Positions 1 through 64,000 of a stretch of 64,000 bases of DNA are shown piece by piece. The notes below the pieces were generated by a model. That model worked only from the letters and a program-made list of their open reading frames with translations. It had not been told where the DNA came from and made no database searches. The position numbers were made by a program, and so were the translations under genes. The first letter of the stretch is position 1. Each line of letters starts with the position of its first letter. Source of the stretch: Moniliella sp. 'wahieum' (taxonomy: Eukaryota > Basidiomycota > Moniliellomycetes > Moniliellales > Moniliellaceae); contig RSEE01000105.1 of NCBI GenBank assembly GCA_003971905.1, positions 150,498 through 214,497 of the forward strand, in the 5' to 3' direction.

Positions 1-951
1 GATGGGGCATGCCAATCGTCACGTTGCTGGCGCCGTGTTCGACAATGCGATCAATGAGCGCTTTGATACCAGGAATCAGCGACTCGCCGCCCTCGAGACC
101 AAAGCGTTTGTCCGTCGGGAACTTGCTAGCGATGAAGCGCTCAAAGTTGTCGGACCACATGAGGCGGTCGAGAATCTGCTTCTTTTGGTCGGGCGAGTAC
201 TTGTACGGCTCGGGGCACTCGATGCGTTCGCGCAGCCAGTCGCACCGGCTGCGGTCGGGAATGTGCATGTACTGGTACCCAATGTGGCCGCAGTACACTT
301 TTTTGCACGTATCAATCAACTCGCCAATCGTCATCTCCTTGGTCGTGGTGGCGAAATGAGGGAGCAGACCCGATCCCAGAGACACCTTCTTGCTCATGTC
401 GGCCGGGGTAAAGCCATAGTACTCGAGCGTCAGCTCTTCGGGCACCTTGTTGCGGGGCGCAATGCCCAGCGGGTCCAAGTCGGCCAGACGGTGGCCCCGG
501 ACCTGGAACGCACGGACCAGCAGCTGGACCTGGCGAGCAGAGGCACAAGCACATGCGAGAGGACACGTCAGCAGCAGCGCCCAGCGGGACGGGCGGAGCA
601 AGGGCACCAGCGAAAAAAAGCGACGTACCTTGAGCGTGTCATCGACCTGCACGGCGGTCGAGGGCCCGAGCGGGGCCTGGATCAGCGAAGCGTCGCTGAG
701 CATGGGCGGGGCGTGACGGCGTGCTGGGAGGGCAGGCCCTTGTCGAGGCCCGAGAAGTAGGCGTTCCAGCTGGCGTGGACGCTGGCGGGGTCCTGGCGCC
801 ACTGGCGGTACATCTCGTCGACGTAGTAGCCGTTGTTGGAGCTGAGGAACTTGTCGTTGGCCGACGGCGGGTCGGCGGGCGCGGCGAGGCGGACGCGGGT
901 GGAGGAGGCGAGCGTGCGGAGGTGCGGCGGGAGACGCGCAGACACGCGCAT
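1..951 (-). CDS. KGD1: 2-oxoglutarate dehydrogenase E1, mitochondrial (5' part; cut at window start)
   Basis: This is the N-terminal part of the thiamine-diphosphate E1 subunit of the mitochondrial 2-oxoglutarate dehydrogenase complex, which decarboxylates 2-oxoglutarate in the TCA cycle. Exon 1 runs from an ATG at 951 to 629. It encodes a basic, Arg/Ser-rich mitochondrial presequence, then the family block [21 protein letters not shown] 99-nt intron (628-530, GTACG...CAG) follows. Exon 2 starts [21 protein letters not shown] and continues through [22 protein letters not shown] and [13 protein letters not shown] to IGMPH at the window edge. The frame of exon 1 slips by one base at the G-run 708-711, after SQHAVTP. 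One more base there rejoins the conserved frame, so this is probably an assembly error. The start is the first ATG giving a plausible presequence; an in-frame ATG also lies at 1,095. Family identity is firm. Confidence 0.93.
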
Positions 952-1838
952 GCGCGCGGGCACAGCCGCCGTGCGCAGAGAGGGAGCATGGTGGACGCAG
1001 AAAACGAAACGAGCGGCCAGATACGACCGACGAATATACGAGGCCGCGTCCGCCGTCTGCATCACCCACCACGCGCAGCGCCGCCATTGCGTCACACCCG
1101 CCCGACACTGCCCCCCGGCCCACCCGCCCGCGCTTCGGCCCGCTGCTCACCGGTCAGCGTCAGCTCCGATTTGTGCCGCCCACACGGGGCCCGTGCGCGA
1201 CCTCGGGGCGCAGCGGGGGGGCGCTGTCCTGCGCGTCGCCCGGTCATCACGCGCTACAGTCCCCGCGTGCCCGGTATGTTCTGGCGGTAGGGTTAGGGTT
1301 ATCTCTGTGTTCGTTTTGCGCAGTGCTCGGCTGCTGAGTTGAGAAGACTCGCTCCTCCCATGTCACACCTACCATGACACACATGACATGTCCCGCTTCA
1401 CCCAGCATCGCTCCTGGCTTTGGCATCGCACTTGCTTCGCGTAAGACCGGAGGAACCCAAGGGGTTGGGCGATGAACCTCTGCAAACGTAGAGCAATGCA
1501 ATCGCGGTGGTGGTGGTTGGGTCTAAGCCCTGTAACACACCTAGAGGAGACAGGGGTTCCAACAAGCCTGAGTATCGACCTGGAGGCTTCGGAGGTCAAA
1601 TCAGGGACAAAGGGTGATAATCGATAAGGCGCTTTGGCCTATGTACGGGACGGCCATTGTTTGGTGATCCTCCGGTTGTGGCACTGACGCAGTGGCACCG
1701 ATCCCCCACGCGCCCTGGGTTCCTCTCGAGCACGCACCTCACGGGGGAATCTATGTGCCTGTAACTACTCTCTCTTACATACTGGCTGGATTTTTCGCAG
1801 CTCCGACGACTGTGGAGATGAGTGCGCAGACAGAGTTG
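952..1838. other. Intergenic, upstream of OGDH; no gene seen
   Basis: I see no supported gene here. The stretch holds the presumed OGDH promoter. A doublet of telomere-type repeat (TAGGGTTAGGGTT) at 1,288-1,300 lies about 340 bp upstream of the OGDH start codon. Several copies of the ACATGT/GACATG motif occur near 1,360-1,395. Confidence 0.6.
1288..1300 (+). promoter_or_regulatory. Telobox doublet upstream of OGDH
   Basis: The sequence TAGGGTTAGGGTT is two telomere-type units inside the chromosome, between two genes. In fungi such teloboxes are known binding sites for Myb/telobox factors (Tbf1-like) at promoters of growth genes. Its role here is inference from position; it could also be a relic of telomere insertion. 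Confidence 0.45.
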
Positions 1839-1907
1839 CTGCGGCGATTGCCGAGTGGCGCAGCGGGGCGCTTTTTTGGGAGGCGCCCACTCCAAAGCAC
1901 AGTTGGG

Positions 1908-1915
1908 TTATATAG
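1908..1915 (+). promoter_or_regulatory. TATA box of F-box copy 1
   Basis: TTATATAG lies exactly 80 bp before the predicted ATG at 1,988. The same TATA box, at the same 80-bp distance, is kept in copy 2 (5,894-5,901), although flanking bases have diverged. Confidence 0.6.
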
Positions 1916-1987
1916 TAGCCTCCCATACGTGCGCTGCCTCGCCACCACTCCCTTCGGGCCCACCACCATCCCCGCTGTGTTTGCAGC

Positions 1988-4382
1988 ATGCTAGCGCGTC
2001 TGCCGTTTGAAATCCTCCTCCAGATCGTCGTTAGCGGCGCACTCAATCCGCGCGACCTGCTTAGCCTTGCCTCCACATGCAAGCGTGCGTCCTCCTGCTG
2101 CCACAGCGGCCGATGGCACAGCGACCGAGCACGCAAAGCTGACATGGCCCTTTCCCCACAGACCTTCATGCGACACTGGATACAGAGCTGATCTGGCAGA
2201 GGCTCGCGCCACGTCTCCTTCCCATTTGCCCCCACGCATCAGTGGCAGGCGCCGCGCGGCGCTTGGGGTTTGACATCGTCCCCCAAACATGGAAAGGACT
2301 GCTCGTAGCAGCCGAGCTGGTCGAAGAGCAATTTGGATATACTCTCGATGGCCAGGCGTTCACCCCTGTCACCAATCCAGCTCCTTTGGCCGATACCGTA
2401 CCAAAAGCCTTCATCGACACGAGGCCTGCGAGTGCAACCAGTCGTCATGATTATCGTGCCGATGACAACGTTGCTTTCAAGCAAGCCCCTCCGTAATGGT
2501 GGAGCACAAAAGACGGCTTTCGGCATGTCACTTCCAAAACGCTCGGTTTCGTAGCGACAAACAGTGGCGCCCCCAATCGGAGGAGGAGAAGCTTGCGTCG
2601 TTCGACCGCATGCCATGTAAAGTCAACCTACGCACCATCACTTGTTGGCCTCCAGGCATTATATGGGCTTACGAAGCGTCTCCTGCATCGTTCTTTATCG
2701 GGGGAGACTTTCATAACGATCTTATCCTACTTTTGTTCTACCGTGTTGACGGGGATGCCGGTGATGGTGCGTATGTGGTCTCCGTTCACCGCGCCACCAG
2801 TCCGCTGGATATCGATATGGAATACAGTGATGAATCATTATGTTGGGTTCATGAGCATGACATTGTCATGCCCTGTGCATCAATTCCTACCCGTGATCAC
2901 CCTCTCATCGTCTTGGATGGGTCTACACTTCGGCTTTTGTAAGTCCAACCCTGCCCCCAATTTTCGCATTGTCCTTGGCATCTGATCGATTTCATCATCG
3001 TTTCTCCACCATATCCATCAGAGACATTGATGGCCAACAGAAGTGGTTTTCCGAGTATGCCATATCAACGGGAGAGCCTGCATGCCGGACGGTCCTGGAT
3101 GCACCACAAGACGATTCCTTGGCGCGTCGCTCGCTCAATAATCCTCTCCCGTTTAAAGTCGATTCAGGCTTTCTGTTTGTGTCGTGCAAGAGAGAGCTGT
3201 TCGTTTTTAACCGTGGATCGGGCGCCCGCGTTGGTCACTATCCGAAATGATGCAAAACGGATCAGGTTACTGCTCCAATATGGTACACCTTTCTATTGGT
3301 GGGACTGGTTCGCCTCTGGACAAACCCTGTTTACAGGACGCGGTAAGCATCCTTTCCCATTGCCTTGTTTTTGAGAACAACAAACTAAATGACCTTTCCT
3401 TGCGCTTCAGGATCCACCTGACTGGTGCTTCGATTGGGGAAGCGATGGTAACATCATTATCTCTTCACTAGAAGTGTTCCCTGCCTCGGACAGTTTTTGC
3501 TTTCTCCTGCACACGCCTCGTGACTGTTCGCCTGTTCCCTCCTATCTCTGTATATTGAAGGGCTATCGCCATGCCTTTACCGGGACCGTCCACACCCACC
3601 CAGCTTGGTTTGTCACGGTCAACTTGGGATGCATTACTACTCCGGGTCCAACCATCCCTCCGACTCTCAACTATGACGGCCGCTTTATGTACCAGACAAT
3701 CTCCGACGGCTGGTCATACAAAGTGGACTCTGTCCTGCCAGGTGAGAAGGTCACCATTGAGAACAAACCCGTCCAACCAAAGCCCATTCCGTCAACCCCA
3801 ACTTGCGTTGTCTACTGTGGTCCTCGGCTGCGCCTTGGATGCCTCAGGTTGGTCCTTGTTGACTGGAAGTATGCTCGTCTTCCCCATGAAATTCGGTTGA
3901 CAGACATGCCCCTTCGACCGATCCGGGTCGATACGCCAACACCGATGGTCTTGGGTCCTGATCTCATTGTCCCTGATGTCTCCCAGATTGAGAAGGGCAA
4001 AGACAAGAATCAAAACCAAAGTGGGAATAACAGCGTCCGAGATCCCATGGTTTCTACCCATTCGTCCACTCCCAACCCGCACCCGGAATTCTTCTCGTAC
4101 AACAACAGCTCTACTTCCTTTATTGAGACGGGCAGTATCCTCTTCTCCACAGGGGCATTCTTTGCATTGAAACTATTCGTATGGTACGGGAATTTACCCT
4201 CCTTCTCGCTTTCACCAATTATATTGGAATTGGGGTGCCAAGGCCCGCCAATGGCTCCAAACCCACTGATTCCATCCCATTTGGGACCTTCAACATCCTC
4301 ACAGCCTGGATTGGCTCCCTTTCGCTCCACACACCTCATTTCCCTTGCCGCATTTCCGACAGGTAAAAGACCCATCTATTAA
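1988..4382 (+). pseudogene. F-box protein gene, copy 1 (frame broken)
   Basis: Exon 1 (1,988-2,084) encodes MLARLPFEILLQIVVSGAL followed by NPRDLLSLASTCK. This is a typical N-terminal F-box, the Skp1-binding module of SCF ubiquitin ligases. Intron 2,085-2,161 leads into LHATLDTELIWQRLAPRLL in one frame. Further introns are at about 2,940-3,021 and, by analogy with copy 2, near 3,342-3,410. Two one-base differences from copy 2 break the frame: near 2,485-2,490, giving a stop after FKQAPP, and near 3,225, giving a stop after VGHYPK. The last exon, from about 3,411, is open to 4,382 and ends differently from copy 2. The ~600-residue region after the F-box has no domain I recognise. Given the homopolymer errors elsewhere, one or both lesions could be artefacts, so pseudogene status is provisional. 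Confidence 0.6.
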
Positions 4383-4732
4383 TCCCTCAGTCGCGCGCCT
4401 GCGGCGACCAACCCCGCGTTTGACGGGTCTTCCTTGTTACACCCCTTCTTGTAACCCTTTCCCTTGTGATCTTGCCCGTACCCCTGGTTGATGGGGATCC
4501 TTTCCCCCACCTTCCATTCTCGTCATCTCTCGTCCACCCTCAGTATCCTCGTCCTTTCACACCTATCCTGTCCTAACCCTGCCCGTTTTCCAGCTAGAAT
4601 GATCCACTTGACAGTCAGCCACCTCTTGTTAGCGTTCTACTTCTCCTACGACCTCGTCCTCCAGCAATCCGTTAGTCCAGTCGCGCGAGCCCTCCGCTAG
4701 CCGCGTCGATTTCCAGCCTCAATCCAGTCTCA

Positions 4733-5010
4733 GTTGAGGCAGTCTTTGTCCGCCGCTGCTTCCTCCCATCCCTAAGTCCCGGAGGCTTCAGACATGTTAC
4801 TACAGCCCAAGCCGGTGCAGACGCAGTCTTGCTACACGAGCAGCCGCCCCACCAGAGTCCTCTCCTCGTCCCTAGCTACTGTATGCGCGGATTCACCAAC
4901 TAGCCCAAACCCGAAACTACCGTGAGTCGACCTACCGTCGCCTAAGGGATGGCACCCCGAAACCCCGGGCGAGCCCCCTCGCGGGGCTGCCCCGTGAGAC
5001 ATGTGACAGG
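4733..5010 (+). repeat. Dispersed 3' module, copy A
   Basis: This module begins near TTGAGGCAGTC and ends near GTGAGACATGTGAC. It contains the shared blocks CCCAAGCCGGTGCA and CCGAAACTACCGTGAGTCGA. It recurs downstream of F-box copy 2 and again, alone, at 11,801-12,131, so it can be duplicated independently of the F-box gene. I see no coding sequence in it. Confidence 0.75.
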
Positions 5011-5227
5011 AAGTGTGCGCGCGATCATGTAACTGCTGAGCGCACCTCGGCCCAGCCCTCAGACTGGGATTTGAAAAACGTCTCTGTGCCTCAGGCACAC
5101 CCGAGCACGCCACCGTCCCGTCGGGTGGAACCGCGCGAAGATATGCAGCTGTCCCTCTTCCGGTCTACCCCCCTCGCCACAATTCCTTTTGTTGGCTATA
5201 TCAACTCGGACATATAATAGACGAAGA

Positions 5228-5286
5228 AGTGCTATCGGATGATATTATTAGTGCCTTCACAGCCTTCGTAGCCTTCGCTTGCTTCG
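5228..5286 (+). repeat. Inverted repeat, left arm
   Basis: These 59 bp, starting AGTGCTATCGGATGAT, match the reverse complement of 5,741-5,799 with 6 differences by eye. The arms enclose about 454 bp without a recognisable gene. The whole resembles a small non-autonomous inverted-repeat (MITE-like) element. I cannot define a target-site duplication. Confidence 0.75.
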
Positions 5287-5740
5287 TCTGCTTAGGGTTA
5301 GCACTGGAGAAGCAGGTATCTGCACCCTAGTTGACCGGTAGAGTGGGGCGCCCCCCCCCCGTAGAAAGGCAGGGGTTTCAGGATGAAGGATGAGATCTGA
5401 GATCTGATACGACGGAGAATCTCTCCTTTCTATCTCGGAGGGTGGACAAGAATCTGCCAACAACACTATTGCTCGCCGACCTGCACGTGACGGGTGATGG
5501 GTGGAGAGCCGCGAGGAGAAGCCTTTTATTGGGGCGTGAAGCTTGATTGAAGCTTGAAGCCAAGGCGGCTGCCCCAAGGCTGCGTATGCGCCGGCTTGGG
5601 GGTAGCAATGCTAGTAACGTGTCTGAAGCCTCAGGGGCTGATGGACGGATAAAGAGAGACAAGGGAGATGGAGGGAGCAGGGCATGCGCAGCGGCCTGCG
5701 AGCGTCACCGTGCTGGGGCTCCCTGGCACTACCCTCCAAC

Positions 5741-5799
5741 CGAAGCAAGCGAAGACTGCGAAGGCTGCGAAAGCACTAAGAAGATCATCCGATAGCACT
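5741..5799 (-). repeat. Inverted repeat, right arm
   Basis: This is the partner of 5,228-5,286 in opposite orientation. It ends 23 bp before the start of F-box unit copy 2 at 5,823. The inverted-repeat element therefore abuts the duplication breakpoint, which suggests it took part in the rearrangement (inference). Confidence 0.75.
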
Positions 5800-5893
5800 T
5801 GCTCGTATATGATGTGGAGCCGCTGCGGCGATCGCCAAGTGGCGCAGCGGGGCGCTTTTTTGGTATAGCCGCCCACTCCGCTCCACGGTTGGG

Positions 5894-5901
5894 TTATATA
5901 G
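5894..5901 (+). promoter_or_regulatory. TATA box of F-box copy 2
   Basis: TTATATAG lies 80 bp before the ATG at 5,974, exactly as in copy 1. Confidence 0.6.
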
Positions 5902-5973
5902 TAGCCTTCCATGCATGCGCTGCCTCGCCACCACTCCCTTCAGGCCCACCACCATCCCCGCTGTGCTTGCAGC

Positions 5974-8239
5974 ATGCTAGCGCGTCTGCCGTTGAAGGTC
6001 CTCCTCCGAATCGTCGTCAGCGGCGCACTCAGTCCGCGCGACCTGCTCAGCATCGCCTCCACATGCAAGCGTGCGTATCTCTGCCGCCAGGCACAGCGAC
6101 CGCGCAACGCTGACATGGCCCTTTACCCACAGACCTTCATGCGACACTAGATACTGAGCCGACCTGGAATTGGCTCGCGTCACGTCTCCTTCCTATTTGC
6201 CCCCAGGCATCACTGGCTGACGCCGCGCGGGACCTGGGGTTTGATATTGTCCCCCAAACATGGAAAGGACTGCTCGTGGCGGCCGAGCTGCTCGAAGAGC
6301 AATTTGGATATACTCTCGAGGGCAAGGCGATCACCCCTCTCACTGACCCTGCTCCTTTGGCCGATACCGTACCACAAGTCTTCATCGACAGCAGGCCTGA
6401 GAGTGCAACCAGTCGTAATGAGTATCGTGGCGATCACAACGTCGATTTCAAGCAAGTCCCCTGGGTATTGGCGGAGCACAAGAGACGACATTCGTCGTGT
6501 GACTTTCAAAACCCTCGGTTTCGCAGCAACAAAGCGTGGTGGCTGCTAAAGCAGTTGGGGCGGGAGCAGCGTGCGTGGTTAGACCGCATGCCATGTAAGG
6601 TCAGCTTGGATACCATCACATGTTCGCCTCCAAGATATGGTCTTACGAGGCGTCTCCTGAATCATGCTTTATGGGGGGAGACTTTCATAACGACCTTATC
6701 CTACTTTTGTTCTACCAAGTTGGCGCGGATGCCGGCGAAGGTGCGTATGTGGTCTCCCTTCACCGCGCCACCAGGCCGCTGCATATCGATATGGAAAACA
6801 GTGATGAATCATTATGTTGGGTTCATGAGCATGACATTGTCATGCCCTGTGCATCAATTCCTACCCATGACCACCCTTTCATCGTCTTGGATGGGTCTAC
6901 ACTTCGGTTTTTGTAAGTCCAACCCTGCCCCATTTTTCGAAATGCTCTTGGCATCTGACCGATTTCATCATCGTTTCTGCATCATATCCAGAGACATTGA
7001 GGGCCGACAGAAGTGGTTTTCCGAGTATGCCATATCAACGGGAAAACCTACATGCCGGACGGTTCTGGATGCACCACAAGTCGATTCCTTGGCGCATCAC
7101 TCTCTCAATAATCGCCCCTTTCAAGTCGATTCAGACTTTCTGTTTGTGTTATGCAAGAGAGAGCTATTCGTTTGTGACCGTGTATCGGGCGGTCGCCTTT
7201 GGTCACTATCCGAAATGATGCAAAACGGATCAGGTTACTGCTCCAATATGGTACACCTTTCTATTGGTGGGACTGGTTCGCCTCTGGACAAACCCTGTTT
7301 ACAGGACGCGGTAAGCATCCGTTCCCATTGCCTTGTTTTCGGGACCAAAAAACTAAATGATTTTTCTTTGCGCTTCAGGATCCACCTGACTGGTGCTTCG
7401 ATTGGGGAAGCGATGGTAACATCATTATCTCTTCACTAGAAGTGTTCCCTGCCTCGGAGAGTTTTTGCTTTCTCCTGCGCACGTCTCGTGACTGTTCGCC
7501 TGTTCCCTCCTATCTCTGTATATTGAAGGGCTATCGCCATGCCTTTACCGGGGACGTCCATACCCACCCAGCTTGGTTTGTCACGGTCAACTTGGGATGC
7601 ATTACTACTCCGGGTCCAATCATCCCTCCGACTCTCAACTATGACAGTCGCTTCATGTACCAGACAATCTCCGACGGCTGGTCATACAAAGTGGACTCTG
7701 TCCTGCCAGGCGAGATGGTCGCCATTGAGAACAAACCCGTCCAACCAAAGCCCATTCCGTCAAGCAGAACTTGTGTCATCTACAGTGGTCCTCGGCTGCG
7801 CCTTGGATGCCTCAGGTTGGTCCTTGTTGACTGGAAGCATGCTCGTCTTCCCAATGAAATTCGGTTGACAGACATGCCCCTTCGACCGATCCGGGTCGAT
7901 ACGCCAACACCGATGGTCTTGGGACCTGATCTCATTGTCCCTGATATTTCCCAAATTGAGAAGGACAAAGACAAGAATCAAAACCAAAGTGGGAACAACA
8001 GCGTCCGAGATCCCATGGTTTCCACCGATTCGTCCACTCCCAATCCACACCCGGAATTCTTCTCGTACAAAAACACCTCCACTTCCTTAATTGAGATGGG
8101 CAGTATCCTCTTCTCCACAGGGGCGTTTTTGGCATTGAGAGACATTTCATGTGATTCGAGAATGTACCCTCCTTCTCGCTTTCACCAATTATATTGGGAT
8201 TGGGGTGCCAAGGCCCGCCGATGGCTCCAAACCCACTGA
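5974..8239 (+). pseudogene. F-box protein gene, copy 2 (one frame break)
   Basis: The predicted exons are 5,974-6,070, 6,133-6,912, 6,992-7,310 and 7,379-8,239, all with GT-AG borders. The F-box is MLARLPLKVLLRIVVSGAL followed by SPRDLLSIASTCK. After it the frame runs through LDTEPTWNWLASRLLP and WKGLLVAAELLEEQFGYTLE. At about 6,633 a 4-bp deletion relative to copy 1 shifts the frame inside exon 2. It is not in a homopolymer, so it is probably real. Downstream the frame resumes with IWSYEASPES.FMGGDFHNDL, crosses intron 3 into DPPDWCFDWGSDGNIIISSL and ends WGAKARRWLQTH. If functional, it would be a substrate adaptor of an SCF ubiquitin ligase. The C-terminal part is unrecognised. Confidence 0.6.
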
Positions 8240-8965
8240 TTCCATCCCATTTGGGACCTTCAACATCCTCACAGCCTGGACTGTGCTTCCCTTTCGGTCC
8301 TCACGCCTCATTTCCCTTGCCGCATTTCCGACAGGTAAGACCCATCGAATCCACCGGTGGTATGCGTTGGCAGGAAAAGGGGAAAGTGTTATACGGGCTG
8401 CGGCGGACCCGATGGTCGGATCCAAACGCTGACGCCCACCTGCTCCGCACATGCCCTGTAGAGCGTGCTCCGCAGGCCAACCAAGTGTGACATGTGATGA
8501 TGGTTGGCTAAATAGGTGTCGTGGTCCGAAGGGCCATGCGTCCGCGCAACATCCGCGCGACCGTCGCCCTCCGCCCAACCGAGCTTCCACCTCTGTCTCC
8601 GTTTCCTTTCCTTTCTCGGTCGCGCCTGCGGCGACCAACCCCGCCTTCGACGTGTCTTCCTTTCTGCAGACCTTCTTGTATCCGTTTCCCTTTTGATCAT
8701 GCCCCCCCCCCTGGTTGTGGGGGATCTTTTCTCCCACCTTTCACTCTCGTCATCTCTCGTCCACCATCTACCCGTCATTTCCCGCCTATCCTGTCCGACC
8801 CCTGCCCGTTTTCCAGCCAATTGATCCAGTACATGATGCCTCCTCTTGTTAGCGTCCGACTTCTCCTTCGACCTCGTCCTCTTGCCATCCGTCAGTCCAC
8901 AGTCGCGCGAGCCCTCCTCTAGCCGCGTCGATTTCCAGTCTCTTTCCAGTCTCTTTCCAGTCTCA

Positions 8966-9213
8966 GTTGAGGCAGTCTTTGTCCGCCGCTGCTTCCTCCC
9001 ATCCCTAAGTCCCGGAGGCTTCAGGCTTGTTACTCCAGCCCAAGCCGGTGCAGACGCAGTCTTGCCACACGAGGAGCCGCCCCACCAGAGGCCTCTCCTC
9101 GGCCCTAGCTACTGTACGCTCGGATTCACCAACTAGCCCAAGCCCGAAACTACCGTGAGTCGACCTACCGTCGCCGAAGGGATCGTACCCCGAAACCCCT
9201 GGGCGGGCCCCCT
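8966..9213 (+). repeat. Dispersed 3' module, copy B
   Basis: This is the second copy of the module at 4,733-5,010, located at the 3' end of F-box unit copy 2. It stops where a run of GAGTTCT/GAGTTCC heptamers (9,217-9,251) begins. Confidence 0.75.
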
Positions 9214-11800
9214 TATGAGTTCTGAGTTCTGAGTTCCGAGTTCCGAGTTTTCTATGCGATCGAAACGCGTACAAGGGATGGTATCATCGAGGACAATATA
9301 TCAGGGATGGCTAGCGGCTCCCAACAAATTGGATTAGGCGGCGCACGAAAGCTATAGGCGGTGCGCACACAGATGCGTGAAAAAGTTCGCAACATTTTAA
9401 TGACCTGAATTGTAGTACAGGCTGCCTAGGCGCCTCTTTCCGCATGAGGCCTGAGGCTCAGGCTCAAACGCATGCGTTCCTGCCGCCTGAGGTTCAGGCC
9501 TGGGGTCCCGAGGCTTGAAGCTTGAAGCTCTTAAGGCTCCCGATCTTAAGCTTCAGGCTTCAAGAATTTCAAGCCACAACAAGTCTATTAGTCTCAGATC
9601 TCAGATATCAGAAACTCAGTAGACTCACACGCGGACTCATCGGTCAGGAAGGCTGACCCACCACACCGAGCCTCAAGCTCCTCTCGGCCGCAGAAGCTTG
9701 AACTTCAAGCCTCAATATCGCACTATCTCAATCTTCAATCTTCAAGGCTATCATGTGGATCAGGCATCTCATACAGCACAGTGCATCAGCCTCTGAATCA
9801 AAATCAGGGAAAAGAGAAGAGAAGTATAAGGCCTAAGGGTTAGGCCATGCACCATGCTTTGTCGACGAGCGATCGCTTGAGGCATGGATGTATGATGCAT
9901 GATATGCGATGTATGACGCGTGACGCGTGACGGGTGCCGCTGTCGGAGCCGCGCAACAAAACATTTCCGGGACGAGGCGCAAGGGTGTGTGGGACTCTTG
10001 AGATTGATGTCGGCGAGGCCGGAGGGCATATGCCATGTGACATATGACATGTGACATGTGAGGCCTGAGAGACCCGGAGAGCCCAGGGTGGGGGCGGGAG
10101 AGGGAGCTCAGCCGGTCAATATAAGTCAACGGCGGGTCAGCCCTTGTCAACCCTTGTCAACCCTTGTCAACCACGTCAACCACGTCAACCACATCTCGAA
10201 CTCAACACACAAGTTTTGAGTCCAATGTTCAACCACTAACCGCTCCGCCTGGACGGATAAACGTTAAACGTAGCAACAGTAAACTGCTTGGAAGGACGCG
10301 GAGGATTCAAGTCAGTGTGTGGTTCCCGAGGAGCCTACTGTTCATGAGGCTGTGACATGTGATGGTAGAGAGCAGCGTCGTTAACCGCGTTAACGTCATT
10401 AATGCCATTAAGCATTAGCGCGTCTGCGTCTCTGTTGATGCATGATGTACCTCTCCGTATAAGCCACAATTTGGTTCTATAGTCGATCCTATACAAGCCG
10501 AAAGGGCATGCGCTTATGGCGCTTATATGAGCCAAAAGCGGATGGGATAGGCGATTATAGAGAAGCCAGAGTAGTGACATTTATACTAGCGGTTATTATA
10601 GCAATAATGCTTCGTTCGTGCCTTGGTTACAAAACGGAGAGAGGGCAGCGGGAAGAGCACAGAACAGAACAACATGACCGTCGATGAGATCGGTGGACTG
10701 TAGCTGGTTCTATATTTAGCAAAAGTGCGAAGCAGAGACGAACGAGTACACACGGTACTGCGAGCAGCCTAAGATCAAACTGCTGACTGTGTTGACTGCT
10801 GAACGCTGGAATCAACCTCTGAGGATTCAACCTGAGTGCGCAGCCAGCCCAGAGCAAGTTTTGAAAATTGGCATTGAAGCTTGAAGGTATACCTCAAGCG
10901 GGAACGAGAACAAAAAGAAAGAGATTATGCGCGCACGGGGAGTGGCTATCGAGTGGCTTTTGTTGTAACTAATCAGCAGTTCTAGTCACTAATCACAGGT
11001 CACTGCATCTTCAAGCTTCACAGCTAACCCTCTCTTCTGTACTCAGTGTACTCAGTACTCACTGCATGTAATCACGTCCTCTCAGATCTCAGATCTCACG
11101 CGTCACACCAGCGACATGGCCACAAAACACCTGCAACCCCACCCTGGAGGAAGAGGAGGGCACATCAAACATCTGCCTCAAGCTTCAAGGGGGTCTCTCA
11201 GGGTCTCGATCTGTAGCACCCTCCGGCCTCCCGCGTCCCGTCGCCGTCAACGCGTCTCAACGTGTCAACTTTAAACCCCTCAAGGTGGTGACAGATCTGA
11301 GGCTCAGATCTGAGGGATCTGAGGTCCAAAAGACCTAAGAAGTTCGAGATCTGACTGGAGAGTGACTAGTGACTAGCGACTAGTGACTCCCCCCGGCGAT
11401 GATGTCGATGATGAGAGTCAAGCTGATTGGTTGAGCTTAGTCGAGCTTCAAGCTCCAAGTGACGAGTACTAACTACAGTGATCCCCCCAGTTAGTACGTT
11501 ATACGGCAGCCATTTCATTGACGGAGCTTAAGGCTGGGACAGGGGAACGCTACGCCTAAACCGACCCGTTCATTTTGCGCGTGTTACTTGGCAGCGCCAC
11601 CATGCTAGGGAACCAGGGGGATCGCCAGGATATCAGGAACTCTGGTGCTCGCTATCCGGTCCCATACCCGAGGTATAGCGCGTGTGAACACGGATGAACG
11701 TGGTAGACTTCCGAGCTATAAACAAAACACTGTCGACTTGAAGTGCTTGAGGTTCTACGCCGCGGTATCTACGCCCTTTACATGTTACGCGTTGCACGTC
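9214..11800. other. Gene desert rich in palindromic heptamers
   Basis: I found no convincing gene. The stretch is packed with tandem 7-bp units: GAGTTCT/C at 9,217-9,251, CGCGTGA at 9,917-9,930, CATGTGA/CATATGA passing in phase into GGCCTGA at 10,034-10,068, and AGTGACT/AGCGACT at 11,361-11,388. It also has 10- and 9-bp repeats based on CCCTTGTCAA and CCACGTCAA at 10,140-10,195. Confidence 0.65.
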
Positions 11801-12131
11801 TTGAGGAGATATTCTCAGCTCTGGCAGTACTTGTCCTCCACTTCTTCTACCCGTCCCTACGCCCCAGAGGTTTCAGTCACGTTACTACGGCCCAAGCCGG
11901 TGCATATACGCTGCCTTGCACACGTGTGCCATCAGTGTAGCCACCTAGGCTTGACGACTTTAGGGCTTGGCTCCCAGAGGCCTCTCTCTCCTCGTCCTTA
12001 GCTCCTCTCAGATCCACCATCTAGCCCAAGCCCGAAACTACCGTGAGTCGACCTATAGTCTCCGAAGGTATTGTACCCTATAACCCTGGGCGAGCCCCTT
12101 CTTGGGGCCCGTCTCCGTGACATGTGACATT
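11801..12131 (+). repeat. Dispersed 3' module, copy C (orphan)
   Basis: This is the third, most diverged copy of the module at 4,733-5,010 and 8,966-9,213. It shares CCCAAGCCGGTGCA and CCGAAACTACCGTGAGTCGACC and ends at GTGACATGTGACAT. No F-box gene precedes it. The module is thus either a mobile repeat or the remnant of a third F-box unit. Confidence 0.7.
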
Positions 12132-15100
12132 GAAGCAGGGGAAAGAACGGAAGGGATGGCTTCAGTGCAGATCAAGAATGGTAAAGGATGGAACGGTACA
12201 ATGAGGAGCGTATAGATAGTAAGCAAGGCAGCACCATTGGTAGTTACTACTATACATTCCTGGCCGACGGCTTGTCGCCGTGACCACACGATAAAAAGGG
12301 AAGGTTCAAGTGACGTAACTAGTGATTACTGTACTGTTACTACGCGCAAGCGGGGCGAAAAAGGCGCGAAGGCTCATACTGGCGTCGTAGGAACTGAGAG
12401 AGTCTACGCGCCGGACTGCACTTGCCAAATTAAGTACGAACGACACCGCTTGGGCGAACCGGGTGGCGTCGTAAACACGCGTATAACGCACAACTCGTAA
12501 CGCACAACTCTTACGCACAACTCGGAACGCAGAACTCGTCACGCGGATGATAATCGATAATCGATAAATCGATAATCCAAGGCAGACAATCCCAAACGCA
12601 TTCACTTCTTGGCAGATCCATTTCGCACTCGGTTGTAACGTACCATACTCTGACTAGTACTCAGTCTGAGTAACTCAGTACCGAGGAGTGCTCACCTGCT
12701 CACCGGTCACTCAGTCTGAGATCTGAGGTCTGAGGACGACTGAGCGCACGCCTCTCCGCCTCAGCGCTCAGTCCGAAATTGAAACTGAATATCCAGATGG
12801 TAAGACCAAGGTCGGAGAGACGCCACACCCCCGACACGCGTCGGGTAATCTGGCAGCCCTCACGATCTCAGATCTGGAGATATCCAGCGTCCAGATGGCT
12901 GAGGGGCAGGTCCACACGTACGTACATTCCCAGTATTCAGATTGAGATTGAGATTGAGCTATTGAGTCTACATACTCAGCACTCCATACTGCGTAGTGCC
13001 TCTCCACTGAATCAGTAACCGGTAACCGGTAACCGCCTATAGTGGGGCCAAGGTCAGATCTCAGCCTGAGGCTCAAGCCTCAGGCCCTCAGGCCTCAGGC
13101 CGGGCAAGCGGGTCAAGCTTCAAGCCAAGGGACCAGCGGCTCAGCCAGAGCGCTCACACGGAGCACCGCGCGCCCTCAGTCTGAGTACTCAGCGCGTCAG
13201 CCGCTCCGGCTGAGCCCTAGTAAACCCTTGAGCCCCCCACGGGCGAGGTACGGGCATCCATGCATCATGCATCATGCATCATGCATCGAAGAATTCGATC
13301 CCCAAGCTCCCTGGCCAGCAGCTTGAAGCGTTACACGTTACACGTTGTTAAGCCTTTTGGAAGCGCAGCCACAGGATGTCGGATCGTCGAATCGCACAGC
13401 ACAACAGTACTGTGGTACTACCGAGCACTGGATCTTGAATCCTGAGGATTCAGTCCGAGGCCTGAGCGCCTGAGCGCCTGAGCCTGAATATTGATTGCAA
13501 TGAATCCTGCGGAATGCTATGCGCGCCCCCACCATCCACACATCCACAACAATTTATCCGCCACGCTCTTGGGGGCGCAGGCGTCCTGCCCGTCTCTAGC
13601 TGGTTCAGCCAAGCCGTCGGAGTGGGTGGTGAGCCGTGGCGCGTGACCGGTAACACCGGGCCGGAACCGCGCAGTAACGCGTAACGGGTGAAGTGAACCT
13701 TGAGTCTCGCGTATTGACCTCATGGCCTCATCGATCATCGGACGAACGAAGAGCTATGCAAGTGGATGCAAGACGCGCACAGCTACGGTCGTTTGAGGTG
13801 GAGCCCATGCAATACATAGACCCACCGGAGCAACTACAGGACAATACCTCGGTGCTCGTACTTGTACTCAGGTGAGTGAGTACTCAGCGCCATAAAAATG
13901 GGGTGTGTTTGGCGTGTGTGTGCGCTGATTGGGTGGGTGTGTAATGAAATGGATCAAACGAGCGTGGGGGTGGGATGCCAGGTGCCTAGCGCCAACAAAC
14001 ACAGCTAGGTGCAAGCCAACAGGGGCTTGGATGGGCAGGTGCGGCGGAGGGCGGAGAGTGGGCGAATGTGTGGTGGCGGAAACCCCGCTGGTGGAGGAGT
14101 GGGCGCTGGAAGGCGAGGCGCGTGGCGAGTGCTACGTATCGAGGCCGGATAAAAAAAAGCAGAGCGAGGGGGCAGTGGCGGGGTGGGTGGGCGAGGGACG
14201 GCGCCTTGTTTCTGGCTATGCTGTGCGTATGCGATGCTGGGGGGTAGGGTTAGGTGTGTGAAACGATGCGCGTGATGCAATGCACTGCGATGCATAGGCC
14301 GCCCCCAAGCCAGAGCAGCCATCATGCATCATGCATCAGTGCTCGGTGCTGCATTCTGCGCGCCCCCCACACGGCAGTGTGTGGCGCAGGGGGTGTGTGC
14401 CTTGCGACGGCGACAACAAAAGTCCCATGCAGGCGGAATGCATACGGCTGCTGCTGTCCGCTCGGGTGGGATGGATGCCTCTGCACGAGGGGACCCTAAC
14501 CCCCTCCCACGCTGTCCCACGTCGCTTCCGTCCTGCGCAGGGCCTGCGCCTGCCATGCACCATGCCAGATCCGCGCGGGGCCGAGGCTGGCGCGTTGTCG
14601 GCCTACGTACCCCCTCCGCATCGGACAGCTGGAGTGGGCATGTGCTGCGCTGCCTTTGCCACAGCACGCCCTAGTCTGTCTCGATCGCTGGGCTGCGCTC
14701 GGCTGCGCTCGGAGGCACTGGGATCGATGATCGATCGGGCTGCGTCGGGTGTCGCAGAGGATGGGTGATCTGAGACACACGCCATACTATGGCGGGTACG
14801 CGCTGCGCTAACCATCTGTGTATGTATAGGTGTATTGCATAGCATCCTCCATCTTGCACCCGTCCCGAGGCGGCGGGCGCCATCTCGGGCACGGGCGATG
14901 TGTGCGGCCTGCACCCCGGCGACCCCAGATAAAACCCTGGCACACGCGTCTGCGGGCGTGGGGCGGACCCTCCCATCACCCTCCCTCTGCTCCTCCACCC
15001 TGGTCTTCTCGCTTCCGCCCGCTGGGTCCCGTGCCCTGCCCTCCGCTCCGCCCCCTCGACCCTTCCTTCCCTCCGCTCTGCTCCACCTCCATCGCAGCTC

Positions 15101-16009
15101 ATCCCCTCCCTCCCCTCGTCGTACGTGTTACCCCTTCCGTCCCCCATCCACACCGACAGCCCACAGCCCACGCGGGGGGCAGTCGTGCCTCTGGCCAGCA
15201 CACCTCCTCCAACCGCTAGTCACTACCTTGCCACTACTACCTTCACCAGTCCAGTGCGCCGCCGCACCGTCGTTCTGTGCTCTTGCCGTCGCAATCGACC
15301 CACTGGCTCTCCTCCGCCTGATCCGTCGTCCCGCCGCCCACAACACAACTCCGTCGGCGCCCCACCGATCGCCGACGGTCCGATCCCACACCCCACTTCA
15401 CATCCGTACTCAGTAGTACTCAATACTCAGTACTCCGTGCCGCCACCCGAATCACAGCTGGGCAGCCGGACGCTGGCCATGTCCTTAGCGTTGGCCCACG
15501 TGCCCCCCCGCCTCGCCCCCCGCTTTTCCTTGTCACATGTCACATCCATTTCGGGTGCTATCCCAGCTCCGTCTCCTTGTATCCGTTACTGACTTGCGCT
15601 CCTTCGTTTTTTGCCCTCTCTGTGCGCTGCGTCACATTAATTGCACTGCTCATTTCCGGGGCTACCGTCATGTCCGCGACTGTCCTGCTGCGATGTTGAC
15701 CGTCACGTTTACCGCCGACCATGCATCATCATCACCATCAACATCAACATCATGATCCTCATCGTCATCATCATCATTGTGGTCCCGCCCTCTTCAGGCG
15801 CCAGGTGCTGGTAGTTCAGCTCAGCTCGCCCCCCCAGGTTCAGGTGGATTGAACGGCGCTTTCCTGCTGTGTTGACCTGATCTGTTTAAGTCCAAGTGGG
15901 AATTCGGAAAGGACCCTTCTTCACCCATCATATTTCGCCTCGCCCCCGACAACCCCCCTCCCCCTCCTCCCTCTAGCGTTACCTGTTCTACCTCCCACGG
16001 CGGCCATCC
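12132..16009. other. Gene-poor region upstream of the zinc-finger gene
   Basis: No supported gene. 12,132-13,890 continues the heptamer pattern: 14-bp units based on TAACGCACAACTC at 12,484-12,539, TAATCGA at 12,551-12,572, TAACCGG at 13,016-13,036, TGCATCA at 13,261-13,288 and CGTTACA at 13,329-13,349. From about 13,900 to 14,250 the plus strand is strongly G-rich and contains a telobox (14,245-14,254). 14,950-15,220 is pyrimidine-rich and probably belongs to the promoter or 5' UTR of the gene at 16,010. Confidence 0.6.
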
Positions 16010-18933
16010 ATGCCTCGTCTCGATCCTACTGCCGCCGATATTGTGATCGATGAACGGCTTCCTCCTTTGCCAGCGCTTCCGCGAGCGGGATCGACCACTG
16101 TGCCCAGCACGCTTGAACGTGCTGCTCCTACCGCCTCGCGTCGCTCTGGTCCCGAATGGCGCCGGCAGCCCGGCCCATCGTTTGTCAATGGTCCGGGAAA
16201 TCTGACTTCGGGTCACATTCCCCAGTTCAATAAGGCCGGCGCGCCACCTGCGTCTTCGTACCCCCCAACATCACGTAGTGCTGGGGCAGGGTCCGCAGGT
16301 CTGCATCCCTACCTCCCTCCTTTATGCCTATGGACCAAGCCAAGCCAGCTCGGATGCCCTTGCGACAATCTACAATGGGGGCACCGCTGCATCCAAGCAT
16401 GTCTCCTGATACGCCCAAGTTTGGTGCGTTTGCCTCGCATCGGACTGGCGGGGCGTATGCGCCGTCGTCTTCCCCCGACGATCCAAGTCGGCGCGGCGAG
16501 AATGGAATGAGCTTTGCTCCTCTGCGCTCGCACTCTGGTTCGGCAGCCGCTTCGGGTTCGGAATTCTCTTCCCTTCATTCGGCCCCTTTTCCCATCCCGG
16601 CCTTGCCCCCGCCCCCGCCTCAAATCCAGACGGGGAGCGTGGGAATGCTGAGCTTGCACGACGAACGTATTTTGGCACCGTTCCTAAAACCGCGGGCCAA
16701 GCGGCGCCGTGACCACGAAGCAGGGCATACTTCTACTTCTACCAAATCCCGCCCGTCCGTCGACCACACTGATTCCCTCGGTGGCTCGCCCGAGGGCGAC
16801 GGGGATGTGAAACCACACCTCGAAAGTGAGGATACTACGAAACCTGCTCTTTCCTCGGAATCGCCAGATGTGCCCACGGCGGAGAACACACTACCCGACT
16901 CGTCGGCTACCAAGCGCAAACGTCCCCCCCCCGCGGTCCAGCGAACGTCCTGGCCCCGTCATGATCGATGGCAAAAAACGATACCCCTGTGGCTCGTGTA
17001 CACTTACGTTTAGCACCAGTGGTCATGCCGCCCGGCACAGTCGGATTCATCGTGGTACGTTACATGTCCCTGTGCGCGCTTGGTTGGTTTTTTTTTTCAC
17101 GTTGGGCCTCTGTCCTCGTGGCGGATCGATCCAATTTACCGCTCTAGCCATCGGGATGCGATTGGCTGGCTGCTGACCATTGTGCTTTGCGTCGTACTTT
17201 GCGTCGTGCTTTTCGTTCTCTGGACCTGCTAGGTTCGCGGCCGTACGTGTGCACTTTTCCCGGCTGCGGCAACCGTTTTTCGCGCCAAGACAATAGCTTG
17301 CAGCACTACAAGACGCATGTGAGCGCGTCGCGCAATTCACGCGACAATGAGCTAGGGTACTTGCTCAAGTCGGCCGCGGAGATCGCGCAGGAGGACCGGT
17401 ACATTGCGTTGGGCAAGAAAGCCTTGTTGGACGGTACGGCGATTGCGGTGATGCACGACGTGTTTGACAGCAAGGGTCGGCGGACGGGGGAGAAACTAGT
17501 GCGGTCCGTAGGCGCCGACTTGTCCACCGCTTGCCTCGGTCTAAGAATGACCCTACGCCACCGGCGCATGTACTGCAAACGGTGGAACAGCAGGCGGCCA
17601 GTGCGAATCAACAAGGTCCACACTCGGTAGGCGCAACCGCTCTCGAGGCACAGGCACGCCAAGATTCTCCTCTGCTTCTGCTTCTGCTTCTTTCCGCCCC
17701 GGTGCGATGGCCGACCCCATGGCTCCCATGTCCGACTCGACCCGGCTCGGCGCGGCTTTGGGACCGACGATGGCCGCGGGCGGATTGTAGGTGCACCAGT
17801 GACTTCGTCCATTGGTGATCCGAGCGGCGGAGGAGGGGGCGGTGGTCTGCCCCCACGCACCGTGCCTACTCCATGTCGACGGCAGGTCCAGGCCCAGGGC
17901 CGGGCACGACCGCCAGCGCGGGCTATGGCGCCATGCCTTCCAATCCCGTTTCCGTGTTTGCCGACCCTTCGCTCGGCCCCGTTTCCACGGCGACGAGTGG
18001 GACAGCGTCGGGTGCTGATGGTGTGCCGGCCCAGTTTGGCCCTTCGACCCCGACCGTGTTCCCTCGTGCGAGCACGAGCACGAGCACGTCGAGTAGCAGT
18101 GTGACGGGCCGTGTGATGCCGGTCGGCATGGCGGCTGTCTCGCCTACCAATATGGGTGGCTACGGCCCGTCTGCCTCTACCTCTACCTCGCACCTCGCAC
18201 GCGCGCTCCTCAGCGTCCTACCCCCCTCGTGGGCACACAGATATGGGCACCACAGTCTCCAGCCACTCGCCTACGACCGCATCGGAGATGACTGTCATGT
18301 CCCGCCCGGGCCCAGGGGGCACCAGCACCAGCACCAGTACCGGCACTACCTTTGGCCCGAGCATGTCGTCTGCCCCGCCCACCACATCTACATCCACATC
18401 CACCACCCTGCTCCCGCCTTCGCCGATGATCAACCCGGGTGCATCTATGTACGTGTCGGGCCCGTCGGGCGCAGTAGGTGCGCAAGGGCTCGAGTATGGT
18501 TCGTGGGACGCGCGCACACGCACCCAGTTCAGCACAGGTATTATCCTTCGTACGCACAAGCACAAGCCAAGCACAAGCACAGGCACAAGCACAGGCACAG
18601 GCACAGACACAGACACAGACACAAGCGCCAGGACAAGCGCCGGGGCAAGCTACGTGGCGCGCGCCCGGACCAGGACCGAACCAGGCTATGGCCTACCACG
18701 CTTCGGGCTACGCTCCGTCCGGCGGGTCTTACTACCAAGCGTCGCCTTCGTACGCCATGACGTCGGCGCCAGGTGCGGGTGCACCGGCGCAGCCTGCTCC
18801 AGCCTGGCGCCTGCGCAACGAAGCGCGTACAATTAATGAGCCGTTGAGTATCTTATCGGTCACGGTACATGGTACATGTACAGGGTACTACTACTACTAT
18901 ACTTTGCCTGCAGTGCGCCTTGGGGTACCTTAG
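16010..18933 (+). CDS. C2H2 zinc-finger transcription factor, Nrg1-type (two fingers)
   Basis: The protein has a Pro/Ser-rich N-terminus, a basic patch (KPRAKRRRDHE) and two adjacent C2H2 fingers. Finger 1 is YPCGSCTLTFSTSGHAARH, finishing SRIH (C-X2-C-X12-H-X3-H). A 178-nt intron (17,055-17,232) interrupts the linker. Finger 2 is VCTFPGCGNRFSRQDNSLQH, finishing YKTH (C-X4-C-X12-H-X3-H). The TSGH/ARH and RFSRQDN pattern is that of Nrg1/Rgm1-type repressors, which in fungi act in carbon repression and morphogenesis; that function is inferred by family. The C-terminal third is low complexity, with Ser/Thr runs and a (Gln-Ala)n tract at 18,556-18,634. The frame slips at a T-run (16,321-16,323), at C9 (16,924-16,932) and several times in the C-terminal region, so exact length and stop are uncertain. 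The start at 16,010 gives the first coherent frame. Confidence 0.8.
18556..18634 (+). repeat. Coding hexamer repeat (Gln-Ala)n
   Basis: Tandem CACAAG/CACAGG/CACAGA units encode alternating Gln-Ala, then Gln-Thr, in the C-terminal part of the zinc-finger protein. Such tracts vary readily in length. Confidence 0.7.
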
Positions 18934-19370
18934 TTCGCCGTTTGGGCCCTGTAGGTTGTGCCCTGTAGCGTTGTGCCCTGGTGGCGCTTGGTTCTTGGCT
19001 TCTTGGCTCTTGGCTGCTGTTTGCCTAGACTCCGACTCTCTCGAGAGGTGCAGTGCAGTGCAGTGGGTGGCACGTTTCATCTCTTTTTCACGACGGATAC
19101 GTTTCCTCTGTTCTTCAAGTACGAGCGATCCTTGGCTCTTTCCTGTACCACCCCCGTCGCCGCTTCCTCTTAGTAGGCGCCACAGTTCTTTTTCTCCTTC
19201 GTTCCTCGTTCCTCGTTCCTTGGCCCTCGGCCGTCATTGTTCGTTGTTCATTCTTCGCCACCGACTATATCCATGAGGCGAGGCCCGCAAGGCCCAGGCT
19301 ACCTTCCGTTGCTTCCCGTTGCTCATGATGCCCTGCTTCGATGTGCGTTTTCTCTCTCCCTCTCTCTTTC

Positions 19371-19417
19371 CCTCTTTCTTTCTTTCTTTCTTTCTTCTTT
19401 CTTTCTTTCTTTCTTTC
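19371..19417 (+). repeat. (CTTT)n microsatellite
   Basis: Tandem CTTT units with one interruption (CTTCTTT), in a pyrimidine-rich intergenic stretch. Confidence 0.9.
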
Positions 19418-20308
19418 CCCCCTCGCCATCGCCCCTAATCGCCCTAATCGCCCCCAACCGCCCACCACCTATCCGTGTTCTTGTTGGTTCCGACACACAC
19501 TTGACGATGCCTTGCTGCCAATGCCCCCCCCCCCCCATCCGACCGCTTTCCCCGCCCCATTCCTCTCTCCTGCGCTGATGGGGTAGCTCCTCGGACGCCT
19601 CGATGAATCCCATTTGCGTTTTAGGTCTTTGGGGTCCCTATTGTCCCTTTGGCTTTTTTGTGGTTTTTGGTCCATTTGGTCCATTTGGTCCATTTGGACC
19701 TTTCACCCGCGCTCTTACCTTCCCTGCCCTTCCCTGCCCTTGCCACACTGGTGCCATTCCATCCGCTCTCTGCCCCCGCTTGATACATGTTACGCACGTT
19801 CCGCCGCGGTCGCAGTACCCAGCCAGCCGGTCGCTCTGGCTTCGATGGTCCCCAATGCCGGTCCCCGTTGCCGGTCCCCAATTCCGGTCCTCATTGCCGG
19901 TCACCGCCAATGTCGGTCATCCCTTGCTTTTTTTGGATGCCCTCTCTACTATCTGCTCCCTCGCCCTCACGGCGAAGGTCCCGCGGTCCCGTTCTCTCTA
20001 TTCTTTGTGTTCCCTTTGCCTTTATCTTTTCTTTTCTTTTCTTTTCTTTTTTCCTTTTCTCCTTTTCCTTCCGCTTTTCTTTTCTTTTTCTTGTGCCTAT
20101 GTCTTTGTCATTGCCTTTGCCTCTTCCTTTCCCTCTCCGCCTCTGTTGCCAGGATCGATCTCTTGGGCGGATGGGCAATGCGGATTGCTCGCCTATGCTA
20201 GTTGGGAGTTGGGAGGGTGCGGTAGGATGTGGATAGTGCGCTGAGCCCGGGCCGAGGGCTGGGACAGCAGGGGAAACGTATCGCACGTCCGGTCGCGCTC
20301 AGGCTCAA

Positions 20309-20361
20309 TCCGGAGAAGGAGGAGAAGAAGGAGAAGGAGAAGGAGAAGGAGAAGGAGAAGA
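20309..20361 (+). repeat. (GAAGGA)n purine repeat
   Basis: Tandem GAAGGA/GAGAAG hexamers form a pure purine tract of about 50 bp. Confidence 0.85.
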
Positions 20362-21473
20362 GGTTGAGGAGGATCCATAGTAGGCACATAGGGAATGTGT
20401 GGATTAGCAGTCGTCAGCAATATGTCATCCTGTGGTCTCATGAACATTCCCAACCAAAAGTATGCCAGCGTCCCCTCCCCCCCGTGCCGCATTGGATTGT
20501 GCAACGCGCATCAACACCTGTAACCAGTTGCATACCAGCCTGGAACCGCGCCCCGTGGGCGTGACGCAGAAGCGGAGGGAAGTGGGGAGTACATTAATCC
20601 TTGCCCAGGCTGGCGTCCTACCTCGCATTGAGGATGCCCCCACGATGAAGGTCGTGATGCATACTATTAGTAGTCATGATGATCGATGACTGAACCGAGG
20701 CCATCCCAGGACACACCCGAGACCAGTAGACCGGACTGGCCTCATCGACCCACAAGGGGGACGCTCTTCCTCTACCGAGAGCAGGATCACCGTCTCCCAC
20801 CAGCGTGGTACTGGTCCGAGTCGCCGGGGCAAACTAAGGCGCCCAACCCGGTTGCTACCGCGGTCCATCCTGCTACGTCACGGACGGCAGCGAGTGGGGG
20901 GCGGCAACCGGTCTACGCAGGGGCGGCTGCAACCTGAGCTAGGGAACAGCAGGAGGGGGGGGGGGGTCGAACTTTCATCTTGTATCGCAACACAATCCTA
21001 GTGCCGTCCCAGTGCACCGAGACGCTATCAGTGGTATGTCCTGGCCGTGGCCTGCTCTCTGGGTGGCACTACAATCTGGGAGTCCATGTTGGTCCGCATT
21101 CCCCACTGCGGGCGGATGTACGATGTACAGCGGGGCGTAGTGCTGAGACGGGATGCACCGTAGGGTGGGGGCAGGCGACGCGCCCAGTGACTGACCAAGT
21201 CGAGCTCAGTGCCCCTCGTACTTCTCACAAGCCCCAAAGGCACGACAAAGCCAGGGTAGGTACGTCCCCGTTCCCGTGGGCAGCACCTCACGAATACAAC
21301 TGGGGGGTGCGGAGAAGATGCATTCCTGTCTTTCCTGCTCCGGAGGCAAGTCAATCGATTGTCGTTTCCGTATACGGGGCGAGGAAGGGCAACGGGGATG
21401 GGATGCGGAGAAAAGACGTGCATCAGGCCCCAGGGTGGCCTGTGCTTGCCAAGAAAAGGCATCGTATCATTCA

Positions 21474-22579
<1,106 letters not shown>

Positions 22580-22610
22580 CTAGTTCTAATACACTTTAAG
22601 TCCCCACTTA

Positions 22611-24121
22611 TCAGACGCCGGAGGGAGTGGCAAGTCCATAGCCGAGCGCAAGGCTTGACACCAAGCCTTCGAGCAAATGGATCTGCTGGTCAGCCTGGTG
22701 TAAGTACTCTTGGCGAGAGTAAATGTCCAGAGCAAGGTCTCGTTGCATTCCCAGCGGGGCCATCCGCACCGACTCGAGCTCTAAAGTAGTGGGCCCCTGT
22801 TCCTGTTCTTCCTGTGGTGATCCCTGTTCTCGTTCTGGCTCCTGCATGACTTCAACGCCCCCAAGGGGCCCATGACGCTTCCCAGTCGACGGGTTGTGTA
22901 TTGGCTCCTTCTCATTCCCTGCAGTCATGTTGAACGAGGCGTCCGTCAGAGGGGGCGATGAGAATGACTGATGCGTAGGAGCAGTCCCAGCCGTACCGCA
23001 GTCCTCCTGACGCGATGTGGGAGTGTCTGTCGTCTTGAGAAAAGAAGGATGGGGATGAGATTGAAGTTGAAGCAACAAGCTGACCTCAGATTCATCTGCG
23101 TCCGTGTCGTAGGACTGCGGAACGGGGAGGCGGAGGCCCTCAAATCTAGAAGGGGAGCTACGTTCGTGGACGCGAAACAAGGAGGAGGAAGCTGAATTTG
23201 AATGAGCCCTATCGGACCCAATGGGGGGTAAGTTCTTGTGGAGAGTAAAGGACCGAGCTTGGAGGGAACGATGGAGCGGCTCAGCAGGAGTGGCGGAACC
23301 CAAGGACAAGCGAGGATGTTGGTGACCCTCGGCCTTGCCCAAGCGCGCAGCAGCCGCTTGCTCCACGATCGATTGCCAATCATCAGCGCCATACGCTTCC
23401 GCCAATGCGTACCCCCCGTCGTCCAAAGCCGTTTGCAACAACCCAATTTCGATCATTAGGCGCTCGTTGTCTTTTTGCGTGGCAGTCAAGATGCGCTCTT
23501 GGTTGCAAAACTCGTCCTCGGCCACATCCAGTGCTTCTTGGTTGCGACGTTGCTCTTCTTGCAACAACAAGAGATGCATACGCTCGGTTTCCTGTTGTTC
23601 GATCTGAAATGCTTGCTCCCTAGCTTGGACCAGCTAGGCAAAGGGGAGAGTGTTAGTCTCACACTGCATGCCCCGAGAATCCTCAAGCGACAACGTTACC
23701 TGTAGGGCTTTCTTGTAGTCGTTGGTATGCGCATGTTTCTGATCTTTGAGGGCTCGGATGAGGCGCCGAACGAGGTCCGAGTCCGTCTTTCTTTCCACCT
23801 CCAACTCTTCCCACCACGACGGCCGGTCGAGGTCGTGCAGTGTGTCGAGTGCAGATGGAAGAGGAGAGGCAAGCAGGCTATTGCTGCGCCCTCGCCCACG
23901 GCGTAGAGCCGTACCCATCACGGCGCCTGCCCCGCCCAGGGCAGGCTTGGGTGGTGAGGGAAGAAGATACGGGGCTTGATGGGACTGGCGAGGCTGCGCT
24001 TGGAACGAGGGACAGCCGTGAAGAGCACGGCGGAGCGCCGATGCATGCGGGACCGGATGGCACGGGCAGGTGTTGCGGGTGCGCGCGAGCGGGACGTGCT
24101 GGCGGGTTGTGCTGGAGTCAT
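22611..24121 (-). CDS. Coiled-coil protein of unknown function
   Basis: I do not recognise a named family. The N-terminus, from an ATG at 24,121, is Ser/Arg/Pro-rich. It is followed after a likely one-base slip by SALDTLHDLDRPSWWEELEV and DLVRRLIRALKDQKHAH. A 66-nt intron (23,699-23,634) joins KKALQ to LVQAREQAFQIEQQETERMH. From there about 90 residues form a Glu/Gln/Leu-rich coiled coil (LLQEEQRRNQEALDVAEDEF and onward). The remaining C-terminal ~220 residues are Ser/Pro/Glu-rich and probably disordered, ending YGLATPSGV at 22,611. It lies 329 bp upstream of BET3 on the same strand. Coding nature is supported by the long coherent frame and clean intron; function is unknown. Confidence 0.7.
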
Positions 24122-27100
24122 AGTGGCGGGGAGGGGTGTCAGCGGAGAGTGGGGAGGTGGTGGGACGGGGCCAGGGGCCAGAGGTCAGGGGCCAGGGGCG
24201 AGCGACGGACAAGCGAGGACTTCCAATCATTAGTCAAACCACTCGGACACGCGTGTTCAACGCAACGTTGGGCGCTGGTCTTGGGCCGCGTGGGCTGCGC
24301 TAAGGCGCACGTGACCCAAGCGAATATCCTAGCTGGTTGCCATCGTCTCTTCCTATAGGGCTACGGGCACTGCGCTTCGCCTACAGATTCGCTTCATGTA
24401 TCGCGCATCTCCTGTTCCATGTCCAGCCCTGCTCCTCTACCGGCCCCCTAATACAGCTCACAAAGCAGATGATGGTGCCCCGTCAGAAGCTCCTCGATGG
24501 GTACATGATGGCGTGCTGCTTGGCCCCCGAGGGCGGAGGGGGCTATTGGAACCTGAGCATTGGTGCAAACAAGCACCTGTCGTCGTGATGGAAGGGCCGA
24601 AACGGTGAGGACTGTCGAGCGATGGGGTGGCTCGCCCAGGGTAAGGCCAGTGGCGGGGGCGATGAGCATGTGGGTAGACACATGATGGGATCATTTAGGA
24701 AGCAGCGTTATCGTTAATAGTATGTTCCAACGACATATTAGAGGTACAGGTGATGGGGCTGTGGTTGAGCGCTCGGCTGAGCAGTTTATCGAGAGACCGA
24801 ATGTGAAGAGATGCGTGAACATTTAATAGGATGAACGTCTTTACGAGTGATTCTCTCCTGCGTAGACGGACTGTACCTCTCCCAAGGGAAGTTACCCCGG
24901 GGATGCACACACCGTAATGAGGTAGTGGAGGAAAACGTGTGCTGTGGTATTCCACAGAGACTGCACTATCGTCGTCGTTTTGGATTGACTGCAAGTACAC
25001 TATGCACACCAGTGGCCTCTCCCTCTGTTTGGTGCTTGTGGGCTCTGTTCTCTGCTTGCTCTGCCTCGCTGGCGCCGAACGTCCAGACAGGCCGCAGGCA
25101 ATCGCTTGAGGACGAGCGTATTTAGTGTGGCGGTGGCGATCGCTTAGGGGCCACGCTCACTAAGGTTGTTGCAAAAAGCAATCATGGACCCCGTGTCGTC
25201 CGCTCCGACACAGGAGTGCACTGCACCGACACCTGACAGCGCATCAGAATGGTGGCATCGGCCTTTTGGTCGCCGGTGGCCAGCTCAGCCAGGGCTCAGC
25301 CGAAGCCCGCACTGCTTCATGACACATGTCGTGCCCCAGTCTCATGTGGCATGCGACATGTGACATGGGATGCATGATGTGGCATGTCACCATGTCACCT
25401 GCCACGTGGATCCTAGATCTCGTGCTACGTTGTGCTACCCCCTCGATGTGGCTATGCCGATCCAAATATGCTTGAAGCTTGAAGCTTGACGCGTGACGGA
25501 CAGCCATCCTGCGCATCCTGGGCGTCCGGGGGCGTTGGATGTTGTGACATTTGGCACTTGACAAGCACGGCATGTGGCTCTCGTGTTGTCCAGGTTTGTT
25601 CCTGCTGGTCCCTGCTGGTCCCTGTTGCACCCGGCCGCTAAGCGCACGGTTGCCCGGGTACCCCTCCTTGGCGCACAGCCCCAGGGAGTCCCAGCGCTTG
25701 CCAGAAGCGCCAACAGGTAACCTGGCTAACAAAAACGTCCCTCCGAGCTTCCCCATGTCTTCGGCATACCATGGGAATATCAACTGACACAGTGCCGACA
25801 GCTTGGTCGGATGCATGATGCATGATGGATCTGATATCGGCGTGCATCGAGTACCGAGTATCCGAGCATCGAGCAGCATTGGCATTGGGCGGTGATGTGA
25901 CTGGTGACTCAATCACCAATGATTAATGACGCGGACGAGCGTGTGATATTATCTCCTGGCTACCCTGCGAGGAGGGAAGCACGTTGCAGCGGGCGAGGAA
26001 AAGTGAGTGACATGCATGTGACATGTGACATGTGAATGTGATCAGTTCGATGGGTGGCATTATTTGCATGAATTGCATTATTCGTAACGCGCAACGTGCA
26101 CCGCGGGATTGTCGGGATTAATGATTGCACGTTTCACCCAACCGGCAAGGGTTTCGAATGCCATGTTTTGAGAATGCAATGGCAGCTTGCAGCACGCAGT
26201 GCTCTTATTGGGCGGTGCAATGCATCCGTGCCGTAGAACGGTTAGCGTTACTATGTTTACAGTTACTAGTGTTACCTTTTAAACGTTCCTAGATACTAAT
26301 GGTATTTTTACGCTTTCACGCAAACAAACACCTTTCAGATGTGCCGATGAGATCGATAAGCCTGAGGACTCTTAGATCTTATCGATTCACGCGCCCCAAA
26401 CTACAGCAACAACCCATTTATTATCTCTTTGTGGCACAATAACTTTGGTCTTTTGTTTGCGCGGCAGCAGCCGTTCTATCAATGCAACCCGCGTAGTACA
26501 AGTGACTTTCGGTGTCCATGTCATATAGTGCATGGCGCATTATTCAGCAAGACCAAAACATCCCAGAAGAGAGGCCATCTTCTGGCAGCTACACGAGAGA
26601 AGCCCCAACCGATCCTAAAAGTTCGTACCCTATACCTTCCCGGTGCCTGTTGCCCTTCCCAGGAGAGGGAGGGCTAGCTCCATCCACTATTGACTACACC
26701 GTTGAGATATTAGATCAGAGCGAACTGTGTTGAGAGAGAGTCATATATCGTCGGTGACGCGGTGACGTTTTGCGAAAAAAAGGATTGATGAGTCGATCGA
26801 TTGATGGATGGCATTCACTTTTTGCGATTGTAATAGACCGCACATGAGATGTGTGGATGCCACACACCTGTGTAGTCCGGGTGGGCAAAACAAAGATATC
26901 TATATGTATCGCACGGCAGGAAAGCTCTGATTGACACGTTGAACGTTGACGCGTTGACGTATCGCCGGTCCGGCGAGGACGTATTTGAGACACAAAACAG
27001 AGCTGCCAACGCTCAAAGGTGCGTCGAGGAGAGACCATTGCATGACCTCCCCGACCACTGCAGGAACATTAGGACAGTGTTCCTGATCGATGGTCGCTGC

Positions 27101-30100
27101 TCCACAGGCTCCGCATATGTTTCAGCTGTAGAACACGCACTTAATCTGGGTACTCGAGGCTCAGATCTCAGACTTGAATGATCTGACTTGTAGATGACAG
27201 TTAAATGCATTACACACACATGCGCTCCAGTGGAGGCTAGGGAATAGTCTTGTCCTCTTCATCAGGAGGGAACATCGGAAGGTATATGAACCGACACGAG
27301 GGGAACCGGGCTTGAGCTATCGGCCACACACTTGAGGCACCTTGGCCTGTATATGGACCTCTGCCTCTGTAGATCCACAGGCTCTTATCGTACCCCCTCT
27401 TCGGAACGGAGTCCTGAGTTCAGTACTGAGGGTTCTAACTGAGAACTGATGACTGATGTACAACTGCCTGAGGCCTCAGCCTGAGGTATAATCGATAATC
27501 GGTAAATGTTTCCTGAAAAATGCACACCTGAGTTCTGAGATGGCGCTTCCACTTGCGAGGCAGTTCATGCATCATGCTTCATGGGACTGCGACAATGCCC
27601 AGATCGATCATCGATCATCGGTCATTCTTTGACATCTGTCAGTGATGCATGATGCATGATGCGTTTCGAACTGCAGCTGTCGCACGTCGAATGTCACAGG
27701 TCACATGCATCACGCGTCATTCATCATGCATCATGCATGTCAGTGTACTCAGCGTCAGCGTCAGCGGGGGCCCGGCACTGTACACGTCCAAATGGCACAC
27801 ATGCTGAACAGGCAAATGCTTGTGACATGGATCACGCAGCATGCTGATCGATGCATGACCGGTGATTTCCCGATGCATGACGGCGCTGCAAACAACCATG
27901 TCTCACACCAACAAACATGCCGGCGCCACACGCCACCCCTTAGCCACCGGTCACTCACGCGGAACCATGAGCCTTTCAGCCCAACGTTCAACACCAGAGC
28001 TGAGCTGAGGTGGCCGGTGGACGTACCGCGTAATAACATTGTGCTGAATTTGGAATTTGCACGCGCCAGAGCGGACAGCGTGGGCTCCCCTTTGGTCTAC
28101 CCGGCTGTGCCCTCCGTCCAGTGCCCACTATCACTAGTCCCTGGAGGGCTGGAGTGCATGTGGACTGCGTACCGAACGCATCAATTTGCAAGGACGGCGC
28201 TAATCGCTAATCACTTGGTAGTCACTACTCAGTCGCCATTATTCCTGGGGTACCAGCCATTGGTACATAAGTGTTTTTGGTTACGAATAGCAAGGAACAT
28301 ATGAACGTTGAACCGGTCAACCTGCCAGCAAACGTCAAACACCAGTACTCGCATCAGTGCATCAGCGTCGTGACATGTCACATGTCACACGCCACGCGCG
28401 TCACCTATCTCATTTCCAAGCGCAGGTGGGCAGTGCTGTGCAACCCTTCGAGTCCGACCCGCGCCTGGCAGTTCAAGTTGAACGTTGAACGCTGACCGGT
28501 GATGGGTTGAATTGACGTTTAACGCTAACGTGTAACGTGTAACGCTTACCGGGTACCATTATACCATTGCCATTGCCATTGCCATTGCCATTGCCATTGC
28601 CATTGCCATTGCCATTGCCATTGCCAATTCCAATCGCATTCACATGCGTTGTGAAAGAAAAGCCCAGGGCGCAGAATTCGTGGCGTGAAACATGTACCAG
28701 CGCGTAACCGGGTAAAACCCGATCATCGATCATCGATAATCGACAACCCCCTTCTCTCCCCATTTTCCATGCGAGGCGCGGCCAATTACTTCGAGCTGCA
28801 AGCTACAAGCTCCAATATTCTAATAACACTCATGTGTGCGGTGCACGATGCTGTTGGCGGGGCGAGGGGGGGGGGGTCGCCGGTGGAGTATGTTGCCAGG
28901 CAGCAATGAATTGAATGGCTGCCCTTTTGAAGTACTGTACTATAGCCTCTCCACTTGTGATGGGTGACGACCTGTTAGATCTTAGATTAGCGCTTAGCCT
29001 GGCAGTCCTTCCTACCGCGTCTCCTTGATGACTATGATGTCTCCGATCGCCTCTCTTCTCGAGTACTTGACCGGTAACCGGTGACCCGCCTTGTCGCTCT
29101 TCGGCTCTAAGGTCGTTACCGCGTTACCGTCCAAAACGCTTTGTGTGTATCCGGATCCCGGTTCCCGTTTCCAAGCGTCGATCAACACACACTCTATGCT
29201 CGAGCCGGCCTCGAGGGGAGCGAGGCGCAGAAAAGGGCCCAGGGTGTTAGGCTCAAATTGTCAGATCTCATATCTCAGAAGATCTCACAGCCAGATTCTC
29301 ATATCTCAGATCTCAGACTTCTGCTGAGATATAGCGCCTACAAGGCTGAGGACCTATCGGGCTGCATTCCATACATACTGTCAGCGCGACAGCGCGTGTC
29401 GGATCTCAGCGCTTCAGCGCACCGCCTCAGCCAACTTATATTACCGTCCCGCCACACAGTCGGTCCAACGTTCAACGTCATCAACGTTATTGATGATCGA
29501 TTATCATGCATCACGTATCAGCGTTTCACGTTGAACGACGTTGGGATCTGGGGCCAGAAAGCTCTGACTGAACTGAGCGTTTGCTGAGCAGCCCGAGCAG
29601 GGCTGGGCGCTCCGGCTCAGCACATCCAATATCCACCATGCGCAAGGAAGAGAATGCGAAATGCACCGCGCACTGCCAAGCTGGGACAGGAGCATGAAGC
29701 ACATCATGCGAGTTGTGACATGTGACAGGGTGCATGTGACATGTGACAGGGGGCTTGTTGACATTGACATATGCGACATGCGACTGACAGGATGGGACTC
29801 GCATGGCGGGTGACGGTCACTGTGACATATGACGTGTGGCATAGATACCGAGTGCAGAATGCGGTATAGTCGGAAGAAAAGGTGGAAAGGGCTGGTAGGA
29901 AAAAAAGCGCTCTGCAAGCTGCAAGATTCATGGGTCGATCATCGATCATTCAACAAAAATGCATCTTTCGTGTGTGCGGCCGTTGGGACAGCGCCACCTC
30001 AGGCCTCTTAGATCTTAGATCTCTTAGATCTTACTCTCAGGCTGAGGATGCGCTGAGCGGCTGAGGAGCGCCGAGCTGGACCGAGATTGGATATTGATAC

Positions 30101-31613
30101 GTCTCTGAGATCTGAGATCTGATGGCGTGTCACTGTGACATGTGACAGCGCGGGGGGACGGCGAGACGTGGAAGGATGCGGATGGCACATCTTCCCGTCA
30201 CGCCCCAGCGCGTCAGTATTCAATATTCAATGCTTGTCCACGAGCAACGTGCAACGTGCATGTCACGTCAACGCGTCACCAGCCACACTAACGCACAGAA
30301 TAATGCCATCCACCGATCAGCCAGGATCATGCAGTACGTCAGTTCTTCGGTTCAGCGCTCAGCGACGCTCAGTGCATTCAGCACATTTAGTCCTCAGTTA
30401 CTAGTTACTAGGGACTAGTCACTCGGTATGGAGTGGGTCAGCGTAGGACGTTCAACGTTCAACGTTCAAGCTTCCTCCGCGTCTACGTTTTTGCGTTCGG
30501 CGTATACGTTCAGCACATGCAATTGAGCATGTTGATCGCGATGATGCACATGCATGCTGGATGTATCGAGTATCGGTCATCATGCATCAAGCTTCCAATG
30601 GATCCAGTTGAGTTATCGATTATCGATAAATCGCGGTAACTGATCGAGGCTTTTTGTTCACCGTGTTCGATTCACACGACGGCAATACCATACGGTCCAT
30701 CCGTGCTCGCCGTTCGCAGTAATACTCTTCGTACTCAGCTTGAAGGCTGAGTGTCACATGTCACAACGTCACGCGTCGTGCGCGTCATGCGTCAAAGCGC
30801 CATGCCACATGCACATATTCACATGGCACCCGTCACACGTTGACACACAATGTCAACATGTCAATCGCGTCACCGGTTCCACCGTTCGACGTTCACCAAA
30901 AATGTCACCCAAAAAGGGTTCGCTGGGGCGCTGGACCGCTGCAGCCTGGGGGCTGTGGTGGGGTGGGTACGTATCCCCGACACCGATCACCGATCATCGA
31001 TCATCGACCACCGCATGCAGCGTGCTATCAATTCAGGACAGCAGCTGAATCACCGGCATCACGCGTCATGCATGCTGCACAGGCAATACGAATAGCATGA
31101 AACCAAACACAACCGAGACAGCAGTGCGATGCTGCAGCCTCTCCCCCCGGCCGGCTGTGAGACACGGGCTGTGCAGCTGCCAGCCCCGATTGCCAGCTGC
31201 TCGGCTGAAACTCTGGCAACAAATTTGCACGGCACCCATATATATCTACCCATCCCATTCTTGCCCCACATCCTCCATCTTCCCTGTTGCGCCCCCCCAC
31301 CCCCACCCCCGTCCCTCCACCCACCATCTCTGTCCACTTGTCTTTCTTCCAGCCGATCGCTCTGCCGCCTGCGCTGCACGCCCCCCCATCTCGCTCTACC
31401 TTGGACCTATGACACCTGTGGTATCTCTTGCAGTGCGTTTCAGCCCCGGACGCGCAAGTCCCCCTTCTCTGTTTGCTAACGTTTCTGCCTTTACTGCCGC
31501 TGCCATATCTTCTACCTTTTTCCCGCCAGGCCACGCCCGCCCCCCACAAGTCCGTTTATTGTCGACGCCGCCGGTCCCCGTCGCGCTCCCTCACCCCCCA
31601 CCCTTTTGCCCGG
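24122..31613. other. 7.5-kb gene desert with palindromic heptamer runs
   Basis: No gene could be supported on either strand; the open frames here match no family I recognise and lie over repeats. The region is dense in 7-bp tandem units with palindromic cores: GCTTGAA passing into GCGTGAC (25,470-25,497), CATGTGA (26,015-26,035), ATCGATC (27,603-27,623), ATGCATG (27,645-27,662), CTTAGAT (30,007-30,035) and ACGTTCA passing into AGCTTCC (30,448-30,475). A (CATTGC)10 array sits at 28,565-28,624. The last few hundred bases (31,240-31,613) are C-rich and probably form the 5' region of the homeodomain gene. Confidence 0.6.
28565..28624 (+). repeat. (CATTGC)10 hexamer array
   Basis: Ten perfect tandem copies of CATTGC in non-coding DNA. 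This is the longest perfect short array in the window. Confidence 0.95.
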
Positions 31614-33076
31614 ATGACCATGCCTGCTCCCAAAGACACTGCCAGCCGCTTTGCCCCGCCTTGGCAGTCACTCGGCACCCCTTCTACTGTTCCGCATCGC
31701 CCCCGCCTGCCCCACGGGCCGATCAAATTGGCAGGGTCCGACTCCCCCCACCCCTCTCTCATCGGCGCCAGGATCCAACCTTGCCAACCAAGGGGAATAC
31801 ATTGGCCAAGAGCGAGCGTTCCCCCCCGCGCTTGCCTGGAATCTCCTACATTGACCAATTCTTGCCTTCCAACTACTTTAGCCAGCGGCCCTCTGAGGCC
31901 GACATGGCCCGGGCCGAATCCGAGTCAACTGCGCCGGACGAGAACGGGCGGTCGCTCGCTCCTTTGCCCCTGCCTCTCGCTCTTCCTCCGAGGTGAGATG
32001 GGAAGGGCAAGGGTTAGGTCGCTGGGGGGCAAGGGGGGGAAGCCATTCCTTGCCCAACTTACCCTCTCGCACCAGCTCCAGCTCGAATGGATCGAGTACC
32101 AACCCTCCACCATCAACGTACCTTACTTGCTCTCTCCCGAAACCACCACCAGCACAATCACCAAGCCCACTACCGCCGCAGCCCCCCGGCCTCCTCTCGC
32201 CTCTCACCTCACTCATCTTGCACCCCCTCTAGACTGGGGCGCAGTGAGCTTCCTCCCTACGCTCCAGGTCGTACCTTGCCCCCTCTTCTCTTCTTCTTCG
32301 GCTTCTGCCTCTGCCTCTGGTGCGCGGTACTACCCTACGCCATCGTACGACCGATTCAGAGGCACCTCTCATGAAGCAGGCTACACACGTCGATTGTCCG
32401 AGACGAGCTATGGGGCACGCTCGATGCGAGGGGTGTACCCGTGTCACCCTATGGCGGCGAAGCTGGCTCTGGCTACGCATCCAAGGAAGGCGGTGCCTAC
32501 CCCGACGCGGTCCATGGTCCCACCCGAACCCCTCACCCGCTTCTTCTGTACGACAAGCATCCTCTTCGCCGCCCGCGTCGGCTCGGTATTCCCTCGGCGT
32601 CGACTTGGGCGTCAGCACACGACACCATCCCTACTTCGTCCTGCTAGCCCGGCCCGACCACGACGACGCAGCGAGCATCTGTTGTCGACGTGCATGGACG
32701 ATGCTGGCTTGCCGGCTCGGGGGGGGCAGGGACCGAGGTGCCACCTACCCCCACCCCTGGTTCCTGGCCTCCCGTGGCCCCACCTCCGTCTCGGTCTCGG
32801 CCTCGGTCTCCCCCGTGGGTACGGGTGCGGGCGTAGGAGCGCCGCGCACGCGCCCTCCAAGCGGCGCGGCAAGTTGCCCAAAGAAGTGACGGACTTTTTG
32901 CGCACTTGGCTGTTGGACCATGTGGATCACCCGTATCCCACCGAGGAAGAGAAACGCCAGTTGTGCGAGGCGACGCACCTGTCGATGAACCAGATCTCAA
33001 TTGGTTTATCAATGCGCGCCGACGCATCCTCACCCCATTGAGCCGAGCGCCTCGGGCGAACAGGCTTGAAGCTTGA
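31614..33076 (+). CDS. TALE-class homeodomain transcription factor (Cup9/Tos8-like)
   Basis: The C-terminus carries a TALE homeodomain: KRRGKLPKEVTDFLRTWLLD, DHPYPTEEEKRQLCEATHLS and MNQIS, then, after restoring one A at 32,999-33,000, NWFINARRRIL. The three-residue loop (HPYPTEEE) and WFINARRR recognition helix are class hallmarks. Without that base the frame ends at a TGA (33,041) in the middle of helix 3, which would destroy DNA binding. With it the protein ends RANRLEA at 33,076. Upstream are Pro/Ser-rich segments in several frames, including SPPRLPGISYIDQFLPSNYF and GARYYPTPSYDRFRG. These imply further slips and at least one intron (near 31,995-32,070). The start at 31,614 (or the in-frame ATG at 31,620) is tentative. 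Relatives regulate stress and nutrient responses. No second homeodomain gene is adjacent, so this is not a mating-type pair. Confidence 0.75.
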
Positions 33077-33084
33077 AGCTTGAT
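33064..33084 (+). repeat. (GCTTGAA)3 heptamer at homeodomain gene end
   Basis: Three tandem heptamers, GCTTGAA, GCTTGAA and GCTTGAT. The second one supplies the predicted TGA stop codon of the homeodomain gene (33,074-33,076). The same AAGCTT-cored heptamer recurs at 25,470, 33,907, 37,749 and 59,430. Confidence 0.85.
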
Positions 33085-34240
33085 CTATCTATATCTTCTA
33101 TGGCGAGCCATTCGTGCGTCTGTGAACCTACCTGTTCCTCTAGCATCTGTTTTTGTCATCTCAGTCCAGCACCCAACATCTCCCGCTCTCAGATCTCTTG
33201 CCGGCGGTTAATCTATACTATGAGAGAGATGGACCAGTGGCCGAATGCGCATGCACGCAGTTGGTAGCGCCATGCGAGGGTAGAGGGGGGGATGCGGCTC
33301 GGTGGGCGGGGGGCCGAGGGAGGGCGAGACAGAGGCGGTGGAGATGGAGATGGAGATGGTGGCGAGACGACAGTAGGGTTGCGAGGTCAGGCCTGCCTCA
33401 GGGGCGGTGGGGCAGCGGCGGGTGCGACAGGCGAAGATTAATTACACTACGTCCACTGCGTGTGGAGAGAGTGGGGTGACATTGGCAATCGCACGGCTGG
33501 CAGCCGCTGCGCCTGGTGTGGGTGCGCCTGCCGTGCCGCTGGACGCAGTGGTGCGTACGCCCCCCCGCGAGTTAGCAGCACGACGCACCGTGGGGCGCTG
33601 TGGTTCATGCAATGCCCGCGTGGGACCAGCCCCGCCTTGAGTAGGCGCGTAACGCGTAAGTCTGCAGACCAGCTGCGGCTCAGGGGCTTTGGCCGCCTGT
33701 GCTGGCCCCGCAATCCGGACTGCCAGCGTCCTGCGCTGCTCCACGCGTCTCCTGGCGCCCTGCCCGCTCCCTCGCCCCCCCACTCGTGACGTCACTGCCC
33801 CCCCTGGCTGGGCTCTCGACAGGGGTGTAGACAACACGGCCTCCGGCGCACGACGGGCGCCGACGGAGAGTGCCCGTTGCTGCTCGCCCGCCTCGGCCCG
33901 TGGTCAAGCTTCAAGCTTCAAGGCTGCGTGGAGGGCCCATCGGCCATCCCTCTCCGCGGTGAGACGCAGGCGGGGCATCCAGATGCCGACGTTTCAGCCC
34001 ACGCACGTACAGCCACCCCCCCCCCCCGGCTCCCCCAACGCGAACCCCTCTCCCCAATCGTATCATCATCCTACTGTACGCGGTACGCTTCCCAGCCGCC
34101 GCGCTCTGCTCCCTCCGCCACTTTCACACCCCTCCTTCTGCCCCGCATTGGCCCCACACCCACTCTATAAGCGCCTGCGACCGGCCCCCATAAGCACGTG
34201 GCCAGCATACGAGCCTTCTCTGCTCTCTCCCTCCATCACC
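33077..34240. other. Intergenic between homeodomain and CRAL-TRIO genes
   Basis: No supported gene. It holds AAGCTT heptamers (33,064-33,084 and 33,907-33,920), a GGAGAT repeat (33,340-33,360) and C-rich DNA near 34,014-34,030. A TATAAG box at 34,166-34,171, about 75 bp before the ATG at 34,241, is the probable core promoter of the next gene. Confidence 0.55.
34166..34171 (+). promoter_or_regulatory. TATA-like box of the CRAL-TRIO gene
   Basis: TATAAG lies 75 bp upstream of the predicted start codon, a spacing like that of the F-box gene TATA boxes (80 bp). Assignment is by position only. Confidence 0.4.
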
Positions 34241-36097
34241 ATGCGCAACGAGATCAAGCAACTCGTCGACGTGCCTCTCGGCGACGGCCGGCCGTCGTCC
34301 CTCTTTTCTTCTTCCCTCTCCCTCCCGCATCCCATTCTGACCCATATAAGTGCTGTGCTGGCCAACACAGGAAACCTCACGCCGCAACAGGACACCCAGT
34401 TGCGGCAGCTATGGGCCGCGTACTTTGACTGGGTCGCCAATGCGTCCGGTTCGGCGAGAAGGCCGGCACAGCAGCTACGACAACCCTAGCTGATCCCGAT
34501 GGCTCTGCTCCCAAGGGAGCCGCCAAATCCGACGAGGAGAACGAGGCGGCAAAGATCTTGCAGGAACGCAAGAACCTCGAGGCGCTGGTGGACACGTATG
34601 GTCCCGAGGCAATCCGACGCTCGCTCTGGGAGTTTATCCAGATGGACAATCCGGATGCGCTGTGCTCCGGTTCATGCGCGCGCGCAAGTGGGACAACCAC
34701 CGTGCCATGGGCATGCTGGCCGGCTGCCTCAAGTGGCGCCTGGACAATGACGTCCAAGGATTGGTCTCCAACGGCGATTTGGGCAACAGCAAGACTATCC
34801 CCAAGTTTCTCGAACAGCAGACAGCGCTCAAAACGTACGCCATGGGCACGGCCATCAAGGCTGAACCCATCATCTACATTCATGTCGGTCGGCACTTTAC
34901 CAAGGGCCAGCCACCGACTCGATGAACAAGTTTGTCATCTTTGTCATGGAAACCGTTCGCACCCTCATGGTACCCCCCGGCGACAAGGTTTGCATTATCT
35001 TCTCGCTAAAGGACTTTGGCATCAAAAAGTACGTTTGAACCCTCTGTCTCCTCCAGCCGCTCCCTCCCTCTTCCCTTTCTTTGATCTTGCCCATCTTCTT
35101 GGCTCGCCTGGATCGGACCCTGAAAACGACTGACGATTGTCCCTCCGCAGTATGGATTGGCACTGCATTCTGTTTATTGTGCAGTGTCTCGAGGCGTTTT
35201 ACCCCGAGTGCTTGCGGGTCATGTACGTGCAAAACGCACCTTGGATCTTCTCTGGTATCTGGCGCATCCTTTCCCCCATGCTGGACCCCGTTGTGCGCTC
35301 CAAAATCAAGTTTGTCCGCACTGTCGCCGACGTTAGTGACAACATCCCTCCCGAACGCTACATCTCCGTCTTGGGCGGCAAAAACAAACAAGAGTTTCAA
35401 TTCGTATGCCCCCGGATGAGAACGACAAGATTCGCGATACCAAGGTCAAGCCTGGGTTGGTGAAACGCTACGACGATTTGTCGCATGCATTTGAGCAAGC
35501 GACGAAGCGCTGGATCGAGACCGAGGGAAAAGAGTACGTCCATCATCTCTTGGTGGTGCAGTGGGGGGGGGGTAGCTAACGTACTGCAATCGTACTTACT
35601 TTATTGTCCCTTTGCCTGTGTAGCGCATCGGTGGGTGGAAGAACGGGCGTGCTGTTCCGCAAACTGCGCGTGGCCTACTTTGAGATGGAACCGTACGTCC
35701 GTGGTGGCAACCCCTACACTCGCACTGGCGTTAAGGACTCGTATGGCCGAGTGTGCTGGACGTACGTGATTGATGGGGTGGTGCGCAACACTTGGTAGGG
35801 CGCGGCCAATGCGCCCCGGCGTTGCGCCGCGAAATTTACGAGATGCAAGTCTTGCACCACCCTGTGGACCAGGTGGTTGCGAAGAGCAAAGCGGCAGAGA
35901 ATGCGCGGGATTGGGTGGGCCTCTATGGTGACCCAGCAATTGCTGCCGAGGTGGAGGGCGAAGAGGAAGTGCCTGAATGGAGACCCCGGCGTGTTGATGG
36001 CGTCGAGATGGACTTCACAGCTGTCCCAGGCACTGAATCTGACGCGACAGACCCACCTTCTCGCACCGAGGTAGCCCACAAGGCACACGCACACTAA
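34241..36097 (+). CDS. CRAL-TRIO (Sec14-like, Csr1 family) lipid-transfer protein
   Basis: Csr1/Sfh2-type proteins bind and exchange phosphatidylinositol and other lipids in a Sec14 fold. The N-terminal block GNLTPQQDTQLRQLW is typical of this subfamily. Next comes the CRAL-TRIO N domain (LLRFMRARKWDNHRAMGMLA, GCLKWRLDNDVQGL), then the lipid-binding core: FVIFVMETVRTLMVPPGDK, FSLKDFGIKN, MDWHCILFIVQCLEAFYPE and VMYVQNAPWIFSGIWRILSP. Introns at 35,029-35,150 and 35,534-35,623 fit in phase; the first joins FGIKN to MDWH. A further intron is likely near 34,294-34,371. The C-terminal part includes GGRTGVLFRKLRVAYFEMEP and the Glu-rich AEVEGEEEVPEW. One-base slips occur around 34,450, 34,660, 34,915, 35,405 and 35,800, again in otherwise conserved sequence. 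The family is clear; exact exon borders are not. Confidence 0.85.
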
Positions 36098-37058
36098 GAA
36101 GAGTCATCGTCGGTCCCATAAGAAGCACCACTCTGTCTCCTCTCCTCACTCCCCCCGCTCACAAGCCCGTGTCCGACTGGACCGAGACGGACGATCGACT
36201 CACCTCGGAATCTGTTTCGTCTGAAGCGCATCATGGCTGGGAGTCTCCACCGTCCCCACTGACGGTGGCTTGACCGACCCTTCAACCAAGTCCGCTCTCC
36301 CGTCCCGCCAGCGCAGTGGCAAACTCAAGCCCAAACAAAAGGAACCCAAAAAGGCGACACAGTCCTCGTTCCAAAACGGTGACAGCTCAGACGAAGATGT
36401 GTTTCACGATGCGTTGGAGCCCGACGAGGCTTCGATGGCAATGGCGCGCAAGTATCAGCTGGCAACGTTGGAGGGCGCCTTGGCCGAATCCAAGTCCCGG
36501 TCGCGCTCCCATCAGCGTAGAACGTGGGCCCGTGGACCGAGCGTGTTTGATGAGCCCCAACACCCCGAATCGCACACCAAACCGCTTCCGCAACATCGTT
36601 CCTACGTTGTGCAGCGCGCTATCACCGACCCTGTCGACTCGATTCGTGCCGTGTCCGGACGGGGGATCGGCCACCAGCTGGGATGGGTTTCCGTCAGGCG
36701 AGGCGAGTGACGCGTACTCTGGCCACCGGGGGTACTACAGTTCGGGCCGTTCCGGCCGCTCTGTCGTTGCTCTCTCTGGTCGGTCGGGCGGTCGGGCGCG
36801 GAACGGAACGGTCGGAACCTACAGGGTATGGTATGGGGCGTACACCAACTACAACTACAACCCCGGTCCTCTTTCCTTCTGGGGACGAGCGCGTGGGCAA
36901 GGGGTCCGGTCGTCAGGCTGCTGTCGGCAAGGGGGCTACGCATGAGCAGCAGCAGCTATGCCTGGTCGACCGACGAGGATTCTAACTTTGGCCCCCACAC
37001 TCCAACAAGCACGGCCGTCGCGGAGGCAGCATTCGTCGTGCTGCAGCAACCTGTTTAG
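36098..37058 (+). CDS. Possible C-terminal extension of the CRAL-TRIO protein, or small separate gene
   Basis: Coding-like frames continue after the apparent stop at 36,097. They include DWTETDDRLTSESVSSEAHH, QRSGKLKPKQKEPKKATQSS, SSDEDVFHDALEPDEASMAM and HRSYVVQRAITDPVDSIRAV, then an Arg/Gly/Tyr/Ser-rich tail ending near 37,058. The composition is charged and disordered. Since one-base slips are frequent in this window, the stop at 36,097 may be artificial and this may be the tail of the same protein. A separate small gene starting at 36,270 is the alternative. Confidence 0.45.
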
Positions 37059-37907
37059 CCGCAAGAAGTAAGTGGGAGGGGCAGGTTTGGACCATCATCT
37101 CATCCCAACCGACTTGGGTCGAGAATGCTTCTCGACAACCCACACCCTTCTGCCTCCTCTTCTCTTATCCGCGATCTCCGTGTCGTGCTTCTACGATCTT
37201 CTCATTTTCCTTGACGAACCCAATTGCTCGTACGAACTCACAGCAGCTTTTTTGCATGCTACGACGATACACCTTCTGATATCCTACCTGTGATGCTGAT
37301 GCCCTTTTCAAACTGTGTTCCCTGTGGCCCTTGACGCTCCATTTTCCTTTCCATTTTCCATTTCCTCTGGCCTGCTGCGTGGTTGTCCCGTTCTCTACTG
37401 CCGTCAGGTTTCTTTCTAGTTACCAGTTGTCCCCCCGCGAACACTCTCTCGTTTGGTTGGACCGAGCCCCCCATTGGGCTTTGAGCGCGCGTTGCAGCTT
37501 CCATCGTAGTTTGGTACACAATCGATCGGCTTCCCACCCACAGCAGATGGATATCACGGAGATACATGCAGGATTGGAGAGCAGACGGCATATGCGGACC
37601 TGTGCGTGCTTGGACAATCAGAACGCAATCATCGATCGGTTCGACGACCGAGAGGACATGTTACCAACGCTGAACGTTCCAGTTGAACTGCATGCGGATG
37701 GCACGCACTGGGACTAGGCGGCCCGAGCTGCAATGCAATGAATGTTGAAGCTTGAGCTCGAAGCTCGAAGCTTGCTGTCCAACCGACCCAGACCAGCGGG
37801 GGGAGGGCGGCTGGGGCGCCCACGGCGCTCCCACCACCCTCTGTCTTCTCGTCCCTGTCTGGTGGTGTGGTGTTGTGTGGTCTCTGGCCTGGTCTGGTCT
37901 GGGTCGA
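37059..37907. other. Intergenic; no gene seen
   Basis: Pyrimidine-rich DNA without a supportable gene. It contains AAGCTT/GAGCTC heptamers (AGCTTGA, GCTCGAA, GCTCGAA, GCTTGCT) at 37,749-37,776, shortly before the next coding region. Confidence 0.5.
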
Positions 37908-40319
37908 TGGCCATGCCCCGTCCCGTGCCGCCCAGCGACGGACCTCCAGCGTCTCCCTCGCGCTGCCCACAAGCGCAAAGCTCGCGCCGCGCCTCCTCAC
38001 CGTGCTCTCGGGCCTGTGGCGCCGCCCTGCGTCGCCACCAGCCCGCAGTGCCCAACCCGCCGACGTCGATGCTCGTACGCAGCCCCACCCATTATGCCCT
38101 CCCCCACGTCGGCGCCGCAAGCTCGGCCGCGCCTGCCCCTCTTCTCCGCCCCTGCGTCCTGGCCCGCTCTGCCCGCCCGCTGCCCACGCTGCCCACACCG
38201 TCCCGCCGGCATCCCTCTGGCCCTCGCCCACCACGCCTCGCCGGCCACCTTCTCTCTCCAGCGCACGCGCCACATGCATGCCGCTCCGGCAGACCAGCGC
38301 GCCTGCTCTCCCTCCGCCCACGGCGCAGCTCCCTCTGCCCCCCCCGGCCCCGCACCCAGTGCTCCCTTGCCCATCCCGCCCTCTGCCGCGCCCACACGCC
38401 GTGCCCCTGCCCAGCCGACCAAGGCGTATCCGCCTTGCTCCCGCCGTCCGCGTGCCACCGGACTTGGACCAACAACTGGAGGAACGGCCCATGTCCAGAG
38501 AGTCCTCTGTCATTCCCTCGTCGCCCAAGCGGAGGGCCACGCTGTGTTCCTGTGCTGCGCATTCCCACGAATCGGGGCTTTCTGTTGCTCGGCAATCCTT
38601 CGTTTCCGTTGCGCACGAAGGACTGGGGCTAGGCATCCGACTGGGACGAGAACGGGGCGCGGCGGTGTTGGATGGGGCATCTGTACGGACGACGATGACA
38701 TTTCTCTCCACTCGGCTCGATCGAACCCCAACCAATCCTCCTCATCGTCCCCTTCCCATTCGCCTTTGTCGTCATTGTCTCCCTCGCTCCCTCGCTCTGT
38801 CCCGCCTCTACCTCGTCATCACACAGTCCCTCTACCCCTCGTTCGATACCGCACACCTACTTCACCCTCATTCCCCCCGCTCTGACTACTTCTCTGTTTT
38901 CTCCTCAGATCACGCCTCCTCCTGTTGCCCCCTTCCTCTTGCCCACACAGACACTTGTCACTCCCGCCCAGGGCACCGACCACAGCCCCACTCTCCGCAA
39001 GGACCGGCCTTCCCCCGCCCACCACGCCCGTGCCACAGAAGAGTGATGGTTCCTTCCCCTCCCCCCCTCCGGTTGTGCTCGGCGACGGGGACCGGGCTCC
39101 ATCCCATTCCAGCGTGGGGGAGGCGGTCCCGGTTCCCACTCTAGCCAAGGAAGAAGAGGCACTCCCTGGCCCCTTCTCCACCTTCGCCGCACCGATGGAG
39201 ACAGCCATCCCCCACGTCATTCCGAAAGGAACCCAAGCGAATGCAGACTACCCCCCAGTCTTCCCGGGGAGGAGGGACCGGGCTGCTGCGACCGCCATCA
39301 CCCGAATGGGGCGGTCCCTTGTCCTCCCCAGCCCCTCGTGGTAGAGATGGAAACGGCACCCGCTCTGCCGCCTACCACACTCTTACTTGGACGACGAGAC
39401 GATTGGCACACCCCGACAACGAGTACACAGTGCATCACTTCTTGCTTCTCGGCCGAGCCGGAGCCCGTCGGTACGAACGTCTACCAAGCGCACATTGCGT
39501 ACCAATTCGCTCCCACTCGCAGCGGTCGCCCGCCAGTCCACCTGGTCCTCTTCAACGGAGGAAGTGCTGCCCCCGCGCGACCCTTCCATCACGTTTTCCC
39601 CGCTTGAAGCGGGCGGGAACCTCCCCCGCTCCCTTCCGCGCTGGGGTAAGTTTTGGCGTCGGCCTTCTCCTCCAGAAGGACGGCGACCTCGACGGTCCCT
39701 CGATACGTTCCTTGCTTCCTCAACGTTTTTGCGCGGCAAGTTTGCCCCTGCCAGTCCTTCTCCTTCCACCTCTGCGTCCCCCTCTCCTTCCCCGTCTCCC
39801 CGCCCGTCCAAGGGAAAAGGACAGGGAAAGGGAATGGGAAAGCAAAAGGAAAAGGGAAGGGAGGACCGTGCCACCACTAAGCGCCCACTTCGTCGCACCC
39901 CCAAACCACCCACCATCCCGCTCATGCCCCCGGATCCGTTCGCTCCACCTCCCGAAGGAGCTCGGATTCTTCCCTCGCCTGTGCGATCAATGGCTGCAAA
40001 TCCCTACCGTATCTTCCCCTCCTTCCCTCGCCCGACCCACCACTCCCACCCCATCTCCGTCTTCCATCGTACCCCGCCACAACAGCCCAGACGATACAGA
40101 GAAGAACGACAAGGGGACGGAGGGGAAGGGGAAAAGATCGGTTTCCCTTCCCCTGGGGAACGATGTACGGCGGTGCAAGAAGAAGGCGTTACCTCCCCCA
40201 CGCGACTTGACCATGTTTTTCCCGCTGCTAACCGCGAGGGGAAGGATGGTATCCCTTTCCCGCGCCGTGCGCCTGTGCTTACCCTTCCTCCTACGCCCTT
40301 CGTGCCGCCGCGATCCTAA
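37908..40319 (+). CDS. Large Ser/Pro-rich disordered protein (hypothetical)
   Basis: Several overlapping plus-strand open frames look like one protein whose frame slips repeatedly. Coherent pieces include HSARSNPNQSSSSSPSHSPL (38,720-38,780), VPQKSDGSFPSPPPVVLGDG and FAAPMETAIPHVIPKGTQAN (about 39,030-39,240), and a long final frame from 39,387 to 40,319. That frame holds DDETIGTPRQRVHSASLLAS, PRDPSITFSPLEAGGNLPRS and a Lys/Gly-rich KGKGQGKGMGKQKEKGRED. No domain is recognisable and it is probably intrinsically disordered. The start codon (ATG at 37,908 proposed) is uncertain, and the first kilobase could be non-coding. The last frame is the best-supported part. Confidence 0.5.
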
Positions 40320-41259
40320 CCGTATCCTTTTGTCATGGGTTTCCTGAGTCTCTCTGCTGGCTTTGCGGTCGCTCGTCTTTTTGACTAGACTATTTTTTTC
40401 TGCCCGTTCGTTCCACGGCATCTGATCGATCCCCTCTCTCTTTGAGATTCTACTTACTTTTACTTTCTCCTATGATCCGGTCGTTCACTTAAGCGCTAAG
40501 CCCCCATTCACTATTCACTATTCACCATTCACTATTCATACCTCATGCGGTTCTGTACTTACCTCTGACTTGCGCTTCATTTCTTTTTCTTGCGCTACCC
40601 TTCCTTCTCCATCCTATCTCCCAGGCTCGGTTTAATCTCACCTTCGTTCTTCATTCTGCTCCAAGCGCAGTTGCTGGCGTCTGTGCTTCGCATCGTATGT
40701 ATCCTCGTTGAGTTGGTCCCTGCTAGCTGTCGTGCCGCGTCGTGGCGAAATCGAATGTGTCCAAAGTCCAAAGTCCCTGTCCAATGTCCTATGTCCAATA
40801 TTCAATCCTCTCTCGTTTGTGCTTTTCCTTGATCCATAATGGCTGCCTTCGCTGCATCCACAATGATGTCCTGTACCTGCTTTACTTTGCCTGTGCTGTG
40901 GAGAGAGAGATAGGCCGGCGGTGGTGCGCTGTGGGTCCCAAGTAGATGCAAGGTGCAACGGCGGGGAGACAGGTGGATCAGCGCGCTGAACACCATCACC
41001 TCCGTGGTGCAGTCGAGTGCGTTTTCGTTGCTCGAAAGAATGTCCTGTTGCGAAAAAGAGAGCAATCCCCAATCCAGTCTCCATGAGTACTGAGTAGCTT
41101 GAAGCTTTCAACATGGTAGGCTTGGTATTTTTTTTTGGTGGCCGTCGACGCCGTCAGTTTCGAGTTTCTCGTGTTGACCGTCTGTTTCTTCCGAGTCGAC
41201 TCGGCCTTGTGGGAGCTTGACGCCGCCCGGCCATCCCAAGCCCATCCGCAACGCCCTCC
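40320..41259. other. Intergenic with non-palindromic heptamer runs
   Basis: No gene seen. Two runs keep a 7-bp period without palindromic cores: ATTCACT/ATTCACC at 40,506-40,540, and GTCCAAA, GTCCAAT and GTCCTAT units at 40,759-40,806. An AGCTTGA/AGCTTTC pair lies near 41,096-41,110, about 150 bp upstream of DPH7. Confidence 0.6.
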
Positions 41260-43005
41260 ATGCCGCCGCCGCTGCGTCCGCCACTCGAAGGTGAGTCTGA
41301 CACATCGCCTTTCGTCGCTGTCGGGCGTAGACACTGACGCCGCCGCCGCCGCCCTCTTGCCAGCGCCCTCGCTCTACACGCGCTCCACCGTCCTGTCGGC
41401 CGACTCGGCCGAGGGCCATCCCTCAGCCCCACGTGTCTTTGCCGTCGGCACGTACCATCTGGACCAACAGCCCCCCCCCCCCCTCCTTCCACTTCTGCTC
41501 CTGCTCCTGCTCCTGCTCCTGCTTCGGCCGAGCTTGGCCAGGCGCCCGACGCTCCTCGCCCTCGTACTCCCGACCCCACCGCCGACGCCCATGACAAGGA
41601 CGACGACGACGATTTGGATCCTGCATCCTCCTCCTCCCCCGACTACACGCGTCGCGGCACCCTCACCCTCCTCCGCGCTGGCACGGGTTCCCCTCTGGAC
41701 TGGTACGCCTCCGTCGGCTTGCGCTGCTCTTGTTGTGCACGATCCAACTACTGACTTGACTTGATCTCAGCGAGATACTTCATGTCCTCTCCACCCCCGC
41801 CATCCTGGACATGAAGTGGACCAGGCTGCGCGACTCGGCCGCCTGCACGCCTACTATTTCCTTGGCTGATGCAACGGGCTACGTACGTCTGTTTGATGTT
41901 GACGCTTCGCTCTGCCCTAGGCCAAAGGCCGAGTGGCGGATGAATCCCCGCGGTGCGCTCTGCCTTAGCCTCGATTGGGCCGAGCAGGATCGGTTGGTGG
42001 TGAGCCAGAGCGATGGGACGTTGGCTTACCTCCCTTCGGCGCATGCTGCGCTCAACGACAACGTGCCTCTTCCTGCTGCTGTTGCATCACAGCAGACGCG
42101 AGCTGACTGCGAAGGGGAACCCCAAGACGACGATGATGATGACAATGATGATGATGATGAGGATGAGGATGATGACGCCGTCCAGGCGCACGCTCAACTA
42201 AACGACCCAGCCACGTGGACCACTACCGAACTGGACCACGTTGTGGGTCCCAACGTGTCATCGGGCCCCCCGCCACGGGGGCTAGAGACGTGGCAGGCGC
42301 ACGACAATGAGGCCTGGATCGCAGCGTGGGACAAGTGGTCGGGCGGACGCGTGTTGTGGAGCGGTACGTACCTGTTGCGGAGGAGCGTGCTCGGTGACAC
42401 TGCGCACGGAACACGGAGCACAGAGCACTGAGTACTGACCGAGCGAGGCCCATGGAACTTACATGGAGGGCAGGACCGGACGATTTGACATTCAAAGGGT
42501 GGGATGTCCGGATGGCCAATGGTTCGGCCGGTCGCAAACCCACCTTTGTCACTCGGCGCGGGTTCGAGGGGGGCGTGACGTGTCTGGCGAGCCATCCGGC
42601 CCGCGAGCACCTCTGGGCAGTCGGCAGCTACGATGAACGGGTGCGGCTGTTTGATGCTCGGATGCCGCAGCGTCCGCTCGAGTGCAAGGTGCGCCGGCCA
42701 TGCTGGATGTCGAGGGAGGCGTGTGGCGGCTCAAGTGGCACCCGCTCGATCCGAGCCGACTGCTGGTGGGGGCGATGCATGGCGGGTTCAAGGTCCTGCG
42801 CGCGGTCGACGGGGACAGCGCGCCCGACGCCAGCCAAGGGGAGCCGCTCGCGATCGTCCGCCGCTTTGATGAGCACAAGAGCATTGCCTATGGGTGTGAC
42901 TGGGACCGGGGTACGGCATCCGCCGGCTTGGCGCAGGCCGAGGACGAGACGCTGGTCTGCTCCGTGTCGTTCTACGACGCGAGGATGCACCTCTGGTATG
43001 GCTAG
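41260..43005 (+). CDS. DPH7: Diphthine methyltransferase-type WD40 protein Dph7 (WDR85)
   Basis: Dph7 removes the methyl ester of methylated diphthine, allowing the final amidation step of diphthamide synthesis on eEF2 in the cytosol. The proposed start (41,260) gives MPPPLRPPLE, a 40-nt intron (41,291-41,330), then LYTRSTVLSADSAE and VFAVGTYHLDQQ, which match the first propeller blade. The frame slips at a C13 run (41,471-41,483). Introns at 41,703-41,770 and 42,364-42,473 fit in phase. The second joins LWSG to PDDLTFKGWDVRMANG. The blocks EGGVTCLASHPAREHLWAVG, SYDERVRLFDARMPQRPLE and DVEGGVWRLKWHPLDPSRLL are characteristic of Dph7 rather than of general WD40 proteins. An Asp-rich loop (about 42,127-42,178) is inserted between blades. 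A slip at 42,696-42,697 precedes MLDVEGG. The protein ends ARMHLWYG at 43,005. Confidence 0.9.
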
Positions 43006-43126
43006 GGACGACGGCGCGCACTGCATTTCATGGGTAGTGTGGGAGTGTGCATCGGAGGTACAGGGTGGATGTGGATAGGAAGGAAGGGAAGGGGACTGGC
43101 GAGGAAAACGCGAGGACCGACGAAGC

Positions 43127-46100
43127 CTAGAGCATAGACCGACACAGCGGACACGTCGAGTTGCCCGAGGTGGTGACCCACTTGTACAGGCACTGGCCGT
43201 GGAACTTGTTCTTGCACGTCTTGCACGGCTTGGTCGGCAACGAGTGGTCCGCCGGGCTGAGGATGGAGTAGCAAATCGCACATTCTTGTCCTTCAAAGCC
43301 GGCAAAGCGCGCTTCGGCGTTCCGTCCAAACAGCGCGACCGCATCGAGCAAGGGCGCGTTCCGGTTGGCGACCAGCTGCTGCGTGGCCAACATCCAGGCG
43401 CGCCACTGCGCGACCGGCACCGCGGGCGGGTTCCGACCGCCATCGCCAATGCTGACGGGCGCGAGGGGGAAGTTCGCGGAAGACGGACACGCACCTCGAG
43501 CGTCTCTTCGTCCACCGTGTACGACGCCACGGCCTCGTGCGACCCGGCCGCACGCACGCCCAGGCCGGCAATGCCCAGTGCGCCCCCGTGGCGGGCGAGC
43601 TGGTTGCCGCCTGCACCTCGGCCATCTCCCATCCGGCCAGGAGGGGCGTGCAGAAGCGGACCGTGAAGCGCTCCACGGCACTTGTCAGTGCCGGTCCCGC
43701 AGACTCGTCCACCACGACCGCACCAGCGCCGCACGGTGGCCAGCGCACGGAGGTACACGTGCGCGGCCAAGACCGACAGAGCGGACGGGTCGGTGACATC
43801 GAGCAGGTCCAAGTACACCTCTTCAATCGCCCACAGATCCAAGTCCAGCTCCTTGGCCTGCAGCGCAGGCAACAGCGTGTCAAACGTCACGGGCAGCAAC
43901 GCCTTTTCTACCGCGCGCGCACGCCGCAACCGATCCATCACGCCGTCGCAAGCGGAAGCGACGCGCCATCAAAGTGATCCAGCAGCAACAGCCAGCCCAA
44001 AAGGGTCCCCCAGGCGTGCCGTCGATCGACTGGGCTCGCACTCGGCTCCTCGGGCTCCCCGGGCTCGCCGAGCAAGAGCGAGGTGCGCGTACTAAGCGCA
44101 TCTAGAAGCCCAACAATGAAGTTGGGTGCCTTGTCCATCGACGGGGGAGACGGTACACGCTCCAACGGCGCTGCACTGCTGGCGTGCGAACCATCGCTCT
44201 CCTCGTCCTCTTCGTCCTCGTCCTCTCCCTCGTCGTGCGAACCACGGCTGTTCATACCCTCTTTCGAACGGGGGGATGGGGCGTGGCTGGGTCGGGCGTG
44301 GCACTGGCAAAGCTCGTCTCGGAGGAAGAATCATGGTCGTCAGAAGCCAGGGATGTGGGTGGCTTGGTGTCGAGGTCTTCTTGCACCGTCTCGCGTTGAG
44401 CACTTGCCTGGGTCGCCGCTGCCACCCTCGGCCTCCATGGCCAAGCGCACCACTTCGTCTTCGGTGCGTTTCTTGACGATCGCACTGAGGCGGCGGAACG
44501 AGAGCAGCTGGACCGACGGCGTAGGACCGGCCAAAAGGAGCGAGACCAAGGTACGATCCACCGAGGCCGTCTGACCCGCTTCTTCCACGGCCGTATCAAA
44601 TGCCTTGTTGGGAATGGCAGCCATCAGAGGCAAGAGGGATCCCCACAGCGCGTCCTCACTGGTGAGGCAGCGGGCGGGGGCGTGGCCAACGCCTGCGATT
44701 CCGGCGCCAACGCAAGAACAAACCCACGACCAGTGCGTACACGCCGCCTCGGCGCTCGTTCCACGTATCGGCCAGGATCTGGTTGGAGGCGGCAAACCGG
44801 AGCAACTCGCCAAAAAAGGTGGCTGCTGCCGTAGCCGCGGGCCAGCTGGCCGGATCCTTGGGCGTCTCGGCCGCCATCTCCAACGCCATCTCGGCAGCGT
44901 CGACGAGGAACTCCCAGTGGCTGCCGGCGACTGTTTTGATGATGGGGAGGAAGCGGTGCCCAGGTAGCGATCTGGCCCGCCAGAGCGTCCGGCAACTCTT
45001 CTTCGGAAGCGTACCACTTTTCCAGGGCCTTGAGAGCGAGCACAGCACGGTGCGCAGTGATCGGCTCGGCGTCTTCAGGGCCTGGGCTGGTGGCGAGAAT
45101 GTAGGACAAGAGCCGGGCACCTTGCACGCCAGCCTCCTCCGGCCCGCACGCCAGTAAGACGAACGACGGCGTCGGTCTGCGATCGCTCAATCACCTTGTC
45201 CTCCCCATCTCCTGCACCAGCGCGCGCGCGACGGCCACACCCAGTGCCTCGCCCTGCAGGGCCAAGCCATGCGCCCACCGCACCCCTTTCTCCAACGCCG
45301 TCTGCGACGGCGCGCCAAAGCGCACCACGCCGGTGATCAGACGCTGCAGACTGCGCGTCGCGTTCGCATCCCCGGCCAAGGCGTCGCTGGCCAAGCGGCC
45401 AGCGACGCAGGTCAGGCCGTTGGCATCACTAGACTCGGCCCCCTTGGCGGCGTCTTGCACCGCGGCCAAGACAGCATCGGCAGCGCCACCGCGGGAAGCA
45501 GCAGCAACGGTGCTCGTCAAGCTGTGCACCACCTGATCAAAGACGACGTTGATCGCGTCCCAAGAGGAAGGATGGAAAACGTTGTTGGCCGTGCGAGGGG
45601 AGACCAGCATCTTCCGCCAGCAGCGCGAGGTACAGCCAGTGAATGAGCAGGTCGGGATACGCTTGTACCACCGTCTCATGTTCCTCGCTGACCTGGAGCG
45701 AGAAGAGAGTGGCACGCGCGTACGCCGAAGACCCAATTCGTCGTACACGCCCGCTTGGCCGGCGGAGCAGCGGAGCGGGCCTCGGCCAATAGACAGGGGA
45801 CCAGCGGATCGACCAAAGCAAGCTCGGGCTCGGAGGCAGGCAAGGACGAGCCAAGACGGTCAGTTCGTCCACCATCGGCGGAAGGACGCTGGCGATCGGG
45901 GCAGACACGCCGTCCGGAGCGAGGTGCGCAGCGGCTTTCTGCAGCACCTCGAGCGGCGCCGCGGTTGGGTCGGAGACCAAAAGCCAATTGCCCCGCCGCG
46001 TGCGTGATTACCTCGTCCTGCATCTCGGCCGGGAGGGCGAAGGTGAGGGCCCACAACTTGCGCGCCACGTCGGTTGCCTGTGCCGAGCTGCGCGAGGGAT

Positions 46101-49100
46101 CGAGACAGTGCGCTGCGACAAAGGCCGTGGGGAACAGATCGGCCATCGTGCCGGCCGATCCCACTTGGGCCGCGTCGCCCGCGGCCAAGATCTGCTGGAC
46201 CAGGCTCAGTCGTCGCCCGACCGACTCACTCTCCTTGGTGGAGGCCAGCACGGCGCGCAAATCGTATCGGCGCATGTCACCGCTTGCACCACCACCTCCT
46301 GCGCCACCTGCGGGTCGACAAAGGGCAAGGGCTTGCGAACCAAACGCAAGAGAACCTCGGTCGCCTCCGGACTGACCGAGGAGGCCGACGGCCCAAACAG
46401 TTCCTGCCCGAGCGCTGTGACGGTACGTTCCAAGGGCGCGAGTGTCTCTGCCCACTGAGCGTCGGCGCTGGAGGGCAGAAGCTTGGCTTCCACCTCAGCG
46501 CTCAGGTGGAGAAGAGGTGCCAACGCTGTCGTTTGCGCCGGCAGTTCTGGCAAGCGCGCAATGGCGCCCGTCAGCTTCATCCAAAAGCTAGGGAGGTCAA
46601 TAGGCGATTGGGTCGCAGCGGCAAGCTTGGGCAGCAGTGCAGCGATGAACTTCATCGTCACCGTCGGGCTGGCTCCTGGTGCAGCGCCATCAATTTGGCG
46701 AAGAAGAGCCAGCTCCATCCCAGCTTCCGCAGCCGCCGTCAGGCTATGGAGGAGATGATCCGCCTCCAGCGAGGCCACGGGTGGACGGCAAATCCGTGAC
46801 CAAGGTGGTGAGAAGGGCGAAGCGCGTGTCCGCCTTGCCCGCGTCCGATGCATCCTCTACGTCCCGTTGGACAAGGTCCCCGTGACCCAGGTAGCTATTT
46901 CGGACAGAGCGGTGGCAGCTTTCCATCGTGTTGGGCACGCCCGCCGGGGCAGGAGCGGAGAGAGAGCAACAATCTCCACCATGGCCGCCAGGTTGATCGC
47001 CGCCGTCTTGTCGGCCTCGGCGGCGGAATGGATAGCATCGACAAGAACGAAAGGGAGCAGGTCAACAGTCATCGCTGCGCCGGCTCGGCGCCAAACCGCG
47101 AAGGGTCTTGACGCTCTGTTGCACGAGCCAGGAGTGGTGTTGGCGTTGCCGTGCTGCGCGGCGGGACCGGTCAGGGTTGTGCTGGTGGAATCGGCCGTGA
47201 GCATGTCGGCCCACAGGCCACCCAAGGATGACTCCACCAGACGCTCCGCCGCAGCGACGTTGATCTGCTTTGGGTCCGCAGTTGGGCTTTGCAGGATCCG
47301 GCGCGAAGCAAAGATGATCACCTCGCATTCGCCCTCAATCAAGGCCTTGCGACGCTGGTCAGAGCAACCTGAATCGGGTCAAGAGCATGGGCGAACGCAC
47401 CAAACAATGCCCGGCGCAGCCGAAGAGCAGCTGGCGAGGTAGGCGACCAAGCACACCCAGGCAGCGTAGAGACAAAAAACACCAACGCCGGAGCTCCCGG
47501 GTGGGGCCCATGCAACAAGCGGCCCGAACCCATCGGACGAAGAGCTTCCACAGGGCGAGGCCAAAATGACCAAGGCGTCGTCTTCGGACCGGTCCCCCCC
47601 GTTCCCAGCGTCATCGCCTTCTCTTCGGTTTCCTCTTCGTTTTCATCTTCATCGCCAGCCTCGTCCTTATCCTCCTCATCGGCTTCGCTGTCCGAATCAT
47701 CTGTATCGGGCAAACACCAGGATTTGAGGCGACGCCCGCAGCAGAGGCACAATCGCCTCCAGCATAAGGCGGAAGGTCGAACCATCGCGTTCGGACCAAG
47801 CGTCTCGGAGGAGATGCACCAGGCGCGCAGGGGCGGCTTGTCCTGCTCATCCTGTGCGGGAGAGGGGGATGGGGGCGAGGGAGGCACGCCAAGGAGTGTT
47901 TGAAGAAGGGAGATGTGATGCGTGCACAACGACGCGATGAGGGCCCAGGCACGACCACGCAACTGAGGCGATGCGCCCGCAAGCGCTTGGGCGGGCGAAG
48001 GGCGGAGGGTGGCCGAGGACGGCGGATGGAAGCAGTCCCACAACTCGTCCGACGTAAGCAGAGCCGCCATGGAAGAATCGAGCGCAGCTGGGTCAGCGTG
48101 CAGTGTGTCTTGTCCCAACGTCGGGTCCTTGGCCACTGCCCACGCTAGCGATCCCAATGCGGCCGCCACGATACGGGCACACGTCGCCTCGATCGATTCC
48201 TCCACCGCCTCGTCGCAGTTCTTGGCATCGCGCACGGGTGTGCTGGCACCAGCAGGGCCCCCTCGACCTGGGGAGAAGACGTCAAGAGGGGCAAGAATGG
48301 CGCGGCTCAAGTGGTTGATAAATTCCTGTCGCACCTCCCCGACCAGCTGGACTGGCCCCGGTGGGCGGGGGCGAGGTAAAGTAGACATGCTGCTGGAACA
48401 CGGAAAACGCAGCACTGGCTACTGCTGCGTCGGTGTCGAACGCGAGCAGCGACCACGGGCCCAGGACGGCCTCGGTGTGCTCGGGCGTGCCGAGCAGCTC
48501 AGGACCGGTGACGTCAGACGAACGAGCAGGTCTGGATCTGCGCCGACAGTTGGCGAGGCGACGTGTGGGCGAGACGGAGAGGCGGGAAAGAGGTGGACCT
48601 GAACAAAGGGGGGGGGGGTTAGCATGCATCCCGGCGGGGGCGGGGGGGGTGGGAGAGCAGGACACGTACCCAACTGGGAAGCATCAGCACCAGCACCGAC
48701 TCGTAGTCGGCCGTCGCACGGGGGTCGGCAGGTGGGCAAGGGCGTACTCAAGGTAGTCTTGAGGCCCTCGAGGGCACGCTGGCGGGTGACCACATCCTTC
48801 TTGCCTGCCTTGCGGAGGAGGACGACGAGGTCGGCAGGCAGCTGGTGTGCCAGCCGAGCGTGTCGAGGGGTCGAGGACGCCTTGGACCTTGGGGGGGATG
48901 TACTGCTTGTTCTTGGCCTTGGCCTCGCGCTTCTGGCGCTTGGAGAGATGGGCGGCCTTGGGCTGCTTGGCCTGTTTGGCCTGGGCCTTGGCTGGGCTGA
49001 CCGGGGCGGGGTCGGAGGGAGAGGGCGGGGGGGTGGTGTCGGAAGGGATGGGCTCGGGCGCCGGGGATGGAGTGGGTGTCGGGGTCGGGGGCGCCGCCGG

Positions 49101-49233
49101 CGAGGGCGTTGTCGAGGGTGGCGAGGGCGTGGAGGTCGCGGGAGCGCTTGTCGGCCTTCTTGGCGGCGTGGGCGGCCTGCTTTCGCGTGGCGGAGGAGGC
49201 GGAGGAGGCGGCGCTCTTGCGGCCCTTGGCCAT
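43127..49233 (-). CDS. LTN1: E3 ubiquitin ligase listerin (Ltn1/Rkr1), ribosome-associated quality control
   Basis: Listerin ubiquitinates nascent chains stalled on 60S subunits. The gene starts MAKGRKSAASSASSATRKQA at 49,233, close to the family N-terminus. It continues with QLPADLVVLLRKAGKKDVV and TRQRALEGLKTTL, the conserved N-terminal ribosome-contact region. An intron lies at 48,669-48,599. A long HEAT-like helical middle follows in shifting frames, for example WDAINVVFDQVVHSLTSTVA. The C-terminus is the RING domain: ECAICYSIL, LPTKPCKTCKNKFHGQCLYK and STCPLCRSML, with all zinc-binding Cys/His residues present. The stop is at 43,127. The span (about 6.1 kb) fits a protein slightly longer than the yeast and human ones. 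Frame slips occur many times. Its 3' end is 121 bp from the convergent DPH7, and its start faces RPL26. Confidence 0.9.
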
Positions 49234-49582
49234 GGCGCAGGGGTGGTGGTGGTGGTGGTGGTGGTGATGGAGAAGGAGAGGTGGTGGTCGTCCGCGTGCA
49301 ATCGGGTGGAAACGTCATTAATCCGACGGGAATCATCCACTTAAGCAGCCCGCTGCTAGGGTTGGTCCTGACGCAGCGTCACCGGTCACCCGATCATCCA
49401 TCGCACTCCCCCCAGCACGTGACCACGTGACCTGCCGTTGCCTCTTCCAGCCGGCTGCAACCCTGACGCGCGGAATATACGCCGCAGCAACCCTAGCGCC
49501 GCGCGCGCCGGCCGCCGGGGCCTCGGCGGCGGTGGAGGGCGGCACAGGCCTCCCGCTCGTCCACGCCCACACCTCGTCCCCA
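49234..49582. promoter_or_regulatory. Shared LTN1/RPL26 divergent promoter with teloboxes
   Basis: These 349 bp separate two start codons on opposite strands. They contain CTAGGGTT at 49,356-49,363, AACCCTG at 49,459-49,465 and AACCCTAG at 49,489-49,496, so telobox-type sites occur in both orientations. AACCCTA-like boxes are known in ribosomal-protein gene promoters of several fungi and are bound by Tbf1-type factors. A (GGT)n tract at 49,243-49,265 lies directly upstream of the LTN1 start. The regulatory role is inferred from position and motif. Confidence 0.55.
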
Positions 49583-50163
49583 ATGGTCTCCAGCAGCCGC
49601 CGCACACCCGCAAGGCCCAGCTCAGCTCCCCGCCCATCTGCGGCGCAAGCTCATGAGCTCCCCGCTCAGCAAGGAGCTCCGGGCAGCACGGGCGTAGTCA
49701 GTCCTCCGTCTTCTCGCCCACAGCGGCCCCTCTGAACAGGATCATCCGCCAGCCAGCGCGCGAGCAGAGCCATGCGCTCTCTCTGTCGCTGTCGACCGCG
49801 GAAACATCCGTCCTGTCCCTCCTCTCCATCCTCTTGCCTGGTGAGCGTGTGCTGACGCGCGTCTGGTTTGCTTGCACAGATCCGCTCCATGCCCGTTGTC
49901 AAGGGCGACGAGGTCCAGATTGTCCGGGGCTCCAAAAGGGCGCCGAGGGCCGTGTGACCCAGGTGTACCGCAAAAAGTGGGTCATCCACGTGGACCGCGT
50001 CGAGCGCGAAAAGGCAAAGGAACAAACGGTGCCCATCCCCGTTGCTGCGTCCAACGTGGTGATCACCAAGCTCAAGCTCGACAAGAGCCGCAAGCTCATC
50101 ATCTCGCGCAAGTCGGGTAAGCCTGTCGCCGACGCCGAGGGCGACGTTGAGATGAAGGCCTAA
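49583..50163 (+). CDS. RPL26: 60S ribosomal protein L26 (uL24)
   Basis: L26 lies at the polypeptide exit side of the large ribosomal subunit. Exon 1 (49,583-49,693) encodes MVSSSRRT, then RKAQLSS, LRRKLMSSPLSKELR. A 186-nt intron (49,694-49,879) with a CTGAC branch point follows. Exon 2 gives IRSMPVVKGDEVQIVRG, GRVTQVYRKKWVIHVDRVER, VVITKLKLDKSRKLIISRKS and an acidic tail ending at 50,163. These blocks are diagnostic of eukaryotic L26. Four single-base losses break the frame: the C-runs 49,607-49,609 and 49,633-49,635, one near 49,678-49,692, and the A-run 49,934-49,937. A normally essential gene broken four times at homopolymers is the clearest sign that the assembly, not the gene, is at fault. 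Confidence 0.92.
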
Positions 50164-50728
50164 TCGGGTTGAGAACCTGGACCTTGCTTTTTTGCAGTAG
50201 CTTGCCCTTCCGCCAGCTGGAACCTGGGCCAGTTGCACTTGATCCATCTAATCTCTTTTGCCTCCCTGCGTTTCATCGTACCACCACCCACACTTCCTTT
50301 TGCTTTACCCCTATCTCGCTGTCATCGGTACTCCCGGTACTCTGACGCAAAAATGGCCACGGCCCCTCCCTCCATTGGAATATGCATCACATCCGCGCCC
50401 CGCGTGCGCCATGGCGGCTCTGTGCCATGGTATCCACTTCTTCCAGGTATCGTAGTCGCCGGTGCGAGCTGCTGCTCACATCATGCAATCCTATGAAGGG
50501 CTCAACTTAACAGTTGAACAGCAAAAGTGAGGGTGTTGCCGTTGCGTATTTCCCCCTAGACAAGGTAGATTCACGATGCTGGAGGTACACCACTATGCTG
50601 GGCACATTGGATTCGGTGACCTAGCCACGATGTACGGACCAGCCTGTGTGTGGGGGGGTGAGAACCTGTGCGATGCATTGAAATGGGGGAGTCTCAACGA
50701 GGTGTAATTGAGGCAAAAGTCAAAAAAC
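50164..50728. other. Intergenic between RPL26 and tRNA-Lys
   Basis: Contains the RPL26 3' UTR; no gene seen. Confidence 0.5.
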
Positions 50729-50813
50729 GCCCCACGTGGGACTCGAACCCACAACCGTGAGATGGACCTCTTGAATAAGAGTCTCAAATTCTACCGATTG
50801 AAATAGCGAGGCT
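50729..50813 (-). tRNA. tRNA-Lys(CTT) with 12-nt intron
   Basis: On the minus strand the gene begins GCCTCGC and its 3' acceptor strand is GTGGGGC, with discriminator G. All seven acceptor pairs form, with two G-T wobbles. The anticodon stem is TGAGA/TCTCA, and the loop CTCTTA is followed by a 12-nt intron (50,776-50,765) and the final loop A. The intron is therefore at the canonical position 37/38 and the anticodon is CTT. The T arm is GTGGG TTCGAGT CCCAC, including a perfect B box GGTTCGAGTCC. The D stem is unusual: TTTC/GAAT instead of the usual GCTC/GAGC. One change pair is compensatory and one position is a T-T mismatch. The gene is complete; CCA is not encoded. Confidence 0.88.
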
Positions 50814-52341
50814 GGATACTTCACTGCTGACCTTCCAGAAACCATGGCCGCACTCACCACATCGATGGGACTTGGCCTGGATCTCTAGTGGAAGTGTTAT
50901 GCTTCTTTGACTAGCTATGATGCGTTTTCTTGGTGGGGCGGCGAATGAGAATATGATGTCGTAGAGCCCCGACGGACGTCGGCCTACTTTGTAAGGCACA
51001 GTAGCTGCCTCGGGAAGGAGACTATCCTGACGATCATAACCCCACGCGATGAGAGCAGCGACCGGAACCTTCACGTGAAGTGTTGTGGAGTGCCCGGTAA
51101 AAGAGGTTGACTGGCCTGCGGATGCGCACTGGGATCGCGATAGGGCAGTTACTCGTCGATCTTCGTAACAGTCGCAACGACCGGATTGACACTACATAAA
51201 GACGCACGTTCAACGTACTACTACTACGGTGAACGCTGAAACGTTCGGCACTTGAGCGGTACCAAACACCATTATCTGCTTGCACCTCCCCCGACTCCTT
51301 CCTGGAACATACAGCAGACACCAGACCCTCCGTCGCAGCCTACAGTCCCACTGTGCTGCTAGGGGTGAAGAACAGGATGAGTCCGCTCGATCAAGGCATA
51401 AAGTTGAAGCTGCAGACGATCCTTCCCGAGACCTGAGGTCTTCCTGTCCCCAGCCCGTGAGGCACTGCGGTTCGTGACTGGTTTTGCAGTTGGGCTTGAA
51501 GGGAGTCAACACGACCGTGCCCAGTGTACAGTGCCCCGGCTAAAGAAACTACGGAGGAGACCGAGGGGACCGGTAGTGCGGACCACTACGACCGAGTGGC
51601 GAAAACAACAAGACGCTGGCGAGCGTCCGTCGTGGCGGTACACAATATCAGCCCCACCTTGTCCTGATACCGGCACCGCAGCCCCTCGCCCATACCGCTC
51701 CTGTCCGCCATTCTGCCTGCCACCGATTACACCGGGCGCAAGTGGGATGCGTAAACGACCACTTTCTTTGGTGCCTGGCTGCGCTGCGAGACGCGCGGCC
51801 TCTAGTCCCCGGCGGGAGGAAGGGCCATGGTGTGACAGCGGCAAAATGCGAGTAGCAAGATGGGGCTCATCCGAGAGCGGGTGCATTATAATCGCAATCC
51901 CTTGGACTCTTTCGTAAGACAAGCACACGCACCAACACTTCTGGGCCAAGTCACTGCCGGCATGGTGGCCATCACAGAGGTAGCAGCAAGACGAGGCTCA
52001 TCAGTCACATGGGCACAGGAGTGCCAGCCTCTTCGCAACCACCGTCTCGTCCTGCGCAAACGGACAGCGGCGTGTGTCGTCGGGAGGGGGGGCGAGGAGA
52101 AGCAGCAGTCCTCATTCCCTCGGCGAGGAGCGTCGAAAGCCCCCACGGAGACGATAACAATCGACAAGCCCGTCGCCAGCCGATCACGCGGGATGGCAGC
52201 GCGTCACGCCATCATCACACGCGGGCAACCAGCAGCCCCAGCGGCTCGCCAGTATTAGCTTGCCCCCAGCCAACCGGCAGGCTGCCCCGCATCCCACCCT
52301 CTCCTCCACCCCGGCCGGCCACGCTCCCATGCGTACATGCC
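50814..52341. other. Intergenic between tRNA and DUF202 gene
   Basis: About 1.5 kb with no supportable gene on either strand. Open frames here are short or have no recognisable content. The 3' end (52,250-52,341) is C-rich and probably the 5' UTR of the next gene. Confidence 0.5.
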
Positions 52342-53615
52342 ATGCCCACCCCCGCCCCCGCCACCGACTCCGACGTTGAGCAGCACCCGACCGCCCCCGA
52401 GCTGCGCCGCAGCGGCCATCCGGCGCCTTCGCTTGTCCGCAACGCCCTCGCGTCTCTCCGCTCCCTCTTCCACGTCCGCCAGGTCCACGGCAACCTCACC
52501 CGCGACTTTAGCGGTACGTCCCTCCCCGTCCAGCTGACGCCCCGTCTCGACTAACATTCTCTCTCCGGCCAGCTCGCGAGCGGACGTACATTGCCTGGAC
52601 CAAGATCGCCCTCACGCTCGGTGGGATCGGTGCTGTGATGCTGGTCAAGCTTGATGTTGGTCCGGACGGAGCGGGCGTGCCTTCCTTTGCCTCTTCCGCC
52701 CACGCCCCCTCCCCTCCCCAGATGCTCGAGGAGCACTCCTTCCCGCACGCGCTCTGGCTCGCACGCAATGCCGCCCTCCACCGCGCTCAGGCTCGTCGCG
52801 CCGCCTGGTGGTACCACCAGCTGCAGCACCACCCAACCAGCGCACCGCGTGGGCCTGCCCCTCCCATGGAGTGGGCAGAACAGAGCATGGCCAACCTCCC
52901 TCTCGCACCCCATGGCCCGCGTACCCGGGGACAGGCAGCAGTATCCTTTCCTCCTCCCCACGTTCGATCCACAGATGCCAACCGTCAAGGTGCCCCCCCC
53001 CACCCGCCGCTCGTTCTCCTCCTCGCTCTCCCGCTCCCGCAGCCCCGTCACGTGGCAAGCCGCGCGACATTTGTCCACCCGCCTTGGCTCGCTCATCTCG
53101 GGCTCTCTGTATTTCTTGCAAGCACTCCTAGCGTTGCTGATTGGTCTGGCGGACTACTTGCGAACGGAGCGGGCATTGGAAAAGATTGATGAGATCAACG
53201 ACCAGGAGGCCGGGGCTAAGCAAGCCCTCGAGGCGTACACGTCGGCCTTGGCCTCGGCCCAGGCTCAAGCACGTGCTGCAGCCGTGGCTGAGACGGAATC
53301 TGGAGCTGAACGTGGGATCGCGACGCCTCCCTCGCTGGGCCCCGACTCGTGTGGGCCCGCCTGCCACAACCTGTGCCCCGGCTCCAGGACGATGACATTG
53401 CTCGAGCTCGTAGCGGCTACTTGGTCGATTGGATCACTGGCTTGCTCCTCCTTCTTGGTGGCATCATCGCGCTAGTGCCATCATTTGTTGGCGGACGAAG
53501 GCAGTGTGCAGAGCAGCTACCAGTGAATTCCGTTGCTGCTGTATGGCTGTCATCTATGTTGCTCTTTAATCTAGGCTGCATCGCAGGGTATCGCCCCATC
53601 GGGAGTAGGAGATAG
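52342..53615 (+). CDS. DUF202-domain membrane protein
   Basis: The N-terminus (MPTPAPATDSDVEQHP) is hydrophilic. The segment SLFHVRQVHGNLTRDFS is joined across a 59-nt intron (52,514-52,572) to ARERTYIAWTKIALTLGGIG. The R-E-R-T-Y-I-A-W signature followed by a hydrophobic helix is the hallmark of DUF202, found in Vtc1-type and other small membrane proteins. A Pro/His-rich loop of about 140 residues follows. Then come GSLYFLQALLALLIGLADYL with RTERALEKIDEIN, and a third helix YLVDWITGLLLLLGGIIALV. Three membrane segments agree with the family, but the long first loop is unusual. The frame changes around 52,930-52,945 and near 53,345. The end at 53,615 is the first stop in the frame of helix 3. 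Function is unknown; an intracellular membrane is likely. Confidence 0.7.
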
Positions 53616-53772
53616 GCAAGTCGTGGTCGAGCGGAGAATTCAGTTAGCGTGGGAGGGGGACCACTTTTGGTACGCTAGGCGTCATAGCATTGCAGAGATA
53701 GGCTAAAAGGGCGGAAGACAATTGCTTCTCCCGGCCGAAGAGAAAGCAAGGGCCAAAGCAAAGCAAATGCAA

Positions 53773-54981
53773 TTAGAAGTTCTTGATGACCGCGTCGGTG
53801 AACTCGGCGGGGTGGACTTGCCGCCAACGTCGGGAGTGCCAATGCGAGCTTCAGAGATGACATTGTACAGCGAGTTGGCAATCGTGTTGGCCTGTGCGTT
53901 GAGGCCGAGGTGACGGAGCATCATCGTCGACGAAAGCAGCATCGCTGTCGGGTTGGCCTTACCCGTGCCCTCAATGTCCTTGGCCACGTGACGGCAGCCA
54001 GGCTCGTACAGCGCGTATTCACGTCCAATGTTGGCACCGGGGATCACACCGGGGCCACCGACCAGGGCAGCACCAATGTTCGACACAATGTTGCCGTACA
54101 GGTTGGGCGTGACCACGACATCGAACTGCTGCGGGTTGCTGACGAGCTGCATGGAAGTGTTGTCGACAATCATCGAGTTGTGCTCAATGCCAGCGTGGCT
54201 GTACTCCTTGGCCACCTCGTTGAAGGTGCGGAGGAAAAGACCGTCACCAAGCTTCATAATGTTGGCCTTGTGCACACACGTCACCTTCTTGCGCCCATTG
54301 CGCACAGCAAAGTCAAACGCGAAACGTGCGATCCGCTCGGCCTTTGCCCGCGTCGAAACCTTCAGCGACTCAACCACGCCAGGGTAGGACTGGTGCTCCA
54401 GACCCGAGTACTCTCCCTCCGTGTTCTCACGGATGATGACAAAGTCCACGTTGGGGTGGCGCGTCGGGTGGCCGGGCAACGTCTTGCAAAGCACCATCGA
54501 GGCGTAAATGTCGAGCTGCTGACGCATGGCCACGTTCCACGAGTTGTGGCCGCCAGCCTCAATGGGGGTGTAGAAGATACCTAGCCATCGCATCCGTTAG
54601 CATTCTCCAGGGAAAACCAAGAAACAATGAGAAAACAAAACAAAACAAACGTACCCTTGAGACCGACCTTGTTACGCTGGAGGGATTGCATGGCCTCCTG
54701 GAAGAGCGCCTCGGAGCCGTGCGTCTCGCCAGACACGTCAAACTCCTCCCACTCGACGGGCACGTTGAGCGACTCAAACACCTGCTTGACCGAGTGCGTG
54801 ACCTCCTTGCCAATGCCGTCACCAGGGCAGAGAGTCACCACCGACACACCGCCGTACTTCTTGGGCAGAGCAGGGGGTTGTCCATGCTCAGGGTGCTCAT
54901 GGCGCGCGCGGCGAGACGCGGGGCAGGGGCAGCGGCAGCGCGGACGCTGCGGGCAAGGCCAAGGCTGCGCGGGAGAGCCAT
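53773..54981 (-). CDS. IDH1: NAD-isocitrate dehydrogenase, regulatory subunit (Idh1), mitochondrial
   Basis: This is the regulatory subunit of the NAD-dependent isocitrate dehydrogenase octamer of the TCA cycle. The start at 54,981 gives a clear presequence, MALPRSLGLARSVRAAAAPA then PRLAARAMST. Next come KKYGGVSVVTLCPGDGIGKE and VPVEWEEFDVSGE. A 74-nt intron (54,654-54,581) with a GCTAAC branch point leads to IFYTPIEAGGHNSWNVAMRQ. This is the Idh1/IDH3B-G version of the substrate loop, lacking the catalytic-subunit residues. [35 protein letters not shown] and PNLYGNIVSNIGAALVGGPG follow. Two C-run losses break the frame, at 54,873-54,877 and 53,809-53,812. After restoring the second, the protein ends AEFTDAVIKNF with the stop at 53,773-53,775. 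Confidence 0.93.
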
Positions 54982-56663
54982 GTTGGAGAGTGTGTGCGGG
55001 AGGGGGGGAGGGCAAGGGGTGGCGACAGAGGTGGTGGTGGGGGGGGGGCGGGGGCAGGCGCCGAAGAAAGTGCAGACTGCGCTGGGCGAGCACCGAATCC
55101 GGCGCAAACGCAAACCGCGCAGGCCGACGCAAACACGCGCAAACCAGCCGCAAATCGGTGTGTTTTGGGTGCGTTTGCAGCCAAGGAACGAGAAGGCAAC
55201 CAACGGGAAAACAGCGGCGGAATTCTGCAGAAAAGGGGGCTCTGACGCGTGACGTACCTTGCTTCTGTGCGCCTTGCGGTCTGGAGCAGGGGAGGCGGCC
55301 GGGCATGCGCACAACGCAGACTGCCCGCCTACCGTGTTCCAGCTTCCTGCGCTGCCGGCGGCGTGCTGGGACGCCCAGGTGCAGGCTGAGGCTGGGACCT
55401 GAGACGGCGGAGGCCGGAAGATCCGGCGCAAAGGCAGTGTCTGTGTGGATACGTTGCAGCCAACCATGCCATGTCCCCGGCCAGCCCTGAGCGCCTGAGC
55501 CACCAACGACGTCACTGTCGCTGGAAGCGTCACGCGTCACTGGTCAGTGGTCCTTAGTCAAAGACAAAGTCAGTAGTCACTGGTTCTTACGTGGCACCCA
55601 CTGCCGCCGGCTGCGACGCCTCCCGCTTCCTGGAGTGCGGATCAAGGGCCACACCCACGTGGAGCGGCGCAGGAGAGGATTCGATGTGGAGGTTCGGGGG
55701 AAACCGGCCAAGAAGTGCTCCATCCAAGTCATTCATCACGCGCTTCACACATTATCGCCATCACATGCACCATGCATCTGCCTCTGGAAGCGGGATGTGC
55801 GCTGGTGTGCCTGGAGGGGCGTGGCTGTCAAGAAGGATTTGTGTACGCCGCCTGGAAATCAAACTCAAGCCATTGCGGAGCAGCCATGCCGCAGATGCCC
55901 GATCGACCACATCGCTAGAGTGCCAGGGACTACGCCCGCCTCGGCCCCTCAGGCACCCACACTGCACGGCCATCTGATGGACGACTGCGCGCTGGCGCTG
56001 AGCCATGGGTACATGGGTGCGCATCTCAGCGACGTTGACCGGTAGCCTGCAACCGGGAACCTCGCCAGCCAGATCCCCACTCTGCTCGACCCCGTTGAAG
56101 TTCTACTCGTACACAACGTTGACTAGTGATCCTAGTGACCAGCTGCTCGCTGTTCTGCGCGGTGTTGTTGACACGCCGGGCGTCGAACTTTACCATACGT
56201 CATGCGTGTGGATCCGTGAGCATTTGAGATGTGCGATCGATGTCAAATCAGAGATCGCATCGGAGAGAAGACTGAGCCCGTGCCTCCGCGCCACGGCCCC
56301 CTATCGACCACTCCAGCCGACGCCCAGCGCCCAGCGCCCAGGCCCGAACAGCCTCAACGTGAACCCGCCCAATCCTCGCGCAGCCTTCCGGAGCCCCAGG
56401 CCAGGGCCAGAGCTTGGCGCCGGGCCAGCGCTCCGCTGCTCAGCGCTCAGTCTCAGCATCTTCCAAGCCAATGCGTGTCGACACACACCCCGCCGCCGAA
56501 ACACACGCAAAAACATATCCCCCCTTCCCCAAAATGGCCGAAAACCCGCGCCATGAAAAAAGAAGACATTCCATTCCGCCCGCCCCGAGCCAGGTCGCTG
56601 TTGCGTTCGGACGGCTGCTTCTCTCGCTCACACGCTACCATCCTCCCCTTGCCGTCGCTCGTG
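54982..56663. promoter_or_regulatory. Intergenic region between divergent IDH1 and IDH2
   Basis: These 1.68 kb separate the start codons of the two subunits of one enzyme. The stretch holds a G-rich tract (55,040-55,060) just upstream of IDH1, repeats of CACTGGTCAGTGGTC type (55,537-55,580) and C-rich DNA before IDH2. I see no gene. Balanced expression of the subunits from this region is an inference. Confidence 0.5.
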
Positions 56664-57810
56664 ATGCTCGCCCTTCCTGCTCTTCGCACTGGCCTGCGCG
56701 CCGCGTCTGTTCGCCCTGTGGCCAGCGCGGCCATGCCCGCCCTCGCCCGCGGCCTCCAGACCCCCGCCGGCGGACTGACCAACGCGTACGCCAAGAAGCC
56801 CGAGGCCGACGGCAAGTACCCACGTCCCCATCCCCGGTGACGGCATTGGCCCCGAGGTGGCCGACGCTGTCAAGAACATTTACAATGCCGCCGACGTGCC
56901 CATCAAGTGGGAGGAGGTCGAGGTTACCCCCTACATCAACGAGCAGGGCAAGTCCACCATCCCCGCCGAAGCGGTCAAGAGTATTCGTCAGAACACCGTC
57001 GCCCTCAAAGGTCCCCTTGCTACCCCAGTGGGCAAGGGCCACGTTTCGCTCAACCTGACGCTGCGCCGGACGTTCAAGTTGTACGCCAACGTGCGTCCCT
57101 GCCGCTCGATCGAGGGCTTCAAGACGGCCTACGACAATGTCAACACCGTTCTCATCCGCGAGAACACCGAGGGCGAGTACTCGGGCATTGAGCACGAGAT
57201 TGTGGATGGCGTGGTGCAGTCGATCAAGCTGATCACGCTCGAGGCTTCGGAACGTGTGGCCCGGTACGCGTTCCACCACGCGCAACAGAGTGGCCGCAAG
57301 CGCGTCACGGCCGTGCACAAGGCCAACATTATGCGCATGTCCGACGGCATGTTCCTCCACGCCTGCCGCGCCGTCGCCAAGGAGTACCCCGACATTGCGT
57401 ACGACGAGGACCTCCTCGACCGCGCTTGCCTGCGGATCGTGCAGGACCCCGCGCCCTACTCGGACCGCGTGATGGTCATGCCCAACTTGTACGGTGACAT
57501 TTTGTCCGACATGTGCGCCGGTCTGATTGGCGGTCTGGGCCTGACCCCCTCGGGCAACATTGGCTACGACGCTAGCATCTTTGAGGCTGTGCATGGCTCT
57601 GCCCCGGACATCCAGGGTATGGACAAGGCCAACCCGACCGCGCTGCTGCTTTCGTCCATCATGATGCTGCGCCACATGAGCTTGTTCGACAAGGCCGACA
57701 AGATTGAGGCGGCTGTTTTCAAGGCCATCGCCGAGGGCCAACGCACCGGCGACTTGGGCGGCAAGCTCGGCACCCGTGCCTTTACCGACGAGATCATCAA
57801 GCGCCTCTAA
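56664..57810 (+). CDS. IDH2: NAD-isocitrate dehydrogenase, catalytic subunit (Idh2), mitochondrial
   Basis: The catalytic partner of Idh1 (ortholog of yeast Idh2 and human IDH3A) oxidises isocitrate to 2-oxoglutarate with NAD. The presequence [20 protein letters not shown] fits mitochondrial import. After KPEADGKY the frame breaks at CCC (56,819-56,821). Removing one C gives [20 protein letters not shown]. The catalytic version of the substrate loop is present: [20 protein letters not shown], with Ser, Asn and three Arg at the isocitrate-binding positions. [60 protein letters not shown] and [20 protein letters not shown] follow. No intron is needed. The stop is at 57,808-57,810. Direction is opposite to IDH1. 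Confidence 0.94.
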
Positions 57811-59582
57811 TCTGCTGACAAGCTACTGGTCCCGCCGCGTACCCCTGCCGATTGTGGGCGAGGCAAGCGATAATCCTATCACCTTCGCTTAGGTCCACTG
57901 TCTGTTGCGTTGTGTCTTGGAATAGAGCTGGTGCAGTAGCAGGACAGGAACGCGATGCTGGTATAGGTGAATGGAATCCAGTCGGGTGCTGCTAGGGAAA
58001 ACAGATGTGAGCCAGGCAACGAAAGAGCAACCAAGCAAGGAAAAGCGTGTTGAAAATCTCTTTTGCCCTTGTGGGCCAGGAGAGTGTGTTTAGTAGATAT
58101 ATTGCGGTACTGCCCCCTGGGAGAGGCCAGCACGGGCGTGGGCCCTCCGACCTTTGAGTTTGACACCGTTACAGTTTGCACGAGTGGGCTGCCCATCAAA
58201 ACGGATCTATTATTTGGCTCCCGCTGGCTCGAGCAAGGGCTACAAGGCTGTGGAAACGCAGGGTTACACCGAAGGACGAAGTGTGCCGATGCGGCGCCTC
58301 AGGACCTGCCCTCCGGTTCCCCCACAAGAAGCCACCCATGCCAAAATTCATAGCGGCCAGGAAACGGCCCACCTTGTGGTTCATCCGTGCAAACGGGTTG
58401 CGCTACATGACACTGCATCACTCTGCTGAACGGACTCCCGTTCCCAATCCACACTGAGATGACATCCGTCTGTGAGGTGTTGGACGGTGGCGCGCCCGTC
58501 CATTCCACGACGCTACACCCCCGCTGTGGGGTGGATGTGGAGCTTGTAGGGACTATTGCCGTGCCAGGCTGTCATTGCTTTACGCTCGACAGCGTATGGC
58601 GGCGAGGCGTAGGGTCAAGTCGAATAAGCACATTCCGCTTGGTGTGCAAGATAGGCCTCTCTGACGGCCTTGCCTTCCTGTCCCACTGTACTGAACTTGA
58701 ACGAGTACGTCGCGGACGTCGGTTCCTGAGAATTGCCCGGTGGTAGCCGACAGGAGATGGCGGATGGAGCATTGAGTTACTGAGTACTGATCACAGGGAT
58801 GATGCGGCTGAGCAGATGAGGTCGATGAGGCCGAGTGTGCTCAGACTGGGCGGACAGCCGAGGGACGGAAGACGAGCCGAGGGAGCCGGCTTTTGTTTTG
58901 TTGCTTTGTTTGTGTTTTACTGATGGGGCGCCGAGCGCAGATCGGGCGAGAGATATCAATGTGTCAGGGAGCGCGCACAGGGCCAGTGTTGGCCATCTAT
59001 CCGGCCAGCGGATTAGATCGGTGAGATTGAGACGGTGCCAGCGTTACCCGGCTGCGGGCGCTTCTGGGCATATCTCCGACGCACGGGCCGCCGGCTGGAA
59101 GGGGGCAGCGGACCCGCCTCCACGCTCCTGTGGAGGCCGGAGGCCAGAATGGAGTCACATCAAAGTCAGGCTGCTGTCACATGTCATTGCAGCCCCTCCC
59201 TCCCGCCCCAAGGGCCACGATGCTGATCCTGATCTTAACCTTAGTAACAGTGTGGCAGTTGCAGGGGACCCAAGCCAAGCGCACCAGCGCTGCCCCGCTG
59301 CCCAGTGTCCCAAAAAACCCCATTTTGTCACACCTCGGCGATGGACGTTTCTGCGGGGATTGTTGATTGTTCGTTCGTACGATTGGCAGCAGCACTATTT
59401 TCTCCCTACACAATCAAGTTGAACCTTCGAGCTTCAAGCTTCAAGCTTCCACCCCGTCTTCCATTGTCCAACCATCCCCGACCCACCACCGCCTCGCCCA
59501 TCAGCGCTTCAAAAGCCAAGCTTCACGCCCCGCCCTCCCGCGCCCACTCCGCCTTGTTCTGTGGCCGCCCCCATCGGCTCGC
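57811..59582. other. Intergenic between IDH2 and NiCoT gene
   Basis: About 1.8 kb without a supportable gene. It contains AGCTTCA heptamers at 59,430-59,450, some 130 bp upstream of the next start codon, and a GTGACATGT-like motif near 59,177. The rest shows no structure I can interpret. Confidence 0.5.
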
Positions 59583-61379
59583 ATGCGGCTCATGCGCCTC
59601 CCCGCCTGCCTCGGCTCTGCGTGGCAGCGCGTCGCGGCGTCGCGGCTGTGGTCCTACCGTCTGACCCTCTTTGGCCGCGCCCTCCTGCTCGTCACCACGC
59701 TGGTCGTCGTCAATGGCATCATCTGGGCCTTGGCCGCCGGCATTCTGCCCCACAAAATCCTTGGCTTTGCCCTGCTGGCTTGGACCACCGGCTTGCGCCA
59801 CGCCCTCGATGCCGACCACATCACTGCCATCGATAACACTGTCCGCCGCATCATGAGCGGTGCCGGCCCCGCCCGCGACCCGCCCCAGTCCCATAAACAG
59901 TTCCGACGCCGCTTGCGCTTTTGGCGCAAACCCGCCCCTCCCCCGCCCCCGACGCTGAACAGCCGACGGAACCAGAGGCTGTCGCGGACGATCAAGGCGC
60001 CGATGATGCCATTGTTGCTCAACCTCACCCTCACCCCACCCCCACCCTCCACCTCCACCTCCACCTTCCGACGACTACCTCGATCCTGGCCAGGTCGGCC
60101 CTGAGGACGCTGTTGCGCCCGATGCGCATCATCGCCTGCCCACCCCCATCACCGCTGGCTCCTTCTTCAGCCTGGGCCACTCTACCATTGTGATTGCGGT
60201 GATTATTGCCGTGGCCGTGTCGGCCGCTGTGGCTGGCAACCTGGGTTCAGCCTCTAGTGTGGGCAATGTGATTGGCACGTCTGTCTCGGGGGGGCTGCTA
60301 ATGATTTTGGGGCTGATCAATCTGTGTATTCTTATCTCATCCATTCGCCGCCTGAAGAAACTGCAGCAAACGCTTGCGGCCGCCGAGGCGGGCGATGCCG
60401 AGGCGGAAGATGGTGTGTTGCAATGGCGTCCTAGTGGCTGCTTGAGCGTACTGGCCATGCCCTTGCTCCGAGCGACCGATCGCGCTTGGAAACTGTACCC
60501 GATCGGTGTCCTCTTTGGCCTGGGCTTCGATACTTCCTCCACCATTGCCGTCATCAGCGTCTCGGCCCTGGCCACCATCGACGCGCCCAAACGGCACAAT
60601 GCAAGTGTCGTCCTATTTGCCTTCCTCTTTGCTGCGGGCATGTGTCTCGTCGACTCACTCGATAGCATTATGGCCGTGTACGTCTATGCGCCCAGCGAGG
60701 TGGCCAATCGGTTTGCGCTGTTTGAACGTCGCTGGACACCGCCTCGGGCACAAACAGAACAATTGCAACCCGATGCGGAGGACTGCAAAGAGAAGCGCCA
60801 AGATACCAAGACCGCCGTACCCGTCGAGCCCTCGGGCAAGAAAGATGACGTACGAGGAGACAGGTGGGATGGTCCCGGTGCTGTCAGAGGATGGCGGCGG
60901 AAAGGCCGCCCAGCCCACCTGGAACGTAAGGCCCTGCTCACGATGATCGGTCCAGCTACCCAAATCCAACTGCTCATGACATTGCTCAGCATCCTCATCG
61001 CATTCGCCATTGGCTTGATCCAGATCCTGTCCTTGATTGGCAGTCGGTGCACCCAATGTGCCGCGCGGCCGAACGGCAGCAGGAGCACGGCGATGGCGGC
61101 CTGGCCGGCCGCTGGTGGCTTGCCTGGCAAAACGCGGCGGACAATTTGACCTACATTGGAGCTGGCATCGCAGGCTTCTTCTTTGCCGTGCTCATCACCG
61201 TCATCTTGGCACGGTGGTACTTTTCGGCCCGGGCTAAGCGCCGTGCTCGCGCCGAGACGGCCGCTCCGTTGCCTTACTCGGCCCAAGGTGCACGCGGAGG
61301 GGATGCGTCGGACAACAGGGTTCTCGAAGCGGACCGGGCGCCGGGGGCGCCGACGCTAGAGTCGGACGCAAAGGGGTAA
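59583..61379 (+). CDS. High-affinity nickel/cobalt transporter (NiCoT family)
   Basis: NiCoT permeases take up Ni2+ and/or Co2+; in fungi nickel serves urease. All four family signatures are present. Helix II carries RHALDADHITAIDNT, the H-X4-D-H metal-selectivity motif. Next are GSFFSLGHSTIVIAVIIAV, PIGVLFGLGFDTSSTIAVIS and AAGMCLVDSLDSIMAVYVYA. Hydrophobic stretches agree with about eight membrane helices, the last being NLTYIGAGIAGFFFAVLITV. The loop between helices II and III is long and Pro-rich. A second hydrophilic loop (about 60,740-60,930) is charged. Frame slips lie between 59,930 and 60,140 and near 61,050, both in poorly conserved loops. The start at 59,583 gives MRLMRLPACLGSAW; an alternative in-frame ATG is at 59,592. 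It ends with a hydrophilic tail at 61,379, only 21 bp from a convergent gene. Confidence 0.9.
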
Positions 61380-61400
61380 ATGCAATCTCACACGGTCATA

Positions 61401-62024
61401 CTAGGTCCATCTCGTTGCGTAGGTCCGAGTCGCCGGGGGGCGCGGTAGGAGACAGAGAGCGATGGGAAATAAAGTTGCGCTCGAGTTGGCTAGAGGCAGG
61501 GAAGCAGGGTCAGCCAGGTGGATGCAAATGGCCAGAGCAACAAGAGACACAACAACAACATACGTCTGTCGCTGCTCCTGGCTGTCGAGGAGGAGCAAGA
61601 GCTGGCGCTGCTGGTGCACGGACCACTCGCCGCAGGCAGACGGTCGGCCACGTCGTGCGCGTCGGCGATGAGCCGCTTGAGGCGCTGGGAAAGCGCCACC
61701 AGGTCTTCCTGCAGCTGGGTCGGGCGGGACTGGGCGACGGGCGGCGCGGCTCCAAGTCCATGTCCCACGTGGCCAAGTCGGCGTCCTCCTCCATGCCGAC
61801 CATGACGGGCGCAAACTGGGGGGCGGGGAGGGGGCCGCAGCGGCGTCCGGGGCGGGGTGTGCTGCTGCTGCTGCTGCTGGGCGGCGTGGGCCTGGGCGTC
61901 GGCGTCGGGGTCGCGCTGCTGGAGGGAGTCGGGGTCGGCGGCGGTGGCGAGGCGGCGGCAGATGGTGCGGAAGAGCGGAAGAGAGAGCGCGACGGCCGGG
62001 TCGGGTCGGGCGCGCGGCGGCCAT
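61401..62024 (-). CDS. Small protein with predicted C-terminal membrane anchor (hypothetical)
   Basis: Read with two or three one-base slips, this strand gives MAAARP, then PLFRTICRRLATAADPDSLQ and a poly-Gln stretch with QQQQQQHTPP. VMVGMEEDADLATWDMDLEP and an amphipathic helix QLQEDLVALSQRLKRLIADA follow. Near the C-terminus CGEWSVHQQRQLLLLLDSQE leads into a single hydrophobic helix YVVVVSLVALAICIHLADP. The layout (helical cytosolic part plus C-terminal helix) suggests a tail-anchored protein. I do not recognise a family. The start is the ATG at 62,024. It is convergent with the NiCoT gene and divergent from the RRM gene. Confidence 0.5.
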   Translation of the reverse strand: MAAARPTRPGRRALSSALPHHLPPPRHRRRPRLPPAARPRRRRPGPRRPAAAAAAHPAPDAAAAPSPPPSLRPSWSAWRRTPTWPRGTWTWSRAARRPVPPDPAAGRPGGAFPAPQAAHRRRARRGRPSACGEWSVHQQRQLLLLLDSQEQRQTYVVVVSLVALAICIHLADPASLPLANSSATLFPIALCLLPRPPATRTYATRWT

Positions 62025-62286
62025 GGCAGCGGAGGGGTTAGGCCGAAAGGAGGTGCTGCGGGCGGCATGTATGCGTCTTGAAGCCGCCTCCACTGCTCGG
62101 CGCGGCGGGCGGAACGGCATGTTCCGCCGATGCGGCATGCGCCCAGTGTGGGCGGCGGCTGGCGCGGGGCGAGCGGGGCGCTTACGCAAGCAGACGGGCG
62201 GCCCGCAGCGGGCGTTCTTCGGCAGTCCGGCGCTCCCACCCACACAACACCAGCACCCAGCCCCCAGCCCCCCCAACCCACAGCCG

Positions 62287-63706
62287 ATGGGTGACCACGG
62301 TACGTGCGAAGCCACACCCGCCGCCCGGCCGCCGGCCGAGCCCAGCCCCGCCTGGCCCCGCCGGCCCCCCCGCCGCCTCCTCTCCTCTCCTCCCCGGCGC
62401 AGTGCAGCGCCGAGCCCGCCGTCCTCGCCGTCCCGCGGCGGCCCCGCACTCCGCCCCCCCGCCCGCCCGCCCCCCCGGTACTGACTGGACACTCTCCGCT
62501 TCTCTCACCGCCCCTGCGCTGCTCCTCTCCGCTCGGTGCGTCCTCCTCCGTGCGCCCCCCCCGCTGACCTGCCCCCTCTACTCCCCAGCCGAATCCTGGA
62601 GCCCGCGCGACGCTCCCGCCAGCCCCACCGCCGCAGCCTCAGCCCCGCCCCCCCGCCCCGACGACGAGCCGACGCCGACGTCGCCGCGCCGCGACGACCG
62701 CGAACGCGACTATGACGACCGTGACGCCCGCCGTGGTGAGTATGACGACCGCCCTCCCCCCGGCCGGTACGACCGCGACGACCGCCTGCCCTCGCGCCCC
62801 GACCCCCAGGATGCCAACCCCGGCAACAACCTCCACGTCTCGGGCGTGTCCAAACTGCTCGACGACCACCAGCTTGAGGAGGCATTTGCCAAGTTTGGCA
62901 AGGTTCGTCCGTCTTCCTCCTTTCATGGTGCCGCGTGCGTCGCGTTCTCGCTCATGCGGCATGCTGACCATGCGCGCTGCCAACAGGTAACCAAGACGCA
63001 GATCATGTATGACCCGCACTCGCGCGAATCGCGTGGGTTTGCTTTTGTGACGTATGAAACAGCTGAGGAGGCAGACGCGGCGATTGAAGGCATGAATGGC
63101 GTCGAGCTTTCGGGCCGCACGCTGGTTGTGCAGAAAGCACGCCGTGGTCGTGCGCGCAGCCCGACGCCTGGTCGCTACCGCGGACCACCCAAGTACGTCG
63201 TCCCTCCCTTTGTTTGCCTGCTTGTCCCGTTCGGACGATTGGCCATACTGACGTGGTTTCTCTCAGGCCGTGGTGGGCCCGGCGGTGGCTACGGACGCGG
63301 AGGGTACGATCGCTATGGCGGACCACCGCGTGGCTACCCCCCTCCTCGCGACATGGACGCCTGGGGGCCGCCTCCGGACCGCTACCCCCCCCCGCGTGGA
63401 TACGATCGGTACGGCTACCCACCCCCGCCGCGCGATTACATGCCCCCGCGCGGAGGTTACCGCGACTACAGTCCCCCGCCCTCGATGCGTCGGTACGACG
63501 ATTATGCTCGCCCGCCGCCCCCGCCGCGTGGGTACGACGATATGCCCCCGCTCGCCACTAAATTCGCCTTGCCCCGTGCCGAGTCGTTGCTGGTTCCTCG
63601 CCGCTCGCCATGGACCGTCAACCACCCTCTTCGCCCCGCGATGTTTGTCCACCCTCGGTTCCATCCGTGGGTCTTTTTTTTTTTCGCCCGCCCACCACCA
63701 GCGTGA
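62287..63706 (+). CDS. RRM RNA-binding protein (Tra2/SR-related)
   Basis: Exon 1 is very short (MGDH plus one base, 62,287-62,299). A 289-nt intron (62,300-62,588) leads to AESWSPRDAPASPTAAAS and an Arg/Asp-rich region (RRDDRERDYDDRDARRGEYD). One RRM follows: RNP2 is NNLHVSGVSKLLDD and RNP1 is RESRGFAFVTYETAEEADAA. An intron (62,903-62,986) splits the RRM after FAKFGK. QKARRGRARSPTPGRYRGPP follows, which is characteristic of fungal Tra2-like proteins. A third intron (63,193-63,266) precedes a Gly/Tyr/Pro/Arg-rich tail with repeated RGY, DRY and PPPRD motifs. A one-base surplus at C-run 63,188-63,190 is needed to explain the frame change at that junction. It probably acts in pre-mRNA splicing or mRNA handling in the nucleus. 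The stop at 63,706 is the first in the tail frame but the last ~40 codons may be artificial. Confidence 0.85.
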
Positions 63707-64000
63707 CTAGTGCGATGCGATGCGATGATTGAGATGGGATGCGATGCGATGAGATGGGATGCGATGAGATGAAGCGAGCCGTCCGGCCTCGCCACCTCTG
63801 TTGGTCCAAGTCCAGTCTGGTAGTTTCTGCCCCCCTCTCCTTCGAGTTGTTTGTGCCCCCCTCCCCCCCCCCTCTTCCCATTCCTTGTTCTGTGCCCCTG
63901 CTCCTGCTTCTGCTTCTGCTTCTACTCCTGCGCCTGCGCCTGCGCCTGCTCCTGCTCCTGTTCCTTCCTCCTGCTTCTGTAGGGTTAGTTAGGGTTAGGG
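63707..64000. other. Intergenic tail with short repeats and telomere-like end
   Basis: No gene seen. GCGAT/GAGAT pentamer repeats fill 63,712-63,772. CTGCTC/CTGCTT/CTGCGC hexamer repeats fill about 63,897-63,978. The window then ends with telomere-type sequence. Confidence 0.6.
63980..64000 (+). repeat. Telomere-type repeat at window end
   Basis: The last 21 bases are TAGGGTTAGTTAGGGTTAGG plus G: about three TTAGGG units, one lacking two G. The orientation (G-rich strand running to the right end) is that expected at a right-hand chromosome end. The same motif also occurs internally in this window, so it may be a promoter telobox of a gene beyond the edge. Confidence 0.6.

What the first reader, a model, noticed from the sequence alone, without database searches (positions are those of the whole stretch)
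9214..13890. Gene desert built from tandem 7-bp units with palindromic cores; the core changes but the 7-bp phase is kept
Many different heptamers occur in tandem here: CGCGTGA (9,917), CATGTGA/CATATGA (10,034), AGTGACT (11,361), TAATCGA (12,551), TAACCGG (13,016), TGCATCA (13,261), CGTTACA (13,329), and 14-bp (2 x 7) units at 12,484-12,539. Almost all contain a 6-bp palindrome of the form A-N-N-N-N-T plus one spacer base (ACATGT, ACTAGT, ATCGAT, ACCGGT, ATGCAT, ACGCGT, AGGCCT and others). At 10,034-10,068 the run goes from CATGTGA into GGCCTGA without losing phase. Ordinary satellites repeat one sequence. Here the period and symmetry are conserved while the letters vary, which points to a mechanism or binding constraint acting on a 7-bp step.
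Basis: seen in the sequence. Interest (0 to 1): 0.8.

Follow-up and report, generated by a model that had tools for sequence, protein, structure and literature searches.

The report
Seven-base repair scars fill fungal spacers
The spacer DNA of this fungus is full of short seven-base insertions that copy, partly back to front, the letters beside them; they look like healed cuts left by an unidentified transposon-like enzyme, not like an ordinary satellite or a protein-binding code.

Summary
In 9,214-13,890 there are 38 units TxA-NNNN-TxA with a palindromic NNNN; 300 shuffles average 0.25.

A colinear contig (C82) supplies filled and empty alleles. Of 19 seven-bp gaps in 6,627 aligned columns, 11 carry the unit in the filled allele only, and in all 11 the core is flank-derived. 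A second class, period 9, keeps a whole 7-bp repeat NN-TxA-NN plus two inverted bases.

Best reading: scars of a 7-bp staggered cut centred on T-N-A whose ends passed through hairpins opened two bases from the tip, like transposon excision footprints. Repeated cutting at the copied TxA builds in-phase runs with changing cores. The hairpins and the enzyme are inferred. No responsible element was found: four transposase profiles gave no hit, a weak negative.

The parts
9914..9932 (+). TGA-CGCG array; C82 has one unit fewer
10034..10068 (+). In-phase run, TGA-CATG units passing into TGA-GGCC-TGA
10353..10362 (+). TGA-CATG-TGA; C82 carries in addition a TGCA unit, copied from the outer right flank, at this place
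11041..11056 (+). Period-9 scar: ACTCAGT-GT-ACTCAGT, whole 7-bp repeat plus two inverted bases
11080..11104 (-). In-phase run with cores GATC, GATC, CGCG (TCA spacer)
11309..11324 (+). Period-9 scar: TCTGAGG-GA-TCTGAGG
11361..11388 (+). TGA-CTAG array, one unit mutated
12549..12577 (+). TAA-TCGA array
13015..13035 (+). TAA-CCGG array
13259..13287 (-). TCA-TGCA array
27161..27170 (-). TCA-GATC-TCA, copied from the right flank; absent from C82, whose site has one substitution
28975..28996 (-). Two neighbouring scars, TTA-GATC-TTA and TTA-GCGC-TTA, both copied from the right flank; C82 has the site without either (14-bp gap)
30220..30229 (-). TCA-ATAT-TCA; absent from C82; both flanks match
30580..30589 (-). 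TCA-TGCA-TCA, copied from the left flank; C82 has CATCA once

Best explanation
Each unit is the healed scar of a staggered double-strand cut centred on T-N-A, with the 7-bp target l2 l1 T x A r1 r2. The target is duplicated. The two flanking ends become hairpins, which are nicked two bases from the tip and so carry 4-nt self-complementary overhangs (r1 r2 r2' r1' on one side, l1' l2' l2 l1 on the other). The overhangs are laid on each other and one is kept. This gives TxA-NNNN-TxA: net +7 bp, the same x on both sides, a palindromic core copied from one flank. If the other end is not trimmed, the whole 7-bp repeat plus two inverted bases stays (period 9). The copied TxA is a target again, so further rounds build in-phase runs, and a run changes its core when the outer flank is copied; slippage lengthens runs of one core. 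Shown: the scar rule, its two sizes, and gain or loss of whole units between homeologous copies. Inferred: hairpins, the enzyme, and that an element was inserted and left. The likeliest agent is a low-copy cut-and-paste DNA transposon with a 7-bp target duplication.
For: Among all 64 trinucleotides repeated four bases apart, only T-N-A encloses palindromes: TGA/TCA 248 of 451, TAA/TTA 43 of 86, next best GAT/ATC 35 of 316. The two TxA are the same: same-x pairs are 4.5-8.1 times expectation and palindromic in 291 of 537; mixed-x pairs are 0.8-1.5 times and palindromic in 47 of 260. In 151 isolated units the left flank matches in 44, the right in 43, both in 27, neither in 37; of those 37, 32 are one base off, 64% expected by chance. 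Matches come as two-base blocks: lag-7 runs of length 5 extend 2+0 or 0+2 in 56 and 1+1 in 8. Between homeologues 11 of 19 seven-bp gaps show the unit in the filled allele only (context of 13 bases each side), all flank-derived: 5 left, 1 right, 5 both. Exact repeats of k bases parted by two inverted bases exceed the 0.0625 chance for k=5 (85 of 549), k=6 (16 of 144) and k=7 (23 of 134), with T and A preferred at positions 3 and 5. Whole 7-bp repeat with a 4-bp palindrome: 14+15 of 277 T.A pairs (two tests, overlap not excluded) against 0+2 of 165, 2+1 of 869 and 0+2 of 1016 for A.T, C.G and G.C centres. hAT excision in a fungus leaves deletions and palindromic P-nucleotides through hairpins (PMC5873905, passages); fungal transposons with 7-bp duplications are described (PMC12730594, passages).
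Against: No element with an NNTNANN duplication and terminal inverted repeats stands out in 304 kb: 5 of 3155 T.A pairs have 5 or more inverted terminal bases, 3.1 expected, and none of 9 seven-bp hits has a T-N-A centre. Profiles of hAT (PF05699, PF14372), KDZ and MULE found nothing. Mixed-x pairs also have some palindrome excess. Four of 19 seven-bp gaps show no unit and 4 show it in both alleles. Gain and loss are not polarised. hAT palindromes centre on a single base; here they are even, and 5-base odd-palindromic cores are only 18 of 198. P of three bases has a slight excess too (for example 25 of 1022, 0.016 expected). A strict score fits 16 of 19 gaps, but also 15% of random intervals of the same scar-rich sequence.
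Confidence: 0.6

Rival explanations
1. No transposon: an enzyme of the cell (a domesticated transposase, a nuclease, or a topoisomerase-like protein) cuts at T-N-A, and end joining with two-base fold-back copying makes the scar directly.
For: Scars are dense (291 in 304 kb) while no element was seen and no transposase profile hit. Top2-induced de novo duplications are listed in the literature (search listings only).
Against: The complete, symmetric 7-bp NNTNANN repeat is what a target duplication looks like. Top2 leaves 4-nt overhangs (recalled), which does not give 7 bp. A few very active elements would be missed in 304 kb.
Confidence: 0.25
2. Ordinary minisatellite slippage with decay, the palindromes being a by-product.
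For: Six of the 19 seven-bp gaps are perfect tandem copies; arrays of one core exist (18 of 61 arrays have four identical cores).
Against: Slippage copies one unit; here adjacent cores differ in phase 34 times, one-sided copies (6 of 11) are not tandem duplications, and palindrome excess is confined to 4-bp cores between T-N-A.
Confidence: 0.1
3. One reading: selection for binding of a protein on a 7-bp step.
For: Units concentrate outside long open frames: A-NNNN-T 465 against 174 expected (second-order model; 237 by third order), in open frames 710 against 613.
Against: All 16 palindromic tetramers occur among isolated cores, so no base sequence is read; cores copy flanks; whole units differ between homeologues; decayed cores are common (146 with one and 100 with two broken pairs of 537). 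Seven-bp insertions would be purged from genes anyway.
Confidence: 0.05

Closest known systems
hAT excision footprints (Ac/Ds), and fungal hAT7 families
   Same: Duplicated target with short palindromic P-nucleotide additions and small trims at the joint (PMC5873905, passages); hAT7 makes 7-bp duplications (PMC12730594, passages).
   Different: Ac/Ds palindromes centre on the complement of one base and vary in length; here they are even and the two-base addition dominates. T-N-A target. No hAT profile hit in this genome.
Kyakuja (KDZ group) transposons
   Same: 7-bp target duplications in basidiomycetes, no terminal inverted repeats, so the scans could not see them.
   Different: Excision chemistry not given in the passages seen; KDZ profile had no hit.
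RAG1/Transib-type hairpin ends with P nucleotides
   Same: Even palindromes from hairpin-sealed flanks opened off-centre (recalled).
   Different: The clade with Transib is stated to make 2-5 bp duplications, here 7. The profile search did not complete.
Short tandem heptamer repeats of bacteria (TAACTGA repeats of Beggiatoaceae)
   Same: Abundant 7-bp direct repeats between genes (PMC4679880, title and start of abstract).
   Different: One fixed sequence there; here letters vary by a flank-copying rule.

Membership tests
hAT excision footprint | Duplicated target flanking the joint, with P-nucleotides or small trims | tested here: met
hAT excision footprint | Palindrome centred on the complement of the base beside the element (odd centre) | tested here: not met
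   even 4-bp cores 291 of 537; odd 5-bp cores 18 of 198
hAT excision footprint | Target duplication of 8 bp, or 7 in hAT7 | tested here: met
   k=7 class 23 of 134; k=8 only 4 of 28; hAT7
hAT excision footprint | hAT transposase in the genome | tested here: inconclusive
   PF05699 and PF14372: 0 hits, but no control genome rang
Kyakuja / KDZ | 7-bp target duplication | tested here: met
   family feature
Kyakuja / KDZ | KDZ transposase in the genome | tested here: inconclusive
   PF18758: 0 hits, no control rang
Kyakuja / KDZ | Elements ending CA..TG without inverted repeats | not tested
   no element found to look at
Transib / RAG-type | Even P-nucleotide palindromes at the joint | tested here: met
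Transib / RAG-type | 2-5 bp target duplication | tested here: not met
   complete repeat is 7 bp
Transib / RAG-type | RAG1/Transib-like transposase in the genome | not tested
   PF12940 search not answered
Mutator-like (MULE) | MULE transposase in the genome | tested here: not met
   PF10551: 0 hits; control rang in 3 of 14 genomes; exon-by-exon search, so not final
Minisatellite made by slippage | New copies are plain copies of the neighbouring unit | tested here: not met
   6 of 11 filled-only units are one-sided copies; 6 of 19 gaps are plain tandem copies

The most novel reading that the evidence does not exclude
A so far undescribed mutational process, active since the two genome copies split: a dimeric enzyme of this fungus cuts at T-N-A with a 7-bp stagger and hairpin-capped ends, with no inserted element at all, and has turned much of the spacer DNA into flank-copied palindromes.
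Probability: 0.25. Interest if true: 0.9.

Novelty: new variant of a known kind. Interest (0 to 1): 0.72.

Why it matters
If right, this genome holds a very large natural record of hairpin-type cut-and-repair events, each readable base by base: which flank was copied, how far from the tip the hairpin was opened, how much was trimmed. It points to an unidentified, very active transposase-like enzyme, and it explains an apparent palindromic code without function. It also warns that short tandem repeats with palindromic cores elsewhere may be excision scars rather than regulatory sites.

Tried and rejected
Binding or helical period: the letters copy flanks. Plain slippage: kept only for array growth. 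NNNN as duplicated target and TxA as remnant: rejected, since cores often differ across a TxA (34 different, 58 same) but x rarely differs across a palindromic core (47 against 291). A 3-bp target duplication with NNNN from element ends: rejected, since cores come from the flanks and whole 7-bp repeats exist. Odd palindromes around TxA as the primary object: not enriched when alone (721 for T.A, 747 for A.T centres, similar totals). The dispersed repeat at 11,860-12,120 (57 matches) as the element: the copies I could see in the cut output share the end CCCGTGACA, and I saw no common T-N-A in the flanks by eye. A ~1.46-kb segment present in C82 and not in the window near 26,366: no inverted repeats or 7-bp repeat at the ends, by eye. 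A 255-bp repeat found by self-comparison: flanked by 5-bp repeats. Host name by ribosomal RNA: not answered.

Literature: searches listed no title or abstract start describing this pattern; the library lacks most subscription papers. Read: PMC5873905 (outline with abstract, passages), PMC12730594 (passages). All other papers: search listings only.
Full report
HOST AND SAMPLE. The window is C105:150498-214497 of an assembly of 69.5 Mb in 223 contigs. One reading frame of its isocitrate dehydrogenase gene is 89% identical to Tilletiaria anomala; the other named Ustilaginomycotina in the list of 120 lie between 76 and 85%. Detailed statistics use 304 kb: the window and 240 kb from seven other places (C105, C1, C20, C40, C60, C80, C3). 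This sample is not random.

In the interval the lag-7 z is 11.8, with 38 TxA-palindrome-TxA units (shuffle mean 0.25), 68 A-NNNN-T palindromes (16.0) and 18 lag-7 runs (0.23), 300 shuffles each; 24,600-31,100 has 46 (0.39), 105 (24.4) and 32 (0.34); the gene-rich 42,000-50,000 has 3 (0.19), 23 (16.4) and 0 (0.72). Whole-assembly counts and their reversed controls are 1112 and 1, 2309 and 426, 952 and 391. From the rows that one search printed, 61 non-overlapping (TGANNNN)4TGA arrays, taken without regard to the core, have 160 of 244 cores palindromic, 60 with one broken pair and 24 with two; 38 arrays hold one palindromic core type, 15 hold two, 8 none.

THE RULE. Outside long open frames A-NNNN-T palindromes are 465 against 174 expected (second-order) or 237 (third-order); C-, G- and T-flanked ones are 197/222, 203/226 and 154/181 (any frame of 120 codons counted as coding, which over-masks). 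Of 64 trinucleotides repeated four bases apart, T-N-A alone encloses palindromes: 248 of 451 and 43 of 86, next best 35 of 316. The two TxA agree in x: 291 palindromic of 537 same-x pairs; mixed pairs are near expectation in number, though 47 of 260 are palindromic. Cores of 2, 6 and 8 bp show no comparable excess. In isolated units the core is copied from one flank: left 44, right 43, both 27, neither 37 of 151, and 32 of the 37 are one base away. Two bases are copied as a block (56 against 8).

ALLELES. Contig C82 is colinear with the window, so the assembly seems to hold two diverged copies. Three stretches, 6,627 aligned columns with 348 mismatches, were compared. Gaps: 1 bp 41, 2 bp 32, 3 bp 14, 4 bp 2, 5 bp 1, 6 bp 8, 7 bp 19, 8 bp 4, 9 bp 6, 10 bp 5, 14 bp 5, and one each of 11, 12, 13, 18, 22, 24 and 50. 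Of the 19 seven-bp gaps, 11 have the unit in the filled allele only (within 13 bases each side), 4 in both, 4 in neither. The 11 are flank-derived: left 10198, 27830, 28197, 30235, 30578; right 27160; both 28373, 29070, 29303, 29463, 30217. Outside the 11, right-copied units are seen at 10360, where C82 has a TGCA unit at the end of a CATG array (how a run changes core in phase), at 28980 (two neighbouring TTA sites, 14-bp gap) and at 10434 (14-bp gap, empty site not clean). Of the four without a unit, 30086 is a unit with one substitution, 28009 follows the copying rule with T-G-G (GGTGG-CC-GGTGG), 26936 and 30984 lie in mutated arrays (my reading). Six of 19 are plain tandem copies. The strict score fits 16 of 19 with at most one mismatch, but also 15% of random intervals. 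Gain and loss are not polarised.

SEVEN-BASE TARGET. For exact k-base repeats parted by p bases that invert the repeat's first p, p = 2 stands out: k = 5 85 of 549, k = 6 16 of 144, k = 7 23 of 134, k = 8 4 of 28, against 0.0625; k = 4 (87 of 1350) and p = 1 are at chance, p = 3 is slightly above. T and A are preferred at positions 3 and 5 (0.74/0.72, 0.56/0.56, 0.83/0.70 for k = 5, 6, 7). For k = 7 the target NNTNANN is symmetric about its middle. Whole 7-bp repeats with a 4-bp palindrome number 14 + 15 for T.A centres against 0 + 2, 2 + 1 and 0 + 2 for the other complementary centres, which have 165, 869 and 1016 pairs against 277. The commoner 7-bp scar is the same with two bases trimmed from one copy.

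MECHANISM AND RELATIVES. Symmetry about x, a 7-bp duplication and two inverted bases from either side in equal number fit hairpin-capped flanks opened two bases from the tip. That step is inference. Ac/Ds in Candida albicans leaves deletions and palindromic P-nucleotides attributed to hairpins, centred on a single base (PMC5873905, passages); here palindromes are even, odd 5-base cores being 18 of 198. Fungal hAT7 and Kyakuja make 7-bp duplications (PMC12730594, passages). hAT, KDZ and MULE profiles found nothing; only MULE had a ringing control (3 of 14). No inverted-repeat element with the right duplication stands out in the sample, but a low-copy element, or one without inverted repeats, would be missed. 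The RAG1 profile was never searched.

VERDICT. The pattern is real and strong, and slippage alone does not explain it. It works like a transposon excision footprint; which family, if any, is open, since hAT and Transib each fail one tested feature. Extrapolating 291 units per 304 kb gives about 66,000 in the assembly; only the order of magnitude is meant.

Noticed in passing
window 9250-16500 and 24600-31100 against G000 contig C82:234,000-264,000: Colinear second copy of the window at 94-95% identity per aligned column (75-92% per match with gaps): the assembly seems to hold two diverged genomes (hybrid, dikaryon or old polyploid).
   Followed up: partly
window 11497-11723: A dispersed repeat of about 210 bp with some 40 listed matches at 85-90% identity in the assembly.
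   Followed up: no
window 11813-12129, 8393-9213, 4394-5008; L032 5690-6533: Dispersed repeat ending CCCGTGACA/TGTCACGGG; one copy (L032) sits inside a TCA-CCGG array and is flanked by GTCAC on both sides; looks like a long terminal repeat.
   Followed up: partly
window 1838-4376 and 5822-8346: A 2.5-kb direct duplication at 89.5% identity, each copy followed by a copy of the repeat above.
   Followed up: no
window 28564-28626: Perfect hexanucleotide microsatellite, CCATTG x 10.5.
   Followed up: no
window 53703-57810: Two neighbouring isocitrate/isopropylmalate dehydrogenase-type genes on opposite strands.
   Followed up: no
window 31428-33041: Reading frame with a homeobox KN domain at its end.
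   Followed up: no
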